A DNA stretch of 64,000 nucleotides, taken from the NCBI GenBank assembly GCA_963920705.1, contig OY987225.1:1364001-1428000 (forward strand), written 5' to 3'. A program made the position numbers and the translations under genes. Origin of the DNA: Odiellus spinosus. Taxonomy: Eukaryota; Arthropoda; Arachnida; Opiliones; Phalangiidae. Below are positions 1-64,000 of the stretch, in pieces (positions within the stretch are counted from its first letter, which is position 1; every line of letters starts with the position of its first letter). The notes below the pieces were generated by a model, which was not told the origin of the DNA, did no database searches, and saw only the letters and a list, made by a program, of their open reading frames with translations.

Positions 1-404
1 TTACGCCACCACTCCCAGCCCCGTAATGGCTTTACTCCCACAAGTTGGGAGAGAAGGGGGAAGGAAATGGGGATCTGATCCTGGTAGCATCACTACTTGG
101 CACCCTCGCTCCACAGTGGCGACGCCAGGGTTTTTTTTTTTACGCGAGAGGACTTTCTGGCGAGACTAAGCTAGTTGTGAAATTTTCCCTCTAGATGGAA
201 ACCGCTAGCGATTTACCAGGATGCGGCTCCCACTTTTTAACCCACCCCCATCCACCCGTTTGGGGGTGAGTACTTCCACGAGCCAGGTAGTAGCTCGTCT
301 CGTAATTACGTATCCTTCTCTGTTTGTGTTATTAAGAGTCTCTGAGACTTCCAATAACATTCGATTGGTGCAAAGAAATTCAGCTGATCTCTGTGAAATC
401 AGCT

Positions 405-479
405 AAGCCTATTTTCCGGGTAAGTTTTAAATTTAAAAATCCACTTATTAGATTCTCCCTTTAATAGTTCCGGATTTGT
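405..479. mobile_element. Right-end fragment of a family F element
   Basis: Contains TAAGCCTATTTTCCGGGTAA and ends ATTCTCCCTTTAA, matching the right end of the element at 1809-2251. The left part, in about 160-400, is too diverged to bound. Confidence 0.5.
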
Positions 480-637
480 CATAACCATAGGCCTCAAAAT
501 AAAAGTAATGTTTCACTAAAACTAAAATACCATTCGAATTAAAGTACCAAGTTCCGGGCTCCTACCACCCGTAAGACCAAAATGATTTAAGTTATAACAC
601 ATTCTCTCGAAAGATGTTCATTTTTTATTGGTTAGAT

Positions 638-5805
<5,168 letters not shown>

Positions 5806-6453
5806 GTTGATGATTTATTAGAAAAGAATTCCACACAACACGTTCGACTTTCTATATCCAGAACAGCCTCAGACAGGCAGTGAAAGTTCGTCTGCTCCTT
5901 ATTTTGAAAACAAGGAGTACAAACCAATTCTGGCAAAGGGAGTAGCATGCTATTTATAGACCTTAATTTCTAACATGTAGTCGGGGACGGAAATTAAATA
6001 TTTTCTAATAATATAATTTTTCAGTTCTCACCATTCTGTTTTTGCAGGAAAAAAAAAAAGATTAGCAATTTCCCTTTTTTATTCCCAATTTGAAACTACT
6101 AATCGAACCAGTTTAGTTATTAAAGACACTAGGGGGGGCTAATGCTCCGATGGACTATATTAAAAAATAATTAAATCCCCTTTACAAATTTAAAGTTTTA
6201 TCAGACATTGCCTGTTTTTATTATTAATTTTTTTTTTCCCATCAAGTAGGCCTACTTTTTCTAATCGGACAAATGTCCAGCGTGCTGTGCATATTTCCGT
6301 CTCTGATTCTGTCCAAGAGTCTCCAAGATAATTTCGTCTGCTTTTCTTACGGCTTGCATTGTTTTGCCTTTAAGCATCAAGAACTATTTTGGTGATATGA
6401 GTCAAGTGTTTTTGTAAAATATTCGTGTACAATGCTTTTGCTACGAATTTAAA
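5806..6453. promoter_or_regulatory. Divergent intergenic region between RPS3 and winged-helix-repeat gene A
   Basis: This 648-bp gap separates two start codons on opposite strands, so both core promoters must lie here or overlap it. I see no reliable TATA box or initiator. About half of the gap (roughly 5985-6305) is a degenerate copy of the family K element: it starts with a GGGACGGAAAT motif and ends with its reverse complement ATTTCCGTC, and has ATGTCC motifs inside. The element therefore sits between the two transcription units. Confidence 0.5.
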
Positions 6454-9400
6454 ATGGATGTGGACCGATTAGAGTGGGAAAAAATAGCGATTAAACATTA
6501 CGCCAAAATAATTCGAGAAGAGATATATTTAAATAGAGGCTTACCAGTAAAAAAACACAAACTTGGTGGAGTATTGAACGAACGTGATTGTTTCATTTCC
6601 AAACATGTCAAGAAGCATTACTCTCCGCAACCATTACGCAACTTTCTGGCGGCTCACCCTAAAGTATTCTTTATTTTTGGATCTGGGAAGTCGACGGAAG
6701 TCAATGTAGCCTCTGAAATTATTGTGGCAGGTTATATCGATTTATTAGATGTAAGTATCTAGATTATAATAGAAACAGCCCATAAAAATTGCAGTCGGGA
6801 ACATCTAGATTTCAAAGTTTTTTTTCAACATTCCGGCGAAAAACTTTGGCATCAAATTTTTTGTGAAATCAGAGCCAGACCATATATTTCTGACCAATGC
6901 TCGAGCATTCCAGACTGCATTTTTAACTGCTTTTTAAACTTTGGAGATCATTCGCATCCGATGTAGAACTTTTATGGGTCTCTTAAACTTTCTTTTACCT
7001 AGCTCAACTAGCATGTGGTTATTATTATTATTATTATTATTAAGAAAGAGGTGGCTGGTCAAATCCGGCCAAGAACGTCCATTGTACAGCCTCAGACAGT
7101 TTAAGACTTAAAAAGTCCGATTTCTGTGATGAAGCAAAAAATTTGCTTCACCGGGATATCAGAAACCACAGTGGTTTCCATTTTATGATGCTCAAACCTT
7201 TGGGTCGAGTAGTTGACGCAGTTACACAGAGCATGGGAGGTTTTCTCCTCAGCATGACACGCCCTACAATGAGGACCGTCCCCAATACCAATGAGATGGA
7301 GGTGCCTGTTGAGTTGACATTGTCCAGTTAATAGACCACTGACCAATCTAATGTTAGGCTTAGAGAGAGAAGTGAATCCCTCCAAGGATAAACTCCTTGG
7401 TTTGTCTTTGACCATCCACCTCAAGCCAAAGCCTTAGTTGGAGGTCAGTAATGACTTTACGGAGATGGTTTCCTTACCAAAAAAAGTTAGCCTTAAGAGG
7501 TCTTGGGGAAGTCTTTCGGGTGTCTTATGTTGTCTTAAGAGGTCTTTCTTATTTTTGTAGTCTTCTTGAGGACCTTTTGAAATCAGACTAACTTTTTTCG
7601 ATAAGTGTTCTGCACCATGTCAATCGGGACAGGGACAGTGGGCTCTGGTCCAAAGAACCTACCCTCCGCCCCACTCCTTTTAAAAAATCGGCAAAATAAT
7701 TAAACGTATTTTATCATTCAGCATACGTTTATTAATGTACGTTAAGGGGTCATCCGAGCATGATTCATTTCGTAACTCCTAAATGGCGCCCCATACGACA
7801 AAACTTCAAAGAACATTTTCGTCTTAAAATGACCCATATAACCCACTGTAGCTCGGTCCTACCTCGTTGAAGACCATTTCCTTGTGGAAGAACAAACTTA
7901 AAATTTGCGAGCAGGTGGCAAACCCAGGGGGTCCACTCTCTTTATTCACCTTAATTTTTCAGCGGCTACCACGCTACGCTCTCTGTTATCTGTATTCATT
8001 TTTATTAAGAGATACGGAACGCGTCTCTTTATACGTGCTGATTAGTAAAACAGTAAAGCTCTCCATTTTCATTCACGAATAATGAAAGATAAAGTTATCA
8101 CTGCGGTGATATTTGCATTTGTGTCACGTGTGACTAAAAGTCAGGTGAAATTTGGATTTTACACAATGGATATCAGTTGGATTTGAGACTATCTGCCAAT
8201 CTCGTAATATCTCTGTCGTATACATTAGCTTACTGAGTTATCAAAAGGCCACTTAGGTCAGTTAATTTCTAGTTTTAATTATAAATAAGCAATAACTATA
8301 ATAAAATGAGTTACCATAGTGAAAAATATATTATTATAATAATAATATTTATTTCACAATCAACATTGTGGGCACAATCACAGAGGCATTGCCTATTCTG
8401 GACAGTTTTAGGTTATTACGAATAAAGTAAATCCACTTTTACACTCGAAAAAGCTCTTTCTCGTTGTTTTACGCTTAGCCTAATTTGGGACTAATTTTTT
8501 AGAGATTGATATTTCGAACTAACAAGTAACTTGGTCCAACTAAATTAAGAAGAATTAGCCATTTTGAGGCGAAAGGGTTTGGATTTCGTGGCTCATCCAA
8601 AATTTTGCAAGGCAATGCCTGTTATTACTTTATAAGAAAGAGTATAGTAATTTGGGGCGACCACAAAATTCTTGATCATACCTGTTCATCTAAAGTTGTT
8701 CAACGGATGGTTTATTCGAGTAATACTTAGAGCTCCACTGTTGTAGCAGTTAAATTTCAATCCTCCCTTTCTTTTTTTGTGGTTTTAGGCTAACAGCTTC
8801 GCATCGGGAATTAAAAGCGACGAAAGAAGCGGCGACCTAGATATTGAAGAAGAAGCTATCAATTTCTTTACCAAGGTGTTTAGAAACAGAGCGCTCGAAG
8901 ACAAATCGTGTACATCAGGCGTAATCCTGAAGAAAGATTTTCCAGTTATATTCAGTTTGGCTCCCCGTGAAATGCGAGACTTTGTGACAAAAGAGTTTAA
9001 GAGAAAAAACTTACCTTCTAGCTTCGACCAATTTATCAAACAACATAGTAAAATATTTCCAGAATCTTTTAGCGGCCTCAGTGTTCGAGTAAAATCCGAA
9101 GAGGAAGTCTTAGCGTACATCGCCGAAGTATTTGTCTCTAGTGATACGGAGGATTCTAGTTCTAACGAACGTAACAGTTCGACCCCCGAGAGTCAAAGTT
9201 CCTCGAGTACCGGATCAACGCCGCTAATATCTTGCGATGACCAAACTGTTATTATATATTTCGAAGCCCAGTTTCGAAGCTACATGATTAGGAACGTTAC
9301 GAGTTGGATCAAATTGGATAATCTAGCCTTATTTTATAGAGGCGCGCCTACAAATATCATCAATTACCTGAAGAAATATTACGGTAGATGTTATTTGTCT

Positions 9401-12400
9401 ACGTTCCTAAATAAGTACAGCACAATTTTTCCAAAGTCGCCTTGCGGGCTTTTCTTCACCATTTTGACAAATGCCGAAGTTGAGAAGTATTTGGCTACTT
9501 TTCCTATTCTTCAACCTCCTCAACACGTTCAGAGTTCAAGTTTATCTTCGTTAAATTCTCCAGGTTAGTTTAAATTTATTCCCGCTTATAATCAAAAGTT
9601 TATAACACTTCGTTGAAAGAGTGGATATCTCGTAACGGTTTTTGGGGATCTTAGAAAAAATAGTCTCAAGTTCAACCAACAAGACTAGCATAAATAAAAA
9701 AATAAAGAGTCAAGGGCTATTCTAAGTTAAAGAATGAAAATACACTGGCAATAATTAAAGAATGATTCGCGACATTCTTAGTGAAATGCCACAATCTTAC
9801 TCCTTCCAGCTCTGAACTGCGACTCACCTACGTAGCTTGGGGGGTCGCGGTTTTATGGTGACAGAAAAAAATTAAAGCCGGGTTCGTACACAACCTGGAA
9901 AACCCGGGAAAGTCAGGGAATTTGGAAACCGTCCCAAAAGGTCAGGGAAAAGTCTGGAAATTTAAAAAATGTGCCCAAATGGTCGGAAAAATAAAATATT
10001 AAGGAACTGTTTATGATTGGTTGACCAACATAATTATTATAAATTGAAAATATTTGCCTAAAGATTAAAATGTTACGAGTAAACTATCTACCCCGATTGA
10101 TAAATGTCAAATAAAAAGTTGGAATTGCCAAGAGTTCGCCCATAAGAATAAATTCATGAAATGGTCAGGGAAAACCAGGAAAATTCAGAGAAATTAACTT
10201 GCAAAATTTTGTACGAACCCTGTAAAGGCACGTAGTGCCATTAGTAAAATCAAGGTTACATTGTCTTAATGTTAAACCACCTTATAGTAGCCACAATAAT
10301 TATGCCCAAATTTCACTATTATCTGGACCCCTTGGAAATCAGTCCCAGACTGAGGGGGATATCCTAATAAAGCCTTTATAAGGCCCTATTATTATTATTA
10401 TCTGCGTCAAACACTAAACCTAACAACTAACAAGTTAGTACTGAACAACTTGGCGCGTTGGTTGTGAAATGTTTGTTTGTTAGCTCATTTTGGGTAGACT
10501 TTTAATACTAGTACAATAATGATAATTGGGCTACTTTAGTTTTAAAATCAATCTAAAAACAGGCCTAAATAGTCTAGTCCACCTCGAGTTAGTAATATAC
10601 AAGTACAGTTAACTTTATCTCCAATACACCACTTTGCTCTTCCACTGTGCGCATGCCCGCGCTCGAAACGCTTACTAGTGGCGAAAAAAATAAAACGTTC
10701 ACTTGGTGAGGCGCGCGTAGTACCCCGCGTATTACCCCATGCAGGTTATTTCCCCTGCCATTTTCACAAAGTGAAAGTTCGCCCTATGCCGCTATGGCGC
10801 CCCAAGTAATGGCTAAATGGTGTATTAAGTCAACAAATCATAGAAAAAGGTGTACTCTAGCTTTTAGCTTATTGACAACACGAGGTGGAATCCCTTCTTC
10901 AGAAAAAACACGCTTTGAATGACTATTTGGATTGGAACTCTTCAAATCTAACTTACTATATATTTAATTCTAATTTTATTGAATTTCTTTCACAGGTGTA
11001 TCGCGTCCACTACTCGACACTCCAAAGCAAATTAATCTTCAAGATTTCTTAATTCCTACACTAAAAACTTCTCCCAAACACAAAATTAACGTTGGAAATT
11101 CAACATTAACTAGTAATAATACTATATTAACCGCCACGTCTAATCCTGGAAACTCTTTGTTCGCAAATGTTAGTAGTCAAGAAGCGTTAAAAACCACAAA
11201 TTTTGTTCAAAGTACATCATTCCCAAACACTTTGTCTACTCCAAGTAGCCAAAGCATTTTTGGTAATACACTCAACGCTAGAGGTACTAACAAACTTATT
11301 CCGACATTAAATAATGCGACCAATTTTGGACCAACGTTCACCAGTAACCAAATTGTAACTTCGCTAAACAACCCAATTTGTAGTAATCATCCGGCACACG
11401 GACATTCAACATCAACTACTACATTAACTAGTATGTCATCTCTATACCCGAGCCTAGCTTATCCATCGCTATATAAAAGTCCCGATACTGTCGTCCCAAC
11501 GTTAAATAAGGTAGGAGCCAATTTTGGACAACCATTGTTGCCGCTAAACCCAAGCCAAAGCGTTCCAATGCTAAATAATGCGAGGCTCAATTATGGACAG
11601 CCATTGTTAAACTTTCCAAACCCGAACCAAGTCATTCCGACGCTAAATAACGTAAGAACCAATTTTGGACAGCCATTGTTAAACTTTCCAAACCCGAACC
11701 AAGTCATTCCGACGCTAAATAACGTAAGAAATAATTTTGGACAGCCATTATTATATCCAAACATGAACCGAGTTATTCCGACGCTAAATAACCCACCATT
11801 GTTGCCACTAAACCCAAACCAAGTCATTCCGTCACAAATTTACGCGAGTTCCAATTTCGGACAGTCGTCGTTTTCTAACCGAATAAGTCAGCCTAGTCTA
11901 GCACCATCAGTGTCCACTAACGCTACTAATACAACATTTAGTAAATCTTATCAAGGACAGTCGTTAGTAACTAGAAGCGCAACTACCGCCAATCCAAGCT
12001 ATTCCGGACAAGCACCGCTTACCAACAAGGATGCTTCAGAAAAAATTACTAATTCTCAAACTTCCATTGGGTATTCAACAATATTGAGTGATACTGATAA
12101 AGCAGAAGCGGCTAAGGATGGAGACTATGAAAATTTAGTTCAAGAACTAACAGCAGAAATATACAAACAGTTTGATCAATTTTGCGCAGACGTCGAGGTA
12201 ATATTATAACAAGCACTATGTAAACTATGATATATAGACTCGAATGTTTTCCACTCAATCCTGTGGCTCTTTGTTCAGTTTGTTGCGTGGTCGTCAAAGA
12301 GGAGGCCAAAAATCATTTTTATTTGATGTGACTCTAAATTGTCAGAGCTAATGCAGCTTTGTAGTTGTCAAAGGTTGCGTTGTACCCTTTTCAGATGAGA

Positions 12401-14504
12401 CGTAACTAGCCGGTATAATCAGATTTAACCGAGGTTTAATCACAATTAACCGAGGTTTAATCACAATTAACCGAGGTTTAATCACAATTAACCGAGGTTT
12501 AATCACAATTAACCGAGGTTTAATCACAATTAACCGAGGTTTAATCACAATTAACCGAGGTTTAATCACAATTAACCGAGGTTTAATCACAATTAACCGA
12601 GGTTTAATCACAATTAACCGAGGTTTAATCACAATTAACCGAGGTTTAATCACAATTAACCGAGGTTTAATCACAATTAACCGAGGTTTAATCACAATTA
12701 ACCAAGGTTTAATCACAATTAACCGAGGTTTAATCACAGTTAACCGAGGTTTAATCACAATTAACCGAGGTTTAATCACAATTAACCGAGGTTTAATCAC
12801 AATTAACCGAGGTTTAATCACAATTAACCGAGGTTTAATCACAATTAACCGAGGTTTAATCACAATTAACCGAGGTTTAATCACAATTAACCGAGGTTTA
12901 ATCACAATTAACCGAGGTTTAATCACAATTAACCGAGGTTTAATCACAATTAACCGAGGTTTAATCACAATTAACCGAGGTTTAATCACAATTAACCGAG
13001 GTTTAATCACAATTAACCGAGGTTTAATCACAATTAACCGAGGTTTAATCACAATTAACCGAGGTTTAATCACAATTAACCGAGGTTTAATCACAATTAA
13101 CCGAGGTTTAATCACAATTAACCGAGGTTTAATCACAATTAACCGCGGTTTATTGAATAAAGAAGGCCATGTAAACCTCGGTTAAATCTGATTAAACCAC
13201 GGCTAACTATGCCTCATCTGAAGAGGGTATAACGGTGATGACGTAGCCAGTTTCTTTTAGTAGGCTCAAGAGTCCTGTAACGTATTTGTTTCCTGGCCCA
13301 CGCTTTGACGTTGCTCTGGCACAAATTTCTTGTAGGCCACTTCATTCCGCAATAGTCTTCCCCAAAATCATCTACTTGGGGTGCAATGTTTTGCGGTTAA
13401 CATTCAAGATTTTCTATATTGCGTGGTTTTCATAGTATCATTCCTAAATCGATTTAAGGACAGGTCTATTTTAAAATGTTTTGCTAGAGACTCTAATAAG
13501 GCTCAAAGGACACTTATTAATTTTAAAAGGCCAGTGAATTATCTTCCAAAACTATATCGGCGTATTGCCTTCCTCCTATGAGTGTTTGACGTTACGATAG
13601 ATTTTTTAATCTTATTTATTGGACTAAAGGAGAGATTCAACCAAACATCAAAGTTAATTCGTGCGGAGCTGAAAAAGCAATGTTTTCATCAAAATATATC
13701 AAGACATCCATACGCAATGGCTTCCCTTACGTAAAAAATTTAGTCTGATCTGAAGAGGTCTTCAAGAACACTACAAAAGTCTTGGGGAAGTCTTAAAGAC
13801 TTCGCCAAGACCTATTGACATAATGGAAGACTTCCCCAAGACCTCTTAAGACTGCATAAGACACCCGAAAGACTTCCCCAAGACCTCTTAAGACTATCTT
13901 TTTTTGGATGTTACGCACATTGTCTCGATGTTACGCACATATTTTATTTTGGTGAAAAGATTGCTTTTCAGCACGAAGAAACCTTGATGTTTTGCTGTTC
14001 TTTATTAATGTCCATGAACTCATCAGTGAATTATTCTTGGTTTCCTACGTTTAACACATTATGAGAATTTGATAGATTTTGGATTGTATTTATGGCGCAA
14101 TCTCTATTTCAATATCTTGGTAACCAAAACCTTGTTTTTAAATTAAGCCTGTCCTTTAAATGAATTACGATCTTAACTAACAATTATAATCATTTAACAA
14201 TAATGTACAGGCTCCTGATATCAAAAAACAAAATGATACAGAATCAACAACGGAAGCAACACCGAAATTGATTCCAGATACGTTATTTCAAAGCGTACCA
14301 AAGTTCAACTATTCCTCTAGCGAACTCAAGTCGATTAAAGCTGAAACGACATTTGTGGACGCAAACTACAAATACGATGATAATTTACAGGATCTTTTTT
14401 CCAAGTCAATTTTTAACTCGGATGAGTTGTCAAAGTCTAATATTGGTTCTTGTCAAACAATATCATCTGGTGAAATTTTAAGTTTAAAATTTTATCAACA
14501 ATGA
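6454..14504 (+). CDS. Winged-helix-repeat protein with Asn/Pro/Ser-rich tail (gene A, four exons)
   Basis: Exons 6454-6750, 8789-9563, 10996-12197 and 14211-14504 have GT-AG borders and join in frame to 2568 nt (855 aa). I see three diverged copies of one domain, at about residues 6-90, 122-210 and 250-345. Each has helices ending in a block like LRNFLAAHPKVF or FDQFIKQHSKIFPES, followed by a short beta hairpin. This resembles the N-terminal repeats of Egalitarian/EXD1 proteins or a LOTUS-type winged helix, which are RNA-associated; the assignment is tentative. Exon 3 encodes about 400 residues of low complexity with imperfect repeats carrying NFGQPLL and NQVIPTLNN, similar to FG-type disordered regions. 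Exon 4 encodes a 97-residue tail that is conserved in a paralog at 19886-29195. No catalytic domain is visible. Introns hold a retrotransposon tail, family B elements and a minisatellite element. Confidence 0.8.
7014..7430 (-). mobile_element. 3' end of a non-LTR retrotransposon
   Basis: The minus-strand frame 7101-7424 contains NIRLVSGLLTGQCQLNRHLH followed by a CRACHAEEKTSHALCNC zinc-knuckle-like motif. This C-terminal pattern is typical of the RNase H and tail region of Jockey/I-type elements. An (ATT)n run at 7018-7042 fits the 3' simple-repeat tail of such elements. The 5' part is missing: a dead, truncated insertion in intron 1 of gene A. Confidence 0.75.
7472..7606. mobile_element. Family B inverted-repeat element, copy 1
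   Basis: Begins CCTTACCAAAAAAAGTTAG, ends CTAACTTTTTTCGATAAG; the interior carries GAGGTCTTGGGGAAGTCTT. It is in intron 1 of winged-helix gene A. No clear target duplication. Confidence 0.75.
9878..10222. mobile_element. Family H inverted-repeat element (CAGGGTTCG ends)
   Basis: Ends GGGTTCGTACA and GTACGAACCCTG. Inside each end are CCTGGAAAACCCGGG-like and GTCAGGGAA motifs. TAAAG adjoins both ends. It is in intron 2 of winged-helix gene A. Confidence 0.7.
12379..13232. mobile_element. TIR element carrying a 21-bp minisatellite
   Basis: Outer inverted repeats run from CCCTTTTCAGATGAG to CTCATCTGAAGAGGG with TA on both sides, as for Tc1/mariner-type targets. The inner ends of the TIRs (AATCAGATTTAACCGAGG and reverse complement) grade into the tandem unit. 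The element lies in intron 3 of gene A. Confidence 0.75.
12426..13145. repeat. 21-bp tandem array, about 34 units
   Basis: The unit is TTAACCGAGGTTTAATCACAA, nearly invariant; single-base variants appear at about 12702 and 12739. Each unit contains the imperfect palindrome TTAACCGAGGTTTAA. The array leaves an open frame on the minus strand that repeats the same seven residues and is not credible as protein. Confidence 0.95.
13724..13908. mobile_element. Family B inverted-repeat element, copy 2
   Basis: Imperfect ends CCCTTACG and a T-rich right end; the interior repeats AGACTTCCCCAAGACCTCTT twice. In intron 3 of gene A. Confidence 0.7.
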
Positions 14505-15607
14505 AGACGGGCATTGAATTACGGAGAAGCGCTCGGACGAGGTATTCTTACCCTTAGCGCGAAAACATTTAACTATTGAGCTAATTAATCTCGATCGCGC
14601 AATACATTGATCTTAAACCGCTATAAATTGTTAAAACCTTCGAGTAAATACGATACAGGGTAGAATCTATGAAGAGTACAAATTATTTGACCTTTGACCA
14701 AAGAAATTCAGATACCTAATCAATGCTCAAGTTCCATGGAGGAAGAAGTTAGAGAGTGTGTTCGCAGTTGCTATAAAAATAATCTTTTAACTATATCATT
14801 TTTTCTTAATATTATTTGTAATTTTACTGGTCTGGAAACGAGTAACATTGAGACGAACGATATCTATTTTATCAATAGATGGCGTGGCGCTCGTAAAATT
14901 TCAAAACTCTCAAATGTTAGACCTGCCAATAGCCGTTACTCATTGCGCCATATATATTAATAATATCGAAACATGGCGCCATATATTTCTTGCAATATAT
15001 TGCAGGCTATACATTTTAAAATTTTAGTCTATTTGTTATTGTATCTTTGTTTTCCTTTTGTACGCGTTACAATTGACGGCTCTCATAAAATGTTATATTT
15101 GAATGTACATTAAATAATTTTGACTTTGCAATTGGTAGTTTTTATTTTTAGGCGCATTTTAACTCGTACAGCTCAGGGAAAGTCAATCGAACTAACGCTA
15201 GGGTTTGCTTGCTTCGATTTTACCTTAGCCCCTGTAATAAAACCTTGAACTTTGATATAATAGATCACCACTAGAGGGCGTTCGATGTAATTCTACACGT
15301 CATAGCAATATACTTATTACAGCTTAAATGTACAGCTCTCACTTGAGGTCGTGGGTTCAAATCACACCCATGGTACATCTTTTTTAAGGGTTAGGAACCT
15401 TTTTTACGATACATCTATCGGGTGCTCTAGCAAGCCGGTAATTTGTCACCAACTATATCATGTTCTCGACTCTCTAGGTAGATTGTTGGATCAAATCCTC
15501 GTGAACCAATCTTTTCCACGGGTACCTTTGCAATAGAAGAGTGGTTTTCCACAGATTAGTGAGGTAAATAAGACGAGGTGATATAAGGTTGAAAATATTC
15601 ATGAAAG
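14505..15607. other. Intergenic stretch downstream of gene A
   Basis: No convincing gene. Short open frames lack coding character. A fragment near 15345-15375 resembles a tRNA-type B box (GGGTTCAAATC) without a recognisable A box and may be a SINE relic. No polyadenylation signal could be assigned to gene A with confidence. Confidence 0.5.
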
Positions 15608-16024
15608 CAGAGGTATATAATAACCCCCTTCGGGGGGAAGTATGAAAGGTAGGCAAAATCGACGAACAACAAGTGGCAGGCGTAAATCGCGGCGGATCGA
15701 CACACCGCTTTACTCCCAAAAAATTGTTACACAATTTTGAACCTCACTAAATTTTCCTTGCGCACACTTCCGGAACTCGCGAGCTGAAGTCAACCTTCGA
15801 CTCCAATTTAACAGACAGCCTGACTCCCGAGACAGGAAGTTCTAAACACAAATCGAGCCGTCTTGTTTATACAAAGACCATTTACTAGAGTAGCGACATT
15901 GAGAAGTCCAGCGCGAGCTAGTGGCCTAGATAGTCAGCAGCGGGCTCTTGTTGTTCGTGATTTTTAGCATTGGTAGTATAGGGGCTTTCATACTTCCCCT
16001 GAAGGGGGTTATTATATACCTCTG
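15608..16024. mobile_element. Family C inverted-repeat element, copy 1
   Basis: About 38-bp terminal inverted repeats starting CAGAGGTATATAATAACC and containing CCCCTTCGGGGG, itself a small hairpin. Exact 7-bp duplication ATGAAAG at 15601-15607 and 16025-16031. Noncoding interior. A second copy is at 61490. Confidence 0.9.
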
Positions 16025-16798
16025 ATGAAAGGAACAACAATTGAGCTAATAATGGGTTCCATTGTCATGGTTGGAATATCGACAACCTTTATTACAAAAT
16101 ACTCATGACATAGTTTAAAGGGAAACTTGGAGCAGATTTTGAATTAATTTTAAGAATCAGTGTCAAAAACTGTATTCAAGAATTTTTAAACAATTTTTAG
16201 TGTTTAAATTAATTTCTAAGGTTTGGTAAAATTTATATAGAAGTAAATATAAATTCAGACCAATCATATTAATTCAGGCTTCAACGGCGCATGTACACCC
16301 AGTCCCTCTAGTGGTAACCTATGATATTGTATCAAAGATTACTCTAACGCAATTTCATTTCAATAATTTCATCTAAGGAATTTTAGTATAAGGTAAGTGG
16401 CACGCTCGACGATAACGATTAGTACGTGAAATCCCACCTTTCTTTCAATAAATGATAACAATGCTCATCCCGTATTTTTAAAATATGGCTGAAAATGCAT
16501 TTTATAGTTTTTTTGACCATGTTAGACCAAGTTTAAAAAAATGGGAAAAAATTCAGGGATTTCTTTTACCTAAAAAGCACGTAATATGTTTTTTCCGAGA
16601 AAAACATATTTTTTTAAATAATTTTTAAATTTTAAAATGCGACTAAAAAAATTTTTTAATGGGCACTGGTTTTGTGAAAAATATCACATTGTAGGGCTTA
16701 CAGAGAACTTTAATTCTTTGAGATTTCATTTAAGGAACGAGTAACCGACGAAGAGCATAAGGTGACTTAAACCTTGTACTCTGTGCCACCTGATAACA

Positions 16799-17686
16799 TT
16801 AGTAAGAAAGTTCTTCTTTAATGTCAATTGAAGAAACTATATTTTCCATTTCTTTCGATTGCTCAAGTTCGACCAAATTTTTTCGCAGTTTTAAAATTTC
16901 AGTTTTTTGGTCCATTATTTTTTTTCTCAAATTAAAAAACTTTTTCTTCCTCGTTCTCGTGGTTAATTTTGAGGTGATATTTGTTGGGTTATTGGCGCAC
17001 GAATCATCGCAGCTTAGTTCCTCCTTAAACTTTTGAGTGTTTCTCTTCAGATGTCTTTGAAACCATCGCGCGCATTTCATACATCGATGAAAAGGAAATG
17101 CTGGCAAAGTTGTGGAAATTGTCATGTTTACTAAACGTTCGCAATTACCGTCTTCAAATACAACGCTACCACCAGGATAGGTACGTTCTTTAGCTTGGGT
17201 TAAAGTCCCTATTTTTATGGCCAAATAATATTCCTCTTGCGTTATTCCGCAACACAATTTTACACCTCCTGGGACACTTTCCCCGTACGAAGAAAGCGTC
17301 TTAGTTATTTCAAAAAATTCTTTATCAACTTCCCAAACATTATCAATCAACGACGCAACCTTTAAAACCTTTTGAATACTTTTTTCATAAGCAACAAGAT
17401 TCGCAGCCCAGGAATGGGCTGAAATAACTATTTTCAGTGGATCAAATATTACATTTTCCTCAATCGCTGCTGAGAGAGTTGAGCTGGTAGCCGTTAAGGC
17501 GCAATTGTCTTTTGACACTTGACCCGCGACAGCTGGGAAAAATACTGTAGTGTCTTTTCTTTTAACAACTAAAGATTTCAAGCCTAGGCCCGACGAGTCT
17601 TCCAATTCGATTAGTTCAAGATTACCAAAACCTTCGCAAGTCGCGGAAACAACAGCTTTTAAAAGTTCGTACTCAGGAGCAGACAT
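16799..17686 (-). CDS. Intronless 295-aa protein of unknown function
   Basis: A single uninterrupted frame from ATG to TAA, with no intron, unlike every other gene in the window. The N-terminal 190 residues are mixed alpha/beta and match no family I recognise. Around residues 197-230 there is a possible zinc-binding cluster (CMKCARWF, a following His, then CDDSC). Next comes a basic stretch (TRTRKKKFF) and a C-terminal coiled coil with leucines and charged residues (KILKLRKNL-like). A zinc cluster, basic stretch and coiled coil occur together in some transposon-derived DNA-binding proteins, but I see no transposase catalytic core. The ATG is about 170 bp from the family L inverted-repeat element at 17854-18198. 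It could be a retrocopy, a domesticated transposon protein or an orphan gene. Confidence 0.6.
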   Translation of the reverse strand: MSAPEYELLKAVVSATCEGFGNLELIELEDSSGLGLKSLVVKRKDTTVFFPAVAGQVSKDNCALTATSSTLSAAIEENVIFDPLKIVISAHSWAANLVAYEKSIQKVLKVASLIDNVWEVDKEFFEITKTLSSYGESVPGGVKLCCGITQEEYYLAIKIGTLTQAKERTYPGGSVVFEDGNCERLVNMTISTTLPAFPFHRCMKCARWFQRHLKRNTQKFKEELSCDDSCANNPTNITSKLTTRTRKKKFFNLRKKIMDQKTEILKLRKNLVELEQSKEMENIVSSIDIKEELSY

Positions 17687-17853
17687 TTTTTACTTAATTT
17701 CGAGAAAACGCGTAAAATAAAGGCGAACATTCAATTTAATTTATTAAATGACCGAATCGACGTACATCTATCTCCGAAATTTCACTCGACGAAGCAGAGT
17801 AGCAGACGCCAAATTCATAACTTTTTTTTTCTGCAAAGTCGGATAGGTCAGAG

Positions 17854-18198
17854 CATGGGCCAAGAAACGTGATACCAGGACATGACTTTTCTTAAAAAAC
17901 CAGTCTCCTATCTGTAACACGCGTCTACTATCGCCGCCTTTTGACAAAAGCACGAAACTTCGGAACTACGTCACTTTAGGTACAAATATAAAGGTCACGT
18001 GATAGGGTATATTTTATAAATTTTAAACCGTCGTCTGCAAAAACGGAAATTCCGTCAGATTTTTGTACCCAATTTCCTTCCCTCCCCCTACCATTTCACC
18101 CCCATCACGAGCGTCCCACGTTACAACTAGTGTCCGTCTGGGTTTGTACGTACGAAGCTGCGGCTGTTATGTCCTGGTATCACGTTTCTTGGCCCATG
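17854..18198. mobile_element. Family L inverted-repeat element
   Basis: Termini CATGGGCCAAGAAACGTGAT and its reverse complement, arms of about 35 bp. Exact 7-bp duplication GTCAGAG at 17847-17853 and 18199-18205. It sits just upstream of the 295-aa ORF and may lie in its promoter. Confidence 0.85.
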
Positions 18199-18578
18199 GT
18201 CAGAGCATAAGGGGAATCTTTACGGTTTTGGGAAGAAGGGTCTAGATGGGGGAGGAGCTGGATGATCCCTGTCCTTTCGGACCTAGGCATAGATATGAAA
18301 GACTGAGCGCTAGCGGAGAAATCTTTTTTATTCTGTAACTTTCGAAAGAGCAGCCATAATTTTTCATTAATTTGATTGAGGGTTTGAATATTTTTGAAAT
18401 TTTACCTTCCACTGCTTTGACAGGGTAAGAGACACTTCGTAGATTTTTAGTCCAGTCAAGTTGTAAATTTGCGTTTAAAGTTGGTCGCAGGAGATACTTG
18501 GCGTGGAGCAATATTGAAATTTTTTAATATTTCGACTGCTTTTTAAAATTTAAAATTTAGATTTTGTCAATTAGTCTG

Positions 18579-18817
18579 CAGGGACGGAAATAAGCACAAG
18601 TCACTGGTCATTTGTCCGATAAATTTTCCAAATGTCCGATAACTTTTTATTTTTAAGAGGGGGTCACTGGACAAATGTCCAATAAAAAAAAAGTACTTTT
18701 CAATACAATAATTGTAGCATTGTCCGGTAATTTTGTTAAATGTCCGATAACTATTGTATTTTAAAGGGGGTTACTGGACATATGTCCAATAAGAAAAATT
18801 TCTTATTTCCGTCCCTG
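18579..18817. mobile_element. Family K hAT-like miniature element, copy 2
   Basis: Same termini and internal TGTCCGATAA motifs as copy 1. Exact 8-bp duplication TTAGTCTG at 18571-18578 and 18818-18825. The internal motif block is present twice, which explains the greater length. Confidence 0.9.
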
Positions 18818-19032
18818 TTAGTCTGTATTGAAAAAAATTTTCTCATGATGTCTAGCCCTTAACCTAAGCTTAAAGCTTCGTCCGCATGTTCTACTAGAAA
18901 TAATTTTTAAATATTTTTTTCTGAGAGTGACAGCTCTTAGCATAGTATCCTTTCATCTGAGGAATATATCCTCGGGTTCTATTTGTGTATGTACATTGAT
19001 AATTTTAAGGAATAAGTGTCCAGACTCCAGGG

Positions 19033-19290
19033 GTGTGTTTTAACATATCTGGGAGTGAAACTGATGTAGAAGCAATTTTACAAATTGCCAAAAAGATAAG
19101 GGAAGAAAATGACTATAACGAAGGAGAACCATTAGAAACCCAGTTTCTAGGAATGGTTCTTCAGAAACGTCCCTCACACGTTGCTCGATTCATCAGGAGG
19201 GTTACGAGGGAACAATTACCAACTTTTTAAAGACTCGCTGTGAATTATTTTGGAATGACCATTCCAGAAAAATGCTGTCTCAAAAAGGAA
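19033..19290 (+). pseudogene. Broken third copy of winged-helix-repeat exon 1
   Basis: The reading frame here contains DVEAILQIAKKIREENDYN and HVARFIRR, which aligns with exon 1 of the minus-strand paralog (DIEAILYFSNTIREDNNFN and IQKFIRR). The position of the paralog's ATG reads GTG. The frame stops at 19228-19230, where nucleotide similarity to the paralog continues for a few tens of bases. No second exon was found nearby on this strand. It is probably a decayed partial duplicate; an exon of an unrecognised gene cannot be excluded. Confidence 0.65.
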
Positions 19291-19885
19291 GTAAGTATAG
19301 CCTTATTTGGAAGAATTAAAAGGTATTCCAACAAATATACAAACAAGGTTTTTGCTAATTTCAACATGGAAATAGTGGGCAATGTTGTATGTTTTGTCTT
19401 CGTAGACGTAGGTAGAGTTCTTAAATATCATAAGTAACATAATAGACATTTGACTTTTTTTTTTTCCTACCATTTTTTTAAATTCCTTTACGTCTTCCAG
19501 CCTTTTCGATTGATACCTGAGTTTATTATCCGATTTAAATTTGCCTTTTAATCATTTAAAACGCGGAAAATACGAAGGCTCAAATAGCGACAGCTGATAA
19601 TGTGGGGCTCTGGAGATCTCGTACTATTTGCGGAAGTTGAAGTCACATAAATTTTTTAAAAATTTGGCAGGAGCTTTCCAAAGACTAAATATGAGACTAG
19701 ACCAGAGCTTTTGAGTCCAATTATGTTAAGGTTCGTGTAGAACAAGCTCTTAGTAAATATTTTGTACGGAAGAGATCCTTAATGGCATACTTATGTCTAT
19801 TATGTTACTTTTGCTACAATTAATGTATTCGGTAATATTTAAAATATATTTTATTTAAAGTAAATTTAATAGTAGGTGTACTTAA

Positions 19886-22800
19886 TTATTGGTACAGTTG
19901 CGAAATTAAAATTTGGCCAGATGAGATTGTTTGGCACTCGATATTTCGTTGATTACATTCGGAATTTTCATTTGATTCGGAATTCAAAATAGTCTTGGAA
20001 ATAAAATCTTGTATAAAATCGTCATATCCGTAGTTGGCTTCAATGAACGTGAAATTAGTTTGGTCAGATTTAATAAGCCCGTTTGAAGAACAATTAAAAC
20101 CAGGTTTAGTTTGAAATGTGGGAATGTCAAGGAATGATTCCGATGTTTTTTCGATATTCTTCTAACGTGAATAAAAATGGGTGTCTTATTAAATAACCGA
20201 GATTAAAAACGGTAGTCCACTTATTGTTCAAAAAAACCTAATATTTAAATAGCCCTTACCAAAAAAAGTTAGTCTTAAGAGGTCTTGAGGAAGTCTTCCA
20301 TTATGTCAAGAAGTCTTGGGCAAGTCTGAAAGACGTCTTTCAGACTTGCCCAAGACTTTTGTAGTGTTCTTGAAGACCTCATCAGATCACACTAACTTTT
20401 TTCCGTAAGGGAGTTTTGTAATAGTTCGTTAAAAAATACTAAAAATATTTATCACCAAAGGCAATGGCGTTACAGATGTGTTTATACGACGCTAGTCATA
20501 GTTTCAGACCCAAAACGTCACCAAATGGGTGTCAAAACTCATTTTTAAATAAACTTTATTGTACAAGAAGTGGACTACCATCTTGTTAATCTTACTTTTC
20601 GTACAAGCGCTGCGTATGATTATTAAATAATAAAATGAAGTTTTCAGGTTTAAGAGATAATAAATTGATATTTCATAAAAGCTTTTAGCAAGGTTCAATA
20701 CCTTGCTAACCAAGCTGACATAAGTAATTGGCAGGCCTTCGAAGCATTGTCTTCCCTCCCTACATCATTAGGTGTTTCAGATCAATCATCTGTGGGGGCG
20801 CCTAGGGGTAGGTAGAGTAGGCTATTTCAAGGGTGCCCCGCAATCCACTCAAATGGACCTTGTAATACACTGGAAAAGGGGCTAAGACTGAGGGAAGAGT
20901 AGTTCCGCTCCAACGGACACGCGAGCCTCGACTGACTCTAGACAGATTACTACCTCATTAGGGGTTAGAGAATATTAAGCTAATGACAGCGACACTATCG
21001 CCATCTATGACAGTAGGAACAGTATGTCAGCTACGACCTCAATAGGGGCCTCTAAAAGTTATCAGCCAACGTGAAAAAAAAGCATGGTGCTGCCTATGTT
21101 AATCAGTTACGATAACATCACAATCAGTTTGTGAATAGTGTTAATATTATTGGCATTTGTTCATTTGGTGGTATATACGTTATGAACTTATATCAGCCAT
21201 TAATTTGTAATATTAATTAATTGAGTGTTGGCTCATATATTCAATAGTGTGAACTTGGACAAGTGGGCGGGAACTTCTGGCCCATTAACCACTAGCTTCG
21301 CCATCTATACCCTACAGAGAGATACGCCTCTTTCCAACTGGCGTGAGTGACACATTTATAACAGAGATCTTAAGATCTTCCATGGTTTTAGTTTATGTTC
21401 ATTACGGCTTTCGGAAGTACTAAATAAACGAAAAAAATTTATTCATAAATGCGAACGCCTAATTTTTTTTTCTATGCTCTAAAACGTTTTTTTTTTTTTA
21501 AATTTCTAAATAAACCAGCCCCCACTATCTGGAAGGAAATAATTAATGAGGCACGCGCGTCCTAATCTTCCGCTGAGTTGCTTAGTTCTAAAAATGACGT
21601 CAGGGCTATGACGATATAATTCGAACGTTTTAGAGCCTTGATACTACTTATTAAAACTTGGATTGGGCTTCCCAATTTACGAAAATATGTTTGGTTTGTT
21701 TATTTAGTCAGTTGGAACACCATAATGAACAAATTAAAAGCCGATGTAGGAAAACGGTGGCGCCATCCGTCTCTCGATTTCACTTTTCTCCGAAGAGGCA
21801 TATCTCTATACCGCAGTAGCAAAAACAACAATGGCACTTTCTGACCCTCGTGATGTCTTTGTCGCGAGCTCATCTTAAATTATGAAACTTTACAAAAATA
21901 AGTTTTTCTGTTGATTTCATCATATACCCAAATTAGCATTTTTCTAATCGAGTATTTAGGCTTAGCTAAATGTTTATAGTTTTAAGTATTTGCGATATGC
22001 AGCGTGGTTTAGATTAAAAAAAAACCTCAGTAGCTTCTATGGAAGGATAAAATTAACATCGAACGGCTGTGTCTGGCACGTGTTAAGCGCAAGAGTTTTG
22101 AAATAAATGTATTCGTTTAGCACATAGAAGCTATTGATCTGAACCACCCTTCATATATATATTAATATAAATGTACGAGTACCCACTATCCTAGCTCATC
22201 ATTTTGAGACAAATTTTTATCTCGAGTCATATTACACGTTTAATTTCTTAATTTCTAATCTTAGTGAATGTTTATTTTCGGCTCCGTTTCAGTACGCACT
22301 GCTAAACAAAGCTTTATAGGAATAAATATAAGTCGTGCGTGAGCCAACATGCGCTATCAAGTGATTATTTACTAAAAATGAGTTCTAATATTATTTGTAA
22401 TATTACGTTACTTATGGTGAAACGATAAAGCTTTTCATTAACTTCAATTTCCCTTTAAAGCGCAGTAAAATTATCAAAAACATACGCTAGATCCAAATAA
22501 TTTGGATTGATCAGCTGTCCTCGATGAATTCTTATCTTTAGAGTTAGTATTCCCACCTTTATCGGTAACATTATCTATAACAATGAAGATTAAAATTAGA
22601 ATCATTAGCAGTGACTTGTCTATAGGCCTGACGTATGCCTATAGTCGTGTAGTTGGATTTATGATAATTGATAATGAATAAGAGTAAAAGTATTTTTATT
22701 CGCTTAGGACTTAAATTATTCATTAAAACATTAAAAGTTTACCACCAGCAAAAAAATTACGAACAAATACTAAAATATAAATAAATTTAAAACATACACC

Positions 22801-25800
22801 CAGAAAATAGGCTTAGCTGGATTCATGGAGATCTGCTGAATTTTCAGCGCTGAAGGCGAGATCTCCGTGAAACTTCCAATAACATTTGACTTGTGGCTGA
22901 CCCACCAATACGAAGAAATTCAGGATATCCATAAATCCAGCTTATCCTATTTTCCAGGTGTAGATTGAAATTGAGTCTCGAGGAAATAATGGTCGAATCA
23001 TAGGATTTTTTTCCTAGAGATTACAAAACAATTGGACAAGTTTTGGACAAATAAGCAAATCGACGAGTTTGGACAAATAAGCGAATCGACGAGTTTGAAC
23101 AAATAATCGAATGGACGAGTTTGGACAAATAATCGACTGGACGAGTTTGGACAAATAATCGAATGGACGAGTTTGGACAAATAATCGAATGGACGAGTTT
23201 GGACAAATAATCGAATGGACGAGTTTGGACAAATAATCAAATGGACGAGTTTGGACAAATAATCAAATGGACGAGTTTGGACAAATAATCAAATGGACGA
23301 GTTTGGACAAATAGTCAAATGGACGAGTTGGAACAAATAATCAAATGGACGAGTTGGAACAAATAATCAAATGGACGAGAATGGACAATCAAATGGACAA
23401 GTAGGGAAAATAATCAAAATTTACATAAGCATCCTAGCTACTTCTACTTAATATTATTAAACATACAGACAAATGAAGACCACGCAAAATAAAAGTATTT
23501 TATTTTCATATTGGTTGCAATTATTAGGCCCAGAATTGTAATTCTGGGATAAATATTTTTGGGCATAAATAGCCTTCTCCAGAAGACTCGAGGCTATTTA
23601 GACCCAAAAGGACAAGGGCGGATTAACACTGAAAAATTACCCCTAACGATTTTAATGAGATTTTGCCCAGAGTATCTATATAGCCAAGAATAGATTCAAC
23701 ACAAGAATATGGAACCGTACGCTATAGCTCTAGTACAACGCTAGTCACGAATTGGAGAAGCTTACTAGATTTGACGTTATATGCGTTATGATTTTCACCC
23801 TATCACGAGCTTTAAAGGTCCGCGACAGTCAGCTAACTCTCTGCCGCCAGCGCCTATCCTCGCAGCCTGATATCCCCCCGCACTTATCGTAGAAAACAGC
23901 CAACTTCTTCCTGCGCACGTGACATGAGGCGTGGCGTAAGACCCCCATAGGCTCCGCCCGATTGTGACTAGCGCGGAGACAAAAGTATAGCTCTTCCATA
24001 TTCTTGTGTTAAATCTATTCTTGATATAGTGAAGTAAGAACCGGTGCAAAGTTTTAGACAATGTGTTTAAATGTGTCGTTTGGATGCCAATATCCCATTG
24101 AAAATACATGGTAGATGTGAAAAGTTCTTGAATTTATATCTCCCAAACGATGCATTAAAATTGTCTAAAACTTTGCACTGGTTCTTACCTCAGTTGTCTG
24201 CGCAAAATTTCATCAAAATCGTTAAGGGAAAGGGGAATTTCCCATGATAATCCACCCTTGTCCTTTGTGCGTAAATAGCCCAAAAAAAAAAAAAAATAAG
24301 CCTAAATAGACGTGGTGGCTATTTAGGCCCAGATTTTGGACCTAAAAAAATGGGCTTTTTCAAAATATTTGGAGCATCTAGAAACATTACAGAAAAATAT
24401 AAGGCAAATTGGTTGTGGTAGGAGCCTAGGGTGCAAAAGATTTTCTCAATCTATTCATTCTCCAAGACAGAAATAAGCATTTTGGTCTAATTATATTTTC
24501 ATTGGTGTACGAGTATGTTATTGCTGTTTTAATGTAAGTGAAAAACATACGTTGATAGACCCCCCAATTAGCTGTATCAGAAGTAGATGAAACCCTCCTT
24601 TGAAGTCTACTATAATGTTCGATATAGCGCTCCTCTCTGTATGGGTAAAACTCCAAATTTTACGAGATCGGAGGGGTCCTACTTCATACCCCCCTGTCTA
24701 CGGAAAATTGGAAATTCTCTCTCTCCACATACGACGACGTTTGGTTGACGAACTCCAAGGTTGCTAGAGATATTCGCTGGACGAACTCCTGCTCCGAAAA
24801 TATCTACCGTTAGGAGGCGTACGAATCGCGCTTTTTGAAACTAACCCATACAGAGAGGGGTAGACAAAACCAGGGAGTAATAGACTTCAAAGGAGGGTTT
24901 CATCGGCTTCTGGTTGTATTAGTACCTGTTGTATTTTTTAGCATCGGCGATTCTTTGATAATACTGTTAGTAATGGTTAATGTGGGAACTAGGAAACCTT
25001 GAGGATTGACAGGCTTCGAGTTGGACCCTATTTTAATTAAATAGATTTTGATTAGTAGTGCGAGGTATCCACTAACCATATGTTTCAAGTACTCCCTTAC
25101 CAAAAAGTTAGTCTTTCATTATGTCAAGAGGTCCTGGGGAAGTCATAAAGACTTTCCCAAGACTTTTGAAGCGTTCTTGAGGACCTCTTCAGATCAGACT
25201 AACTTTTTTCAGTAAGGGCTTTAATTTTTGGATAAATTATACTTCTGTTCAATAGAAGTTTTCCTATAAATGGGAGAAGCTGTGGTTAATGCACCATTTG
25301 AGCTACTTTGGCAACGAGGTAGATTGAGAATACTCGATGAAAGCCCGAATAATTTCCTTAAAGGATTCAATTGCGCAAGAATTTTGCAACTCGAAGTTTT
25401 CTTCCACTCTTACGAAATTTTAACATGCAAGCGGATTACATTGACCCAATCAATAGAGCTAGCTAGAACTTCTAAAAACATTCTAGAGTGAAGACTACTT
25501 CCAGGGACTATGCTGGTTCTTTTTAAAGGGAGAATGAAAGGCCAAAACAAGCTATTTTTAATCGATTAAGAATGATAAAATAATGAGAAAATATAACACA
25601 ACAAAAATATTTCGTTATTTTATAATCAATTTCCAAAGTTCCGATGCTAAGCCTAGTCTGCTTAGCTCGGTGAACTACGCTAGCACGACCTGGATTTTTT
25701 TAATATTCGCGGCTGTTCTTGTCGCCAATCACGAGCGTGTACGCGTATTGTAAAAATACGCGTACTCGCTCGTGATTGGCGACTAGATCAGATGGGAATA

Positions 25801-28800
25801 TTAAAAAAAAAAATACGGCTCGTGCTCGCCTAGTTCGCCGAGCTAGGCAGCCAAGGCTTAGCATCTGCAAGTTTCGGAACTTTGGAAATTGATTATAAAA
25901 TAAGGAAATATTTTTGGTGAGTTATATTATTGTTTTTCTCATTATTTTAGCATTCTTAATAGATTAAAAATAGCTTGTTTTGGCCTTTCATTCTCCCTTT
26001 AATGGATATTCAATAGTAAACAATCCTGATCAGTGCAAAGTTTTTCCAGTTCAACTACCTGTTACGATTGAACGGGTGTTTAGCGCATTAATTTTTGCAC
26101 CAAAGCATGTTGAATAGAAATGACATTGCAGAACTGGAAATGTAGTGGATCCTCTTATATAGAAATAATTTGAGCTTTTTACGAGTACTGGCCAAATGGC
26201 ATCGCTAGTGGTGTCAGGACTAGGTTAATGTTACGATAATCCGCAGGCATAAAAGTAGGTTTTAGCCTCGTTTTCGTGAGAATAACGAAAAAAAAAAAAA
26301 AATGCGAGATCTACTTCACTTTGATTTGTTTTCACATAAAAGCCTCAAGAAAACGAGGCTTTTGAGAAAGTAGCGAATTAAATAGCTCACTGACATGACG
26401 GGTCACTACTAGCCATTCCTGGTTAGCAAAACTTAATAGAAGCTTTAATCATTTTAGATAATTTTTTTTTTCCCGCTTCCACTAAGTGCTATAATTAGAC
26501 ACTTGCCATTGCGTGACGATTTGACCCTAGTATCCAATTAAAATGTGTTGGGGAAGCAGAAAATACAATAAATGTCTATACGCTTGTTTAGTTGTACGCT
26601 TTTTAGCTGCCAGGCATCAGTTGTGGAGGGTGTGATATCAATGGACCCGGTACATTCGTTACCACAGGTAAATCATGCTTCAAGTCTACAACCGGGCATA
26701 TAACGAATGAACTGAAGGTCTGAGAGTTGTGTCGTCACAACTTTCGCGCGGGGAGAGAGGAAAAATCTCAAAATTGTAAAACGGCCGAGAAACAGAAGTC
26801 GAAATTGCCCTCTCTAGCGGTTAAGATAGGAACTAAGTAGGCGGTGCTAATTATTTTGCCTTCGTTGAAGTTCGTTCGCGACTTCGCGCGTCGTCTGTAG
26901 AATCGTTAAGGGGGGTAGGAAATGTAACTAAGAATCTCGGCTTTCCCCTCTCTCTCGCGAAACGAAAGAGGCTCCCGCCGGGGCGTCGCGAGTTCAAGTT
27001 CGATTTACTCTACCAGCAATACTGGGCCATACCGCTCTTCTGTAGAAATTTGGAATACTTAGGGTGGAATCATTGACTGAGGAAATCGGACCTTCATCAT
27101 TGTAACCCGTAGTATGTCGTCTTGTAGACTTGGGGATGATTTACTTGTGTCGTTACCTACTGTGAATAGTGTGTGCCAGAAGTCTATAAAAATCATTTAG
27201 GGAAGTTCCTATCTATTCTTGTAATGATAAAATCGTAAAACATAATTCTCGTTGGTGGAAGAATTCAATAATGCGCTTGCTTGCGAACTAGCAGCGTATA
27301 ATTAGTCTTTTTGAAAAAGTTACCCATTCAAAAAATTCATAATGATAAACACCAATCATTATATTTTTGGAGCTTTATGCAGCGACATTCTGAGATTAGC
27401 GAGTTAGAAATTCCTTAAAGATTATTTGCAGACTTTGGCACGAGCTTAAAATTGATTTCAGTATTTTTTCTTTTGGCAAACCTGTCAAGTGATTAAGATT
27501 TGACTCTTCCGCGATATATTCCAATACTTTTGCATGCGACTTCACTCTCACACTGAGTCCCGTCGTAGATTCTGGAAATATTTTATAATGACAACTGATA
27601 AATTGATCGAAACATTTAAATGGCCCAAAATTCTGGAACTGATTCGAAACAAAGTCTTGAATGTGAGTGGGAGCCTCGTTGAATATTTCATCAAAGTCTT
27701 TTACGCAAACTACGCCCGTTTTATCTTTGAGAGCTCGAATCCTCATAATGTTGGAGAAGTATGTAATGGCTTCTTTCGCGCGGCTCGATAGAACTTTCGC
27801 ATTCTTTGGTTCCTTAGTTAAAAAGCTGCCGGGCTTAAAAAAGAAAAAAAATTAGGTTTGTTTCAATTATCTATAAATTATTTTTCTCCACTTCAGCCTT
27901 TGCAACTAATTTGCCGTCTTGGCAGGCTGAAGAAAGGAAGTAGTTGAATGGAAGCTAGGACCAGCTACTTGTGGATCCTTACTGTATATAGGGGTATATT
28001 CTTGAGGGATACAGACAAAGACCCCACTACCACAATATCATGTAGCGCAAAAATCTCAGCAAAAGAAGTACTATTTCCTTTAGTAATTCTGGAGTTTCTG
28101 GTAGTGTTGGTACAGGGACCCCGACCCTGAAAGTCTGGGATCCTTAACTTTTGTCCCTGAGCAGGTCCCATCCCCGACTGTGGAAAACTTCAGGGTTATA
28201 TTTTCGTAAATATAATTTTAAATTTTGACGCTGACGCACCTTGCTAAAAATAGTTCCTTCTCCCCCTTTTTCGTGGGCGACAACAGAATGAGCCGAGCCT
28301 GAATAGCGAATATCTCTCTAGCAACCTTGGAGCAGGCTCATGCAGCTGACAGACTTGCGCGTTTCTCATTCTCGCTTTTTTATTTTTATTTTAAGATTTA
28401 GAATTCCTTGAATTTTTTGGTTCATTTTCAAATTCCCTGACCCTGAATTTATTTTCAGGGAACCCGGGCAAAAGTAGCCAGCGTCTTATGGGGAAGGCTA
28501 AATGTGCCTGGGTTCCCCGAAAACGAGAACCTGGGTAGAAATAGACAGGTAACATGTAGACCGTTTTTTCTGCCCAGGCTAATAATTAACCGAGTGCCTG
28601 GGCAGAAATAGCCTCCCATAAGTCGCTAGCTATTACTGCCCGGGAACCCGCCAGCCGAGAGCCCGAGTAGAAATAGACAGGCCACATAGACTGTCCATTT
28701 CTGCTCTGAAACTGAGAAACCAGGACCCGGACACATTTAACCTTTTTGCCCGGGTCCCGGGCACAAATAGACACGCCGTAGAGTTTAACATTATACACAG

Positions 28801-29195
28801 GATTGACAGAAAATTCCAAGTCTTTATACCAGATATAAAAGAATAAAAACATACAAACTGACCACAGTATAAACCGATTTCTATAAGATGCTACTTACAT
28901 ATATGAAATTTACATAGTCGTAAACATTCTTTTCTGAAGCAACGTCCACTTGGGCTTCACATCCTGAACCATAAACCAAAAATACCTTATGGTGAGTGTC
29001 CAGAAAATTGCGCATTGGCTGCGGTGCATAGTTCCGTCTGATGAATTTTTGAATGTCACGGGGAGATTCATTCAATATAGCTCCGAGTAAGTCTTTTGTT
29101 ATAAGTTCTCCTCCATTGAAATTATTATCTTCTCGAATTGTGTTTGAAAAATATAGTATCGCTTCAATATCCTTTTTAGATTGGTTACAACACAT
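19886..29195 (-). CDS. Paralog of the winged-helix-repeat gene (gene B, partial model)
   Basis: Exon 1 (28899-29195) is 297 nt in phase 0 with a GTAAGT donor, exactly like exon 1 of gene A, and contains YAPQPMRNFLDTHHKVF. Exon 2 starts at 27833 after a TTTTTTAAG acceptor in phase 0 and carries the second repeat (KCFDQFISCHYKIFPES, then TGLSVRVKS). Its 3' end is unresolved; the frame runs to a stop at 27396. A terminal exon at 19886-20161 (276 nt, phase 0) encodes a tail matching gene A's last exon, with TFIEANYGYDDFIQDFISK and CQTISSGQIL against TFVDANYKYDDNLQDLFSK and CQTISSGEIL. I did not find the third repeat or the low-complexity exon in the 7 kb between. The gene may be shortened, or decaying. 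It is convergent with gene A. Confidence 0.65.
20253..20411. mobile_element. Family B inverted-repeat element, copy 3
   Basis: CCCTTACCAAAAAAAGTTAG at one end and CTAACTTTTTTCCGTAAGGG at the other. It lies about 90 bp upstream of the terminal exon of gene B, within its intron. Confidence 0.8.
22002..22148. mobile_element. Family O inverted-repeat element, copy 1
   Basis: Ends CGTGGTTTAGATTAAAA and TTGATCTGAACCACCC, with AGCTTCTATGGAAGGATAA inside. In the long intron of gene B. Confidence 0.6.
22790..22980. mobile_element. Inner-arm fragment related to family F
   Basis: Holds an inverted pair around GAAAATAGGCTTAGCTGGATT and its imperfect reverse complement (AATCCAGCTTATCCTATTTT-like). This matches the inner arms of the element at 1809-2251. 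No terminal TTAA motif was seen. Confidence 0.5.
23036..23420. repeat. 26-bp tandem array, about 14 units
   Basis: The unit is GACGAGTTTGGACAAATAATC followed by GAATG or AAATG. Variation accumulates toward both ends. It lies in the long intron of winged-helix gene B and produces spurious open frames on the minus strand. Confidence 0.92.
23685..24023. mobile_element. Family E inverted-repeat element, copy 1
   Basis: Long terminal inverted repeats beginning CAAGAATAGATT and including ACACAAGAATATGGAA. The flanks ATATAGC and ATATAGT match in 6 of 7 positions. Noncoding; the interior is inverted relative to copy 2. Confidence 0.82.
24578..24912. mobile_element. Family A inverted-repeat element, copy 2
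   Basis: Same structure and interior as copy 1. The flanking 7-mers are GCTGTAT (24571-24577) and GTTGTAT (24913-24919), one mismatch. It lies in the long putative intron of winged-helix gene B. Confidence 0.88.
25094..25218. mobile_element. Family B inverted-repeat element, copy 4
   Basis: CCCTTACCAAAAAGTTAG and CTAACTTTTTTCAGTAAGGG termini; the shortest well-preserved copy. Confidence 0.8.
25523..26002. mobile_element. Family G long inverted repeat flanked by TTAA
   Basis: Arms of about 180 bp with TTAA at both edges and ends AGGGAGAATGAAAGGCC / GGCCTTTCATTCTCCCT. It shares the AGGGAGAATG terminus with family F, so the two are probably sister families mobilised by a TTAA-targeting transposase such as piggyBac or Kolobok. 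Confidence 0.85.
26663..27149. mobile_element. Family D inverted-repeat element, copy 1
   Basis: Termini CACAGGTAAATCATG and, at the other end, the reverse complement of CACAAGTAAATCATC. Exact 7-bp duplication TCGTTAC at 26656-26662 and 27150-27156. Noncoding, unusually GC-rich interior with runs such as GCGCGGGGAGAGAGG. About 487 bp. Confidence 0.88.
28490..28790. repeat. Degenerate interspersed motif block (GGGCAGAAATAGAC)
   Basis: The words CCTGGGCAGAAATAG, GAGTAGAAATAGACAGG and GGGCACAAATAGACACG recur in both orientations at irregular spacing. A sister vocabulary with GGCCTAAATAGCC recurs at 23525-23605, 24275-24360, 30110-30190, 34110-34235 and 36190-36300. Probably decayed copies of one AT/GC-mixed repeat family. 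Confidence 0.5.
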
Positions 29196-30476
29196 TCCTG
29201 TTCTTCAGAATTTCTTATATAAACAAATCAAAACTGATGTAAGTGGGAGGTCCCAGAGTAATTGTAAAACTCTTCAAAGTCAGAACACTATGAGATTGAG
29301 AGTGGTACAGTAGAATTCGGAAGTAAGGAACCGAATTTGTAGCAGACAGCACGATGTAGTTTAAGGGCTGAGAAATAAATTTAAATTAGTTTTTTAAAAC
29401 TTGTCACACTATATTATCTCTATGGAAATAGTTACTTTTACACATTTTTCCGTGATCTCTATCTTCTCACATTTGTTAGGCATCGGAAAGGAAAGAACCC
29501 TCTCATATGTGGAATGTCGTCCAATAATGCGGACGACTTTTTTTTATTTCCGTCCCAGGCTTGGGATAAGCTTGTCTGCTTTGAAGTCTGCGAAAAATAT
29601 TTGTTGCATGTTTGTGAGTCTTTGAAAGTGTTTTGTAACCTTGGGTTAGTAAACTTTTGATAGTGTTACAAATAGGTTTTAATTTTAGTTATATTAACGT
29701 TTTAGTTAACAAGATTAACTATTAGCTAAAAAGGAGCTATGAGGATCTATTAAATAATTGATATGAACAAGTGTTTATATGAAAGGTCAACTACAAAGAG
29801 TGCCTTGTAAGTTAAATTACTGAAAAATAATTATCTATTTGTGCCCTACTGCGCTGGGTAAAAAAAAATGCTTTAATTGCTTTAAAGTGCATGGATTCCC
29901 GCTTCCACAACCCTGACAGAAATCCCCGTGATAGCTGGTACATTTTGCATCAATACTTCGAATTGAATTGGTAGTTTCTGTCTCTTCAAGCTCAATTAAC
30001 CATTTTATAAAAGCATAGAGATTGCAAACTCGTATAATTTGTCATCTTCTAGCTTGGGGGTAAAGTAAATGTAGATGGGACCATGTCTATTTGGACTTTT
30101 TTTTTCAGCCAAAATAGCCACCCAGCTTAGCTCCCACTTGGCCCCCACTACTTTGGCTCAAAAAACCAGCTGAAATAGCCCACAATTTAACTTTGGTATT
30201 TTGGCCAGTTTTTTAGGTTTCTGTAATTATTATTCTAAAATGAGTTGCGGTGACTCGCTTATTTGAGCTCGGCCCGTACATTAGATTCTTTCTCGGCGCA
30301 CCAAGATGTCTTTGATCTCATTATATCTGAATGTAGGCCTAACCTTTAAATTTGAGACAAATATAGCATAGCAGGCGCGAGACTATATTAATAATTAGTA
30401 TTTTGGTAATTTACCGCGTAAATTACCGATTTAGAACTCTACACTGGCTCAATTAATCTTTAACTTTTCCCTTCAG

Positions 30477-33400
30477 GTGGTTGGTCTATCACAGCGTCAG
30501 AAACTGCTCCCATAAAACCGTGCCAGGAAGTCGATACGTTAAACCCCTAGCTGGAGTAAAGCAGTACTTGGTTCAGAAATGTTTCACGTTCATACGTAGT
30601 TACGAACTAATTTTAGAGAAGAAGTTTCCAAGGGCCTTTAAAGTCTATCAAGTCTTTTCCGTCGGTGCGTGTCTTATTTATAAGTTACGAGAAGGCCTTA
30701 ATGGTACTGACTGATATTGTTTTAGGTACGAAAGAGTTGTATACTGATGTTAGAGAATATATCAGAATTTCCCAAGAATTGAGAAAAGGCAAAGCTGTGC
30801 GAGACCTTAAACGAAAAGAATTGGAAATATATTTCCAGGTTAAATAATTTAACCTTTAGCGAGAGTAGTAACAAAAGTATAAGAGTTTGACCCTGTTCCT
30901 TTCAAAGGTTCCCAAAGACTTGTTGAAAGTTTCTCCAACCTTAGCAATCGCTGCCTTTCCTTTCGCCAACTACGTTATCTTTCCACTAGCGTAAGTATTT
31001 GTGACCATTTTTTTTCCTCGTTCAACCATTACCCACTTTAATTCTCTGGCTTTCCATTGGTCTCGCTTGCCAAAAAAAAAAAAAAAAAAAAAAAAAACTG
31101 CTCGTGAAGAGGTCTTCAAGAAGTCCTCTAAATACGTCTTTTGCGCTTTAATAGACCATGAGTTCTTGTTGACCTCTTTGACCAACTTGGTTTTATGTTA
31201 AGGGCTCTGTTGAAAAATACAAGGAGACTTTAGCCGCAGCTGATTCTAAATCAGGGTCACGTATTAATTAAATACCTAGTTGGGCTTCCCAACTATAAGG
31301 GAAGGTTATTTGTGAAAAATATTACAACTCAATGTCAGATATTAAATCGGTGCAATTCACCCAAACCCCCACACGAATAACTCTTTCCTTTTAAAAGAAT
31401 AAGGAAATAAACATGGGCAGAGTTATTTGCGAAAGGTTTGGCTGAATTGCACTGATTACAAAATTTAATTCTTCAAAGATGTAATATAGTATATGCCCAT
31501 TTTGAATTGTAATATCTGTCACAAATAGCCTTTCTAGCTGCAGATAAGCTCTTAAAACGACAATCTAGTGAGAACGTAGCTTTAGACTTCGAGAAACCAA
31601 TGTAAATGCTGATTTACAAAGAGGGATTTAAATTTAAAGGAAACTACATTTTTCTTTGCAGTTACGCTTTTCCTAAACAATTCCTTTCGTCTCATTTCTG
31701 GAGTTTACAACAAAAAGTTGATTTTGCTCTCAAAGCCCAACGTAGAAAACTACTTCATTATAGACCCGTATTTCGAATAATTCAGAGCAAAGTTAAAAAT
31801 ATCGAAGACGCTTCTCTTAAGGATGTTTGCTCAAATATATTCTATAAGGTATTGGGTTGATCGTTAAAAAAAAATGGAATTATTTGGTGGGCTTAAGCCA
31901 AAATGATTTATTTTATAAAGATTGGTAGTGGTGATCATCCTCCAATCAGTGATATTATCAAAGTCAAACCTTTATTCGAAGACGGGCCTTATTCGCTCTA
32001 TTCTCTGACGTCAATGCATTTGGTATAACCCCTAAAAAAAGGTTGAACAAATGAAACTAAGTTGGTTTTATTGTATAAAGTACCGTAAAAGCGAGAAAAA
32101 ATAGAAGTACACGCTGGGATTTGTTAAGCTATGAACTACTTAAAAAAGTGGGGGGGGGGGGGGGGGGACTACTTCTGTCCTTTCATAGAATGACGTGAAA
32201 CCAGCTACTACAGCTAGGTTGCCTAAAAGTTCTGTGGTGCAAAATATCTTTTAACAAGAGGTATCCAGACAGTCTGGATAAACGTGGAGTGATGGTCAAT
32301 CGAGTACTCGGTAACCGCGTAAAAAATGTAAATGTTTCTTACCCGCTCAAAAAAATAAATCAAAAAATAAATGGAGAAAAGAGTTTGCGCCAGATGGCGC
32401 CAGGGACTCCAGCCAGAGAGAGAGAAAACTCTCCACTGTCGACGAAAACATGGGTTTAACACGAAAAATTTGCCCTTTTTTAGGAGCGACGCGAAGGAGA
32501 GTAAGCGCGCTGAAAGCTACGTTCCTTCCCCCAACTACATCTGTATTTCGAGCTATCTTTTTATAACGTGTAGTGATGACGTCATCACTCCACGTAAAAA
32601 CTGAAAAATTTATTTTACAGTTAGGGAATACTGGCTATTAGACTCGCTTGTAACTTTTAAGTTTGGTTGAGCTCCACCCACCCTTTTAGTACGCTACAAA
32701 CATAACAGCGTGAAGCAATATACAAACCTTGGCTAATAGGGTCTACTTACGAGCAACATATGCCCTTAGATAAATAAGTACTTTGGAAAAATGGTCTAGG
32801 TAAAAAGATGAGTTTATAGAACACTTCAAGGAAATATAGGACGTGTTTGAAAATATATTATTTTATAGTAATTATAGGATCACTGGGCGTCCTGGGTTCT
32901 ATTTAGCTCGTGTGGTGCAACAGGATTATGCTGGAAAGTTATTTTCGGCAGACTGATGGCTACAATGTATACAGAAACTTCAGGTGGACAACTCTAGCCC
33001 CCTTTCTCAAAAAAATTAAAATCAGAGCTTCTTACGGATTTTTTTGTATGTTTGTTAGTTTATCAATTGATTGAAAAGGTAGTAGTTGGTCCAAAAGCTC
33101 TCCAAATTTATTAAATGAACCATTTTTCTTAACCGTAAAGTAGCATTCTCGTAAATAATTTTATTGTAAAATATCATTACGGACGAGTTATGGCCTTTCA
33201 TAGGTTTAGACAAGAAGATACATCACACAAATCTAGCTTACAAATTAACTAAAGGCGGACGACAGTATCTAGAGAAGCTTGATAGGTCATGACGTCATAT
33301 CCGCCACACTATTTAAAATTCATATTATCGTGGCTAGATACTCTATTTACCAATAGCTACTTTGCAGCTTCTGGTAAAACAATATTCAAATTTAATTCTA

Positions 33401-34519
33401 GCGTTATGTAATTAACGTCGCTCTAAAATTTATGCGAGCCAGTCAAGTACGCTTTCGGATACTGTGTACTTATATTTGTTTCTCGGTTTAAAGTTATTGA
33501 ACTTAACAAATTTCTGGAGCTTTTCATACTTCAAATAACAGCAACTTGTTTCATGATTTGAGCATAGATTATGCGGTATAGCTTTTTTTTTAATTAGACA
33601 GGGCTCTGTCGCCTGCATGACTTGAGTACTCGTCTTGGTAAAAGACATCGGCTCTGGAACCACGCTGGATTTATCAGAGAAATGGATTTGGCAATTCTCA
33701 GGGAAGGTTTGCACGAAATGTCTTTGGAGGAGTTACGAAGAGTGAGTGTGTTAGCTGTCTTATACATTGTATAATGTTTGTGGTTCGACATTTGGTTGCG
33801 TTGTTATAGTAGACACTCAACTGCTTACTCAATTCAGGCCTGGTAAAATTGATCTCGCGCCTTACACTTGGTTTTCCTTTTCAAGAATAGAAAAAAAATC
33901 GGAAGGATTTGTTTTACTTTTCAAACTGACGTCATGGATTTTTTCAATTCTTGAAAAGAAATTCGCTTGTTTTTTGACGAGGCCCAAAATGAGTTGGGTT
34001 GTGTGTCTAATTTAAGATTAACATCCACAAAACCAAAATCTTAGGGACCAAAATCACGATTTTTATGGTGATTAGGGACCAAATCACGATTTTATGGTGG
34101 TTTAGGGGCCTCAAAAAAAAGTATGGGGCTTTAGGTATTTTAGGGACCTGGTGGGATCCCTGCTAGTGGCTATTTTGGCCCAAACCCCTTTTACAGGCAA
34201 AATAGGCCCAAAATTTGGGCCTAAATAGCCACTTTGCAATAATATCCTTTTATCGACGCTTTAGGCTTGTTTCCTTCGAGGTTTGAATCCATTAGGGCAA
34301 AGCAAGGAGGAGATTGCCACTTGGTTGCAACAATGGATAGACGTATCTATTAACCTCGATAGTAAGTCTCATTCATTCGAATGCGGGTCTTAGTGTCGCA
34401 ATATTGTACCTAAATGGAAAATTCAAATTTTTTTATAAGGAAATAGCTTGTCTCTGCTTCTTCATTTACCACTTTTCTTGGCGTACAATCGGCCAAGCAA
34501 TTGGGGCCTAATTCATTGA
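30477..34519 (+). CDS. LETMD1: LETM1 domain-containing protein 1 (N-terminus not found)
   Basis: A mitochondrial inner-membrane protein with a LETM1-type domain. Seven exons are supported: 30477-30664, 30726-30838, 30909-30990, 31662-31848, 31921-32022, 33598-33741 and 34265-34361, ending with 34440-34519 (stop TGA). Recognisable blocks are LEKKFPRAFKVYQVF, the membrane-linked FPFANYVIFPLA, YAFPKQFLSSHFWSLQQKVD, and the C-terminal ACFLRGLNPLG and SLSLLLHLPLFLAYN, all matching the family in order. The first intron (30665-30725) is only 61 nt; the GTGCGT donor was chosen because it gives a gap-free match to the family. The first listed exon begins mid-codon, so one or more 5' exons with the start codon and mitochondrial targeting sequence lie upstream and were not identified. 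The 33742-34264 intron holds a repeat related to the 60.9-63.3 kb element. Confidence 0.9.
33925..34005. mobile_element. Arm fragment of the 60.9-63.3 kb element family
   Basis: TTTTTTCAATTCTTGAAAAG and the following AAATTCGCTTG...GAGTTGGGTTG match 63210-63280 in order. It lies in the last-but-two intron of LETMD1. Confidence 0.6.
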
Positions 34520-36333
34520 AAGTTGCGTAGGAAAACTGTACAACGCAACTAGAGACGATTAACTTGAATTCAATGTAAACTGTACATAAGTCATATTTAA
34601 TGTAATATAAAATATTTATTAAATATTTGTCAAGTCACTAGATCGTGCTTTACAAGGCGGGGAGGGGATATAGAGGGGTTTAAGCGCTTTCATAAGTACT
34701 AGAATTTCTCATAAGTATGCTAATTAAGGAATCTTTTTATTAACATCTTGTTTAACGGAAATGACGTGTTTTTAACCAGCTGACGATAATTAAGTTATTT
34801 ATTCCACTTCCGTACAATGGAATACACGATAGCATAGTTATTATTGCAAAGGCTTGGGGTTTATAAATTATGATGATCGTGGTTATTTATCTCCACGCTT
34901 TTATTTTTTAGAAAAAATTCTGAAAAAAGATTTTCTTATCAGTCACTGATAAAAATTAAGTTTGTTATCCAACTTTTAACGTAAGAACTGTTTCATTGGA
35001 GTAAAATTTTGTTGCGTCACTAGAAAAGCTTTAAATTGGGGATAAAATTAAATATTTCAATATTTTGAATTTGTATGGTTGTGTTTTTAAAGGGATAAAG
35101 ACGCAGATGTTTTGGTACAAAGCTTGTTTAAGGCTGCTTTTCCGCCAAAAGTTACCGATTTAAAACACTAGATGGCGCTCAACATCGAATAAGGATCCCC
35201 TTTTTCGTTGGGATATCGAGAAGGGCCATATATTAAAAAACCCAGTTGGGCTGCCCAACTATAAAGGAAGGCTATTTGTGACGGATATTACAATTCAGAA
35301 CGGGCAGATTTTAAATTTTGAAATCAGCGCAATTTAGTCAAACCTTTCACGAATTTTTGGTGAATTTTGAATGGAACAAATCCCAAACCCTGTAATTAAC
35401 TCTGTACAGGTAAAAAATTTAAATGCAAAATGTCGAATTTTGATATTATTTTTAACTTTTTCTTTTTCCTTATTCCTTCGACTTTTCTAGTTTAAGACCC
35501 ATAGTCCTATAATTTTTTAAAAAGCTTATCATGGTTAAAAACTTAACACTTGCCTTGAATAGTGTTTTGGAAGTTTAGAAATTCCTCGGTGGGAACTTCA
35601 CAAACAATATATTTTGGACTAAAACAGAATTTGTTGGTCCATGTGTTTTATGTTCCGTATATAGGAGAGGTACTTTTTGGCATACTTACGAGATGTTACC
35701 TATGATGCTTCCTATGATGCTTCCTATGCAAGCGTGTTTCAAAAGGGAAATGCAGTAATATGAGTTTAATATTTAAATCTATCAGGGTTGCCACAGATCA
35801 GGCAAAAATCTGGAAATTTAACAATTAAGAGTCGGGGAATTTTATCACAAATTTGGTGACCCCGAAAATGATGCCTCGTGTCAGATAATGACATATTGAA
35901 AAAATGAAAATATAGTATTGTCATTTGTCAGGGCAGAAGTGAATATCTCTGCGCTGCTTTATACCTTTTCTTCGATGGGTAATTACCATCGAATTAAGAA
36001 TGAAAAGAAAACTTTGCAATAAAATGAAGTTCTATATTTATTCAAGTAGAAGATAGGAATCTCACTCAGAGCATGTTCCTAAAGGAAGGGGAAATTATTA
36101 TAGATATCCCTCTAGAAGATTTAAAATAGTAACCCAAGGGGAAAGGTATTACCTAATCCTATGCCTTTCATATTAAAATGGCCCTTTCTTTTCAGGCCTA
36201 AATAACTACCACGTCTATTAGGCATAATTTTTGGCCCTAAATAAACGCGGCCGTTGCTATTTAGGCCCAAATGTTTGGGAAAAAAATAGCCTCCACTAAA
36301 CTATAGACGCATTTAGTCAAAATTTTCGCCTCA

Positions 36334-36449
36334 CCTTTACCAAAAAAAGTTAGTCTTAATAGGTCTTGGGGAAGTCTTAAAGATGTCCCCAAGACTTTTG
36401 TAGTGTTCTTGAGGACCTCTTCAGATCAGACTAACTTTTTTCGGTAAGC
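36334..36449. mobile_element. Family B inverted-repeat element, copy 5
   Basis: CCTTTACCAAAAAAAGTTAG and CTAACTTTTTTCGGTAAG ends. It is downstream of the SYNRG stop codon, between SYNRG and LETMD1. Confidence 0.78.
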
Positions 36450-36867
36450 GACTCCGTATTAAAATGTAAATGTCTCTCTCAAAAGTCAATTTGACACGAC
36501 CCCGTAAGTATTCTCAACAAAAACCGATTCTTCAAATCGAAAAAAACTGTGTACATGAAAGAATTAATGTATTTAATATATATTAATTTACTTTATTTAC
36601 ACTTATCCTAGCACGTATGATTTCCTATAACAGTAATATACACGTTTTAACGGAAAATCCAGTTCAAAGAGGTTTTAAAACCAAATCTAACTGGTTTTAC
36701 TTTAGTAGAAAATAAGTTTTTTCGTAAGTATATCCTAAAAACGATCTCCATTCTTCAAAAAACGTCATTTATATAATTTATATATACAGAATATATATAT
36801 AGATTGATCAATTGGTTATAATATATCCTAAAATAAATCTAATCCGCAAATAGAAACAAAATATTTT

Positions 36868-39800
36868 TCATAAGAGTTCCGCATTTTGCAAAGCTGGAAG
36901 AAGTAAATCTACGCAATTGACCCAGACATTAGCGCAACTCGAGTGATATTGCCGGCCCCCGTAAGTTAATTTGACACATTCGTCTTCTCCAAATATCCCG
37001 CAGTTAGCATCCACGTCTAACAGACATACGCCGCAAGATTTTGACAGCGTTTCTGTAGTTGGACTTAAAATGGCTGACGAGAAGTCCAGTTTCATCTTTT
37101 CAGGCTAAAAATGATAAAGTTTGAAAGAATTTGGTTACATTTTCACACTGTTAAAACGTAAGGGCTACGTTACTCCAAAATTTTGCGTCAAACCCAAAAT
37201 AGTAAAATCAAAGGCAGCCTGATCGAGAGTAAAATTTAAAAGGTTTATCCTTCCCGTCTGCCAACATCCGCGCATCAAATTCCCGCCAAAACATTGAGTC
37301 ACGTGACGACACTAGATGTTTTTTATCTCCCCGATGGTTAAAGCCTGTCCTATTGTTTTTTACGCCCGCATCGAGTCTCAGTTTAACATTATCATTTCAC
37401 TTACTGGACATAATGGAGGAAAATGGAACAAGCGGGAACGTTAACGCTGCGATAGTTAATTTGGGAGAGATCTGCGCGCAAAATCTACTCAGTGGAGGAA
37501 CTACTTTGAAATCATAATCAAAACAATTCTTACAAGTTTATAGAAAGAAGAAATTCCACCAGCTAATTCTTCCCAAATCAGATCATTTTCATTGAGCGCA
37601 ATTTGAATATTGCCCGTGTATCGTCCGGAAGCCAACGATGACGCGTAGATACGTCGCACGATGCAAAAAACTTCCGTGACATCTAAAAATTTAAATTTGC
37701 TACAAAACTTGGAAAAAATATAATTTTTGGAAATTTGACTTACTTTCTAAGTAATCTCCAATTTCGTCAGTTTCAAACAACTCTTCTAAGCTTTCGTGGG
37801 AAAGTTCATTGCACGCGAAATAGAAGGTTGATCGAGCTTCGTCTAGAATGTCTCGACATTTTTCTAGACATCGAAGCCAATCAATAGCCACTTTATCCAG
37901 ACACACCTACCAATGGATAAAACATTGATTTAAGAGAGAATATTCATTATTTTGAGTCAGGCCATAGATAGCGTACAGAAATACAATAACGACTGTCCCA
38001 TATTCAATGACATCATTCGCATCTAAGAGATATCTGACCATTCTCTCATAGGTGCAGGATGACCACAAGAAAAATTGTAGGAAAATAGGAAGTTTTACAT
38101 CTATTTATAGCAATTTATAGGAAAATAAAGGTTTCAAATATTTAGGTTTAATTATACTGAGGAGAAAACTGGGCCTTATTTCTCATTCTTAAACTAAACT
38201 CAGTGAAGCGGATGACACTTAAATATTAATAAAGTGAAAATTAAGGAAAATAGTCAAAACTTATAGGAAAATATATTTTGAAAAAGCAGGGTGGTTCAGA
38301 TCAAAAACACTCAATAGCTTTTATAGAGGAATAAAATCAACATTGAGCGTGTGCTAATCGACTTCACTTTCTTCAAATTCGAGCGCGTAATAAAATGAAT
38401 TAGATTAGCACACCGTTTAACTTTACTATAATTCGAATCCTATTTTTTTTTTTTTTTTTTTGCGTTTTGTTGCGGTCACCCAGGGCATTACATTCTTTAA
38501 AACTATGGGCATATTTTGAATAAAACAGAGCTTGTACAAGACCTGGAAAAGTTTGGGTATTTCAAAAGGGACCCAAAATGTCAGGGAATTTGAAAATTAA
38601 TATGGGAAGTAATTGCTACATTTAACAAAAATGATTTGTTCACCATCATTTATTCGCAAGAGTTGAAGGAAAAAATATTCTGAACAAACTATTGACCCTG
38701 ATTGATACCAAAAGCTTGCAAACATAAGTAGAGTCACGTAAGAAATGGTCCGGGAAATTAACGAGAACGGCCGTGGAAATTAATATTAAATGATGAGGGA
38801 AACGTCAGGTAATAGGGCTGCCTGACAAGACTTATAGTATAACTTTTTCTAATCCCATTTTCCCTGACCTGTGGCAAATCTGCCACGTAATTTGACCTTT
38901 CCTCAGCTTCACCATCATCGAAGAATATTTCCAGTACCTCGCAAGTACAGTTACGTTTGCAGAAACTCTACTCTTTGCGTTTACAATCTACAGCGTTATG
39001 GGTTGTAATTCAACTAACAAAATTATTACTCAGACGAAGATACGAACAAGAAGATAGCAAACTGACCCATACCACATTCTAATAAAGACACGTAACATGG
39101 AAAAATGAAATAGACAAGATGAAATTTATTTCATCATATCTAATATATCAGTCAAAAATAAATTGGTTTTTACATACCGGCGTTTGACTTCTGATGAAAC
39201 TATAGCGGTCTGCGAGGGGAATTGCATTTACACTTGTCGAATCATAATCCACTTGCTCTCCTAAACAGAAAAACAAAACCAAATCTATATTAGATTGCTT
39301 GCTTTAAAATCTCCTTAATTCACTAGGAAATTAAGAAATAATTTAACCTATATATCATAATTTTAAAATGTGAATGACTTGTTTTTTAAACGGAAACTTG
39401 GAGCTTTTTAATTTATTTTTGGAATCAATGGATGCCAAAAAACGTGTTAAAAAATATTCAAACAATTAGTACACACGTTTTTGGTGTTTAATTTGTTTGG
39501 TTAAAGAATGTAAGTATAAATTCGGGACAATCATATTATTTCAGCCTTCAACAGCGCTCGCAATGCCGATTAAAAGAATAGGCCGATGTTTCATGCCCAA
39601 GACCTTCATGGACACCAAACTTGGTTATATACGGAAAACATAGGATTAAATTATCTCGAATAAAGGATATTATTAGAAATATTTCAGCAAGAAAATCTTA
39701 ATTAGTGAAAATTTAATTTTCAAGTTAGGAACTACTGACTATTGCACTCTCTCAAGTTTTTTAAAGCTGTGATATTTTTGGATTGAAAAATGTGCCAATG

Positions 39801-42800
39801 AATAAATACTTCAATATTAAAGGACTTTAAAATACATTTCAAGCAAATAAAGGATAATATTGGTCATGTTTGAAAATATACGATTTTATAGGAATTAATG
39901 TGAATTTTTTCAGCTGAACACATTTAACACAATAGAGTAGTGGCGTTTACCACGTCACCAGAAGCCGATGAAACCCTCCTTTGAAGTCTACTACTCCATA
40001 TAGCTCTCCTCTCTGTATGGGTAAAATTCACAATTTTACGAGATCGGAGGGGTCCTACTTCATGCCCCTGTCTACGGAAAATTGGAAATTCTCTCTCTCC
40101 ACAAACGACGACGTTTTTTTTGACGAACTCCAAGGCTGCTAGAGATATTCGCTCGACGAACTCCCGCTCCGAAAATATCTACCGTTAGGAGGCGTACGAA
40201 TCGCGCTCTTTGAAACTAACCCATACAGAGAGGGGTAGACAAGACCCGGGAGTAATAGACTTCAAAGGAGGGTTTCATCGGCTTCTGACGTCACTAGTTT
40301 CGTTCCCCATCTAGGCAGAGTCTTGGACCTTAAGAACTCGATGTTAAAAATGTGCCCAGCTAAGGGCAAAAAGTAAGGTGAGGGAGGGGTGCAGTAAAAC
40401 CGCGACATGCCCTGCCTAAAATACTGTATTGAATTTTTTGTAAACGGTAAATTTCTGCTTTTAGTGATAGAACAATTTTGCTCTAGTCCGCAACATTTTA
40501 GGAAAAACGAACAGGAGGATTTCATTGAAAACTTAATTTTGAATGATTTTTTAGACGTAACAAGTTTGGTAAATAAGAATCTCAAATACGTACTGTACTA
40601 AATTTAATTAATCATAATGGAGACGCAAGAGGGGTAGCTATAATTTTATCTAATTATAACTTCGTATACGTTCTCAGATCATCAATGGGTTCTTGATAGT
40701 GCAGAAAGTTTCTTCCGCTTAAGGAAAAGGGAGACTTAAAAAGCCAATACCTGTTTCAGTTGAAGATGATTCGTGTGAGCTTGTAGAAAAAGCTGCGCTA
40801 TGTTCGTTACTTCCGTCACCACCCGTTGGGCCCACGCTAATTTTATCGAAGGAAATATCATCTTCGGTATAAACTTTGCGACTTTGACTGGGACTATGAT
40901 GGAACGAAGAAATGGACAACGCGTCCAAGTTATCAGACTCGTAGAGGTACACGGGTGACTCTAAACTATTGACGGAACCTTTATCCGAAAAGTTTTTTAA
41001 ACCCATATTCGAATGATTCGACTGCCCGTAATTGCAATAGTTATAAAAGGCTTCGTCAGACGCGTTATGACTGATTGGCGACTGAACAGTTTGAACGAAC
41101 TCTATCGGAGACTCGCTACTGGTAGTATGGCTAGATTGCGTCGGAGTCACGACGTTAGCGTGCAAAAAATCTCCAAATTCATCGGTATTAGAAGTTTCCT
41201 CAACATCCTGACTTTCCGTTATCATTGGCGGATCTGGCGCGATCTCTATGCTCTTGAAAACGGCGTATTTATCTTCAACCACATTGTTTCGCGTTACGTT
41301 AAACTGCGATTTTATAGAGCCATTAGACTGGCTCAAATTATTCATTAGCGAGATTTGGAATGGGATAGGTTCGAGACTAGACACCATTTTTGGTGACGTT
41401 TCAACGCTTGTTCTTAGTTGGGGGATGTTCACGCTCGTATCAGCCGTTTTGAAGTCATCAAAATCGTCAGAATTACTTTGGTTTAATTGCATAGTACCAC
41501 TCGATTGAAAGTCGGCAAAATCATCATCTGTAAAAATAAATACCTAGTCTTACTCTTGCTCAAGAGCAACCAGCAAAATTCGATACGAGTGTCATAAAAA
41601 TTAAAATCAACAACAACGTACCAGAAGCGTTTGAAAATCCACAAACTCCATTCGGATCTCCAACTCCATTTTGTTGACTAGACACTTGTGGCCCACTGGA
41701 TTCGAACTGCGGGTTGCCAAGCATCGTGCCAGTATTGGGGACAGTTTGGAACTGTAAGTTACCAAACGCTGGGCTGACATTTCCCGTAGTTTGTTCCGGA
41801 TGGACTAGATTTGACCGAAGAATACTAGCCACTCCCGCGTCAGATGGAAGTTGAGTCGTGAAAGTTGAGTCAGTCAATATAGGTACTCTAGGTGTTGGTA
41901 TCGTTGGTGCCACGAGGTGTGGATTGACGCTAGCGGCGACTGGCGCGATAGGTTGGCCAACAAACGAGGCTTGGGGGAGTCGAGTCGGTAAGGGTACTGG
42001 AATGGGTAGAGGTGGTGACTGAGCTACTGGTGGTTGAATTGGAATTATATCCGAAGGGCCTTGAGGAGCCAGGGCTGGAAAGCGTAGAACTGGTATGGGA
42101 GGGCACGGTAACAAGTGTAGAGCCTCCAAATTCTGAACTGGGTATCCAGCCTGAAAACAGCCAATTGTTTTTGGAAGTTAAAACATTGCAAAATTTATTA
42201 TCAATTACCAAATCCGCAACCAATTCAACGGGCATTAAAACGGTTCTGGTCTGTCCAGAACAATAACAATAAATCACCTATAAATCAAACTTAAAATAAA
42301 AAAAAGTGTTTCCGAATATGCCAATGACCATAGTGACGTGACGTTAGTCAGTTACAAATTTGTGAATAAAAAATTTCAACATGATCATTATCTCGTTGAT
42401 TGCAGATTTTTGGAGATGGTGAATACACCCGGAATAAGCAAAGATTACCCGTTACAACTTAGATATTAGAGACGTACGCGTACCTGATACAAAGCCACAA
42501 CAGCTAAAGTTGCGTATAGCTCTTCTTTGGTGAGCACACCGGGATTCGTCTTGTTAGTCATCTCCCAAATGAGACCCAAAACTACTCTGTTAAGCCCAGA
42601 AGACAACAAAATGGGCAGGAGCAAATTGTTGGATATTTCGTGAGCTCCATTGGACGTTGTGTAGTTTTCAATGTGTCGATAAAGAGCGGGCACTTGCTCC
42701 GTACAACACCACAGTGGCAAACCTGAAGGACAAATTAATACGACTAAGCCATTCGACTCGGAAAAAAGCTTAAAGGGTTAAAGAAAAATATCAACTCTTA

Positions 42801-43919
42801 TTTTAAAGCATCTGAAAAAAATTATAGAAAAGGTCTTAGTTGTCTGCTACAAAAAAAAACATGGAGCTCCTGCATTTGAATTACCGATGAAGACATCCGA
42901 CCAACAGGCGCTCGCAAATTCCATCGCGCTTGGATATAGTATAGTTTATATTACGAATGAGGAACTTTAAACCTAATTTAATTTTTAGGCTTGATTTAGG
43001 CTTAGCATTTTTAAGAAAGATAATTATTTACGACGTTTAAACACGCGTTGCGAATTAAATTCATTTAGGTGAATTAATGTTTTTTTATGAAGGAAAACAG
43101 TTTCAAACAGCTGTGGTCTCTATCAGAGGTATTTATCTTGATTATATCTATGGTTTCTCTGAGGTCAAATTGCCTAACGGCGCCAATTGGTCAGATGATG
43201 GACTCAGAAATTCAAAGACAGGGCCTCCATGCTTTTTTGTAGCAGACAACGAAGTCCGTTCTTTAAAACCTTTCTATCATATTAAGGATGATACTTAAAA
43301 ATAAGAGTTGATATTTTTCTTAGGTTTTCGATAACGTAGATTCAGATAAACAAAATTAAGAATGTGATACGTCAGTTTTCATTTACCGTTTAACTAATTC
43401 AATAATAATGTACGAGATATAAATTCTAGAAATAATAGGCTTCGCGAGTATCCAACGTAACCAAAATAAATTCTTACCAGTGGGCTTTAAATTTTTGCCA
43501 GGTAAAGATGAAAAGTTGACATTAGCCGAACCACTTGGAAGAGAATGCGGTCCATGGTGCGAATCTTGAGTTCCTTTACCACTAACAATCTTATGATGGA
43601 ATGATTGAGGCTGGTACTTCTCTTTAGCTATTCTATTTGTACACTCTTGCATCATATGGTCTAAGGCAGCTAAAATTTAGAAAATAAGTAAGCTTCAATC
43701 TAACATTTCCAAACAAAGTATAATTATAAATTGAGGTAAGGGTAAATCCAACAATCGTCGCTGCTTAAAACTGGCGGATAGAATTCTTCAACGCAAGGAC
43801 AATATAGTCTCCCTTTTTAAGGACCAAACTCACGCTGAATCGTGAAATTAACACTTACATTTCTTATCTTTTTGCTTGAAATCTCCATTAGTGAAGCCAG
43901 AACCTTTACTAGAGGCCAT
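36868..43919 (-). CDS. SYNRG: Gamma-synergin, EH-domain adaptor of AP-1/clathrin coats (nine exons)
   Basis: Binds the AP-1 gamma ear and acts in clathrin traffic at the trans-Golgi and endosomes. Exons in order: 43859-43919, 43478-43669, 42484-42722, 41622-42150, 40751-41527, 39178-39260, 37744-37906, 37535-37682 and 36868-37104; about 810 aa. Exon 3 is an EH domain (LLPILLSSGLNRVVLGLIWE and PGVLTKEELYATLAV). Exon 4 is Pro-rich. Exon 5 carries acidic-Phe motifs typical of gamma-ear or clathrin-adaptor ligands (DDDFADF, DDFDDF, DEFGDF) and a DKYAVFK block. The last exon has the conserved CGVCLLDVDANCGIFGED and YGGRQYHSSCANVWVNCV cysteine/histidine region. It is shorter than the vertebrate protein, lacking most of its N-terminal and central disordered sequence. 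The phase at the exon 8/9 join should be checked with transcripts. Introns contain family A and other inverted-repeat elements. Confidence 0.92.
38051..38287. mobile_element. AT-rich element with GCAGGATGACCAC start (family I)
   Basis: Begins GCAGGATGACCACAAG and holds repeated GGAAAATAG motifs; it abuts family O copy 2 at the GCAGGGTGG junction. Similar starts are seen at about 903 and, reversed, at about 3973 (GTGGTCACCCTGC). Confidence 0.45.
38288..38482. mobile_element. Family O inverted-repeat element, copy 2
   Basis: Starts CAGGGTGGTTCAGATCAAAA and ends with GCGGTCACCC after a T run. Internal AATAGCTTTTATAGAGGAAT matches the copies at 22002 and 45424. In a SYNRG intron. Confidence 0.6.
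39959..40287. mobile_element. Family A inverted-repeat element, copy 3
   Basis: Same structure as copy 1, inserted in a SYNRG intron. Exact 7-bp duplication ACGTCAC at 39952-39958 and 40288-40294. Confidence 0.9.
42781..43322. mobile_element. Inverted-repeat element in SYNRG intron 2
   Basis: The left end AAGAAAAATATCAACTCTTA and the right end are reverse complements; a further inner pair is GTCTGCTACAAAAAA and its complement TTTTTTGTAGCAGAC. About 540 bp. The open frame at 43077-43298 inside it has no recognisable domain. Confidence 0.72.
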
Positions 43920-44026
43920 CCTTGGCTATTAGTTAGGAACTGCGATACCGATATAAAGTAGCCTTAGAGAGATGCTAAAAGAATCATACGTATGTTGAGC
44001 GTATATATATGTTCCAAATCCACAAC

Positions 44027-44062
<36 letters not shown>

Positions 44063-44558
44063 TCTCTCGCGTTATATTACACTTTCAATCAATAAATTTA
44101 TGATTATATTATATAAGATCAAGCGGATTTAAGAAACTTAAAATAGAAACTCAACCGAATGAATATTAAATGTGGAAACCATGGTGCTTGGCACGCAGAA
44201 TATCACTTTTGGCTCATTTAGTGACAAATCATTCAAACTTCTTAATTTTTGCACCAGACCCCCTTTCAATTTGTTAAAATTTTTGTACAATTCTAAATTT
44301 TTAATTGGGAAAGAAATATACAAAGTAACGGTTTTATCAGAAACTGACCATGGCCACATAAACCCTTTTAAAATGACTCCCCTCGCCAGGCTATAAATAG
44401 GTGCGATATTTCCTCAAAAGTGGTTTGTCCCTGCTTAGATCAGCTCTTGATGCTGGGTATCTATATTTGGTTATGAGGATGCCGATATCCTTGCCTGGAA
44501 AGGAGGGGGGGGGGCGATGTGGTAGGATTTTACTTTACGTGACCCACCCAACTAACAC

Positions 44559-44931
44559 ATTTTTCTGACTGTTTAGACCATGGGGAGTTAAAAAAAAAAT
44601 TGTTAAAAAAATATTGGACCGCCGCAAATATTTTAAATTTTTTTTTGAAAATTTGAAATTCCCATGCTAAAATCCCATAGAATGCGCCATAGGTTAGGTT
44701 AGGTTGGGTTAGAATCTATGGGATTTAACACGCAAACTTCAAATTTTGCGTGTTAAATCCCATAGATTCTAACTTAACCTAACCCAACCCAACCTATGGC
44801 GCATTCTATGGGATTTTAGCATGGGAATTTCAAATTTTCAAAAAAAAAAAAATTTAAAATATTTGCGGCGGTCCAATATTTTTTTAACTATTTTTTTTGA
44901 ACTCCCCATGGTCTAAACAGTCAGAAAAATT
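44559..44931. repeat. Near-perfect 373-bp palindrome
   Basis: Arms of about 185 bp around 44740 with very few mismatches, starting TTTTTCTGACTGTTTAGACC and ending with its reverse complement. The arms include GGTTAGGTTAGGTTGGGTTA. The A and T runs differ slightly between arms. It would fold into a single long hairpin; probably a miniature element of hairpin type. Confidence 0.88.
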
Positions 44932-44940
44932 GTACCGGCG

Positions 44941-45250
44941 ATGGTACGTTCTTTGGACATAAGCCCACTGTCCCTATTCCGACTGGCATGGTTTGGAATC
45001 AACTTCAAAAAGTCCGGACTGACCAACTACAGCTCTGGCTTGAGACTGTTGGTCAAACAAAAACCAAGGAGTTTATCCTTGGTCCCTCTAAGCATAAAGA
45101 GGACTTACCGGCTCTCTTTAGTAGGTTGATCAGTGGTCTATTATACTGGTCATTGTCAACTTAAGAGGCACCTCAACTTGATTGGTACTGGGGACAATCC
45201 TCTCTGCAAGATGTGCCTTGCTGAGGAAGAAACCTAGCACGAGGATTTTG
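44941..45250 (+). pseudogene. Decayed non-LTR retrotransposon tail
   Basis: Frames around here encode WFGINFKKSGLTNYSSGL and KPRSLSL, then, after frame changes, the GLLTGHCQLN-type and CKMCLAEEET-type blocks seen at 7101 and 57873. It is disrupted by frameshifts and stops. It begins right at the edge of the palindrome ending near 44931. Confidence 0.6.
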
Positions 45251-45423
45251 ATTGAATCTTGAGTGATTGATAGGGAGGATTCTAAAAATGAGATAATTTT
45301 TGGTTACGACCTACGTGTCTCCGTAAGGTCAAAGGTGAAAAATTGTTGCGTACTAATTTATACAACAAAACTGATTATATACCCTTACTTGGGTGAGCAA
45401 GAAGCTTTCAAATGAGCTCTTCA

Positions 45424-45568
45424 TCAATACACGGTGGTTCAGGTCAAAAAAACTCTAGCTTCTATGGAAGGATAAAATTAACATTGAGCCTGTGCTAATG
45501 GAATTCATTTTTTAAAAAATCTCAAGCTCGAGATTGAAGAAAATGAATTAGCTGAACACGCGCTCAAT
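45424..45568. mobile_element. Family O element, copy 3 (right end degraded)
   Basis: Starts CGGTGGTTCAGGTCAAAA with AGCTTCTATGGAAGGATAAA inside. The right end is replaced by or adjoins family B copy 6. Confidence 0.55.
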
Positions 45569-45740
45569 CCCTTACTGAAAAAGTTAGTCTGATGTTAAGA
45601 GGTCCTCAAGAACACTAAAAAAGTCTTGGAAAAGTCTTTAAGAGCTCTCACCAAGATTTCTTGACATAATGGAAGACTTCCCCAAGACCTCTTAAGACTA
45701 CATAAGACACCAGAAAGACTTCCGCAAAATTTTATAAGGG
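45569..45740. mobile_element. Family B inverted-repeat element, copy 6
   Basis: CCCTTACTGAAAAAGTTAG at the left; the right end is degraded to ATAAGGG. The interior has ACTTCCCCAAGACCTCTTAA. Confidence 0.7.
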
Positions 45741-45888
45741 ATGTTAATTTAATCCCTTCATAGCTATTGTAATTCTTCTATCTGTACCACCCTGTATTTG
45801 GTGATAAATAGGTGAGTAGCTATTAAAAAAAGCGTTAAGAGGTCATGGTCGATTTCTATAAAAAAAACGTGTACTCTATACATCAGAA

Positions 45889-46180
45889 CAAGAAGGATCA
45901 GATAAGGAGAGGAAAAGTGGGAACGGCGCGGCTCCTACTGCGTCGGCCTAAACTCCCACTCTGGGAGAACGGGGGACAGACGGGGATAGAGATGCTTCGT
46001 GGTAAATTGTTGTCACGTGGGTAAAACGAATCCTTTATGAGACGCGCTAGCTAGCGACCACGTGACAACAGTTTACCTCGAGAATTTCCTACCCCCCCTT
46101 TCCACCCGAGTGGGAGGTTGACTCTTCTCTCTCTAACTCAAAGCAGCCCCACTTTTCCTCTCCTTATCTGATCCTTCTTG
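45889..46180. mobile_element. Family M inverted-repeat element
   Basis: Termini CAAGAAGGATCAGATAAGGA and its reverse complement, arms of about 33 bp. Exact 7-bp duplication ATCAGAA at 45882-45888 and 46181-46187. Noncoding, 292 bp. Confidence 0.88.
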
Positions 46181-46189
46181 ATCAGAATT

Positions 46190-48590
46190 GGCTTTGTCAA
46201 TCATTATGAAACTTTCTAGATGATTTTTCCAGGCTCAATTAATCCTAATTATACAATATGTGGAAAATCTAAAGAGGTCCGTGTTTAGCATTGGGCCATT
46301 TGTCACGAGAAGAGAACCGTCGTGATGTAAACTTTTTAAATGTTCCATTCACGAGACCTTTATAAGTTTCAAACATTATTTAAAATGGATCTGACTGTTT
46401 TTAAATTTTCCCTCTTTTTCACATTGACAGAGTGGAAGAAATATTTCTTCAGTAATGAAAGCTTACTCAAAAGTATAAAACCTAAATGATATTTCAAGCG
46501 CAAGAGAAGGTCTGGTACTAAACGATGAGGCCGAGTTTAAATGGCCACCAAAAAAAAATCTCAAAATTGGCTCAAAAACTAGACAACTTCCCATCCTACT
46601 CAAGGCTCAAACTCTCAAATATCAATTCAGTAGCTGACTTTTTCTACAACTGTCTGGATTTAGACGTGGACACTTTTCTCCCCTCGCCTAGTTTTTCCAC
46701 AAGAGGCCACAATCATCTTGATTTAGACGTGGCGACGTTTTTTTCTCCCCTTTCCCTAGTTTTTCTATAAGAGGCCACTATTTGAAACTCCATAAACTCC
46801 GAGGAAAAACAGCCATTTAATGGCCTAGCCGACTCAATTATCACCCTCGATGATAAAGTCAAAATTTGAAAAGCCTTTTCCTCCCATTTCACTCTTCCTT
46901 AAGTGACAGAAAGGATTATAGTGAATTGGTCGCTATAGCTGTCAATTTTTTTCACATTAAGTTATTTCCATGGACGCCCCAATTCCCTTAAAATGTACTC
47001 CAATTTAATAAATATATAGATTTCTTTTTTTTCCTTGATAAACGTTGTTATTCGACTACTTATCATTTTGTATATTACACTTTCTACAAATTACAAGCTG
47101 GAAGGGAGGCTTGATGTAAAAATCCCCGAAACCTAATTATATAAACATATTTACAGAAGCGGATGGAAACTATAAGTCTGGGACATAAGCCCTTCCCCAA
47201 CTTTGGCTGTAGTCGCCGTGAAATCGTTCTAGCAAAAATTACATCCCCTCACCCCCCTTAAAAGATGACCAATCAGAGATGGGTTGGGCGAACGTTACCA
47301 TGGTTACAAATGGCCAGGAACTATGTTCGAACACCAGCGCTCCAAACGTTGATCTCTTACGTGCCTATTCACGCCTGTTCCTTGTACTATGCCCCTCATT
47401 AGTAAGCATCTGTCAAAGGGGGTAGGTAAAAAAAGAGGGGTACACATACTACATAGAGCCCTTAGGCTTTACGTCCCAGACTTCTTATATTTTCCATGGG
47501 CTTCTGATATTTATCTACTAAAACGTGATTTCGAATTAAGCCCAGATTTAACAAATCCCTTATACGAAACCAATTTCCTCATTTTATTTGCTAATGCACT
47601 GCTGTGTTGCGCGTACTGACATTAGGTTAAAATAGGGCTTTAAATGTAGTTATCTCCAAAAGAAACTTTCCTTTTACTATGGGCAGCTCCATAGAAAAAG
47701 ATAAGTTCCTTTTGGAGACGGTTGTGCAAGCGGTTGAGTGGGTGCAAAACCTGGTTGATTCTGATAAAAATGACCCAAAATGAGTAAACTTCCTTTAATC
47801 ACTTGAAGCCTTGGTTCTGAAATGGCTCAATTAAATGTGCAATTGCACGTTACAAAATTTATCAAAGAACTAAGATTTTAAAATAATTTGTACTACCTTC
47901 ATTTTTGGGATTGGAATGCGGAGAAATTAACAAGATTTTTTATCCTATAATACCTTCGTACATAATTTAAGTTACCGATAAATTTATTTATTGTCTACAC
48001 AAGTCACAACCCACGAAATCCAGATTTATGATTTTATGTCAAGGTAGGTACCGGTCAGACCCAAACCTATTTAGGAGCCTTAACCGAACAGAAGTACTAC
48101 CAATCGCAATTTTTCATAGCTAAATTGGCGCAAAATTGTCTAATCCTCCTTGTCCCTGGGAAGTGAAAACAGTCTGGGAAACAATTTTTTCTTCAACTTG
48201 TCCTCAGGACCAGTTACCTCTAATTATACGTTCGGAGCAGTGATTCAACGCTTAATTTTAATTCTACGGTTGCGGGTTGCCCCACTGAACGAGAACCCCT
48301 ATTAAATTAAATAAATTACCCGCCACTTTAAGCTGAGAACTAGTTCATCCTTAGCTGAATTGTGAATACTTCAATTTAGCCGCCGCAAAACTCGCAAACC
48401 TTATGGTTTATGTTTCACTTCGCTGCCTGCGGAACCATACGAAATAATTTCCAGTTTTCGATTGACAAATGGATTTCGAATATTATCATTCGAAATATAG
48501 TTTTAGATTGAAAACTGCGCTGTTAAAGTTCTACTATTTTACATCTAAGAAAGAATCTTTGGTTTTCTGATTGCTATTAAAAACTGTCGA
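46190..48590. other. Gene-free stretch left of the foldback element
   Basis: I see only short open frames without recognisable domains and no clear repeat pair, apart from a small imperfect palindrome at about 48452-48517 (CAGTTTTCGATTG and its complement). That palindrome resembles sequence just outside the right end of the foldback element. Confidence 0.5.
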
Positions 48591-48757
48591 TTTGATCCTA
48601 ATAAAAAAGGAGTGACTATCGTTACTTCCAATTTTCGTTTCTTCCAACGCTCGTTACTTCTAATGCCCGTTACTCCCAATACTCGTTTGTTCCAACGCTC
48701 GTTTCTTCCAAAAAATAGTAGGAAAAATGGTTTTAATAGTAAGATTCTGGTACGATT

Positions 48758-49930
48758 AGCTTAGAAAATGGTGTCATAGCCTTTAAAATGGTGTCAAAGC
48801 GTGGAAAATGGTGTCAAAGCGTGGAAAATGGTGTCAAAGCGTGGAAAATGGTGTCAAAGCGTGGAAAATGGTGTCAAAGCGTGGAAAATGGTGTCAAAGC
48901 GTGGAAAATGGTGTCAAAGCGTGGAAAATGGTGTCAAAGCGTGGAAAATGGTGTCAAAGCGTGGAAAATGGTGTCAAAGCGTGGAAAATGGTGTCAAAGC
49001 GTGGAAAATGGTGTCAAAGCGTGGAAAATGGTGTCAAAGCGTGGAAAATGGTGTCAAAGCGTGGAAAATGGTGTCAAAGCGTGGAAATGGTGTCAAAGCC
49101 TGGAAAATGGTGTCAAAGCCTGGAAAATGGTGTCAAAGCCTGGAAAATGGTGTCAAAGCGTGGAAAATGGTGTCAAAGCGTGGAAAATGGTGTCAAAGCG
49201 TGGAAAATGGTGTCAAAGCGTGGAAATGGTGTCAAAGCCTGGAAAATGGTGTCAAAGCCTGGAAAATGGTGTCAAAGCCTGGAAAATGGTGTCAAAGCGT
49301 GGAAAATGGTGTCAAAGCGTGGAAAATGGTGTCAAAGCGTGGAAAATGGTGTCAAAGCGTGGAAAATGGTGTCATAGCGTGGAAAATGGTGTCAAAGCGT
49401 GGAAAATGGTGTCAAAGCGTGGAAAATGGTGTCAAAGCGTGGAAAATGGTGTCAAAGCGTGGAAAATGGTGTCAAAGCGTGGAAAATGGTGTCAAAGCGT
49501 GGAAAATGGTGTCAAAGCGTGGAAAATGGTGTCAAAGCGTGGAAAATGGTGTCAAAGCGTGGAAAATGGTGTCAAAGCGTGGAAAATGGTGTCAAAGCGT
49601 GGAAAATGGTGTCAAAGCGTGGAAAATGGTGTCAAAGCGTGGAAAATGGTGTCAAAGCGTGGAAAATGGTGTCAAAGCGTGGAAAATGGTGTCAAAGCGT
49701 GGAAAATGGTGTCAAAGCGTGGAAAATGGTGTCAAAGCGTGGAAAATGGTGTCAAAGCGTGGAAAATGGTGTCAAAGCGTGGAAAATGGTGTCAAAGCGT
49801 GGAAAATGGAGTCAAAGCCTGGAAAATGGTGTCAAAGCCTGGAAAATGGTGTCAAAGCCTGGAAAATGGTGTCAAAGTGTGGAAAATGGTGTCATAGGCT
49901 CATAGCCTGGAAAACGGTGTCATAGCCTGG
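48758..49930. repeat. Left 20-bp tandem array, about 58 units
   Basis: The unit is CAAAGCGTGGAAAATGGTGT. A CCTGG variant clusters in three blocks (about 49098-49140, 49236-49280 and 49816-49860). Two units lack one A (around 49085 and 49223). All three forward frames stay open because no frame of the unit contains a stop. Confidence 0.97.
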
Positions 49931-50002
49931 TAAAATAATAATGACAAACATTTATTGCGCAGGAATGAAGGGTTTAATTGATGTCATGGTGGAAATACAC
50001 GT

Positions 50003-50067
50003 AGAGAAATTATTTGCGAAATACTCATGACGTAATACGTCATGAGTATTTCGTAAATAATTTCTCT
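50003..50067. repeat. 65-bp near-perfect hairpin in left foldback arm
   Basis: Symmetrical about ATGACGTAATACGTCAT, with arms AGAGAAATTATTTGCGAAA. The centre holds TGACGTAA, a CRE/ATF-like site. An equivalent hairpin occurs in the right arm. Confidence 0.85.
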
Positions 50068-51039
50068 GCATAATTTCTCTACATTTATAGCGCAGCTCTT
50101 ATCCCATTATTCTCTTGATTACCTCATCTCTCTAGTCACGCTATCTTATATCTAGATGGCGCATAGTTGCATAGATGGAACGAATACATTTTATGCGCGA
50201 AGTTTAAATTGACATATTTTACTACACTACACATACAAAAATGCATTTTTAAAATATAAATTTATTTATTAAAAAAAAAACTAAAGATTTTTTGAAGACT
50301 AGCAATTTCCCTTTCCTTTAAAATTTAACAATTGTAATTTATCTTTTGATTTCATTTATTTTCTGGCTAGATGTCCCCCTAGTCTCAAACAATGCACTCT
50401 TGACATTAGATCTAGTGCCGCGCAGTTCAAGCATGGTTTAACTGTTTTAAAGCAGCAAGTTCACACCGACCTTTGACTGTTTATTAAACATTATCATTTA
50501 CACTTTTTGGTGCATTTTTTCAAAATGCGTGAAAATCCTGAGTTATTTTCGTGAAAATAGTTATTTCTATAGGACAGGTATTTTTAAGAATTCTTCCTTT
50601 CAGGGGAAAAAGTCAAGACTTGAGATATTTCCCGAAATTTTGGAAAATAGGGTACTTTACAGACCAAATAACATTTTTAGGGTATTTTATGGATGTGGTG
50701 TTGATTATTTATATATGTTGTAACTTAAACCTAAACCTAACTGTAAATTAAACCTAAAACTAGCTGTAAATTAAAGCTAAACTAAATCTAACCGTTAAAA
50801 TGTAACTTAAAATTAACTTATAGAAATTATATTCTTATAGAGCCAGCGCCACAAGGTCGCGAAAGGGGTGAAGCCCTGACCACGATGAAATTCTCTCTCT
50901 CAAACTGTATAATTAAAATAAGGCGAGTATAATTAAAATAAGGCGACTGTATTTAATATAAGGCGACTGTATTTAATATAAGGCGAGTATAATTAATATT
51001 AGGTAACGTGCACCCTTATAATTCATATTTGCTTCTAAT

Positions 51040-51510
51040 ACAAGTTCTTTCTTATATTTCAAGTTCTTCCTAATAATTCAAGTTCTTCCTAATAATTCAA
51101 GTTCTTCCTAATAATTCAAGTTCTTCCTAATAATTCAAGTTCTTCCTAATAATTCAAGTTCTTCCTAATAATTCGAGTTCTTCCTAATAATTCGAGTTCT
51201 TCCTAATAATTCGAGTTCTTCCTAATAATTCGAGTTCTTCCTAATAATTCGAGTTCTTCCTAATAATTCGAGTTCTTCCTAATAATTCGAGTTCTTCCTA
51301 ATAATTCAAGTTCTTCCTAATAATTCAAATTTGCGTCTAATAATTCAAATTTGCGTCTAATAATTCAAATTTGCGTCTAATAATTCAAGTTCTTCCTAAT
51401 AATTCAAGTTTGCGTCTAATAATTCAAGTTCTACCTAAAAATTCAAGTTGCTTGTAATAATTCAAGTTCTATTTAATAATTCCAGTTGTTTAAAATAACT
51501 CAAGAATAGG
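51040..51510. repeat. Left 19-bp tandem array of the foldback centre
   Basis: The unit is TTCTTCCTAATAATTCAAG, with blocks of the TTCGAG variant and of a TTTGCGTCTAATAATTC variant. Confidence 0.93.
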
Positions 51511-51529
51511 TTATATCCTAACCTTGAAT

Positions 51530-51880
51530 TATAATGAACAACTTGAAATATTAGAAACAACTTGAAATATTAGAAACAACTTGAAATATTAGAAACAACT
51601 TGAAATATTAGAAACAACTTGAAATATTAGAAACAACTTGAAATATTTGAAACAACTTGAAATATTAGAAACAATTTGAAATATTAGAAACAACTTGAAA
51701 TATTAGAAACAACTTGAAATATTAGAAACAACTTGAAATATTAGAAACAACTTGAAATATTAGAAACAACTTGAAATATTAGAAACAACTTGAAATATTA
51801 GAAACAATTTGAAATATTAGAAACAACTTGAAATATTAGAAACAACTTGAAATATTACAAACAACTTGAATTATTACAAA
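51530..51880. repeat. Central 19-bp tandem array
   Basis: The unit is AACTTGAAATATTAGAAAC, about 18 copies, present only on the right side of the symmetry point. It resembles the reverse complement of the left array unit, suggesting common origin. Confidence 0.93.
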
Positions 51881-51884
51881 CAAC

Positions 51885-52290
51885 TTGAATTTTTAGGTAA
51901 AACTTGAATTATTAGACGCAAACTTGAATTATTAGGAAGAACTTGAATTATTAGACGCAAATTTGAATTATTAGACGCAAATTTGAATTATTAGACGCAA
52001 ATTTGAATTATTAGACGCAAATTTGAATTATTAGACGCAAATTTGAATTATTAAGAAGAACTTGAATTATTAGGAAGAACTCGAATTATTAGGAAGAACT
52101 CGAATTATTAGGAAGAACTCGAATTATTAGGAAGAACTTGAATTATTAGGAAGAACTCGAATTATTAGGAAGAACTCGAATTATTAGGAAGAACTCGAAT
52201 TATTAGGAAGAACTTGAATTATTAGGAAGAACTTGAATTATTAGGAAGAACTTGAATTATTAGGAAGAACTTGAAATATAAGAAAGAACT
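51885..52290. repeat. Right 19-bp tandem array of the foldback centre
   Basis: The unit is CTTGAATTATTAGGAAGAA, with blocks of the GACGCAAATTTGAATTATTA variant. It is the inverted counterpart of the array at 51040-51510, with different variant order and counts. Confidence 0.93.
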
Positions 52291-53264
52291 TGTATTAGAA
52301 GCAAATATGAATTATAAGGGTGCACGTTACCTAATATTAATTATACTCGCCTTATATTAAATACAGTCGCCTTATATTAAATACAGTCGCCTTATTTTAA
52401 TTATACTCGCCTTATTTTAATTATACAGTTTGAGAGAGAGAATTTCATCGTGGTCAGGGCTTCACCCCTTTCGCGACCTTGTGGCGCTGGCTCTATAAGA
52501 ATATAATTTCTATAAGTTAATTTTAAGTTACATTTTAACGGTTAGATTTAGTTTAGCTTTAATTTACAGCTAGTTTTAGGTTTAATTTACAGTTAGGTTT
52601 AGGTTTAAGTTACAACATATATAAATAATCAACACCACATCCATAAAATACCCTAAAAATGTTATTTGGTCTGTAAAGTACCCTATTTTCCAAAATTTCG
52701 GGAAATATCTCAAGTCTTGACTTTTTCCCCTGAAAGGAAGAATTCTTAAAAATACCTGTCCTATAGAAATAACTATTTTCACGAAAATAACTCAGGATTT
52801 TCACGCATTTTGAAAAAATGCACCAAAAAGTGTAAATGATAATGTTTAATAAACAGTCAAAGGTCGGTGTGAACTTGCTGCTTTCAAACAGTTAAACCAT
52901 GCTTGAACTGCGCGGCACTAGATCTAATGTCAAGAGTGCATTGTTTGAGACTAGGGGGACATCTAGCCAGAAAATAAATGAAATCAAAAGATAAATTACA
53001 ATTGTTAAATTTTAAAGGAAAGGGAAATTGCTAGTCTTCAAAAAATCTTTAGTTTTTTTTTAATAAATAAATTTATATTTTAAAAATGCATTTTTGTATG
53101 TGTAGTGTAGTAAAATATGTCAATTTAAACTTCGCGCATAAAATGTATTCGTTCCATCTATGCAACTATGCGCCATCTAGATATAAGATAGCGTGACTAG
53201 AGAGATGAGGTAATCAAGAGAATAATGGGATAAGAGCTGCGCAATAAATGTAGAGAAATTATGT

Positions 53265-53329
53265 AGAGAAATTATTTACGAAATACTCATGACGTATTAC
53301 GTCATGAGTATTTCGTAAATAATTTCTCT
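53265..53329. repeat. 65-bp near-perfect hairpin in right foldback arm
   Basis: Same hairpin as at 50003-50067, reading ATGACGTATTACGTCAT at its centre, with the arm mismatch of the left copy corrected. Confidence 0.85.
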
Positions 53330-53399
53330 ACGTGTATTCCACCATGACATCAATTAAACCCTTCATTCCTGCGCAATAAATGTTTGTCATTATTATTTT

Positions 53400-54362
53400 A
53401 CCAGGCTATGACACCGTTTTCCAGGCTATCACACCATTTTCCACGCTTTGACACCATTTTCCACGCTTTGACACCATTTTCCAGGCTTTGACACCATTTT
53501 CCAGGCTTTGACACCATTTTCCACGCTTTGACACCATTTTCCACGCTTTGACACCATTTTCCACGCTTTGACACCATTTTCCACGCTTTGACACCATTTT
53601 CCACGCTTTGACACCATTTTCCACGCTTTGACACCATTTTCCACGCTTTGACACCATTTTCCACGCTTTGACACCATTTTCCACGCTTTGACACCATTTT
53701 CCACGCTTTGACACCATTTTCCACGCTTTGACACCATTTTCCACGCTTTGACACCATTTTCCACGCTTTGACACCATTTTCCACGCTTTGACACCATTTT
53801 CCACGCTTTGACACCATTTTCCAGGCTTTGACACCATTTTCCAGGCTTTGACACCATTTTCCACGCTTTGACACCATTTTCCACGCTTTGACACCATTTT
53901 CCACGCTTTGACACCATTTTCTAGGCTTTGACACCATTTTCCAGGCTTTGACACCATTTTCCAGGCTTTGACACCATTTTCCAGGCTTTGACACCATTTT
54001 CCACGCTTTGACACCATTTTCCACGCTTTGACACCATTTTCCACGCTTTGACACCATTTTCCACGCTTTGACACCATTTTCCACGCTTTGACACCATTTT
54101 CCACGCTTTGACACCATTTTCCACGCTTTGACACCATTTTCCACGCTTTGACACCATTTTCCACGCTTTGACACCATTTTCCACGCTTTGACACCATTTT
54201 CCACGCTTTGACACCATTTTCCACGCTTTGACACCATTTTCCACGCTTTGACACCATTTTCCACGCTTTGACACCATTTTCCACGCTTTGACACCATTTT
54301 CCACGCTTTGACACCATTTTCCACGCTTTGACACCATTTTCCACGCTTTGACACCATTTCCA
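53400..54362. repeat. Right 20-bp tandem array, about 48 units, inverted
   Basis: The reverse complement of the left array unit (ACACCATTTTCCACGCTTTG). It has about ten fewer units than the left array and different positions for the CCTGG-type variants, so the arrays have changed independently. Confidence 0.97.
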
Positions 54363-54540
54363 CGATAATACCCTTTTCCAACTATGGAGTTTTCCTACTA
54401 AAATATTTTATCAACCAATCAGAGGAGTCGTTGGAAGTAACGCCCTCGCCGTGCCGTCCGTTTCTTCCACCGATTTTAGACGTTGGAAGAAATGAACATT
54501 GGAAGTAACGATCTAACTCCTAAAAGAGGACTATAAGAAT

Positions 54541-56377
54541 GAAATTGCAGTTTTCGATCGAAAACCAGATTTCGAATGGGGCCCTCATGGTGCATTTTCA
54601 GTTTGGCAGTCAGTAATCCTCTAAATACTGAGCGTAGTTAATCCTATGTATTCTCCTATGACTATGAAAGTGTGATAGAACCATTTCGGTGAACACGCTT
54701 AGCTGTCATTTTTTGTTTAAGATTTAAAATAAATAAATCACCAAAGAAGGGTAGCACCCTTCTTGGAGAGAAGAAAACCATGGTTGGGCGGTGCGATCAC
54801 TATTCTTCAGTATTTGGATTTAAGGAATCCATCAGATAATACTTATACTCTCGGTGCATTAAAGGCATTACACTGATCGCACTATACATATACAAGCCCG
54901 AAAAGGGAGCTCAAAAGAAAAGAGAGTGACCAGTCCAGCAGCCAGTCAGCATTCACCTGAAAGATCGAATCTCTCCTCTTACGTTTGAATATCATATTAA
55001 GGCCAAGGATAAATGGCATTAAATTTACGTACTGTTCTATAAATTAAGGTAAGATTTTTATAAGCAAAGTTTTGTAATATAAATTAGCATGATAATACTT
55101 ATAAATTGTTGGAATCCTATAAGAAATGTGTCGCATGAAACGGAAATTTTCGCAAAGGCTTAAATGTTTTAGGTAGTGGGCTAGTGGCTTCGTTAGGCTT
55201 CTTTCTTGAGTAAACCTATGGACAGGCAGGCTACAAACACAGGATTACACAAGTGAGTCATACCGAGGCTCCAAGGCTTAAATTGTATTTGACAGATCAA
55301 GAATTTGTACATTTGAATGTAAATGAAAGGATTCATTTTTTGTTATCTAGTAGTTAAATGCAGGAATTGTGCGTAATTTACATAAATGTACGTATTATTT
55401 TGGATTCCATGAACCAGTGTAGTTTTTTGCGGTGGAAAATGCTTGAATTGTTTAGTATAGACTGCTTCATATGTGCTAGTGCTTCCATATTTTCAGTAGT
55501 TAATAGCCATAAGCCGACTGGATGCAGAGGTGGGACTTAATCGAAGCACTAGTACCGTAGAGGTTAGCGAAGCTCTTATTGGCAAAGTGCTTCACTAGCC
55601 TTCGACTGTATTACACCCTGCGAATCAGTCCCACCATTTGGCTTATGTAGTATCCCAATTATTTTCCAAGATTAGTTAGGTGTAGCATTTGGTAATACAG
55701 CGTATCGCTAAATTGTATTAAGTTATAAGTTATAAGTTGTAAGTTGGATCGGTTTGTTAAAAATAGCTTAGCTGTTTTCATGCTATTTAAATAGTCTTGA
55801 TTGGCTACTAGAGAGTTTAAAAAACAACGGAAAATATAACGTCTGAAGTAAACAGTTATCAAAATTACTTTAAATTTACATGCAAATTACAAATTTACGC
55901 GACAGAACAATTCAATTTAAATAATTTAAAAATTAGCTGAAGCGCAGAATTGCCGCTTCGTTCCATAAAAAAACTCGTGTGGTTTTTATAAAACTTTTGG
56001 AGAGCCTTTGAGAAAGATCATTATTTCTACAATTTTTATTTAATAGTTTTCAAATTATAAAAATAAGGGGAATTGGTCATTGATACGAGTCTTTTAATGT
56101 AACCAAGAATTGTCACCAAAAACGCTAAGTCAAGAAGAAAAAAAATATATATTTTTAAAGGGGGCCCTTGATACAGCAATATTCAATAAATTCTAGACTT
56201 AATTTTCAACGATGAAGCATTGATGAGACATTTGAGCTTCATATGATTGAAAGCGTGCATTTTGACTCGTTCAGCATGTTTCCCATAACCCGGTGTACCA
56301 CTTCTCCATCACATTCAACTGGATTATTTGAATTTCCAGTATCCTGGATCTTCTATTCCTCCGGGAATTGGTTATAG
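54541..56377. other. Gene-free stretch right of the foldback element
   Basis: No gene seen. It contains the short palindrome at 55509-55648, and near 56110-56200 sequence partly matching 58300-58430 in inverted orientation (including GATACGAGTCTTTTA), which suggests another diffuse inverted repeat spanning family D copy 2. Confidence 0.4.
55509..55648. repeat. Short imperfect palindrome
   Basis: CCATAAGCCGACTGG with GGTGGGACT at the left and AGTCCCACCATTTGGCTTATG at the right form an inverted pair about 140 bp long. It resembles a miniature element. No duplication was identified. Confidence 0.5.
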
Positions 56378-56864
56378 CACAGGTAAATCATGCTTCAAGT
56401 CTAGAACCGGCCATATAACGAATGAACTGAAGGTCTGAGAGTTGTGTCGTCACAACTTTCGCGCGGGGAGAGAGGAAAAATCTCAAAATTGTAAAACGGC
56501 CGAGAAACGGAAGTCGAAATTGCCCTCTCTAGCGGTTAAGATAGGAACTAAGTAGGCGGTGCTAATTATTTTGCCTTCGTTGAAGTTCGTTCGCGACTTC
56601 GCGCGTCGTCTGTAGAATCGTTAAGGGGGGTAGGAAATGTAACTAAGAATCTCGGCTCTCCCCTCTCTCTCGCGAAACGAAAGAGGCTCCCACCGGGGCG
56701 TCGCGAGTTCAAGTTTGATTTACTCTACCAGCAATACTGGGCCATACCGCTCTTCTGTAGAAATTTGTAATACTTAGGGTGGAATCATTGACTGAGGAAA
56801 TCGGACCTTCATCATTGTAACCCGTAGTATGTCGTCTTGTAGACTTGGGGATGATTTACTTGTG
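56378..56864. mobile_element. Family D inverted-repeat element, copy 2
   Basis: Same length as copy 1, with only a handful of base differences. Exact 7-bp duplication GTTATAG at 56371-56377 and 56865-56871. Confidence 0.9.
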
Positions 56865-57872
56865 GTTATAGTAGTTAAAGACGTAAGAGAAAAAAATGTA
56901 CCACTTGTTTTTTCTCAGCTTAGTGCAAGCCTAAGAAAGTTTTCAAGTTCTGGAAAAATTCTTTAAACCCAAAAGAGCCCTGATCAAGATAAATATTGGT
57001 CAGCAAAAATTCCAAGATATTCTATCTATAGAAAAAAAAAAAAAAAAAAAACTTCATTGATTATTTTCCATACAAGGGTTGTAACAGTTTTGGTAGGATT
57101 ATTGATAGGGGTGGCCCCATTCGAAGTAAATCAACATCTCAACCGAACACGCAGGAATAATCAGTCAAGAAATTACCGATTGCCTTAAGGATGAAGCTGT
57201 CATAAAGTACTATTAATTAAACAATTTATTGATAGTTAAAAGTAATTACATTCCATTCTAAACATGGATACAAGTAATCCTTGACCCATATTAAAACTCG
57301 TTAACTCTACCGCGTGTTGTTCAATTTAACTCCATTCACGCGCCGTAAGCTAATTAAGTGAAAATATCGAGTGGAGAGTCAATCCTTCTATGGGGGCATA
57401 TAAACATAAGGACAGGCTTCCACCACCAGGGAGATAATCTAGAGTTGTGTGGTTGCGTGACTCAATGTTTTATTTGAAAATTGATTGAGCAGACGACATG
57501 ATATATGGATAAGGTATATCGGCAGATGGGAAGGATCCTACTGTCCAGGTTCGTAATCGCGCCCCCCGCTTCGGCCGCTGTCCGGGCGTAAAGACATTTC
57601 GTTACACGTTGAAAAGAAAAAAAAAAAAAAAAGGACAGGGCGAGTGCTAGAGGGAGTTAAAGATGTCAATTGGTTGACTTTACCATAGTATAATCTTGTA
57701 TCCAGACCTAACTGACAGATAAATTGGATGCTTACAACAATATGAGATAAATGTTTCATCAATATTTCTTTGTTGAAAATAATGCTAGAATTTAGGAAAT
57801 ATCGCTGTATCTAGGTCCCACGTTAATAATATAATTTTTTTACTCCTTTAATTAGCCTTTTTTGTAACAATT

Positions 57873-58225
57873 TTGCTCGAGGGACTTGCTCATTTCCTCT
57901 GGCCAAATATTAGGTTAGTCAGTGGTCTACTAACTGGACACTGCCAACTCAACAGGCATCTATTCCTGATTGATATTGGGGACGATCCTCTTTGCAAGGT
58001 GTGCCTTGCTGAGGAGGAAACCTCACATGGTCTGTTTAGTTGCGTTAACTACTCGACCCAGAGGTTTAAGCATCTTGGTACTCATCATATAGAAACCCGT
58101 GTGGTTTATGTTTCTCGGTAAACAAAAGTTTTCGCATCATCACAGAATGACTTTTTAAGTCATGAACTATCTGGGGCTGTACAATAGACTACAAGTTTAA
58201 ATGTGCGACCGGATTTATCTGGCCA
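57873..58225 (+). pseudogene. Truncated non-LTR retrotransposon tail
   Basis: The frame contains NIRLVSGLLTGHCQLNRHLF and CKVCLAEEETSHGLFSC, closely matching the copy at 7101-7424. The 3' noncoding end (CGACCGGATTTATCTGGCCA) also matches. No reverse transcriptase upstream. Confidence 0.72.
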
Positions 58226-58554
58226 CAATTTAGATTCTTGGTTTCATTAAAGGGCCTGAAATTTATCCCTTCAAAGTGTTCTTCCCATATGCACACATGC
58301 TAGCTTTGACTGCACAATTTTCTATGGTCAACATCGTCTGCTAAACTAGAAAAGAAGGCGACTTTAACGAGGATTTAAAATCACAGATAATCACTCTAAA
58401 AGACTCGTATCAATGATCAGTTAAATTCCATTTTTATAATTTGAAAACTATCATACAAAAATCGTTGAAATAATAAAAAGTTTAATTAAAAATTATGCGT
58501 GTTCCCCACGCATAGTTTACATGGCGAAAAATGATAGTTTTCATCAGCGCGTGA

Positions 58555-58900
58555 TAAGAGCGGTTATTAGACTTAAATTAATTTCTTAGATTTGGTTAAG
58601 TTTTAGTAAAAGTTTAAATTAGGACCAATAATTATTTCAGCCTTCGATAGCCCTCATAATGTCTTAACATTAAAAGAATAGGCCAGTGTTTGATGGCCAA
58701 GACCTTGAGCGTTAAACGTTAGCCTATTTTTTATTTTTAATGTTAGGGCATTACAAGCTTTGTTGAAGGCGTCAATAATGTGATTGGCCTGAATTTATAC
58801 TTCTCTTTCATTAAAATTTAATCAAACTTTTGAAATTTAATACACCTTAAACGTGTCTAATTGTTTAAATATTCTCATATACTTTTTTGGCATGGTGATC
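58555..58900. mobile_element. Palindromic AT-rich element (family J)
   Basis: Left and right halves are imperfect reverse complements around the TTAAACGTTAGCC region near 58725. Shared words include AATAATTATTTCAGCC / GCGTCAATAATGTGATTGGCC. Single-arm relatives are at about 16120-16290 and 39390-39640. Confidence 0.55.
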
Positions 58901-59275
58901 ACGAAAATAAAATCAAGATGTTCTATTTTAAGCTCCCAAATTAATCTTTAAGATGACAGCTTATTATCAGGAGGCCCAGGCTCAAAACTAACTGTAGGTC
59001 TTAGTTAAGCCTATTTAGTGGATTAAACCTATTTTAAGGATCAATAGAAAATTACTTGTCTAGCTCCATTCTCGCTTTAAAGTAAGGCTGGCACAGATTT
59101 TCCGTGCACTTAAATGGAGTAGCAATTTTGGAAAGATTGTAAAAAACTTTTTAAAATATCTATATACACGTGCCATAGAAAAAAATCACTTATTTTAATC
59201 GTTATTTTTGGAAGTTTAAAGTAAAAAAATTCTGTGTCATCACTATGATAGCGTGGCTGGAATGCGCAGCTTCTT

Positions 59276-59696
59276 CAGGGTTGCCACAGACCTGGAAAAC
59301 CTGGAAAAGTCAGGGCATTTCAAAATTGTTTAAAGGTCAGGGAAAAGTCAGGGAATTTTCATATTATCCAAAAACAAAATTGTGGAATCTCATATGGATT
59401 CAATTAGACCAGGGAAGCTTCCATAAATACGTGTAAAAATTTCTTATATGGGATCAGAGCCTTCAAAACATTTACGGTAAGTCCCTATTGAGAAAAGCAC
59501 GTTTTTTTACGAATACTTTCTCACAGTATACTGTCTAACAGAACACCTATTTTTGGGGAGAAGTGATTCACGCAAGGAAGAGCTCCCACGCCAATCTCTA
59601 GCAACCTTGGAGTTCTACTAATTTAAACCTTTAAATTGGTCAGGGAAAAACCGTGTAGATGGTCAGGGAAAACCTGGAAAAATCTGTGGCAACCCT
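59276..59696. mobile_element. Family H-related inverted-repeat element
   Basis: Starts CAGGGTTGCCACAGACCTGG and ends with its imperfect reverse complement GTGGCAACCCT. GTCAGGGAA motifs recur inside. Pieces with the same vocabulary occur near 35786-35870 and 38532-38830. Confidence 0.65.
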
Positions 59697-60153
59697 CTTG
59701 CCTATTATTAGCTTAACTACAAATACAAAGTTTAAAAATTGAATGTACGCTTCAATATTAAAATTAACCAAACTTACAGGACTCTCGGTATACAGAAATT
59801 CTCGTTTTTACCCCGTTTTTTGTAGAAATTTGAATTTTATGAAAAGGGTAGTGGCTAATTTGCTAAGACCTTGGGCCCCCGTGTCTACAGTTAATTCCGG
59901 CGCGTGATAAGGTCGCTTCATCCAGGAACGTAATTTCGATTATTCTGAAGACCGCGTCAACCAGCAGAAGTTTAAAATTTTGAATATGGGTTTTGAAAAT
60001 GTGTCCCCCTTGCTTTTGAAGGAAAAAACGCAGCGCAATAAATTCAATCCAAATCTATTGAAATGCGTGTAGTATGGATGTAATTATATAATTCCTATAA
60101 AATCCTATATTTTCAAACATGTCCTCCTGTATTATCCTGTATTTAGTTAAAAT

Positions 60154-60596
60154 GCAAGGTGACCACTTTTCCTATATTTCCTACTTTCCCTATATTTTCA
60201 CCTCCTTCCTATTTTCTCCTATAATTTAATGTCAATTCCTATAATCTCCTATATTTCTACTCGAAATCTCTAGTTAAGGGTAAAGTTCTAAATCATACTG
60301 TCAGCTGTGGCTGCATAAGATGATTTTAGCTTAACCGTACATTTTCCAGTTAAAATAGTCTGTAAAATTCCATACTATTTAAGAAATTGGATCATATTAA
60401 TACCGTGTTGAAACCGGTGGTGAGAGTTGTGACGTGATATTAAATTAATTAATTAATAATTAATTAATTATTTTCCTATTTTATCATATATTTTCCACTT
60501 ATTTCTTCCTATTTTATCCTATATTTTACATAAAATTCCTCCTATATTTCCCTATATTTCCTATATAGGATTTTCAAATTTTCAGTGGTCAACTTG
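60154..60596. mobile_element. Family I inverted-repeat element
   Basis: Left end GCAAGGTGACCACTTTTCC, right end GTGGTCAACTTG. The body is a degenerate series of TTCCTATATTTTC-type words. No coding potential. Confidence 0.5.
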
Positions 60597-61489
60597 AAAA
60601 TGTCCAATAATTTTGAGTTAATGACATTTTGGGATCAAAAAATATTGCCACGCCGTCAAAAACTTGCTAAGCATACCCTAATAGCTAAGATTTGTATAAT
60701 GCTTCCAACAATTAGAGATGGAGCATCCTTAAGAGGTGGGGACGAGCTCAACCAAGCTCTTAACCATTTTCGGCGAGTTCAATATCTAAACAAATTCAAT
60801 GAACTGTAAACAGTAAAATATCATTTTTGTATTTTTTTGCTGAAATTTGTTTTATAAAATTCTTTATTTAAAGCATAAATGCAACCAGGCTGAATTTGGG
60901 CCTCGGCTCATGCCAAACACGTGAATTTACTTTTCAAGAATTGAAAAAAATCCCAACAGTTCTGGCACGCGCGTGATGTCAGTTTTACAATTGAATTTAC
61001 TCTCCTCATAGAAAATAACCTCATAGAAAATAATGCTAAATAGTCGGTTTTGATTCGCGGTTCCTGGTAAAAGTTTAAACCAAAACGTTTCACGGTATTT
61101 TTATTAATATTAGCTAGATCTTAAACTATAATACTAACCAACTTCTGAGGTGTTAAAAATAATATTGGCTGAAATACAGCCCAATACGTGTTTGAACTCG
61201 AATAGTTACAAATAATGGGAATTCTGATCAAAATGATATAAGGAGCCCAGTAAAAATTTTGAATTCCTTATAGGCATAGGATTCATTATTTTTTGTAAAT
61301 AGGATTATACGGGACACAATTTGGTTTTATATTATAATATAGGACTTAAATTATCACAATTATATTATTTTGCTGACCAAATTTCAGCGAATGTACCATT
61401 TTATAAATTAAAAAAGCGTGGTTTTAACACAAAAATATTGGCAAATGCATACATGTGGCACCAGCTCTATATGAAACCTTTGGTAAGAC

Positions 61490-61909
61490 CAGAGGTATAT
61501 AATAGCCCCCTTCGGGGGGAAGTATGAAAGGTAGGCAAAATCGACGAACAACGAGTGCCCGGCGTAAATCGCGGCGGATCGACACACCGCTTTACTCCCA
61601 AAAAATAGTTACACCATTTTGAACCTCACTAAATTTTCCCTACGCACACTTCTGGAACTTGCGAGCTGAAGTCAACCTTCGACTCCAATTTAACAGACAG
61701 CCTGACTCCTGAGACAGGAAGTTCTAAACACAAATCGAGCCGTCTTGTTTCTACAAAGACCATTTACTAGAGTAGCGACATTGAGAAGTCCAGCGCGAGC
61801 TAGTGGCCTAGATAGTCAGCAGCGGGCTCTCGTTGTTCGTGATTTTTAGCATTGGTAGTATAGGGGCTTTCATACTTCCCCCCGAAGGGGGTTATTATAT
61901 ATCTCTGGT
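61490..61909. mobile_element. Family C inverted-repeat element, copy 2
   Basis: Nearly identical along its length to the copy at 15608. It is flanked by GTAAGAC on both sides. It is inserted into sequence inside the left half of the 60860-63290 inverted repeat. The high identity to copy 1 suggests recent activity. Confidence 0.88.
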
Positions 61910-62731
61910 AAGACCTAATAACGCCTCGCACATATAACAGGATAAAGGGGCAGTTAAGTATCACGAAAAAATAGAAAAGTCCAAAAATATAGGACTTTAA
62001 AGGACATTACAAGGAAATGCAGAACTGGTTTAAAAATATAGGATTTTATAGGAATTATTGGATCACTGGGTTCCCTGTTATAATTCATCAGAAGTTGAAT
62101 CATCCGATGATCTTATGTAGCGTGTCTCTAGAACTAGTGGTATAAATTGGTAAGTAGATTAGTATTGATTTTGTAAATAAAGTTTTTAAACCTAGTATTC
62201 TTTAGTTAAATAGGCATTATAATAATATAAATAGGTGTTTGAGACGTAACTGTAGGCCAATTCTTACAAGAAAGCTATAACAAGTTATAAATGGAATAAA
62301 TCCTAACCTTAATTAAAGGGGTCTTTCGTAAAGGATTGGCTATCCCAATTTTTGATGGTACAAGTTCGTGACTCTTTACTAAAAACCCCTTTAGTTAAGA
62401 ATTTTCAGTTTGACTTATTCCATTATCATAGCTTTTCTGTAGGCATTGGCCTACAGTTCCCACATAAAAAGATAATTATCTGAAGAATACTAGGTCTAAA
62501 AAGCTTAGTTTGTATCCAAAAAGAATACTATTCTACATACCAATGTATACTAGTTCTAGATACATGCTACATATCATGATCATCGGATGATTCTACTTCC
62601 AATGAAATATAATCATTTTGATCAGAATTCTCATCGTTTGCCTCTTTCGAATTTCAAACAATGGCTGTATTTCAGCCATTATGGTTTTTAACACCTTAAG
62701 TGTTCGATAATTTTATAGTTTAAGATCTAAT

Positions 62732-63055
62732 CAGAAGACGATGAAACCCTCCTTTGAAGTCTATTATTCCCGGGTCTTGTCTACCCCTCTCTGTATGGGT
62801 TAGTTTCAAAAACCGCGATTCGTACGCCTCCTAACGGTAGATATTTTTGGAGCGGGAGTTCGTCGAGCGAATATCTCTAGCAACCTTGGAGTTCGTCAAA
62901 ATAACGTCGTCGTTTGTGGAGAGAGAATTTCCAATTTTCCGTATGAGGTACGACCCCTCCGATCTCGTGAAATTGTGAATTTTACCCATACAGAGAGGAG
63001 CGCTATATGAAACATTTGAGTAGTAGACTTCAAAGGAGGGTTTCATCGGCTTCTG
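62732..63055. mobile_element. Family A inverted-repeat element, copy 4
   Basis: Same termini; the interior runs in the opposite orientation to copies 1-3. Exact 7-bp duplication ATCTAAT at 62725-62731 and 63056-63062. It interrupts the right arm of the older inverted repeat at 60860-63290, so it is younger than that element. Confidence 0.9.
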
Positions 63056-63342
63056 ATCTAATTAATATTAGTAAAAATACCGCGAACGTTTTCGTTCAAA
63101 TATTTCCCAGGAAGCGCGAATCAAAACCGACTTTGCAGCGTTATTTTCCATGGCAAGAGTAAATTCAATCGTAGAACTTACGTGACGCTTGTACCTGCAC
63201 CTTTCTGATTTTTTCAATTCTTGAAAAGAAAATTCACGTATTTGGCGTGAGACGAATCCCAAATTCAGCCAGGTTGCATGTGTGCTTTAAGAAAATTTCC
63301 AGTCCTATATTATCCTTTAAAACCGAATTTTGTCCTGTATAT

Positions 63343-63636
63343 CAAGAATAGATTTAACACAAGAATATGGAAGTGCTATACCTTTGCTAGTCACAATCGG
63401 GCTGAGCCTATGGGGGTCTTAGGCCGCGCCTCATGTCACGTGCACAGTAAGCGGTTGGCGGTTTTCTACGATAAGTTGGGGGGGGGGGATATCAGGCTGC
63501 GGGGATTGGCGCTGGCGTCAGAGTTAGCTGACTGTCGCGGACCTCGAAAGCTTGTGATAGAGTGAAAATCATAACGCATATAACGTCAAATCTAGTAAGC
63601 TCCTAGCGTCATATTCTTGTGTTAAATCTATTCTTG
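63343..63636. mobile_element. Family E inverted-repeat element, copy 2
   Basis: Same termini as the copy at 23685, with matching interior in the opposite orientation. The flanking 7-mers TGTATAT and CGTATAT match in 6 of 7 positions. It contains a run of ten G (63480-63489) absent from copy 1. Confidence 0.82.
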
Positions 63637-63655
63637 CGTATATGTATAATCCTAT

Positions 63656-63791
63656 CCCTTACCGAAAAAAGTTAGTCTGATCAAGACCACTAAAAAAGTC
63701 TTGAGGAAGTCTTTAAGACTACCTCAAAACTTCTTGACATATGAAAGACTTCCCCAAGACCTCTTAAAAGACTAACTTTTTTTGGTAAGGG
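63656..63791. mobile_element. Family B inverted-repeat element, copy 7
   Basis: CCCTTACCGAAAAAAGTTAG and ACTAACTTTTTTTGGTAAGGG-like ends. TATAATCCTAT occurs immediately left and one base right of the element, possibly a long duplication or chance in an AT-rich repeat. Confidence 0.78.
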
Positions 63792-64000
63792 ATATAATCC
63801 TATATTTGAAAAAAGTAATCCTACATTTGGGAGAGTTTAATGAAAAGGGGAGTGGCTAAATTTTCGGGCTCGAATTGTAGCAAAGCGAATGAATTTCTGG
63901 TCACGTGTCAGTCTTGATTTCATTTATTTTTACAAAAGCGTGCACCATATTTCTGATTTTTTCCCACTTGTGGGGTGGGAGCGAAGAATTGCACGAAGCT

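Follow-up and report, generated by a model that had tools for sequence, protein, structure and literature searches.

The window, a 64,000-nucleotide stretch of genomic DNA, contains a 5,911-bp inverted-repeat element (positions 48610–54520) without genes, which we best interpret, with a probability of roughly 0.8, as a non-autonomous foldback DNA transposon of an animal Mutator-like (MULE) family with Muta1-like ends; this estimate includes the mobilisation and the palindrome origin proposed below. Long inverted repeats with tandem arrays make up most of the element, as in foldback elements generally. A preliminary description had already recognised a foldback layout of nested minisatellites over about 6 kb. 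Size and layout were confirmed by alignment of the arms and by a second copy on contig C3, but the limits then given, 48595 and 54540, take in flanking sequence. The true termini lie at 48610 and 54520; homology to the C3 copy breaks off at these positions, and the termini of other copies agree with them.

On its left side the element is preceded by the target-site duplication TAAAAAAG (48602–48609), which directly abuts the terminus, an arrangement shared by other copies. The first end segment, T1 (48610–48763, plus strand), whose outer boundary is common to other copies, is composed of ten bases, GAGTGACTAT (48610–48619), six 12-bp repeats resembling CGTTACTTCCAA at 16-bp steps and a further stretch of about 50 bp. 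It is followed by a minisatellite of the 20-bp unit GAAAATGGTGTCAAAGCGTG (48764–49930, plus), delimited by TRF and resolved into 57 units by parsing, and by a unique arm (49910–51036, plus) which represents the derived copy of this sequence. Within the arm lie a near-perfect 65-bp palindrome (50003–50067, a self inverted match of 95%) that is present in both arms, 2.8 copies of a degenerate 23-bp repeat (50719–50782, plus; mirrored at 52551–52614) and 4.8 copies of an AT-rich 20-bp repeat (50907–51003, plus; mirrored at 52330–52426). The left half of a 19-bp array (51036–51487, plus, 23 parsed units) leads to the palindrome centre (51488–51522), where the array reverses into its right half (51523–52297, minus, 41 parsed units), which includes a private variant beside the centre. 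Beyond it are the T2-side unique arm (52297–53416, minus), which occupies the same position as in the relatives, a second 20-bp minisatellite (53395–54364, minus, 47 parsed units) and the end segment T2 (54365–54520, minus). Read inward, T2 opens with the ten bases GGAGTTAGAT and carries 12-bp repeats at positions 11, 27, 51 (inverted) and 79. The right target-site duplication, TAAAAGAG (54521–54528), agrees with the left one at seven of eight bases. The 20-bp and 19-bp arrays and the central reversal had all been listed in the preliminary description, which missed the 23-bp, AT-rich 20-bp and 16-bp repeats; its estimate of 50–58 copies of the 20-bp unit per arm suits the left array, but not the 47 units parsed on the right (56.7 and 48.5 copies, respectively, by TRF).

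Alignment of the two unique arms over about 1.12 kb gives 1,115 matches, four mismatches and four gaps. The terminal segments of about 155 bp have diverged from each other, aligning well over only about 42 bp, and the 16-bp unit, present in about six copies at the left end, is degenerate at the right. The 19-bp array is lopsided (23 units on the left against 41 on the right), with units of type TTCAAGTTGTTTCTAATAT confined to the right. The mirror layout is far beyond chance. Mutual similarity between the window flanks was considered as a possible extension of the terminal inverted repeats (TIRs) and rejected, as it belongs to a dispersed repeat (beginning CAGTTTTCGATCGAAAACTAG) found elsewhere in the genome. 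Searches of viral contigs, genome contigs, phages and plasmids yielded no match, Rfam and tRNA scans returned nothing, and neither did a PDB search with one window ORF.

The preliminary description had proposed a search for other genomic copies and for a coding relative with the same termini, and both were found. With the window excluded, the two ends gave at least 30 and at least 25 matches, and relatives with the same ends span 7 to 31 kb. Among 14 two-ended spans, 11 were testable for target duplications. Perfect 8-bp duplications flank three of them (C3, GGTGCGCT; C11, ATCTATTT; C4:5664, GAATATTT), duplications matching at seven of eight bases flank three more (the window copy, C18:5276 and C17:8490), and in a copy of about 30.9 kb on C15 both ends are directly abutted by a 12-bp direct repeat, TTCCTTTTATCC; the remaining four, namely the transposase-bearing C9, C45 and two C4 copies, have no matching duplication. 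An initial guess at the duplication, a 9/10-bp word overlapping the terminus, was dropped for the 8-bp reading after comparison of the copies. As a control, 16 T1 flanks were compared with 23 T2 flanks, and all six matches of at least seven in eight bases pair the two ends of one copy. No partner for a reciprocal exchange of ends between copies was found among these 16 × 23 flanks, a count that omits T1 ends not aligning from their first base (C15, C4a, C107, C18:6935, C18:7023, C2:31834 and C4:2635 among them), the T2 end of C7, and those ends of C5 and C120 that gave no usable match. Rearrangement activity of the element, which the preliminary description had raised as a potential breakpoint hotspot, is possible.

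Two relatives of about 31 kb, C9 and C15, the latter bounded by T1 and T2, encode a MULE transposase domain (PF10551; E values of 6.7e-9 and 8.2e-11, respectively, both exceeding the curated cut-off). FLYWCH matches (PF04500) in the transposase, with E values of 0.00096 and 0.00043, fall below the curated cut-off, and the exon carrying the sub-threshold match extends to a DGTFKV motif. A FLYWCH zinc finger at the N terminus of the transposase is a further mark of Phantom/Muta-type MULEs. A second gene ends in a RING-type tail, detected with an E value of 3.6e-11 in C9 and near-identical by eye in C15. Its first part shows 72% identity over 107 amino acids between two subfamilies and gave only chance-level Pfam matches in three readings. 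This gene is oriented toward T2 in C9 and C15, whereas the two C4 copies carry it facing away from that end. In C9 the gene cassette lies between a separate pair of inverted arms, which include a 32-bp array. The Pfam scan covered 17 distinct ORF readings from the fetched copies, a part of all ORFs; within these the sole other transposase domain was DDE_Tnp_4, inside a nested stretch of C45, and neither a PHD finger nor a P-type domain was present. Polinton-like ORFs in C45 had suggested a viral autonomous element, which was ruled out: they belong to a nested insert flanked by a 6-bp duplication of its own, and the corresponding site is empty in C9 and C15.

Phantom/Muta-type elements are recognised by a MULE domain within the element, target duplications of 8–10 bp and short tandem repeats behind a terminal stretch. 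All three features were found in this family: the domain in C9 and C15, where the cassette may instead be nested, as discussed below, duplications of 8 bp, and the 12-bp subterminal repeats. The imperfectly palindromic 10-bp terminus described for Muta1 was not found: inspection by hand showed no end-to-end pairing in either GAGTGACTAT or GGAGTTAGAT, and we do not class the element as Muta1. The 8-bp duplications fit neither Rehavkus nor Galileo of the P superfamily, and their PHD finger and P-type domain were not among the scanned ORF readings. The earlier recognition of a foldback element whose TIRs contain tandem arrays holds. The systems named alongside it were FB, Galileo and Rehavkus; the closest published plans we found are those of Muta1 and Tm1, both Mutator-like.

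Duplications of 8 bp are also made by the hAT and P superfamilies. A true foldback transposon mobilised by a member of one of these, with the MULE cassette of the large copies as a nested and unrelated element, is a reading that we regard as improbable. The inverted arms of the C9 cassette and the opposite orientations of the second gene in the two subfamilies are in its favour, Galileo provides a precedent for a P-type foldback, and five of nine loci with an inner arm of at least 81% identity lack a family end among the matches listed. The other four (C9, C15, C107 and C2:20880088), however, lie inside same-ended elements or within about 11 kb of them, the 12-bp subterminal repeats, 4-bp spacers and 8-bp duplications fit Muta1, and DDE_Tnp_4 in the nested stretch was the only competing transposase domain in the readings scanned.

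Judging from the sequences of its copies, the 5.9-kb palindrome has recently been mobile. The C3 copy, also 5.9 kb long, occupies a different site and, once the three big arrays are set aside, differs from the window copy by no substitution in 2,468 bases (T1, 154 bp; T2, 156 bp; arms, 1080 and 1078 bp; no mismatch in any of them and one single-base gap), the remaining differences being confined to those arrays. As both copies have four arm-to-arm mismatches, the palindrome moved intact. An immobile, locus-specific inverted duplication, that is, an amplification product, is very improbable: the window duplication does match at just seven of eight bases, but the homology of the two 5.9-kb copies ends exactly at 48610 and 54520, and sharp termini shared with many further matches in unrelated flanks refute this explanation. 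Large perfect inverted repeats can stem from assembly errors, and the inner 500 bp or so of the arm alignment has no mismatch, but an assembly fold-back artefact or a chance palindrome, for which the preliminary description would have expected no other copies and a single arm, is refuted by C3 with its own flanks and perfect duplication, and a mirror-image assembly error would not produce arms with arrays of unequal length, a different order of units, and dissimilar terminal and flanking sequences.

Returning to the Mutator-like reading, we propose that a transposase from a relative of the 31-kb type binds the 12-bp repeats in the ends of about 155 bp and moves the element in trans through a cut-and-paste mechanism whose staggered cuts are 8 bp apart. 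The long mirrored arms would be a secondary feature. All nine relatives that were read on both sides carry the arm segment on the T2 half only, which argues that the palindrome arose by inverted copying of the arm to the other end; the 20-bp array already adjoins both ends in the larger relatives. The T2-side interior, comprising the unique arm, the AT array and the 19-bp array, would have been copied in inverted orientation onto the T1 side during repair or recombination, for instance as an excision gap was filled, with the inverted pair of 20-bp arrays as the probable starting point. Slippage would have altered the array lengths, and the completed palindrome would then have transposed as a unit.

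The comparisons with known systems given here draw on the available portions of their published descriptions. Muta1 is a 3,198-bp element with 145-bp TIRs, one gene and the imperfectly palindromic terminal motif mentioned above, which its authors assign to the type 2 Foldback TEs and which has been assayed for excision in laboratory yeast (PMC5225508); Muta families of Aedes aegypti are assigned to Phantom (PMC6446971). In Muta1, as in our element, the outermost 10 bp give way to 12-bp subterminal repeats, with spacers of 3–4 bp in Muta and 4 bp here; subterminal tandem repeats occur in 10 of 12 long-TIR Muta families, duplications are 8 or 9 bp and non-autonomous derivatives are many, as in this family (PMC5225508). 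Muta transposases combine the MULE domain with FLYWCH and introns (PMC5225508); in our relatives the FLYWCH match is sub-threshold. Unlike Muta1, the present element has non-palindromic and dissimilar ends, arms of about 2.9 kb and coding relatives of about 31 kb with two genes. Tm1 of root-knot nematodes is similar in that its transposase is Phantom-like, its composite TIRs consist of short tandem repeats, the outermost motifs at its two ends are unequal and non-autonomous derivatives exist. It has 14-bp units, mostly 9-bp duplications and lengths of about 1–2.6 kb, however, and nested arrays are not mentioned in the available part of its description (PMC3169594). Ghost and Spectre, both MULEs of arthropods, have two ORFs each; in the most complete Ghost a RING ORF lies next to the transposase, and the duplications of Spectre are 8 bp long. 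Ghost, however, has no known TIRs, those of Spectre measure 74 bp and are accompanied by a C2H2 ORF, and foldback arms are not described for either in that portion of the source (PMC6446971). Galileo has tandem repeats in its foldback arms, internal sequence recruited into them and mismatched duplications in some copies, but a P-type transposase, 7-bp duplications and units of about 140–210 bp (PMC4168063, PMC3573991). Tetris of Drosophila virilis is likewise a non-coding, non-autonomous foldback with tandem repeats in its arms, but with 220-bp units and no assigned transposase (PMC4079207). Rehavkus, MULE-related, with a minisatellite near one end and found in arthropod hosts, differs in its PHD finger and 9-bp duplications (PMC6446971).

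The window element looks like an unusual form of a known transposon type. More tentatively, the family may constitute a giant animal Mutator system of about 31 kb, with divergent transposase and RING-tailed genes whose first parts are alike and which each reach a minisatellite. Its 20-bp arrays might serve as recombination handles through which one end is rebuilt from the other, leading from a 9.5-kb copy to the fully palindromic 5.9-kb mobile element, and through which separate copies also swap ends, so that chimeric copies lacking matching duplications would be left behind at chromosomal breakpoints. Foldback elements have caused inversions in Drosophila, in the case of Galileo (PMC4168063, PMC3573991). 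A single genome here holds coding relatives, 9.5-kb elements with a one-sided arm and finished palindromes, three forms similar enough for the sequence of events to be reconstructed, and this series addresses the question of how long foldback arms originate. The recently moved 5.9-kb palindrome, in turn, offers a direct test case for chromosome breakage or in vivo excision by such structures.

The foldback element is an inverted repeat of 5,911 bp at window positions 48610-54520, each half of which comprises, from the outside inwards, an end of ~155 bp (T1 on the left, T2 on the right), a minisatellite of 20-bp units (57 parsed on the left and 47 on the right), unique arm sequence of ~1.1 kb and a 19-bp array, which counts 23 units in the left half and 41 in the right and flips orientation at the centre. 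Nested in the arm is a 65-bp palindrome, and two repeats, a short one of 23 bp and an AT-rich one of 20 bp, also lie within it; array readings excepted, no ORF of more than 90 residues was present in the arms. Alignment of the two arms gave 1,115 matching positions, 4 mismatches and 4 gaps, the mismatches all falling within its outer ~600 bp. T1 and T2 were found to be diverged, aligning well over ~42 bp only, with a local score of 57 against a maximum of 31 in 1,000 shuffles. A dispersed repeat with the core CAGTTTTCGATCGAAAACTAGATTTCGAATG lies on both sides of the insertion (48433-48518 and 54530-54580) and in many other genomic places. Elsewhere in the window, a second inverted-repeat element (12383-13229), possibly a Tc1/mariner-type MITE, holds a minisatellite of 35 21-bp units between the ends TA-CCCTTTTCAGATGAG and CTCATCTGAAGAGGG-TA. 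Three MITE-like palindromes (1806-2254, 25523-26002 and 44555-44933), each 380-480 bp long, were also observed; their self-complementarity is 83-91%. Weak, below-cut-off matches were obtained to the Egalitarian winged-helix domain in ORFs 6418-6762 and 8789-9568 and to a reverse-transcriptase zinc-binding domain; ORF 27396-27851 gave no Egalitarian winged-helix match and resembles ORF 8789-9568 by eye. These weak Egalitarian and reverse-transcriptase matches suggest an arthropod host.

The genome (443 Mb, 286 contigs) was searched with both ends. T1 returned 35 matches, four of which represented the flank repeat, leaving at least 30 besides the window, and T2, with 40 of its 59 candidates scored, returned 41, of which 15 were flank repeat, leaving at least 25; these counts are lower bounds, and some matches share one locus. 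At an unrelated site on contig C3 (locus L009:378-6308), this palindrome is present a second time. Outside the three big arrays, which leaves 2,468 bp in T1, T2 and the two arms, the C3 copy showed no mismatch to the window copy and one single-base gap, while the arrays differed by whole units and by two (centre), four (T2-side) and zero (T1-side) bases. Movement of the 5.9-kb element is therefore recent, as the divergence between the two copies lies under ~0.12% (rule of three, hand calculation). Each copy carries four arm-to-arm mismatches and like arms are mismatch-free between copies; the palindrome was thus already complete when the element moved. The window element is a true transposon, real and recently mobile. 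A 20-bp flank was common to four T1 ends (C1:7360, C84:2416, C245 and C58), and T2 flanks were identical within the pairs C224:141/C224:520 and C84:455/C84:1887; the ends therefore also travel inside larger duplicated units. T1 was additionally observed in three tandem copies (L003, C4:2635456-2635822) and as head-to-head pairs (C18:6899558 and C2:20887090).

Hand pairing of the T1 and T2 match lists gave 14 two-ended spans, three of which (C16, C18:6899 and C2:20876943) stand outside the duplication count because their ends are truncated or rearranged. A duplication or direct repeat was present in seven of the 11 testable copies: perfect on either side of C3 (GGTGCGCT), C11 (ATCTATTT) and C4:5664139 (GAATATTT), 7/8 in the window copy (TAAAAAAG/TAAAAGAG), C18:5276483 and C17:8490671, and, in C15, a direct repeat of 12 bp read by eye, TTCCTTTTATCC, that directly abuts both ends, of which T2 is intact and T1 slightly altered. 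As a control, the flanks of 16 T1 and 23 T2 ends, some identical through larger duplications, were compared with each other: all six matches of at least 7/8 connected the T1 and T2 of a single copy, and the best of the remainder was 6/8 (C9 with C142). The flanks of C9, C45, C4 2834420-2852619 (T1 altered) and C4 2894056-2903742 carried no duplication. Such copies would fit end exchange between copies, for which no reciprocal partner was found among the same 16 T1 and 23 T2 flanks; they are comparable to the Galileo copies called chimeric (PMC3573991).

The ends resemble those of Muta1 from Aedes aegypti, described as a 10-bp terminal motif followed by 12-bp repeats with 3-4 bp between (PMC5225508). 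T1 comprises 10 bases and then, from position 11, six 12-mers akin to CGTTACTTCCAA in exact 16-bp steps, and T2 has 12-mers at positions 11, 27 and 79 and an inverted one at 51. The terminal 10 bases of Muta1 are imperfectly palindromic, whereas the first 10 of the foldback family are not. Two relatives of ~31 kb, C9 (760956-792157) and C15 (about 3173370-3204288), have much of their body in common (~93-98% in collinear pieces). Both carry an exon-split gene with a Mutator-like element (MULE) transposase domain above the Pfam cut-off (E 6.7e-9 and 8.2e-11, respectively) and a FLYWCH match below it (E 0.00096 and 0.00043). In C9, a second, divergent gene encodes a RING finger (E 3.6e-11), and C15 has a nearly identical tail by eye; both C9 genes extend up to a 32-bp array. 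The first part of this second gene gave no Pfam match above chance level in three readings. Between C9 and the C4 subfamily it has 72% identity over 107 aa, and it weakly resembles the transposase FLYWCH region (E 7e-4 and 1e-4; three loci searched).

The coding cassette could still be a nested element, since inverted arms of its own bracket it; these occur at five loci without family ends but also at four with them (≥81% identity in each case). Published Phantom elements combine duplications of 8-10 bp with FLYWCH or other fingers and one or two ORFs, and in aphids a minisatellite follows the transposase ORF (PMC6446971); our family has 8-bp duplications. The same paper also reports, for Ghost, a RING ORF adjoining the MULE transposase. 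Given the end plan, the MULE gene and these published features, we class the family, by plan and domains, among the animal MULEs, with a Phantom/Muta-like plan.

Other elements were observed within copies. A deleted copy on C45 holds a ~18-kb Polinton-like insert (L018:3235 to L020:1322) with ends AGTAGTAATAGTGGG...CCCACTATTACTACT, a 6-bp duplication (AAGGTC), an empty site in C9 and C15, and ORFs that appear capsid-like and polymerase-like by eye, two having no Pfam hit. The same nested stretch includes an element (L019:781-5685) whose inverted arms measure 1.9 kb and match at 98%; one of them contains a DDE_Tnp_4 domain, which is Harbinger-type. The C16 copy contains a non-LTR-type retrotransposon fragment (L024:1855-4150; RVT_1 E 3.1e-25, endonuclease E 4.7e-12).

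Neither a foldback with this nested double-array layout nor a ~31-kb Phantom appeared among the top-ranked results of a literature search that covered few subscription journals. In nine of nine other copies read on both sides (C11, C4:5664139, C9, C45, C15 in part, C16, C18:6899 and two C4 copies), the arm segment occupies the T2 half, with no counterpart detected next to T1 at an E cut-off of 1e-4; C9 has a ~100-bp inverted arm fragment ~10 kb in, and a tenth copy (C2:24575962), read on its T2 side only, is outside this count. As these relatives carry the arm on the T2 half only, the T1-side arm of the 5.9-kb form is derived. The 20-bp array stands at both ends in six of six copies with both end regions compared (C11, C4:5664139, C9, C45, C16 and C18:6899), and the 19-bp array is already present in C11 (9.5 kb) and C4:5664139 (9.7 kb), whose centres are partly inverted. 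We propose that the 20-bp arrays, lying in opposite orientation, likely took part in recombination or repair synthesis that copied the T2 side inward as far as the centre, which would have given the T1-side arm. For Galileo, internal sequence is described as having been recruited into the arms (PMC4168063).
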